Under the pieces are notes generated by a model that was not told the DNA's origin, searched no databases, and worked only from the letters and a program-made list of their open reading frames with translations. From IMG/VR virus record IMGVR_UViG_3300031963_001170, positions 1-20,093 of that record: a DNA stretch of 20,093 nt; one strand, 5' to 3'. Numbering within the stretch: position 1 is the stretch's first letter; every line of letters starts with the position of its first letter. The DNA is from a virus. The translations under genes and the position numbers were made by a program. Below, piece by piece: positions 1 through 20,093 of the stretch.

Positions 1-1
1 A

Positions 2-103
2 AAGAAGGCTTGTAGTAGATTTACAACACTTCAGACAGAAAACCGATTGAGGACAGAAATAGAAGTATGGACAGGCGACAAAGAGATTGACATTATTCGT
101 TAG
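2..103 (+). CDS. C-terminal end of an unidentified upstream gene (5' partial)
   Basis: Frame 2 is open from the window edge to a TAG at 101-103 and encodes 33 residues ending WTGDKEIDIIR. The other two forward frames close quickly here, and the next gene starts behind a late promoter 10 nt further on, so this is most likely the tail of a real gene that begins outside the window. The fragment is mixed charged/polar with no motif I recognise. Its product cannot be assigned from 33 residues. Confidence 0.6.
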   Translation, partial: KKACSRFTTLQTENRLRTEIEVWTGDKEIDIIR

Positions 104-112
104 TCATGGTAG

Positions 113-120
113 GATAAATA
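113..120 (+). promoter_or_regulatory. T4-type late promoter box (GATAAATA)
   Basis: GATAAATAC differs from the T4 late consensus TATAAATA only in its first base. It lies in the short gap between the upstream stop (103) and the ATG at 140, leaving room for a leader with the GGAG ribosome-binding site at about 130. It shares the ATAAATAC core with the boxes at 2568, 10467 and 17757, which are also intergenic and also in front of genes. In T4 such boxes are read by host polymerase with the gp55 sigma factor and the gp45 clamp; that use here is inferred. Confidence 0.7.
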
Positions 121-139
121 CAAGATTACGGAGATTTAA

Positions 140-1243
140 ATGGCAATAAAGTATTTGTCTGGCGGTGAACAAACAACTGTAAACTCTACAATAACGGAAT
201 TATTTCCGGCATTGTGTTTTAATAACGGTTATAACCCTAAAACTCCCGAAGATTTAGAAAACTTTATTAATGGCCTTAATTTAAATTCAGATAAATCTAA
301 AAAAACTTTTGTAAACGCCAACAATATAAAAGCAGGTAAAGAATTCATCATTCTCAAAGATAGGATTCGGCCTGATATGAAAGCCGAAAAAATACAAAAC
401 GCATTTGCGATTACAAAGTTTTTATTTGATACAAATAAAATAAGAACAATTGAAAAGGTCATTTGGGGTTACAGAGAAAAACCTGCTGGTGTTCCCAGCA
501 ATCACGCTGGTGACATTTTTGTTTTCTTTAAAAATAAACAATTAACACCAAAAATTGCTGGTGTATCATTGAAGGCCGGTTCAGAAAAATCTTCTGAGCC
601 AAAATTAAATAGTTATGTTAAAACCACATTAACAAAACCAATGTGGAAAAAATCATCACCAAAGGCAATGGATGAATTGAAACAGGAACTTTGGGACAAT
701 GTTTACTCTAAAGTTCCTGGTCTTCCTAAAAAAACAGTAACAAAAGATAACTACTATGTGTTGCAAGGTGCGAAAGATTCTACAAAAATTCATCCAATGA
801 TGATTGAAAAACTCATTGATTTTTTTGAGGCTGATCCAAAAAGATTTGATGAACTATATGGTGTGATGAATAAAATATGTCGTGAAAAATTGTGTAAGGT
901 AATTAACAAAGATTTAAAAGCAACAACAGAATGGATATCGCAAGAGTTTAGATTAGAGCGAAGAGATGTAGAAATACCTCTAGTATTAGTTAAAGCTATT
1001 AGAACAAAATATGAATTAGCAGGAGACCCTCTGGTAGATTTTTTACCAAGATTAACCAAAGCTTACGCTTATTTAAATAAACAATCTGTGCAAGAATGGT
1101 TTATTGATTTGTATGCTGGTAAAGATAAGATAACATTGTTGATGACGATTCGTAGTGATTCAGAATTTAGAAGAGCAAAACCAAAAGGCAAATTAGGTTC
1201 TTTTGTGGGACTTAAATTGTTATATCGTGGTGTAAAGAAATGA
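140..1243 (+). CDS. Putative PD-(D/E)xK-like nuclease
   Basis: A 367-residue soluble protein. The start at 140 is supported by an upstream GGAG and by the late promoter at 113-120. I see no close named relative. Residues about 121-147 contain a GDIFVFF strand (Asp125), a short turn and then GVSLKAG (Ser143-Leu144-Lys145). This Asp-x(~18)-S-x-K spacing is what PD-(D/E)xK restriction-type nucleases use for metal and phosphate chemistry, with Glu20 in an N-terminal helix as a possible third acidic ligand. The C-terminal half is helical and basic and could bind DNA. It is followed 40 nt later by a ligase-like gene unit, so a nucleic-acid breaking/joining pair is possible. The nuclease call is a motif-level inference; a structural or unrelated role is not excluded. 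Confidence 0.45.
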   Translation: MAIKYLSGGEQTTVNSTITELFPALCFNNGYNPKTPEDLENFINGLNLNSDKSKKTFVNANNIKAGKEFIILKDRIRPDMKAEKIQNAFAITKFLFDTNKIRTIEKVIWGYREKPAGVPSNHAGDIFVFFKNKQLTPKIAGVSLKAGSEKSSEPKLNSYVKTTLTKPMWKKSSPKAMDELKQELWDNVYSKVPGLPKKTVTKDNYYVLQGAKDSTKIHPMMIEKLIDFFEADPKRFDELYGVMNKICREKLCKVINKDLKATTEWISQEFRLERRDVEIPLVLVKAIRTKYELAGDPLVDFLPRLTKAYAYLNKQSVQEWFIDLYAGKDKITLLMTIRSDSEFRRAKPKGKLGSFVGLKLLYRGVKK

Positions 1244-1282
1244 ATTTCACAAAATCTAAAAAGTATAACTTAAAAATTTCTT

Positions 1283-1372
1283 ATGTTTAATTTTAAAAAT
1301 TATTTAGAGGAGGAAAATCAAGGTGTTCTTCTTGCCGAAACAAAAGATGGCAAGAATGTTCACCTTGAGTGA
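1283..1372 (+). CDS. 29-residue leader ORF, probable detached N-terminus of the ligase-like gene
   Basis: ATG at 1283 opens 29 codons ending in TGA 1370-1372, which overlaps the GTG start of the next frame (GTGA at 1369-1372). The peptide begins MFNFKNYLEEENQG and ends DGKNVHLE. The beginning looks like the T4 capsid-targeting peptide (M-x-x-F-x-x-Y-L-x-E). From memory of T4-like phage homologues of the following protein, a leader of this sort continues without a break through a K-N-x-H segment into the H-[IL]-E-D segment found just downstream. So this is either a natural stop-start (or -1 frameshift) arrangement, a frameshift mutation, or a one-base sequence error. No strong ribosome-binding site precedes it. 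Confidence 0.55.
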   Translation: MFNFKNYLEEENQGVLLAETKDGKNVHLE

Positions 1373-2547
1373 CTGAACATATTGAGGATGAAGTTCTGAA
1401 TGATGGCGTTGTTGGCGCTCGGTCAGCCATCAACTTTCTACAATCACTTCGCAATATGCTAGCAGGTAACTCTGATAGCAAAGTAAATGTCACAACAAAA
1501 TGGGATGGTGCACCTGCGATTTTTGCTGGGATTAATCCAGAGAATGGTAAATTCTTTGTTGGCACCAAAGGTGTGTTCAATGTAAATCCAAAATTAAATT
1601 ATACAGACGATGACATTGACGAGAATCATCCTGCTGAAGGTCTGAATCAAAAATTAAAAGTAGCACTTCGTTATTTGCCAAAACTAGGCATCAAAGGCAT
1701 TCTACAAGGTGACATGATGTTTACAAAAGGCGACATTGATACAAAAACAATTGATGGCGAATCGTATATCACCTTTCAACCAAACACCATTGTTTATGCG
1801 GTGCCATCTGATACAAAATTAGCACAATCTATGTTAAGTGCTCACATTGGTATTGTGTTTCATACATCATATACTGGCAAAAAGATGCAAGATATGAAGG
1901 CTTCTTTTAATGTGGATATTGGTAAGTTATCAACCACAAAAGATGTTTGGTTTCGTGATGCGTCATTTGTTGATACTTCTGGTTCTGCCACATTTACAGA
2001 AGAAGAAACGAAACAATTGACAATGGTTCTTTCATTGGCAGGCCGCACATTTCAAAGTATAAGCTCTGCAACTCTGAACCGTATTTCTACAAATGAAGTA
2101 ATTAAAACTTATATCAAAACATTTAATAATGCTAAAGTGCGTGAAGGTAAGAAGATTACGAATACAAATCAACATACACTAGAACTGATTCGTTGGGTTG
2201 AGGCTAAGCTAAATAAAGATATTGCAGATGTAAAGAAAGAAGAAACAAAAAGAAAACGCATTGCTGCAAAGACCGAAATCATGCGGTTCTTTCGGCAAAA
2301 TGCAGCACAATTACGATTCATTTTTGATTTACAGAATTTATTGGTTGATGCCAAGTTAATGATTGTTCGTAAATTAGAAACAGTCAAATCAATTGGCACA
2401 TTTGTGAAAACGGATTCTGGATTTAAAGTAACAGCGCCTGAAGGATTTGTGGCTGTTTCAAAATTAACTGGTGGAGCTGTAAAATTAGTTGACCGACTAG
2501 AATTCAGTCAAGCAAATTTTAATGCTGCAAAAAATTGGTCTGGTTGA
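1369..2547 (+). CDS. ATP-dependent ligase-like nucleotidyltransferase (KWDG protein)
   Basis: 392 residues from a GTG start. Residues 44-47 are KWDG, matching the KxDG active site in which the lysine of DNA/RNA ligases and capping enzymes takes up AMP or GMP. Other ligase-like stretches follow: GTKG at 65-68, GDMMF at 114-118, IGIVFHTSY at 160-168, EGFVAV at 358-363 (motif IV-like) and VKLVDR at 371-376 (motif V-like). A helical, highly charged insertion fills about 230-340. I know this architecture as a conserved T4-like phage protein, possibly DUF6267, with no established function that I can name. The order of motifs favours an RNA-ligase-type adenylyltransferase. The substrate is unknown. 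The GTG overlaps the TGA of the 29-codon leader, so expression probably depends on coupling or frameshifting. The true product may include that leader. Confidence 0.7.
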   Translation: MTEHIEDEVLNDGVVGARSAINFLQSLRNMLAGNSDSKVNVTTKWDGAPAIFAGINPENGKFFVGTKGVFNVNPKLNYTDDDIDENHPAEGLNQKLKVALRYLPKLGIKGILQGDMMFTKGDIDTKTIDGESYITFQPNTIVYAVPSDTKLAQSMLSAHIGIVFHTSYTGKKMQDMKASFNVDIGKLSTTKDVWFRDASFVDTSGSATFTEEETKQLTMVLSLAGRTFQSISSATLNRISTNEVIKTYIKTFNNAKVREGKKITNTNQHTLELIRWVEAKLNKDIADVKKEETKRKRIAAKTEIMRFFRQNAAQLRFIFDLQNLLVDAKLMIVRKLETVKSIGTFVKTDSGFKVTAPEGFVAVSKLTGGAVKLVDRLEFSQANFNAAKNWSG

Positions 2548-2567
2548 TGCGTTGAAGTTTGAAATAT

Positions 2568-2575
2568 TATAAATA
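2568..2575 (+). promoter_or_regulatory. T4-type late promoter box (perfect TATAAATA)
   Basis: TATAAATACC sits in the 33-nt gap between the ligase-like gene and the GIY-YIG gene. It matches the T4 late consensus exactly. By analogy with T4, where the box is centred near -10, transcription would start at about 2580-2583, that is on or next to the ATG of the endonuclease at 2581. The box therefore probably served the older genes from 3202 onward, and now also heads the glycan cassette, since no other late box is seen before 10467. Confidence 0.8.
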
Positions 2576-2580
2576 CCAGT

Positions 2581-3201
2581 ATGGATAAAATATACTGTAT
2601 AACTAACAGAATTAATGGTAAAAAATATATTGGTTACACAACAAGGCCGATAGAGGAAAGAATAAACGAACACTTTGCTCCATCTTCACACAAATCAGGT
2701 TATGCTATTCATAAAGCAATAAAAAAATACGGAAAAGAAAATTTTGATTATTGTATTTTATATGAAGGCAAAAATGCTTTAGAAAAAGAGGATCATTTTA
2801 TAAAACTATTAAATTGTGAATATAACATGACACCCGGTGGAAATAAACCTCCTAATCAATTAGGCAATAAATGGAATCTCACAGAAGAAACTAAACAAAA
2901 GATGAGAAAACCTAAAATGCCAAGAACTAAAAAACATTCTCAAAATTTATCAGAATCTTTAAAAGGTAAAATTCCTTGGAATAAAGGAAAAATTGGAGTT
3001 CAAAAAAGTCCTTGGAAAGGAAAAAGAAATAGCCCAATGACTCGTAGTTGGAAGATAACAAAAAATAATAAAACAATAATTATTGAAAATTTGGCTTTAT
3101 GGTGTGATAATAATGGTTATAACAAAAATACAGTAAAGTATCACTACTATAATAACTTATGGCCATATGAAGAAATACAAAAAATAGAAAAGGTCAAATA
3201 A
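2581..3201 (+). CDS. GIY-YIG homing endonuclease (Seg/Mob type)
   Basis: 206 residues. The N-terminus has the GIY-YIG nuclease core: YCI at 5-7 and KYIGYTT at 15-21, followed by an Arg-containing helix (RPIEERINEH) and the KYGKENF segment near 49-55. After the catalytic domain come a basic NUMOD3-like stretch (about 119-140, with SLKGKIPWNKGK) and a C-terminal segment with W-K-I-T, E-N-L and W-C-D-N-N (about 152-178), which resembles the NUMOD-type helix-turn-helix found in phage homing enzymes. Such enzymes cut alleles lacking the insertion and spread by repair. The gene is visibly more A+T-rich than its neighbours and sits between a late promoter and the gene that promoter probably served. 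No Shine-Dalgarno precedes its ATG. It shares a 3' boundary with the ATG of the next gene. Confidence 0.9.
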   Translation: MDKIYCITNRINGKKYIGYTTRPIEERINEHFAPSSHKSGYAIHKAIKKYGKENFDYCILYEGKNALEKEDHFIKLLNCEYNMTPGGNKPPNQLGNKWNLTEETKQKMRKPKMPRTKKHSQNLSESLKGKIPWNKGKIGVQKSPWKGKRNSPMTRSWKITKNNKTIIIENLALWCDNNGYNKNTVKYHYYNNLWPYEEIQKIEKVK

Positions 3202-3474
3202 ATGGCATACGATATTAGTAAAATATTAGCAGAATACGGAGAAGATGACTTTGGTTTCACCACAGTTGATGAAGCCGAGTATCAAGCTGTTATTGCAGAG
3301 AAAGATGAAACAGTAGAAGAGTATAAGGCTCGTCTACAACAAGTAGAAAAGATTATCATGCCATTTCTCACCAATCTTTATAAATCTGCTGGTCAACCAT
3401 ACATTCATTGGCCAAATCGTGGGCCAATTTTAGAAAAACAAATGCAGAAGATTCTTACTTTGACGAGGGGATAA
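3202..3474 (+). CDS. Conserved T4-like phage protein of unknown function (90 aa)
   Basis: Ninety residues starting MAYDISKILAEYG, directly after the endonuclease stop, with AAGGT about 8 nt before the ATG (inside the endonuclease 3' end). It is acidic at the N-terminus (DDFGFTTVDEAEY), with a heptad-like charged helix at about 30-50 (ETVEEYKARLQQVEKI) and a PYIHWPNRG segment near 66-74. I recognise this pattern (FGFTTVDE, then a Tyr/Trp-Pro-Asn-Arg segment) from small conserved ORFs in T4-like marine phages, but no function is known to me. Its stop overlaps the next start (TAATG). A small helical chaperone or regulatory protein is possible but unproven. Confidence 0.75.
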   Translation: MAYDISKILAEYGEDDFGFTTVDEAEYQAVIAEKDETVEEYKARLQQVEKIIMPFLTNLYKSAGQPYIHWPNRGPILEKQMQKILTLTRG

Positions 3475-3800
3475 TGTTTAAAAGCAAAGTAGATGAAGCT
3501 GCATATGTTGGCAATATTGGTATGATAGAACTTATGAAGTTTCACCAAAAAGCCAATGCAGAACAAAAGCGTAAGCTTCAACAACATATAAAGAATAAAG
3601 AAGGCAGTAAAGCTTGGCAACACATTCAACAAGTGACTGGCGTTAAATTGCATAAGAGTGTAAAAGAAGAAGTTAAGCCAGATATATTGCCTGTTGCTGG
3701 CGCCGGCCAGTGGGGAACAGATACATTACGGCGAAATTATCAACACGCTACACCAGGCCAAGAAATAAAACGATTTAAGGATTTTAAGAAGCATAAGTAA
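3474..3800 (+). CDS. Small conserved phage protein (108 aa)
   Basis: The start is placed at ATG 3474, which overlaps the preceding TAA by one base and has GAGGGG just upstream. A longer reading of the frame from 3408 would overlap the preceding gene by 67 nt and is not needed. The protein begins MFKSKVDEAAYVGNIGMIELMKFHQKA. The GNIG-[ML]-x-EL-[ML]-KFH segment and a later W-x-x-[IV]-Q-x-V-T-G-V-K-L segment (about 41-54) are familiar from conserved hypothetical proteins of T4-like phages. It is basic overall and predicted helical, with a Lys-rich end. No function can be assigned. It is the last gene before the glycan cassette. Confidence 0.75.
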   Translation: MFKSKVDEAAYVGNIGMIELMKFHQKANAEQKRKLQQHIKNKEGSKAWQHIQQVTGVKLHKSVKEEVKPDILPVAGAGQWGTDTLRRNYQHATPGQEIKRFKDFKKHK

Positions 3801-3821
3801 AATATAACTCTGAGGTTTATT

Positions 3822-4658
3822 ATGAAAGATTTGATTATCGGCACTAGCACCAACTATGATTGGTCAAAACTAAAGTATTGGGTTAACTCAATCAATCAAT
3901 CAGGATTCCAAGGCGATAAGGTCTTGGTTCTCCTCAACTGTGATAAAGACACAGTAAAAAAAGTCCACGATGCTGGTTTTATTGTAGTTGGCGCTAGACA
4001 AGATGCCAATGGTAATCTTGTTTGGCAATCTGGTATTCCTGTTCATGTTGAGCGTTTCTTACATATGCACGCTTTTTTAGAGAAGCGAGAGTATCGTTAT
4101 GTTGTTACGACTGATGTAAAAGATGTGGTGTTTCAGCGTAACCCATTTGATTACATTGAAAAAACATTGAATGATGAAAAAGAATTGATGTTTGCTTCAG
4201 AATCATTAAGATATGTGGATGAACCATGGGGAAATGAAAACCTTATGCAAACATATGGTAATTACATCTATGACCAATATAAGAAAAACGAAATCTATAA
4301 TGTAGGTGTTCTTGCAGGCACAGGTCAAGCTATGAAAGATTTGTTTATTAATATCTTTGCTGCAGCAATTGGTCGCCCAATTCCTATTTGTGACCAATCT
4401 ACATTTAATTTTATGATTCAAAGCACATGGTTTCGTAAAGCATCTGTTTACCTACGGTCAGAAGATGCTTGGGCCGCACAACTTGGCACCACAGCAGACC
4501 CAAGTAAAATTGAGCAATTTAGACCAATGCTAGTTGAGGCAGAACCAAAAATGGAAAATGGTGAGGTTGTAACTTCTACCGGTATACCCTTTACAATTGT
4601 TCATCAATATGATAGAGTACCACAATGGCGTGAACTGATTGAGGCAAAATATGGCTAA
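3822..4658 (+). CDS. GT-A-fold glycosyltransferase-like protein
   Basis: 278 residues with GAGG 6 nt before the ATG. The protein opens with a DLIIGTSTNYDW strand-loop, and at about 93-110 has YVVTTDVKDVVFQRNPFD. The D98-x-x-D101 in that segment, followed by VFQ-x-[ND]-PF, is the nucleotide-sugar/metal-binding signature seen in several GT-A glycosyltransferase families. ICDQSTFN at about 188-195 matches the later acceptor-site Asp region seen in such enzymes, and an IVHQYDR segment lies near the C-terminus. No signal peptide or membrane segment is visible, so it should act in the cytoplasm. It is the first gene of the cassette that ends at 10463. The donor sugar is probably one made by its neighbours; donor and acceptor are not deducible. 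Confidence 0.65.
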   Translation: MKDLIIGTSTNYDWSKLKYWVNSINQSGFQGDKVLVLLNCDKDTVKKVHDAGFIVVGARQDANGNLVWQSGIPVHVERFLHMHAFLEKREYRYVVTTDVKDVVFQRNPFDYIEKTLNDEKELMFASESLRYVDEPWGNENLMQTYGNYIYDQYKKNEIYNVGVLAGTGQAMKDLFINIFAAAIGRPIPICDQSTFNFMIQSTWFRKASVYLRSEDAWAAQLGTTADPSKIEQFRPMLVEAEPKMENGEVVTSTGIPFTIVHQYDRVPQWRELIEAKYG

Positions 4659-5673
4659 GAAAGTATTAGTAACAGGTGGTGCAGGTTTTATTGCACATCA
4701 TTTAATTGAAGTTTTGTTAGAGAGAACTGATTGGGAGATTGTATCACTTGACCGATTGGATTTTTCTGGTAATTTAAATCGTTTATATGAAGTGGTGTCA
4801 GTAATGCCACCAGCTTGGCGTAAGCGAGTAAATGTTGTGTTCCATGATTTGCGAGCAGAATTAAATCCACAAATTGTAAGTTTGCTAGGCGATGTAAACA
4901 TTGTTCTGCACCTTGCGGCCGGTTCTCATGTTGACCGCTCTATTGAATATCCAATGGAGTTTGTAATGGACAATGTGGTCGGCACCACAAACTTGCTTAA
5001 CTACGCTCGTAATCTTCGTAATCTGGAGCGTTTTGTATATTTTTCTACTGATGAAGTTTTTGGTCCTGCACCAGCTGGTGTGTATTATAAAGAGCGTGAC
5101 CGTTACAATGCGACCAATCCATACTCAGCATCTAAAGCTGCCGCTGAGGAAATTTGTGTAGCATTTGAAAACACATATCGTATGCCACTTTATATTACAC
5201 ATACAATGAATGTGTTCGGTGAGCGCCAGCATCCAGAGAAATATATTCCACTTTGTATTCGCCGTGTTCATTCAGGCGACACAATTATGATTCATTCTGA
5301 CCCAAGCAAAACAAAAGCTGGATCACGACATTACATTCACGCAAAAGATGTGGCAGATGGTCTATTGCATATTTTAAATCTTAAAGGACCATTTGAGATT
5401 GATTACGGTGGCGCAAAATGCCCTAAGTTTAATCTTGTTGGGCCTGAAGAGATTGATAATCTTACACTTGCACAGATGATTGCTAAAGTGCAAGGAAAAG
5501 AATTACACTATCAAATGAATGATTTTCACTCTGCAAGGCCAGGCCATGATTTAAGATATTCATTGAGTGGTGATTACATGGAATCTTTAGGATGGAAACC
5601 ACAAATAGCATTGAGTGAAAGAATTGAACAAGTTGTAAATTGGACTTTGGCAAATGACAGGTGGTTAAGATGA
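4651..5673 (+). CDS. NAD-dependent nucleotide-sugar dehydratase/epimerase (dTDP-glucose 4,6-dehydratase-like)
   Basis: 340 residues from ATG 4651, overlapping the previous stop by 8 nt with GAGG just upstream. A longer start at TTG 4639 is unnecessary. This is an extended short-chain dehydrogenase: the NAD-binding loop GGAGFIA is at 9-15, with Ala instead of the usual last Gly. HLAAGSHVDRS is at 87-97, STDEVFG at 132-138 and NPYSASKAAAE at 156-166, giving the catalytic Tyr158-xxx-Lys162 pair. The Thr133-Asp134-Glu135 triad is typical of 4,6-dehydratases of the RmlB type, which make 4-keto-6-deoxy sugars. A GERQHPEKYIP segment near 190 also fits RmlB-like enzymes. It is flanked by glycosyltransferase-like genes. 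Exact substrate (dTDP-, GDP- or UDP-sugar) is uncertain. Confidence 0.85.
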   Translation: MAKKVLVTGGAGFIAHHLIEVLLERTDWEIVSLDRLDFSGNLNRLYEVVSVMPPAWRKRVNVVFHDLRAELNPQIVSLLGDVNIVLHLAAGSHVDRSIEYPMEFVMDNVVGTTNLLNYARNLRNLERFVYFSTDEVFGPAPAGVYYKERDRYNATNPYSASKAAAEEICVAFENTYRMPLYITHTMNVFGERQHPEKYIPLCIRRVHSGDTIMIHSDPSKTKAGSRHYIHAKDVADGLLHILNLKGPFEIDYGGAKCPKFNLVGPEEIDNLTLAQMIAKVQGKELHYQMNDFHSARPGHDLRYSLSGDYMESLGWKPQIALSERIEQVVNWTLANDRWLR

Positions 5674-6362
5674 AAATTGCATTATGTTTAAGTGGGCAAC
5701 CAAGATGTGTCAAACAAGGTTATGAATATCACAAGAAGAATCTACTAGACCATTATGATGTAGATGTTTTTTGCCATGTTTGGGAAGCACCAGGCATAGA
5801 AGAAGTTGAACTGTATCAAGCAATTGCTACAATGGTAGAAAAGCCTCTGACAAATGATTTATCAAAATACACCAGGGTTCCACCGCCACAACCAAATTGG
5901 AAAGTAAAAGACCCAGCTCGTGCAGCATGGAATCTTACATACTCTTTAATGAAAGCAAATGAGTTGTGTCAATCATGGGAAGAAAAGTATGATTGGGTTA
6001 TTCGCTCTCGTTACGATTTTGCATTGAATGTTGTCATACCTTTTGCAGAATTAGACAATACAAAGCTTTACATACCAAATTGCCGTATGACACCGCAAAG
6101 AGATTTTGGTAATGACCAGTTTGCTTTCTCTTCACAAGAAAACATGAACAAGTATGCGGACTGCTTCAATCAAATTGATAAGTTTTACGATAATGGAACG
6201 ATTATGATTGGTGAAGAAATGATGTCAGCGAACTGGAAAGAAAAAGATTTAGTTGGTGAAAATCTAGTATACTTCAATCCTAATCATCCATTTCCTCCAG
6301 GCCCACACAATGGCACCTGGCATAGCCTGTTGAGAGAAGATTTTGAATCTTGGCAAAAGTAA
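5670..6362 (+). CDS. Putative glycosyltransferase-like protein
   Basis: 230 residues. The start ATG 5670 overlaps the previous TGA (ATGA). It begins MKIALCLSGQPRCV, then has VDVFCHVWEA at about 31-40, and DWVIRSRYDFAL at 108-119, with an R-x-R-x-D signature. GNDQFAFSS follows at about 150-158. This combination (LSGQPR, D-V-F-x-H-x-W, R-x-R-x-D, D-Q-F-x-F-S) is one I know from glycosyltransferase-like proteins in polysaccharide clusters and from viral genomes. The DxD-like acidic site would be the RYD segment. It is cytosolic, with no membrane segment. The family function is poorly characterised, so glycosyl transfer is an inference from fold-type motifs and from the cassette. Confidence 0.6.
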   Translation: MKIALCLSGQPRCVKQGYEYHKKNLLDHYDVDVFCHVWEAPGIEEVELYQAIATMVEKPLTNDLSKYTRVPPPQPNWKVKDPARAAWNLTYSLMKANELCQSWEEKYDWVIRSRYDFALNVVIPFAELDNTKLYIPNCRMTPQRDFGNDQFAFSSQENMNKYADCFNQIDKFYDNGTIMIGEEMMSANWKEKDLVGENLVYFNPNHPFPPGPHNGTWHSLLREDFESWQK

Positions 6363-6385
6363 TAAGACAACTGAAAGGTCATTCA

Positions 6386-7093
6386 ATGAGTAAAGTTGAA
6401 TTGATACAAAAAAACAACGGTGTTTTTGTTCGTAAAACTGGCGGCGTTGGCCGCAATCTGGAGAGATATGATGCTCTATCTCGCCTTAATTTGCCTATTC
6501 CAAAACTATTAGAAGTTTATGGTGATTCATATGACATGGAATATATTCAACATGAAGATATGCGAACTTATTTGTCATCACACGATGTAACAAAGCTAGC
6601 ACAATTCATCACACAAACAATTGCTACATTGTCAAAAGAAGTAATAGAAAAAGATTACTCATATATCTATGACCAAAAGTTATCTGTATTTCCATGGACA
6701 AGATATGAATTGCCATTTACAGCCGGTGAGTTATATGCTAAACTGCCAAAAACTTTACCATCATCCGAATATCATGGCGATTTTACATTAGATAACATTC
6801 TATATGATTTAAAAGATGGCTTTGTATTGATTGACCCATTGACCACAGAATATGATTCGTATGTTTTTGATTTAGCAAAACTTCGCCAAGACATTACTTG
6901 TAAATGGTTTGTTCGCAAAGAAAACTTTTATTTTGATTCTAAGCTTAAAGTAATAGAAGATGCCATCAAGCCATTTGAAAGTAGTATGAACGATTATCTG
7001 TTGATACTCATGCTCATGCGTGTTTTACCATACACATATTTTGATGATGATAAGTTATTTGTTGAAAGTGAGATAAGAAAATTATGGAAGTAA
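6386..7093 (+). CDS. APH/choline-kinase-family phosphotransferase
   Basis: 235 residues. I place the start at ATG 6386, which has GAAAGGT 6 nt upstream. The in-frame TTG at 6350 lies inside the previous gene. The catalytic loop is YHGDFTLDN at 129-137 (Brenner-type HGDxxxxN with Asp132 and Asn137). The metal-binding Asp150 lies in FVLIDP, and FDLAK at 161-165 follows, as in aminoglycoside phosphotransferase-fold small-molecule kinases. The N-terminal half resembles a short kinase N-lobe (about 10-55). The next gene is a nucleotidyltransferase fused to a HAD domain. Kinase plus nucleotidyltransferase pairs of this kind occur in LicA/LicC (phosphocholine) and AmgK/MurU (amino sugars). By analogy this enzyme probably phosphorylates a sugar or small alcohol for activation. 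Confidence 0.75.
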   Translation: MSKVELIQKNNGVFVRKTGGVGRNLERYDALSRLNLPIPKLLEVYGDSYDMEYIQHEDMRTYLSSHDVTKLAQFITQTIATLSKEVIEKDYSYIYDQKLSVFPWTRYELPFTAGELYAKLPKTLPSSEYHGDFTLDNILYDLKDGFVLIDPLTTEYDSYVFDLAKLRQDITCKWFVRKENFYFDSKLKVIEDAIKPFESSMNDYLLILMLMRVLPYTYFDDDKLFVESEIRKLWK

Positions 7094-8097
7094 TTATTCC
7101 TTGTGCAGGTGCCTCGTCACGGTTTCCCAATATGAGGCCAAAATATCTGTTGACTGATTATGCTGGTCGCCTGATGGTTGAAAATGCAGCGGAACATTAT
7201 ATTGATAAACACCGTGTCACAATTGTAATACTTAAAGAGCATGATGAAAAATACATGGCTCGCAAAAAATTAGAAGAGGCATTTGGTGGTAAAGTAGACA
7301 TTGTTGTTTTGGACAAATTAACAAGAGGCCCAGCTGATACCGTTTATCAAGCTATCAAAAGAGGTCGTGTAAATCCATTATCACAACTATTAATCAAAGA
7401 TTGTGATGGATTTTATAAGACACACGAACAAGATGGGAATGTAATTTATATTGCCAAACTATCAAAGCACCCACGCATACGAACTGCCGGTGCTAAAAGT
7501 TATACTCTTACAAATGACCAAGGAATTATCAACTCTGTTGTTGAAAAGAAAGTTGTAAGCGACCATTTCTGTGTTGGTGGTTATCAGTTTGAAACAGCAC
7601 AAAGTTTTGTTGATGCATTTGACAAACTATCAACAACAGGCGAAATCTTTGTATCTAATATTGTAGATTATATGATTTCACAGAACACAATATTCTTTGA
7701 AAGTGAGGTAGAAAACTTTATTGATGTTGGCACCGCAGAAGATTGGTTTGACTTCAACAACAAGCCAACTTATTTCTGTGATATTGATGGCACTATTATT
7801 AAATCTAAATGGGATTATTACACAGAAACAGAACCATTATGGGATAATGTGGCAGCTTTATTGAGTAAAAAGAAATCTGGTTGTAAGATTATTTTTACTA
7901 CATCACGCTTAGAAAAACATCGTAAGTTGACAAGAAGCATTTTAGATGAACTTGGTTTTGATGATTGTGAATTAATTATGGGTGTTCATCATACGAAGCG
8001 CATTTTGATAAACGATTATGCCAACTCTAATCCATATCCTACAGCCGTTGCAGTCAATATCAAACGAGATAGTGAAGATTTAGGAGATATGATTTGA
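7084..8097 (+). CDS. Bifunctional sugar-phosphate nucleotidyltransferase-HAD phosphatase
   Basis: 337 residues, overlapping the kinase gene by 10 nt. Residues 1-220 form a nucleotidyltransferase: IIPCAGASSRF at 4-14 (a loop related to GxGxRF), PKYLL at 19-23, RGPADT at 81-86 and KDCDGF at 105-110, where the DxD-type acid pair would bind metal. The FIDVGTAEDWF segment at 212-222 is typical of the C-terminal end of this fold. Residues 228-337 form a HAD domain: DIDGT at 233-237 (nucleophile Asp233), FTTSR as motif II, and ILINDYANSNPYP near the end in place of motifs III/IV. The fusion suggests activation of a sugar phosphate coupled to removal of another phosphate, as in heptose pathways, though the order of reactions is inferred. 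Confidence 0.8.
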   Translation: MEVIIPCAGASSRFPNMRPKYLLTDYAGRLMVENAAEHYIDKHRVTIVILKEHDEKYMARKKLEEAFGGKVDIVVLDKLTRGPADTVYQAIKRGRVNPLSQLLIKDCDGFYKTHEQDGNVIYIAKLSKHPRIRTAGAKSYTLTNDQGIINSVVEKKVVSDHFCVGGYQFETAQSFVDAFDKLSTTGEIFVSNIVDYMISQNTIFFESEVENFIDVGTAEDWFDFNNKPTYFCDIDGTIIKSKWDYYTETEPLWDNVAALLSKKKSGCKIIFTTSRLEKHRKLTRSILDELGFDDCELIMGVHHTKRILINDYANSNPYPTAVAVNIKRDSEDLGDMI

Positions 8098-9104
8098 ATA
8101 TCTTCATTACTGGTGCTGCAGGCGGCATTGGTTCTACGCTTGCACTCAAGTTGAAACAGATTGGTCATAAAGTAATTGCATATGACAATTTAAACAATGG
8201 TTACGAAGAAAACCTAAAAGAAAACGGTGAGTTCTTCTGTCAATTTATTCGTGGCGATATAAGAACAGATTATCGTTTCATAGCCAATTACTTTGATTAC
8301 CATGAAATAGATGTTGTTATTCATCTTGCAGCCATTACTTCTTTGCCACAATGCGAAACTGACCCACACACTTGTATTGATGTAAATGTTGGAGGCACCG
8401 CAAATATTCTTAACGCAGCTCGCCGTAAAGGTGTTCATGTCATTGTTGCTAGCACTTCAGCTATTTACGAAAACAATGACCCAAAAGAAGCACCGTTTAA
8501 AGAAAGTATAGATGTGATACCAAGATTGTTTTATCCATTATCAAAGAAACTCATGGAAGAAACAATACAATCATTCATACGAAACTATGATATGAATATT
8601 ACCACTTTGCGATTCTTTAATGTATTTGGTCCACGCCAAGACATTCATCGCAAATCACCGCCTCTAATGAATTACATTGTTCGTCAGGTAAAAAGAAAAG
8701 AACCAATTACACTTTATTCATCTGGCAACCACCCACGAGATTATATTCATGTAGATGATGTGGTGTCAATGATTGAGAAAGTGTTGCCAAGAACTGACAG
8801 GCAAATTTTTAATGTTTGCACTGGCACATTGACTTCTGTGAGTGACATTGTAGTGTATGCAAAAAAGGCTTTTGGTGCATTTGATTATAAGTTTGACCCA
8901 CCTGCTAAATATTGGTCAGGATACGATGAACTTTATGGTGGTGCCAAACCAATACAAGATTTTGTAATTGAAAACGAAGTCAAAAAGTTTTCATTGGGTT
9001 GCACAAAGAAGGCTGAAGAATTATTGAATTGGAAACCAAACAAGGACATTGAATCGTTAATGATTGAATCAATGAAACAAAATTATGAGCTTTATTCCGG
9101 ATAA
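8094..9104 (+). CDS. NAD-dependent nucleotide-sugar epimerase/dehydratase
   Basis: 336 residues from a TTG start. TTG 8094-8096 overlaps the previous TGA (TTGA) and has TAGGAG about 7 nt upstream, and the Rossmann strand begins at once (NIFITGAAGGIGS), so no later start is credible. The dinucleotide loop is G7-x-x-G10-x-x-G13. VVIHLAAITS at 74-83, STSAIYE at 120-126 and YPLSKK at 147-152 give the Ser/Thr and Tyr147-xxx-Lys151 active site of UDP-galactose-4-epimerase-like enzymes. NVFGPRQ and a GNHPRDYIHVDD segment match the sugar-nucleotide region of this family. Thr in place of Asp in the catalytic triad region points more to an epimerase than to a 4,6-dehydratase. It works with the upstream nucleotidyltransferase to finish the cassette's sugar. 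Confidence 0.85.
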   Translation: MNIFITGAAGGIGSTLALKLKQIGHKVIAYDNLNNGYEENLKENGEFFCQFIRGDIRTDYRFIANYFDYHEIDVVIHLAAITSLPQCETDPHTCIDVNVGGTANILNAARRKGVHVIVASTSAIYENNDPKEAPFKESIDVIPRLFYPLSKKLMEETIQSFIRNYDMNITTLRFFNVFGPRQDIHRKSPPLMNYIVRQVKRKEPITLYSSGNHPRDYIHVDDVVSMIEKVLPRTDRQIFNVCTGTLTSVSDIVVYAKKAFGAFDYKFDPPAKYWSGYDELYGGAKPIQDFVIENEVKKFSLGCTKKAEELLNWKPNKDIESLMIESMKQNYELYSG

Positions 9105-9783
9105 AAATCTATTCATTGTAACATCGGCCTTACACGCTAACATTGGTGTTGTTAATGAACAAGATAGGCTGTTACAAACAATTAAAACCCTAGAGAATCT
9201 TAAAGAAAAAGTACCTGATGCAATGGTTGTTTTGGTTGATGGTTCGCCGCACAATATAAGTGAAGATGTAAAAAAGAAGATTGGTGAACACTGCCAAGCA
9301 CTTTGGTTTAACCAACATCCAGATGTGTATGCAATGGCTTCATCTGGCCGCAAAAGTGAAGCTGAAATTATTATGTTGTTTGCTACTCTTGTTCATTTAA
9401 AACAAAGCAAATCAATACATGAAATAAAACGAATATTTAAATACTCTGCACGAACCATATTAGAAGATGATTTTGATATCAAAGAATATGATAATCTGTA
9501 TGGCAAATATGTTTTCAAAAAAGCTATACCATCTTGGATGTCACCTGAAAGAAAAACAAACATTACTGACCATCTTTATATTACAAGATTTTATTCTTTG
9601 TGCCCATCATTACTAGATAATTATTTACTGACATTACCACCAATTTTAAACAATGTCATTCAGCATGGCATTGACACAGAACACTCACATTACTTGTGCC
9701 TAGATAAAAGATATGTTGTTGAATTTGATAGAACAAAATGTGCCGGTGTTGTAGCCGGCTCAGGTGAAACGGAGAGATATTAA
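9085..9783 (+). CDS. Unassigned glycan-cassette protein (232 aa), possibly glycosyltransferase-related
   Basis: The ATG at 9085 overlaps the preceding gene by 20 nt and has no clear ribosome-binding site, so coupling is likely. The protein starts with a hydrophobic strand, NLFIVTSALHANIG, then MVVLVDGSPH at about 47-56, a pattern like the first strands of a nucleotide-binding fold. At 112-127 is RIFKYSARTILEDDFD, which resembles the [KR]-x-S-[AG]-R-[YT] segment in some polysaccharide-biosynthesis transferases. DTEHSHYLCLDKRYV is near 197-211. I do not recognise a named family. Its position between an epimerase and a methyltransferase argues for a role in the same glycan pathway. Cytosolic; no signal peptide. 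Confidence 0.5.
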   Translation: MSFIPDKNLFIVTSALHANIGVVNEQDRLLQTIKTLENLKEKVPDAMVVLVDGSPHNISEDVKKKIGEHCQALWFNQHPDVYAMASSGRKSEAEIIMLFATLVHLKQSKSIHEIKRIFKYSARTILEDDFDIKEYDNLYGKYVFKKAIPSWMSPERKTNITDHLYITRFYSLCPSLLDNYLLTLPPILNNVIQHGIDTEHSHYLCLDKRYVVEFDRTKCAGVVAGSGETERY

Positions 9784-10463
9784 TGAATCTTTATGACTAT
9801 TGGGTGAATAATACAGGTAAGAAAATTACAAAATGGACCCATTATTTTTGGGTGTATGAAAAACATTTTGCATCGTTGCGTGATAAAGAATTTAAGATGC
9901 TAGAGATTGGTGTTCTCAATGGTGGTTCATTAGAAATGTGGCGTGAATATTTTCCAAAAGCCACAATCGTTGGTATTGATATTACACCGTCATGCAAAGA
10001 ACATGAGCAAGCAGATAAAAATATTCATGTTCGTATTGGTGACCAAACAGACGAAAAGTTTCTACAAGAATTGGTTGATGAATTTGGTGCCTTTGATTTA
10101 ATTTTAGATGATGGTTCACACCAAGTTGCTCATGTCAATAAAACATTTCAATTTTTATTTCCTAAACTAGCAGACAATGGCATTTACTTTATTGAAGATA
10201 CTCACGCTGCATATTGGGATTCTCATGGCGGTAGTATTGAAGCAAAAGAATCTATCAACAATGTCGCCAAAGACCTCATAGATTCAATCAATGCAGACCA
10301 TGCCAGAGGTCAGAAAACACCAGATTATTTTACACAGAACATCAAGTGTATGTCGGTCTACGATTCTATTCTAGTTTTTGACAAAGGAAATGTAGGCCGC
10401 AAGGCACCAGAAGAATATGGTGGCCCTAAATCCGATGAAGTTTTAGTTATTAGAACTCACTAA
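9783..10463 (+). CDS. SAM-dependent sugar O-methyltransferase-like protein
   Basis: 226 residues with GGAGAG 6 nt before the ATG, whose first base overlaps the previous TAA. The N-terminus has THYFWVYEKHF at 19-29, then MLEIGVLNGGSLEMWREYFP at 39-58, the SAM-binding motif I (E-x-G-x-x-x-G-G), and IVGIDI at 62-67 with Asp66 for the ribose. LILDDGSH at 106-113 and YFIEDTH near 155 supply acidic/His residues like the metal site of MycE-type macrolide-sugar methyltransferases and the related cephalosporin-hydroxylase-like group. I infer that it methylates a hydroxyl on a sugar made or attached by this cassette. It is the last gene before the late promoter at 10467, so it probably ends the cassette transcript unless readthrough occurs. 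Confidence 0.75.
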   Translation: MNLYDYWVNNTGKKITKWTHYFWVYEKHFASLRDKEFKMLEIGVLNGGSLEMWREYFPKATIVGIDITPSCKEHEQADKNIHVRIGDQTDEKFLQELVDEFGAFDLILDDGSHQVAHVNKTFQFLFPKLADNGIYFIEDTHAAYWDSHGGSIEAKESINNVAKDLIDSINADHARGQKTPDYFTQNIKCMSVYDSILVFDKGNVGRKAPEEYGGPKSDEVLVIRTH

Positions 10464-10466
10464 TCG

Positions 10467-10474
10467 TATAAATA
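10467..10474 (+). promoter_or_regulatory. T4-type late promoter box (perfect TATAAATA)
   Basis: TATAAATACC lies 4 nt after the methyltransferase stop, in the 46-nt gap before the ATG at 10510. It matches the T4 late consensus in all eight positions and leaves about 30 nt of leader containing GGGAG (10501-10505). It should drive the capsid-protein-like genes from 10510 on. Confidence 0.85.
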
Positions 10475-10509
10475 CCGTATCATTGTAACGCTGCAGAGGC
10501 GGGAGATAT

Positions 10510-13077
10510 ATGAAATTTAGCGAATTCCTACGGGAAGCGAAAGAAAAACACGCAGTTATGGCCTTTGGCCGGTTAAATCCACCGACCATTGGCCATGAAA
10601 AACTTGTCAATAAGGTACAAGAAATCGCCAAGAAGGTTGGTGGTTCTGCACACATTGTTGTTTCGCATACACAAGACGCAAAGAAAAATCCTCTTACTCC
10701 CGCACAAAAACTAAAGCACGCCAAGCGTGCCTTTCCTGGTGTTAATGTCACCGCATCTGACGAATCTGCACCAAATTTCCTAGCACAAGCCGCAAAGTTA
10801 CACAAACAAGGTGTAACACATTTTCACATGGTTGGCGGTTCAGACCGTGCCGAAGAGTATCATAAACTTTTACACAAATACAATGGCGTAAAAGGCCCAC
10901 ACGGTTCATATAACTTTAAACATATTGAAGTCCATTCAGCCGGCGAAAGGGACCCTGATGCTGAAGGTGTTGAAGGTATGTCAGCATCTAAAATGCGTGA
11001 ACACGCTGCAAATGGTAACTTCAAAGAGTTTCGTAAAGGTGTGCCATCAGCAATGTCTGATGCTCATGCAAAAGAAATGTATGGTCATGTTCGCAAAGGC
11101 ATGGGTATCAAAGAAGATATTGACCAAGAATTCCAAGAATTGCTTATAGAAGGTGTGCATGATAAAGCCATTTTCAAAGCTGTGTTTCTTGCTGGCGGTC
11201 CAGGTTCTGGTAAAGATTATGTGCTTGACAACACTCTTTCAGGTCATGGTCTTACAGAAATTAATTCCGATAAAGCGTTAGAGTTTCTAATGGACAAAGA
11301 AGGCCTTGATAAAACAATGCCTGAGTCCGAAAAAGAAGTAAGAGATTTTGTTCGTAGTCGTGCAAAGAATATGACCGAATTAAAGCAACGCCTCGCACTT
11401 ACTGGTCGTAATGGTCTTATTATCAATGGCACAGGCGATGATTACGATAAAATTAAACGAATCAAAGAGCGGCTAGAAGAAATTGGCTACGACACTTCTA
11501 TGATTATGGTGAATACAGCCGATGAAGTTTCTGCTGCACGAAATGTTGAAAGAGGTCAAAGAGGTGGTCGCACAGTACCAGAAGATGTTCGCCGTCAAAA
11601 ATGGGAATCGGTACAAAATGCAAGGCCAGAATTAGCAAAGATGTTTGGTGACCGTTATGTTGAATTTGATAACTCTGAAGATTTAAGAAATGCGTCACCT
11701 GATGTTGTGAAAGCTAAAAAAGATGAAATGCTAAATCTGTATAAAGGTGTTCAACAGTTCGTAGCAGAGCCACCAAAATCAGAAGCAGCATCGTTATGGG
11801 TTGCACATCAAATAGATTTGTCAGATAAATTGCCTGTACCAAAAGAAGGTGCAGAAATGCCTCCACATCCAAGTTCACAGGCATCTGAAGAAGCTCGTAA
11901 GATGGGTTTACAATACTACGGCTTTGGCCGCTACGGAAAGAATGGTAAAGTAATGTATCGGTCAATACACGACAAATTGGTTGAAGTTCAAAGAGAAGAA
12001 TCTAAACAATTGAACACTTCTTCAACCGAAAAACCATTAAACAAAAAAGATTCTGATTTTGATAAAATATTTAAAGAAGAAGCTTCTGTTGATGAAGAGT
12101 TTGAAGAAGTGTTTGCTGAAGATTTACGCCAATGGTTTGACCCAAAACATCCAAAAGGCGGATGGAAAAGAATTAATGCAAAAGGTGAAGCAATTGGTCC
12201 ATGTGCTCGTGAACCAGGCGAAGCAAAACCAAAATGTATGTCAAATGAAAAACGAGCTAAGTTAAGTAAAAAAGAAAGAGCTGCAGCAGTATCAGCCAAA
12301 CGCCGGCATGATCCAAATCCTGAGCGCAAAGGCCCACCAATTAATGTTTCTAATTTTGGCAAAGGTAAAATATCAGAATCATATTCATTATCTGATTCAA
12401 GTGCTATGAATCTATTGTTACTTGGCACTAAAGTTGATGAGCATGATTACGATAACTTTGAGGAAGAAAAGAAAGAAATTAAATTACTTAAAGATAAAAC
12501 CGGCAAAGTAAGAACATTCATGCTTCGTAGAGCAGCTGCAAAGGAAGCACATACGATTAATGGTACAGTCATGCCATATAAAAATGGCTATGTTATTAAA
12601 TTAAATGAGGAGAATGACAATGTTAAAATTCATCAAAAATCTATTCAAAACTTCCGAGCCACATCCAATGGAAGCGGTCACACAGGCCTCGCTGAGCAAG
12701 CCAGTAGACCTATCACCGAAGGATACGCCGAGCTCACCAGCGCCAACGAATACGCCAAAGACGAAGGCATCCAACTCCAAGCCGGCAGCCAAGCCGACAA
12801 GTCAACCAAAATCACGCTCGCAAAAATCCGGCAACGGCAAAAAGAAAAAGTAAAAGAGTCAATTGATAAAGGCATTGAACCAGGTTTGTCTATGAGTCAA
12901 AGTGGCGAAAATCTAACTCGCAAAGGATTAAAAACAAAACAAAATGTAAAACCTTTTGAAGAAGCAATTGGTGCCGGCGGTGAAGATGCTACATCAATGA
13001 GTGATTTTAATGATAATGTATTGAAACAAAAAGGTATCAACATTAAAACATTTAAAGCAAAAAGGCCAATAGGATGA
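10510..13077 (+). CDS. Multidomain nucleotidyltransferase/P-loop kinase phage protein with capsid-targeting-like N-terminus
   Basis: 855 residues. Residues 1-10 (MKFSEFLREA) resemble a T4 capsid-targeting peptide. Residues 14-195 are a cytidylyltransferase-type fold: PTIGHE at 25-30 (HxGH variant), MVGGSD at 107-112 and GMSASKMR at 156-163 (in the place of ISSTxxR). Residues 218-415 are a P-loop kinase-like domain with GGPGSGKD at 229-236 and NGTGDD at 306-311. A linker follows, then a QYYGFGRYGKNGK module (469-481), a Cys-containing basic module (GGWKRINAKGE, GPCAREPGE, PKCMS; 550-578) and a conserved tail with GLSMSQSGENL and FKAKRPIG. I know the last modules from many T4-like phages but not their function. 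Residues about 717-777 are encoded by an unusually G+C-rich patch with a second open frame. The enzyme substrates are unknown; NMN- or glycerol-phosphate-type substrates are only family possibilities. Confidence 0.75.
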   Translation: MKFSEFLREAKEKHAVMAFGRLNPPTIGHEKLVNKVQEIAKKVGGSAHIVVSHTQDAKKNPLTPAQKLKHAKRAFPGVNVTASDESAPNFLAQAAKLHKQGVTHFHMVGGSDRAEEYHKLLHKYNGVKGPHGSYNFKHIEVHSAGERDPDAEGVEGMSASKMREHAANGNFKEFRKGVPSAMSDAHAKEMYGHVRKGMGIKEDIDQEFQELLIEGVHDKAIFKAVFLAGGPGSGKDYVLDNTLSGHGLTEINSDKALEFLMDKEGLDKTMPESEKEVRDFVRSRAKNMTELKQRLALTGRNGLIINGTGDDYDKIKRIKERLEEIGYDTSMIMVNTADEVSAARNVERGQRGGRTVPEDVRRQKWESVQNARPELAKMFGDRYVEFDNSEDLRNASPDVVKAKKDEMLNLYKGVQQFVAEPPKSEAASLWVAHQIDLSDKLPVPKEGAEMPPHPSSQASEEARKMGLQYYGFGRYGKNGKVMYRSIHDKLVEVQREESKQLNTSSTEKPLNKKDSDFDKIFKEEASVDEEFEEVFAEDLRQWFDPKHPKGGWKRINAKGEAIGPCAREPGEAKPKCMSNEKRAKLSKKERAAAVSAKRRHDPNPERKGPPINVSNFGKGKISESYSLSDSSAMNLLLLGTKVDEHDYDNFEEEKKEIKLLKDKTGKVRTFMLRRAAAKEAHTINGTVMPYKNGYVIKLNEENDNVKIHQKSIQNFRATSNGSGHTGLAEQASRPITEGYAELTSANEYAKDEGIQLQAGSQADKSTKITLAKIRQRQKEKVKESIDKGIEPGLSMSQSGENLTRKGLKTKQNVKPFEEAIGAGGEDATSMSDFNDNVLKQKGINIKTFKAKRPIG
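12620..12853 (+). CDS. Nested out-of-frame ORF, 77 residues, Pro/Ser/Lys-rich (possible overprinted gene)
   Basis: This frame lies wholly inside the 855-residue gene, shifted by +2. ATG 12620 has GAGGAG at 12607-12612 with a 7-nt spacer, an ideal ribosome-binding site. The peptide begins with an amphipathic MLKFIKNLFK helix, continues with a Pro/Ser/Thr/Lys-rich middle and ends SGNGKKKK. It would be a small basic, disordered protein, perhaps nucleic-acid binding. It coincides with a patch of 56% G+C (101 of 180 bases at 12661-12840), where stops are rarer in any frame, so an open frame here is weaker evidence than usual. Two further ATGs (12605, 12614) are in frame. Confidence 0.4.
   Translation: MLKFIKNLFKTSEPHPMEAVTQASLSKPVDLSPKDTPSSPAPTNTPKTKASNSKPAAKPTSQPKSRSQKSGNGKKKK
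12661..12840. other. G+C-rich island (56%) inside an AT-rich gene
   Basis: By hand count, 101 of 180 bases are G or C, against 20 of 60 just after (12841-12900) and 19 of 60 shortly before (12541-12600). In the main frame the third positions shift to C; in the nested frame they shift to G or C. The edges coincide closely with the nested 77-codon ORF. This suggests either a recently acquired segment or codon choice constrained by two reading frames. Confidence 0.8.
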
Positions 13078-13568
13078 AATCATTTAAATCTTATATCACA
13101 GAAGAACAACCAAAAGATTATCCTGGTGAAAAAGGTCATATGTGGCATCCAACAGGTAAAACTGCTACACATACAGCAACAGGCAAAAAGACCTACGAAT
13201 ATGCTGAAGTGGATAACGAAGGTAAAAGAACCGGTGCTCGTCACTACAAGGACATCCAAGGTAAGCACATGGGTGAAGAAGTAGAACTTGATGAAGTGGC
13301 CGCATGGCAACGCAAAGAAGGTAAAAATCCTGAAGGTGGTTTAAATCGTAAAGGTATTGAATCATATCGCCGTGAAAATCCAGGTTCAAAACTTTCTATG
13401 GCAGTTACTACAAAACCTAGTAAATTAAAACCTGGTTCAAAGGCAGCCAATCGCCGTAAATCATTCTGCGCTCGTATGGGTGGAATGAAAAAGCGTTTAA
13501 CATCAGCAAAAACTGCCAATGATCCAGATAGCCGCATCAACAAAGCACTAAGAAAGTGGAACTGCTAA
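13074..13568 (+). CDS. Small Cys-ended conserved phage protein with capsid-targeting-like N-terminus
   Basis: 164 residues; ATG 13074 overlaps the previous TGA (ATGA). Residues 1-11 (MKSFKSYITEE) have Ile8-x-Glu10, the same spacing as the T4 internal-protein propeptide. Residues 68-75 (GEEVELDE) echo the EEVEQIDE repeat of the genes at 15010 and 15878. The C-terminal part (about 77-164) contains WQRKEGKNPEGGLN, a basic stretch and FCARMGGMKKRL, and ends RINKALRKWNC. I recall this as a common module of T4-like phage proteins (possibly DUF6321) without known function. Cys132 and the terminal Cys164 could bind metal or form a disulfide. The protein is very basic, which would suit packaging with DNA. 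Confidence 0.7.
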   Translation: MKSFKSYITEEQPKDYPGEKGHMWHPTGKTATHTATGKKTYEYAEVDNEGKRTGARHYKDIQGKHMGEEVELDEVAAWQRKEGKNPEGGLNRKGIESYRRENPGSKLSMAVTTKPSKLKPGSKAANRRKSFCARMGGMKKRLTSAKTANDPDSRINKALRKWNC

Positions 13569-13574
13569 TATAAT

Positions 13575-14990
13575 ATGACTCAATTTACGACACAAACAAA
13601 TCAGTTTTTAAATACCAATAGGCACATCTATGAGGTCATGTATTTGGCCAATGGTGCCAATGGTGATATTGTGTCAACTGAAAATAGATTACCTGTGGAT
13701 GCTGCATTTTCTGGCCCTACTGGTGATGCTTTTGGGCGTTTGCGTGTTGCAGAACCATTTACACTTGGCGACTACAAACATCTTTATGGAATTGATCCAA
13801 ATTTTATAGATTTTACTGCAAATGGCGGTTCAGTTGTGTTTACAGGAAATACTGCTTCTGCCACATTATCAACAAACAATAGCACATCATCTGTATCGGT
13901 ACACCAAAGTAAATTTTATCACAGTTATCAACCAGGCAAATCACAAGTTATTCTTTCTTCTGTTGTGTTTGGGTACGCACAACAAAATGTGACAAAGAGA
14001 ACTGGATACTTTGATGACCGTGATGGAATTTATTTTGAGCAAGTTGGTTCAAACACTTCAAACAATACAGATAACGGAACATTAAATTTTGTAATTCGTT
14101 CTTTTGTAAATGGAACACCAGAAGAAACAGATGTTGGTTCTTATAAGCGTAGAGTGCCACAATCACAATGGAACCGTGACCCTTGTGACGGTACAGGCCC
14201 ATCAGGTTTCAACATTGATACTTCAAAAACACAATTAATTTACATTGACTTTCAATGGCTAGGTGTTGGCCGTGTTCGTGTTGGTTTTGTCCATGATGGT
14301 GAGTTTATTATAGCACACGAATACTATAATTCAAATGTATTGGATACAGTTTATCTTTCAAATCCAAACTTACCAGTTCGTTGTGAAATAAGAAATACTG
14401 GAACAACTTCTGGCGGTTCTATGGGTCAAATTTGTGCTACTGTTATTTCAGAAGGTGGTTACAATGAATCTGGTCTTGATTGGGGAATTGTTAACAATGC
14501 AAGAACAACTCAATCACCAGCCGCAACAGAATTGCCTCTTGTTGCATTAAGATTAAAGAACACATTTAAAACTTATCCAAACCGATTGAGTGTGAAATTA
14601 GATACACTCTCAATGTATGCAGAAACAAACAGTATTATTTTTAAGATTGTAAAATTACCTAATACTGGAGATTTAGCAAACAGTACCGGTCCAATTGTTT
14701 GGATTTCAGCCGATCCAGATAGTGGTTGTGAATATAGTGTTAATGCTGATACTTACACATCCGCAAACGCAGAAATTCTTCTTGCCGGATTTGTTCCTGC
14801 GGGTGCTTCACAAAACGCACTATCACCAGTAAATACTGGAGGCATTTCTGAAGCAAAAAAGAATTTTATTACGCAAAATTATGATTCATCAAATTCAGAA
14901 GTATATGTAGTAGTGGTAAGAACAATTACAACAGCCGCTCAAGCAGTTGCAACGGTTGCTGCTGCCTTACAATGGCGAGAAATTTATTAA
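13575..14990 (+). CDS. Virion structural protein, probable tail/fibre-associated
   Basis: 471 residues rich in Ser, Thr, Asn, Gly and beta strands, without Cys clusters or enzymatic motifs. After an N-terminal helix and an LPVDAAFSG segment comes DAFGRLRVAEPFTL (about 51-64); G-R-L-R-V-[SA]-x-P-F is a pattern I know from large structural proteins of T4-like marine phages. Further conserved-looking segments are YQPGKSQVILSS (119-130), KRTGYFDDRDGI (about 143-154), WLGVGRVRVGFVHDGE (about 229-244) and LPVRCEIRNTG near 273. The start has only a weak ribosome-binding site and follows the previous stop by 6 nt. A role as a virion surface or fibre-type protein is inferred. It sits downstream of the glycan cassette and would be a candidate acceptor, which is speculation. 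Confidence 0.7.
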   Translation: MTQFTTQTNQFLNTNRHIYEVMYLANGANGDIVSTENRLPVDAAFSGPTGDAFGRLRVAEPFTLGDYKHLYGIDPNFIDFTANGGSVVFTGNTASATLSTNNSTSSVSVHQSKFYHSYQPGKSQVILSSVVFGYAQQNVTKRTGYFDDRDGIYFEQVGSNTSNNTDNGTLNFVIRSFVNGTPEETDVGSYKRRVPQSQWNRDPCDGTGPSGFNIDTSKTQLIYIDFQWLGVGRVRVGFVHDGEFIIAHEYYNSNVLDTVYLSNPNLPVRCEIRNTGTTSGGSMGQICATVISEGGYNESGLDWGIVNNARTTQSPAATELPLVALRLKNTFKTYPNRLSVKLDTLSMYAETNSIIFKIVKLPNTGDLANSTGPIVWISADPDSGCEYSVNADTYTSANAEILLAGFVPAGASQNALSPVNTGGISEAKKNFITQNYDSSNSEVYVVVVRTITTAAQAVATVAAALQWREIY

Positions 14991-15009
14991 AAAAACTTAG
15001 GAGAAAACT

Positions 15010-15876
15010 ATGCATTTCGACAACCAAAAAACTCGTAATGTTGCAGATGCCGTTGCCAAAATTTTGGCTGGCGAATCTGCTAAACAAGAACCAAAGATGT
15101 TAGAAGAAGGACTGAAAGGCAATCAACACAAGATTGATGCCAACAAAAACAATAAGATTGATGCTCACGACTTCAAACTTCTTCGTGCTAAAAAAGAAGT
15201 AAAGAAAGAAGAAGTAGAACAAATTGATGAGCTTTCTAATGAAACACTCAAATCTTACTTAAAAAAGACAAAAGAAGTAGAAAGTGGCGGTGGCGGCCGC
15301 CAAGGATCTGGTTCTTCTTATGAAAATCAATCTATTGGAAAAAGAGATGCTGTTAGGAGATTAGAAGCTAGATCCGGAAAAATAGGTAAATATGGTGTTG
15401 TACCAAAAGTTCCAGGTTATAATAAAGAAGAAGTTGAGCAAGAAGAAGAAAAATCAATGACTTTCTCTGAAATGATGGCTGCATACAAAGAGCATGGTCT
15501 TGCTGTAATTGCTGAAGAACCGGACAATGAGCAGTTTACAAAAGAATTAAAAGACCAAGAAGCTTCTATGATGGGTAAAAAGAAACAACCATCTGTTTCA
15601 GCAGCTTCTACACAAGGCGTAAAGCAAATGCCTGAAGAAACTCAATCTAAAACCCATAATCAAGTGCAGGTTATTGATATGACCGATGCAAATGAAATTA
15701 AAGTTTCTACGATTGATTTAGAAGAGCGTTCACTTACAAAACCAGAAGCAAAGAAAAAAGAAGAAGTTGTTAAATCAATGAAAAAGAAAATGCCTGGTTT
15801 TAAAGAGCGTTATGGTGAGCGTGCTAAAAATGTAATGTATGCTACCGCAACCCGCATCGCAAAAGAGAAAGCCTGA
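15010..15876 (+). CDS. Modular low-complexity phage protein with EF-hand-like loop
   Basis: 288 residues, highly charged, with TAGGAG at 14998-15003. Residues 43-54 (DANKNNKIDAHD) form an EF-hand/dockerin-like calcium loop with Asp/Asn at positions 1, 3, 5, a Lys at 7, Ile at 8, Asp at 9 and Asp at 12. KEEVEQIDELSNETLKSYL is at about 66-84, a unit that recurs in the next gene, and a degenerate copy KEEVEQEEE lies at about 139-147. The C-terminus (FKERYGERAKNVMYATATRI) is a segment I know from several T4-like phage proteins. The rest is disordered and Lys/Glu-rich, as in prohead core or internal proteins. No enzymatic motif is seen. It shares repeat and composition with the next gene, 1 nt away. 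Confidence 0.7.
   Translation: MHFDNQKTRNVADAVAKILAGESAKQEPKMLEEGLKGNQHKIDANKNNKIDAHDFKLLRAKKEVKKEEVEQIDELSNETLKSYLKKTKEVESGGGGRQGSGSSYENQSIGKRDAVRRLEARSGKIGKYGVVPKVPGYNKEEVEQEEEKSMTFSEMMAAYKEHGLAVIAEEPDNEQFTKELKDQEASMMGKKKQPSVSAASTQGVKQMPEETQSKTHNQVQVIDMTDANEIKVSTIDLEERSLTKPEAKKKEEVVKSMKKKMPGFKERYGERAKNVMYATATRIAKEKA
15208..15231 (+). repeat. EEVEQIDE repeat, copy 1
   Basis: The 24 bases encode EEVEQIDE in the gene at 15010. They are identical at the nucleotide level to the copy at 16898-16921 in the next gene. It is followed by LSNETLKSYL. Confidence 0.85.
15427..15450 (+). repeat. EEVEQEEE, degenerate repeat copy 2
   Basis: Encodes EEVEQEEE, keeping the first five residues but losing the Ile-Asp that would make the I-x-E pattern. 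It is in frame in the gene at 15010. Confidence 0.6.
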
Positions 15877-15877
15877 A

Positions 15878-17743
15878 ATGAAAAAGTTGTCTGAAGTTTT
15901 CAGCGAGCAACACCGAGAGAAAGGTAGGTTTAAACCTACCGTTCCTCGGAATGTGCTAAGTAGAGTTGTTGCTACACCAAAATTAGATGAACGGTGTTGG
16001 ACTGGTTATCGGCAAATTGGTATGAAGAAAAAAGGTGACCGCATGGTACCAAATTGTGTGCAAGATTCTGTTGAGATACCACAAGATGCTCCGTCTATAC
16101 AATCTATTGCAAAGAAGCATGGTGTTTCAGAAGAGCAAATACAGAAACAACTAGAAATGGGTCTTAAAGTAGAAAAAGAGCATACTTCAGACATTCAGGC
16201 TGCAACAGAAATTGCACTAGATCACTTAAATGAAAAGCCTGATTACTATACACGACTGAAAACAATTGGTGAAGCAAATGCAGCCGCAATTGCAGCTGCT
16301 ACGGCCATTGCTAAAAAGAAATCTGGTAATTATGATAAAGAAGGAATGAGAAAAACACCATATAAAAATCCTGATGCGCCAAATGTAAAAAGTAATGCAC
16401 AACGCCGAAAAGAAATGAACGAAGATTTTGCAGGTGATAGACCACAACAAGTGGCAGGATCAGCACAAGCAACTTTAACAGATAAACCAAATAAAGAACC
16501 TATGAAAACTTATAAACAACTCAAAAACATTACAGAGTTATCAACAGAGCTCTTACATCGTTACAAAGAAAAAGCTGCAGCTGATGCTTCTAAAGCTGAT
16601 AAAGCAGGTAATTTTGAACGAGGCAACAAACGGTTCTCTGGTGTTGTCAAAGCAACCAATAAACAATTTGCTAACTTTAAGAAAAAAGGTTTTAGTGAAG
16701 CCAAAGATGACAAAAGAGAATATGATTATGAAGGCGAAATGGTAAAGTCAGATTTACGCTCAATTATTGCCAATGCAAATCGTTTAATTGATATGCTTGA
16801 CGATGATGATAATTTGCCAGAATGGTGTCAAAATAAAGTTACTCTTGCAGAAGATTATATTTCAACTGTTGCAAACTATATGACAGCTGAAATGAATGAA
16901 GAAGTAGAACAAATTGATGAGGGCTTGGAAAAAGCAAAAACTTTTAAGAAAAATGGTGATATGTTAAATTACCATAAACATATGGAAAAACATTATGGAA
17001 ATCTTGCTGCAAAAGCTTTCATAAAAAACAATCATAAAGAAAATTCAGAGTTTTATAAACATAATAGCATGGCGGTAAAACATAATGATGCTTATCTCAA
17101 CCTTAAAAATAAAATAAAAGAAGAAGTAGAGCAACTAGATGAAAAGAATGTACCAACAAACCCTGGCCTCTGGTCTCGGGCCAAAGCTCTTGCTCGTTCC
17201 AAATTTGATGTATACCCATCAGCCTACGCAAATGGTTGGGCATCAAAATGGTACAAATCAAAAGGCGGTGGTTGGAAATCTGTGAGTGAAGAAGTTGAGC
17301 AGATTGATGAAATCTCAGCTAAAACTGCCATGAGTTACCTTCACAAAACATACGATACAAAAGGTTACAAAGACCACAGCCCACAAACTCAAAAAGGTAT
17401 ACAAAGAGCAACAAGAAAAGTATCACAAGATGCTATGCAAAAAGATTATGAAAAATCTTATAAGGCAGGTCTTTCAACAGAGGAAACAAAACCTCCTTTT
17501 GAAGGCGGTACCAAGCCAAAAGATAAAGTAATAGCAGGCAAACATGGCAAAGCGTATTCTACTGCTCGTCATCTTGCTCGTATGGCCATGCAAAAACAAG
17601 TAGAAAAAATGAAGAAAGCGCCCATCAAAGAAGAATCAAAGAAGGCTGCAATCGTCAAAGATGTTATGAAAAAGAAAAAAACGGCTTCTGAAGATGCCTT
17701 TCAGAAAGACCCTGAGCTATCAACTACACTTACAAAATTATAA
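15878..17743 (+). CDS. Large modular phage protein with EEVEQIDE repeats
   Basis: 621 residues. I start it at ATG 15878, 1 nt after the previous stop; the longer frame from 15839 overlaps that gene. Modules in order: MKKLSEVFSE (a weak capsid-targeting-like start); ERCWTGYRQIGMKKKG at 38-53; a DUF5661-like segment at about 80-127 (KVEKEHTSD, IALDHL, PDYYTRL); an internal MKTYKQLKNITELSTE at 209-224; a helical acidic module (DLRSIIANANRLIDML, then NKVTLAEDYIS) at 292-330; EEVEQIDE at 341-348, EEVEQLDE at 415-422 and EEVEQIDE at 471-478; and a DUF5872-like module at 424-467 with DVYPSAYANGWASKWYKSKG. These modules are known to me from many phage proteins, always unexplained. It reads as a mosaic, perhaps core or internal, protein. 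DUF names are from memory. Confidence 0.7.
   Translation: MKKLSEVFSEQHREKGRFKPTVPRNVLSRVVATPKLDERCWTGYRQIGMKKKGDRMVPNCVQDSVEIPQDAPSIQSIAKKHGVSEEQIQKQLEMGLKVEKEHTSDIQAATEIALDHLNEKPDYYTRLKTIGEANAAAIAAATAIAKKKSGNYDKEGMRKTPYKNPDAPNVKSNAQRRKEMNEDFAGDRPQQVAGSAQATLTDKPNKEPMKTYKQLKNITELSTELLHRYKEKAAADASKADKAGNFERGNKRFSGVVKATNKQFANFKKKGFSEAKDDKREYDYEGEMVKSDLRSIIANANRLIDMLDDDDNLPEWCQNKVTLAEDYISTVANYMTAEMNEEVEQIDEGLEKAKTFKKNGDMLNYHKHMEKHYGNLAAKAFIKNNHKENSEFYKHNSMAVKHNDAYLNLKNKIKEEVEQLDEKNVPTNPGLWSRAKALARSKFDVYPSAYANGWASKWYKSKGGGWKSVSEEVEQIDEISAKTAMSYLHKTYDTKGYKDHSPQTQKGIQRATRKVSQDAMQKDYEKSYKAGLSTEETKPPFEGGTKPKDKVIAGKHGKAYSTARHLARMAMQKQVEKMKKAPIKEESKKAAIVKDVMKKKKTASEDAFQKDPELSTTLTKL
16898..16921 (+). repeat. 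EEVEQIDE repeat, copy 3
   Basis: Encodes residues 341-348 of the gene at 15878. It is identical base for base to 15208-15231. Confidence 0.85.
17120..17143 (+). repeat. EEVEQLDE repeat, copy 4
   Basis: Encodes EEVEQLDE, with Leu replacing Ile. It directly precedes the module that starts KNVPTNPGLWSRA. Confidence 0.8.
17288..17311 (+). repeat. EEVEQIDE repeat, copy 5
   Basis: Encodes EEVEQIDE with several synonymous changes relative to copies 1 and 3. It is followed by ISAKTAMSYLHKT, similar to the sequence after copy 1. Confidence 0.8.
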
Positions 17744-17756
17744 GATTGAGTGCAGG

Positions 17757-17764
17757 CATAAATA
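17757..17764 (+). promoter_or_regulatory. T4-type late promoter box (CATAAATA)
   Basis: CATAAATAC lies in the 54-nt gap between 17743 and the ATG at 17798. It has one mismatch, at the first base, to the T4 consensus. A TAGGAG ribosome-binding site follows at about 17785, giving a complete leader. Confidence 0.7.
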
Positions 17765-17797
17765 CACTATCAAATTTCATATTTTAGGAGAGAAACA

Positions 17798-18151
17798 ATG
17801 ACACTTTGGGGAAATTTAGACGCTGCCAATAATGCACCAAAATTTGGTCCTACTGGCGGAGTAGGTCTAACGGCAAATACACAACAACTTTTTGGAAATA
17901 CAACTTTTGCTACGATTAGCACATCATTAGGTGTTGCTGGCCAAGCAATTGGTGTTTTTGGTGTTGATGCTTCGGAGCAAGCAAATACTGCAACTAAAGC
18001 AAATACTGGAGCTCATGCTGGTTGGGTTATTCGTAAAGAAGGCACAGGAGGTCGTGCAGGTCGTATTCAAGTTGAAACTATTGTAGCAATGGGATCCATG
18101 ACTGGTGATGCAGCTGACGATGCTACACTTAAAGATACAGCTGGTACTTAA
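17798..18151 (+). CDS. Small putative virion structural protein (117 aa)
   Basis: 117 residues, with TAGGAG upstream and its own late promoter, suggesting strong late expression. It begins MTLWGNLDAANNAPKFG. A Gly/Ala/Thr-rich middle leads to HAGWVIRKEGTGGRAGRI at about 73-90 and ETIVAMGSMTGDAADD at about 92-107. I recognise AGW-V-x-R-x-E-G-[ST]-GGRAGR and ETLVAM from small abundant structural proteins in T4-like marine phages; the exact location in the virion is not known to me. There are no Cys residues and no membrane segment. A head decoration or tail-associated role is possible. The stop overlaps the next start (TAATG). Confidence 0.65.
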   Translation: MTLWGNLDAANNAPKFGPTGGVGLTANTQQLFGNTTFATISTSLGVAGQAIGVFGVDASEQANTATKANTGAHAGWVIRKEGTGGRAGRIQVETIVAMGSMTGDAADDATLKDTAGT

Positions 18152-18579
18152 TGCGATTTAAGCAGTTTGTTGAAGAATTGACCAGTATTGAAGCTGGTCA
18201 AGCGATAGATGCACACGAACCTACGGGTGAGGCTTCGTCAGCTATTGACAACCCTAAAATCCGTATGGAAATGAACTATCGGTTAACAAACGAACTATAT
18301 GAACCTTTTCTCTCTCCTGAAGGTGGTATACAGGCAATTCGTAAAGTGCTGCATAGGTTTGGATTTGATATGCCAGCACTTTACGATGCTAACCCTGAAG
18401 GAGATGAAATTGTTTTTGAGATAGAGCAGTTTGGTCAAGCAAATCTATCAACAAATCTTTACATTTTATATTATCTCACCGATGAAGGTAGTTATGATTT
18501 TTTTGCTGAAGTAGGCGATGATGCAAGAATGGATGAACTAATGGCGGATGGTGAGGAGGACAACGAAGAAATAGAATAA
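18151..18579 (+). CDS. Acidic hypothetical phage protein (142 aa) with capsid-targeting-like N-terminus
   Basis: ATG 18151 overlaps the previous TAA. It starts MRFKQFVEELTSIEAG, similar to M-[KR]-x-F-x-x-F-[LIV]-x-E, although Val replaces Leu/Ile before x-Glu. The body is acidic, with a helical middle (MNYRLTNELYEPF at 49-61, then GGIQAIRKVLHRFGFDMP) and a strand-rich segment IVFEIEQFG. The C-terminus is a run of Asp/Glu. I do not recognise a named family. The acidic tail and small size would fit a scaffold, inhibitor or DNA-mimic type protein, but none can be shown. Confidence 0.6.
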   Translation: MRFKQFVEELTSIEAGQAIDAHEPTGEASSAIDNPKIRMEMNYRLTNELYEPFLSPEGGIQAIRKVLHRFGFDMPALYDANPEGDEIVFEIEQFGQANLSTNLYILYYLTDEGSYDFFAEVGDDARMDELMADGEEDNEEIE

Positions 18580-18971
18580 TGTCTTTTGATGATTTGAATA
18601 ATGATAATGTAATGATTTATGCAGCAAAAGCCTATGATAAGCCAAATTGCATAATGAGTGAGTTTAGAGAAGATATGAAACGATTTAATTACCTCAAAAG
18701 GTTATTTAAACGATATCGTAAGCTAGGTGAATTAAGAGAGCAATTAGTTCTTAATCATTTAGTTGTTCTCAGCAATGTTTTTGGTCCCGAAGTATCAACA
18801 CGATTGTTGTTCTTCAAAATGGCAAAAGATGATTATTCAGCACTCAAAACATATTTGTTGTTTTTGAGTTGTATGCCCGATAGAGTGCGAGGAATTAAAG
18901 GGCACGATATTATTTCTTCCGAGATACCCGTAGATATGTCAATTGCACAGGCGCTAAGAAATCTAAAATGA
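18579..18971 (+). CDS. Conserved T4-like phage protein of unknown function (130 aa)
   Basis: The ATG overlaps the preceding TAA by one base (TAATG). After a short acidic start, the segment SEFREDMKRFNYLKRLFKRY (27-46) is a basic helix, followed by LREQLVLNHLVVLSNVFG (about 52-69), STRLLFFK, and DYSALKTYLLFLSCMPDRV. The order EF-x-x-D-x-KR-[FI]-x-Y-[LI]-K-[KR]-L and LNH-[LI]-[IV]-VL-x-NVFG is one I associate with a conserved T4-like phage family (possibly DUF7207, from memory). It is all helical and has no catalytic motif. The stop shares bases with the start of the following small gene. Confidence 0.75.
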   Translation: MSFDDLNNDNVMIYAAKAYDKPNCIMSEFREDMKRFNYLKRLFKRYRKLGELREQLVLNHLVVLSNVFGPEVSTRLLFFKMAKDDYSALKTYLLFLSCMPDRVRGIKGHDIISSEIPVDMSIAQALRNLK

Positions 18972-19147
18972 AAAAACTAAAAGAAGATGGCGTAAGTATG
19001 GTTGGTGGTTCACCAGCCAATACGGTTGGTGGTGGCCAAATTGCAGGTCTTGGCGTTGGCAAACAAGGTGAACCAGGCGTAAATCTAAAGAAAAGAAAAA
19101 AAGTAATGCCATTTGCTATTTTCGCTAGAAAGCCTCCAGTTAAATGA
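18968..19147 (+). CDS. Small conserved phage protein (59 aa)
   Basis: A 59-residue gene too short for usual ORF cut-offs. ATG 18968 and TGA 19145-19147 each overlap the neighbours by 4 nt (ATGA), so it fills the only gap between 18971 and 19144. The protein starts MKKLKEDGVS, has NTVGGGQIAGLGVGKQGEPG at about 18-37, then a basic run KKRKKVMPFAIFARK. The [ST/N]-V-GGG-x-IAG-x-GVG-x-QGEPG pattern with a following K-K-[KR]-x-V-x-PF-x-x-F-x-R is familiar from many T4-like phages, both as a small protein and as the end of a larger one. Function unknown. Confidence 0.8.
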   Translation: MKKLKEDGVSMVGGSPANTVGGGQIAGLGVGKQGEPGVNLKKRKKVMPFAIFARKPPVK

Positions 19148-19575
19148 TATTATGGTTATTGAATTCTTGGATTAGTTACATTGTTCACGCTGCCTTAATC
19201 GCAGGTGTCATTGGTACATTCTTTGGTTCAATAGTCGCAAGAATTCCCGTAGTTGGCAATTATGGTGCGATTGTAAAAGCAATTGCAATGCCACTACTTG
19301 TTGTTGCCGTATTTGCAGAAGGTTATTTGTTTGCATCAAAATCTTGGATAGAAGAAGCAAAGAAATTTGAAGAAAAAGTAAAGATTGTAGAGAAACAATC
19401 GCAAGAAGCAAACACCAAATTAGGTCAGGCACTTGCAGATAAAAACAATTCTGTAAAACAACAACAAATTGTAATACAAGAAAAGATTAAAGAAGTTCAG
19501 GTCAAAGTAAATGCAGAATGTAAAGTTGCACCTGAAGTTGTAAAGATACTCAATGATGCGGCTAAATTGAAATGA
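19144..19575 (+). CDS. Membrane/coiled-coil protein, candidate inner-membrane spanin
   Basis: 143 residues; ATG 19144 overlaps the previous TGA. Two hydrophobic stretches are visible: about 9-33 (SWISYIVHAALIAGVIGTFF) and about 42-65 (AIVKAIAMPLLVVAVFAEGYLF). After them, 68-125 is a long charged coiled-coil region with Lys/Glu/Gln periodicity (EEAKKFEEKVKIVEKQ). The layout of membrane anchor plus periplasmic coiled coil, followed immediately by a small lipoprotein gene with a 4-nt overlap, resembles i-spanin/o-spanin pairs that disrupt the outer membrane at lysis. Two membrane segments instead of one are unusual for an i-spanin. No endolysin or holin lies beside it in this window. Confidence 0.55.
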   Translation: MILWLLNSWISYIVHAALIAGVIGTFFGSIVARIPVVGNYGAIVKAIAMPLLVVAVFAEGYLFASKSWIEEAKKFEEKVKIVEKQSQEANTKLGQALADKNNSVKQQQIVIQEKIKEVQVKVNAECKVAPEVVKILNDAAKLK

Positions 19576-19835
19576 AATACGCCATACTACTATTGCCGTT
19601 ATTTTTAACTGGTTGTTTTAAATCAATACCAGTAAAAATGAGTTTTCCTGATGCGCCAGCCGAGATGAAAGTGGTTTGCCCAGAACTTAAAGAAGTAAAA
19701 GACAATGCAGAAATGAGTGATATTTTACAAGTGGTTACGGCAAACTATGCAACCTACCATGAGTGTAAAAACAAAGTAAATGCATGGATAGAATGGCACA
19801 AATTACAAAAACAAATAAGTGATAGTGTAAAATGA
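19572..19835 (+). CDS. Lipoprotein, candidate outer-membrane spanin
   Basis: 87 residues. MKYAILLLPLFLTGC is a short lipoprotein signal peptide with a LTGC lipobox, so Cys15 would be lipidated after cleavage by signal peptidase II. The mature part is about 73 residues, with a Pro-containing start (SIPVKMSFPDAP), VVCPELKEV, and ANYATYHECKNKVNAWIEWH near the end, giving two more Cys. I recall small T4-like phage lipoproteins with this shape (SFP-x-x-P, then a Cys-x-x-L segment and a W-I-E-W motif). Start and stop overlap neighbours by 4 nt. Position after the membrane/coiled-coil gene supports an o-spanin role; another periplasmic or superinfection role is possible. Confidence 0.65.
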   Translation: MKYAILLLPLFLTGCFKSIPVKMSFPDAPAEMKVVCPELKEVKDNAEMSDILQVVTANYATYHECKNKVNAWIEWHKLQKQISDSVK

Positions 19836-20093
19836 AAAAACTAATTGCAGCTGTTATACTTACTACAACATTGTCGGGCTGTGCATTAATTGATGCATAT
19901 TTTATGGCAAGATATGACAATGTAGAGTATGCATTGTTAAACAAAATTAATACACTTTCAGAATTATCCGTGAGTGATTGCAAAGACCAAAACAAATCAT
20001 ATGGTAACTTTGAAGGTCTTTATTGGACTGCGGTAGAACTTCGTAACTTTTCACAATATATTCCTCGTAATGCAGAAACACAAAAGTTAACTG
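19832..20093 (+). CDS. Second lipoprotein, 3' partial (cut by window edge)
   Basis: ATG 19832 overlaps the previous TGA; 87 codons are in the window and the frame is still open at the edge. MKKLIAAVILTTTLSGC is a lipoprotein signal peptide with an LSGC lipobox (Cys17). The mature part starts ALIDAYFMARYDNVEYAL and includes a DCKDQNKSYG segment near 50-59, then GLYWTAVELRNF. No known domain is recognised. Having two consecutive phage lipoprotein genes is noteworthy; this one may be a cell-surface or lysis accessory protein. Confidence 0.7.
   Translation, partial: MKKLIAAVILTTTLSGCALIDAYFMARYDNVEYALLNKINTLSELSVSDCKDQNKSYGNFEGLYWTAVELRNFSQYIPRNAETQKLT

Follow-up and report, generated by a model that had tools for sequence, protein, structure and literature searches.

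A putative rare-sugar glycosylation cassette occupies an exchangeable site in T4-like aquatic phages

The window, a stretch of viral DNA of 20,093 nucleotides, carries at 3822-10463 an eight-gene glycan cassette comprising three glycosyltransferases (GTs), two SDRs, an APH kinase, an NT-HAD fusion, and a MycE-like O-methyltransferase. All eight open reading frames, from 3822-4658 through 9783-10463, were found in the order and on the strand given in the preliminary description, each overlapping or abutting the next. The starts listed for some of them are probably a few codons early, with internal ATGs at 4651 and 5670. The same gene set and order recur in the independent contigs L004/L177, L014, and L016, so the cassette is not a chance arrangement. 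The cassette and its surroundings contain the following features.

113..120, + strand: late-promoter-like GATAAATA, probable start of the cassette-carrying unit (before the gene preceding DUF6267 in 37/39 relatives)
140..1243, + strand: phrog_2496 gene, conserved neighbour
1369..2547, + strand: DUF6267 gene, conserved and bordering the cassette site on the left (PF19782, 2.2e-114; same position in relatives and isolates)
2568..2575, + strand: TATAAATA at the start of a homing-endonuclease insertion (not conserved; cassette-bearing relatives have no site there)
2581..3201, + strand: free-standing GIY-YIG homing endonuclease inserted in the site (phrog_314, 2.5e-28)
3202..3474, + strand: s90, short conserved gene 5' of GT1 (carried by nearly all relatives that have the cassette)
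3408..3800, + strand: s130, short conserved gene 5' of GT1 (its profile matches segments of CYT proteins from isolates)
3822..4658, + strand: GT1, glycosyltransferase-like, constant first cassette gene (weak PF03407/phrog_1579; in 24/26 nonredundant cassettes)
4639..5673, + strand: RmlB-like NDP-sugar 4,6-dehydratase, optional (TIGR01181, 230.2 bits; 2hun, 3e-46; 4/26 cassettes)
5661..6362, + strand: GT3, GT-A-fold glycosyltransferase resembling GT6 in fold, inherited together with the donor module (model pLDDT 83; a1,3-GalT Z 13.8)
6350..7093, + strand: APH-family small-molecule kinase, probably acting on sugar (PF01636, 31.2 bits against a gathering cut-off of 23.2; HGDxTxxN and ID motifs)
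7084..8097, + strand: NT-HAD fusion, predicted sugar-1-phosphate nucleotidyltransferase and HAD phosphatase (DIDGT, NDY; linked with APH in 14/14)
8094..9104, + strand: EPI, GalE-like SDR (epimerase or reductase), optional (4zrm, 6.6e-34; 9/26 cassettes)
9085..9783, + strand: UNK, predicted GT-A-fold glycosyltransferase (model pLDDT 92; leading PDB matches all GT-A enzymes, Z up to 13.8)
9783..10463, + strand: MT, MycE/TylE-type sugar O-methyltransferase, catalytic domain only (3ssm, 2.5e-32; 8ia9, 4e-25)
10467..10474, + strand: TATAAATA, probable late promoter for the unit that follows and right boundary of exchange (40-71 bp upstream of CYT in 16/26 nonredundant intervals)
10510..13077, + strand: CYT, cytidylyltransferase/kinase-like, conserved right flank (phrog_3041, phrog_395; conserved N-terminal MKFSEFLxE)

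The families assigned in the preliminary description were recovered by profile and structure matches (TIGR01181, PF01636, 3ssm for MT, and weakly PF03407/phrog_1579 for GT1), and together with the motifs they agree with its reading of a glycan cassette for sugar activation, remodelling, transfer, and methylation. The RmlB-like protein keeps the catalytic TDE and YxxxK (STDEVFG and YSASK align with 2hun), and its best PDB matches are dTDP-glucose 4,6-dehydratases; its TIGR01181 score lies below the equivalog cut-off of 365.1 bits. In APH, the HGD, N, and ID columns are invariant across 12 relatives. MT aligns its metal/catalytic DDGSH and IED with the MycE/TylE enzymes; at 226 aa it matches residues 199-393 only and has no MycE N-terminal auxiliary domain (chain residues 1-198). 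None of the eight proteins has a membrane segment, the highest 19-residue mean (1.65) falling on the first Rossmann strand of RmlB.

The gene at 9085, left unassigned in the preliminary description, matched no sequence family. Its structural model predicts a third GT-A-fold glycosyltransferase of the cassette: both UNK and GT3 match the GT-A fold over the whole chain (Z 13.8, 195-196 residues aligned), and the leading matches are all GT-A. UNK has no invariant DXD and instead an invariant KxSxR at residues 119-123; its structural matches include the metal-independent GT-A enzyme 4ayj. The DXD metal motif is present in many GT-A families, not in all. No close relative emerged among sequenced phages: a DNA search returned only a 5% match to RmlB in a marine single-cell virus, and GT1 had a single distant relative among 50,697 records. 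The nearest DUF6267 of an isolate, at 51%, belongs to Methylophilales phages, which is too distant to name a host.

The cassette site lies between DUF6267/s90/s130 and CYT, probably a head-packaged protein. In many relatives 9-72 bp separate these flanks, while in several isolates a single small ORF lies between them. The + strand of the window has only four copies of NATAAATA (113, 2568, 10467, 17757), each just 5' of an ORF. The preliminary description proposed a single transcript from 2568 with no internal late promoter. A single late unit remains the likely reading, but its probable start is at 113, since the copy at 2568 belongs to the homing-endonuclease insertion and was rejected as a general start. 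The lack of internal promoters extends to the relatives: across the cassette interiors of 24 of them (165.6 kb) ATAAATA appears once, whereas 7-mers sharing its composition have a median count of 44. ORFs resembling the GIY-YIG endonuclease occupy the same locus in L037, L039, and L064, and this enzyme is a possible driver of exchange. The presence of homing endonucleases in the site also bears on the suggestion that the genes are functionless cargo, carried for headful packaging or by the endonucleases themselves; a similar "stuffer DNA" idea was raised for cyanophage LPS genes by Sullivan et al. (PMC3037559). However, the ORFs are intact, motifs and gene linkage are retained across diverged relatives, and ATAAATA is avoided within cassettes, which makes such an explanation very improbable.

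Comparison among relatives showed that the cassette is made of linked modules. GT1 is fixed, GT3 and UNK occur as a pair (16/16), and APH and NT-HAD travel together (14/14). RmlB is the least conserved member, found in only four of the 14 cassettes with APH/NT-HAD, in which GT3, UNK, and usually MT remain; L066 and L068 have NT without HAD. In some relatives APH/NT-HAD is replaced by an NT, a kinase, a ValA-like cyclase, and an SDR, and in others everything behind GT1 is replaced by heptose, radical-SAM, or other cassettes. Alternative pathways at this site thus include a ValA-like cyclase module, an HddA/GmhA/RfaE/Fcl heptose-type module, RfbH, and radical SAM. Exchange breakpoints were seen in L198/L199 and L273/L274. 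The flanks of L198 and L199 are 97-99% identical with no detectable shared DNA inside, and identity resumes at the 10467 motif. The DUF6267 tree implies at least 11 changes of type. GT3 tracks module type (3 changes against a shuffled mean of 6.5), whereas GT1, UNK, and DUF6267 do not. It should be noted that the far rows of the DUF6267 tree labelled GDPD (L153, L163, L205) lie very far from the rest, and weak matches probably gave them the wrong label; the APH/cyclase comparison was repeated without them and was unaffected.

APH and NT-HAD, with or without an SDR, form an independent module that is also contiguous in Helicobacter and whose place in phages can be taken by a C7-cyclitol-type module built on a cyclase; the cassette genes therefore make up exchangeable modules and not a single pathway. 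The first proposal, that they encode nearly all of a pathway to an O-methylated deoxy sugar, is overstated. A methylation step is supported; RmlB, the sole deoxy-sugar enzyme, is optional, and the cassette contains no 3,5-epimerase and no dedicated 4-reductase. The sequences establish the site with its conserved flanks, its modular structure and repeated exchange, and the enzyme families with their catalytic motifs. We read the eight genes as one allele of a locus for glycosylation with rare sugars that is swappable among T4-like (Kyanoviridae-like) aquatic phages.

The following steps are proposed for this allele. The genes would be transcribed midway in the late unit starting at 113. The APH kinase may act on a sugar or sugar phosphate, phosphorylating it at the anomeric carbon; the HAD domain would strip off a second phosphate, and formation of an NDP-sugar would fall to the NT domain. 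Remodelling of the activated sugar or sugars could be the task of the GalE-like SDR, joined in this allele by the RmlB-like dehydratase. GT1 would begin the glycan on its acceptor, GT3 would add the module-made sugar, UNK would add or extend with another, and the MycE-like enzyme would O-methylate a sugar. With a phage virion protein as the acceptor, the alleles would give rise to particles that differ in "glycotype".

The donor may be a hexose or a heptose. The substrates of MycE and TylE are 6-deoxyhexoses, and the resemblance of MT to these enzymes, like the motifs and best matches of the RmlB-like protein, favours an ordinary dTDP-6-deoxyhexose made by RmlB and the SDR, with APH/NT-HAD merely salvaging a common sugar. 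Such a donor would be compatible with any acceptor, but the rarity of RmlB in APH/NT-HAD cassettes and its sub-threshold score make it doubtful. A heptose-type sugar is a real possibility. The APH-SDR-NT-HAD trio of Helicobacter adjoins that genome's only gmhA, and the interchangeable module begins with a cyclase of the sedoheptulose-7-phosphate type. One sister cassette type carries a GmhA-like gene. However, phage-encoded GmhA feeding APH/NT-HAD was found neither in the cassette nor in 16 related, partial phage contigs, and in a third Helicobacter-group genome the trio has no gmhA beside it, so the heptose reading is weak. The kinase, phosphatase, and nucleotidyltransferase predicted as APH and NT-HAD apparently belong to other families than HddA/GmhB/HddC, and our literature search returned no published function for the combination. 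More tentatively, T4-like phages may swap complete rare-sugar pathways, including heptose modules and a C7-cyclitol module (ValA-like cyclase) that feeds the same transferase pair, and so decorate virions or infected hosts with interchangeable O-methylated C7-derived sugars. Neither a phage valiolone synthase nor a phage-encoded C7-cyclitol glycan appeared in the literature searched.

Virion, host surface, and DNA remain the right list of acceptors. We infer that a virion protein is the most likely, followed by the host surface, while DNA is unlikely; the proposed reading as a whole, with a virion acceptor, has roughly even chances of being correct. The late unit lies among virion-type genes, the cassette proteins have no membrane segments, and MT relatives adjoin GTs in mycobacteriophages. 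Mycobacteriophages Che8, Corndog, and Myrna have been shown to carry glycan on capsid and tail tube, according to passages of PMC12619734 and PMC12363180 that cite Freeman et al. 2023. The fibre-like virion protein at 13575, suggested earlier as the acceptor, is not obligatory: it is not conserved with the cassette, and L083 carries the whole cassette (up to 96% identity) with 13575 absent and no room for the gene.

Virion decoration accounts for the hypervariability no better than an arms race at the host surface would. The enzymes could alter host LPS/O-chain or capsule during infection and block adsorption of sibling or competing phages, the variability then arising from phage-phage competition. 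In the literature, O-chain modification is the favoured role of the glycosyltransferases and LPS genes of pelagimyophages, rfaE among them (PMC7029224), and host-surface modification was also proposed for cyanophage LPS clusters. Heptose, RfbH, and Fcl-type enzymes in cassettes are typical of O-antigen loci, and type turnover is high. Set against this are the late-type promoter architecture and, because none of the eight proteins spans a membrane, the lack of a flippase, polymerase, ligase, or Gtr-type membrane transferase in the cassette, although host flippases could still serve. We consider host-surface modification possible, at about one chance in three. Sugars placed on modified phage DNA bases against restriction are improbable as the product. 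Virus-encoded DNA-glycosylating GTs are known, as cited in a passage of PMC12619734, and some related cassettes contain 2OG-Fe(II) oxygenases, but 14 related, partial contigs contain no hydroxymethylase of the thymidylate-synthase family (PF00303), and several GTs with O-methylation and a late position would be unusual for such a role.

Bacterial capsule and O-antigen loci have conserved flanks and a swapped centre, and their conserved transferases allow homologous exchange. On its sequence pattern the phage site behaves like a capsule locus, with conserved flanks and ends and interchangeable sugar pathways; unlike these loci, it has no export, polymerase, or ligase genes and sits in a phage late unit. 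Likewise, O-antigen conversion (gtr-like) systems use a membrane flippase or a membrane glucosyltransferase, neither of which is present in the cassette. Like mycobacteriophage virion glycosylation, the cassette uses phage-encoded soluble GTs, and the best isolate relatives of MT are mycobacteriophage methyltransferases beside a GT; in contrast to those phages, in which a glycan was shown, the cassette is known from its genes and includes sugar-activation modules swapped at a fixed site. The pelagimyophage host recognition cluster and hypervariable regions and the cyanomyophage LPS clusters (PMC7029224, PMC3037559, PMC9602691) also place GTs and nucleotide-sugar enzymes in variable regions of T4-like aquatic phages, with homing endonucleases near mobile cassettes. 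However, their island lies between VrlC and gp14, whereas the present site lies between DUF6267/s130 and CYT and combines an anchored first GT with whole-pathway or single-module replacement; PMC7029224 described gradual divergence, not replacement. Chlorovirus PBCV-1, whose host is a eukaryotic alga, glycosylates its capsid autonomously with virus-encoded GTs and methyltransferases (PMC4691112, PMC7019647), and UNK resembles its GT 2p72 (Z 12.8) in the GT-A fold only, as is common to many GT-A families. The Helicobacter trio has the same three families (NT-HAD 37% identical) in another gene order, without adjacent GTs and, in H. bilis, with gmhA adjacent.

Sugar genes of phages are usually listed singly as auxiliary metabolic genes of unclear use. 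The present analysis gives the protein at 9085 a predicted fold, resolves functional modules within the cassette, and brings to light a cyclase of phage contigs that resembles valiolone synthase. In a defined locus whose first transferase is anchored, whose transferase pair is constant, and whose donor modules are exchangeable, the identity and destination of the sugar become testable, and near-identical phages with different cassettes here, L198 and L199 for example, permit comparison.

The window, one complete virus record of 20,093 bases, contained all eight open reading frames of the glycan cassette proposed at 3822-10463, in the order first described and on the same strand, each abutting or overlapping the next.

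Cassette genes by window coordinate (plus strand), with results of family searches
3822, GT1: weak Nucleotid_trans match
4639, RmlB: RmlB-like 4,6-dehydratase
5661, GT3: phrog_13607, a family with no annotated function
6350, APH: APH-family kinase
7084, NT-HAD: fusion protein
8094, EPI: GalE-like SDR
9085, UNK: no family assigned
9783, MT: methyltransferase

MT matched MycE (3ssm, 2.5e-32) and demethylmacrocin O-methyltransferase (8ia9, 4e-25), and the alignment showed retained DDGSH and IED motifs. RmlB retained TDE and YxxxK, yet scored below the equivalog cut-off. The top PDB matches of a UNK structure model built from 16 relatives (mean pLDDT 92) were without exception GT-A glycosyltransferases (Z 13.8, 195 residues), with the PBCV-1 capsid glycosyltransferase 2p72 among the leading matches (Z 12.8); DXD is replaced by an invariant KxSxR. 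The GT3 model (pLDDT 83) was similar to alpha-1,3-galactosyltransferase and ABO enzymes (Z 13.8). A shared fold is no proof of function, but together with the neighbouring genes it makes a glycosyltransferase role likely for both proteins. Since they resemble GT-A enzymes, the cassette would, with GT1, encode three glycosyltransferases.

In IMG/VR relatives, the cassette lies between DUF6267-s90-s130 on the left and the cytidylyltransferase gene CYT (10510-13077) on the right. In 79 unique intervals from these relatives, the gap between the flanking genes was 9-72 bp in many of the distant ones and 1-2 kb in others, and it widened to 4.5-9.7 kb where it housed a cassette. Isolates Melnitz, C48C1, and DLP_6 have a single small gene between the flanks, and HTVC008M has two, the second matching the kinase-like part of CYT. 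No close GT1 relative was found among 50,697 phage records. About 8 bases at ~1366-1375 of the window (TGACTGAA) are absent from the related contig L004; they divide the N-terminus of DUF6267 between a short ORF upstream and a GTG start that overlaps it, and are either an assembly error or a real variant. The otherwise unrelated proteins 10510, 13074, 18151, 15839 (at an internal Met), and the relatives' DUF6267 share an N-terminal signature, M[KNR]F..[FY][LI]xE, which is kept in nearly all relatives, is absent from the cassette enzymes, and resembles a T4-type capsid-targeting sequence. Cyanophage virions contain NMNAT/cytidylyltransferase-like proteins (PMC9602691).

ATAAATA occurs on the plus strand of the window only at 113, 2568, 10467, and 17757, each directly upstream of an ORF. 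It precedes the gene before DUF6267 in 37 of 39 relatives and lies 40-71 bp upstream of CYT in 16 of 26 intervals. The predicted lack of an internal late promoter was confirmed, with one ATAAATA in 165.6 kb of cassette interior versus a median of 44 for A5T2 7-mers. The start of the transcript had been placed at 2568; however, that copy is part of an endonuclease insertion, and we infer that a late unit would run from 113 to the cassette end, with a second from 10467.

Gene content was compared in 26 nonredundant intervals, each at least 4.4 kb. GT1 was present in 24; APH and NT-HAD were strictly linked (both in 14, neither in 12), as were GT3 and UNK (both in 16, neither in 10), and MT, EPI, and RmlB occurred in 14, nine, and four. 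The contents behind GT1 vary among relatives, and the 3' slot is occupied by MT or by RfbH with partners.

Module types behind GT1
Type I (that of the window): GT3, APH, NT-HAD, with or without EPI, then UNK
Type II: GT3, NT, APH-like kinase, cyclase, SDR, then UNK
Type III: Gmd-like dehydratase, HddA-like GHMP kinase, Fcl-like, GmhA-like, and RfaE-like proteins, GT4
Type IV: radical SAM and methyltransferases
Type V: GT4, GT2, long NT, GDPD-like protein

The phosphatase is not invariably part of the module, since the NT gene after APH in L066 and L068 lacks the HAD domain. The type II cyclase scored 300 bits to 4p53 (ValA) versus 132 bits to 5hvn, its best match of the ordinary dehydroquinate synthase type. 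With NT, the APH-like kinase, and SDR, it may constitute a phage C7-cyclitol pathway. This sugar-phosphate cyclase is found at L005:10011-11141 (nearest 4p53, 2.6e-88) and in L178, L274, L058, L061, L077, and L078.

On the DUF6267 tree, cassette type changed at least 11 times and cyclase type at least five times. Relatives L198 and L199 are 96.6% identical in DUF6267-s90 DNA, about 88-90% up to the end of GT1, without detectable DNA similarity from there to 54 bp upstream of CYT, and 99.0% identical onwards. L273 and L274 carry different modules, with breakpoints within GT3 and UNK, and the window and L177 are 70-81% identical in GT1-RmlB versus about 86-92% in the surroundings. In quick-search trees with only seven cyclase-type rows, GT3 tracked module type (three changes versus a mean of 6.5 and a minimum of 4 in 200 shuffles), unlike GT1, UNK, and DUF6267 (6, 6, and 5 changes), which suggests that GT3 uses the donor made by the module. 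In the window, L037, L039, and L064, homing endonucleases lie within or beside the cassette and could promote its exchange, the role suggested for such enzymes at other T4-like cassettes (PMC3037559). These free-standing genes (GIY-YIG, one HNH-like) interrupt the locus repeatedly, at varying points.

Homing endonuclease genes
Window: 2581-3201
L037: 2786-3496
L039: 3962-4474 and 5396-5935
L064: 2889-3536
L053: 11231-11833

Types I and II share the GT3-UNK frame. Cyclases of the sedoheptulose-7-phosphate group expel phosphate themselves; the type II starting enzyme is predicted to belong to this group, and type I instead has a HAD phosphatase. The APH-SDR-NT-HAD trio of Helicobacter bilis adjoins gmhA, the sole one above the cut-off in that genome, and hldD/hldE-like genes lie elsewhere. 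On contig 77, APH, SDR (two ORFs), NT-HAD, and gmhA are contiguous, a putative uncharacterised nucleotide-sugar module. A heptose-type donor is a tentative lead rather than a result, because another genome of the same phylum has the trio without gmhA, and gmhA is absent from 16 related, partial phage contigs. In the window's allele, a second sugar, of the deoxy type, may come from RmlB.

From the late unit, the virion-type neighbours, the absence of membrane proteins from the cassette, and mycobacteriophage precedents, we infer a virion protein as the likeliest acceptor. The closest isolate relatives of MT are mycobacteriophage methyltransferases, and virion glycosylation in mycobacteriophages (Freeman et al. 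2023) is cited in PMC12619734 and PMC12363180. Modification of the host surface would instead agree with the variability of the locus and its O-antigen-like enzymes, and it is the view published for pelagimyophages (PMC7029224). Phage DNA as the acceptor is disfavoured by the absence of a hydroxymethylase-family gene from 14 related contigs, all partial. The neighbouring structural-type protein 13575 (phrog_1645), proposed as acceptor, would not be an obligatory one: it is missing in L083 despite the complete cassette there, and has no match in L088 or L096.

Phage glycan cassettes are already known, but the open-access papers searched contained no account of a fixed site at which rare-sugar modules, a ValA-like cyclase among them, are swapped. 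The glycan cassette of the preliminary description stands and has been extended; the reading given to it is partly supported, the genes forming an interchangeable modular glycan locus rather than one deoxy-sugar pathway.
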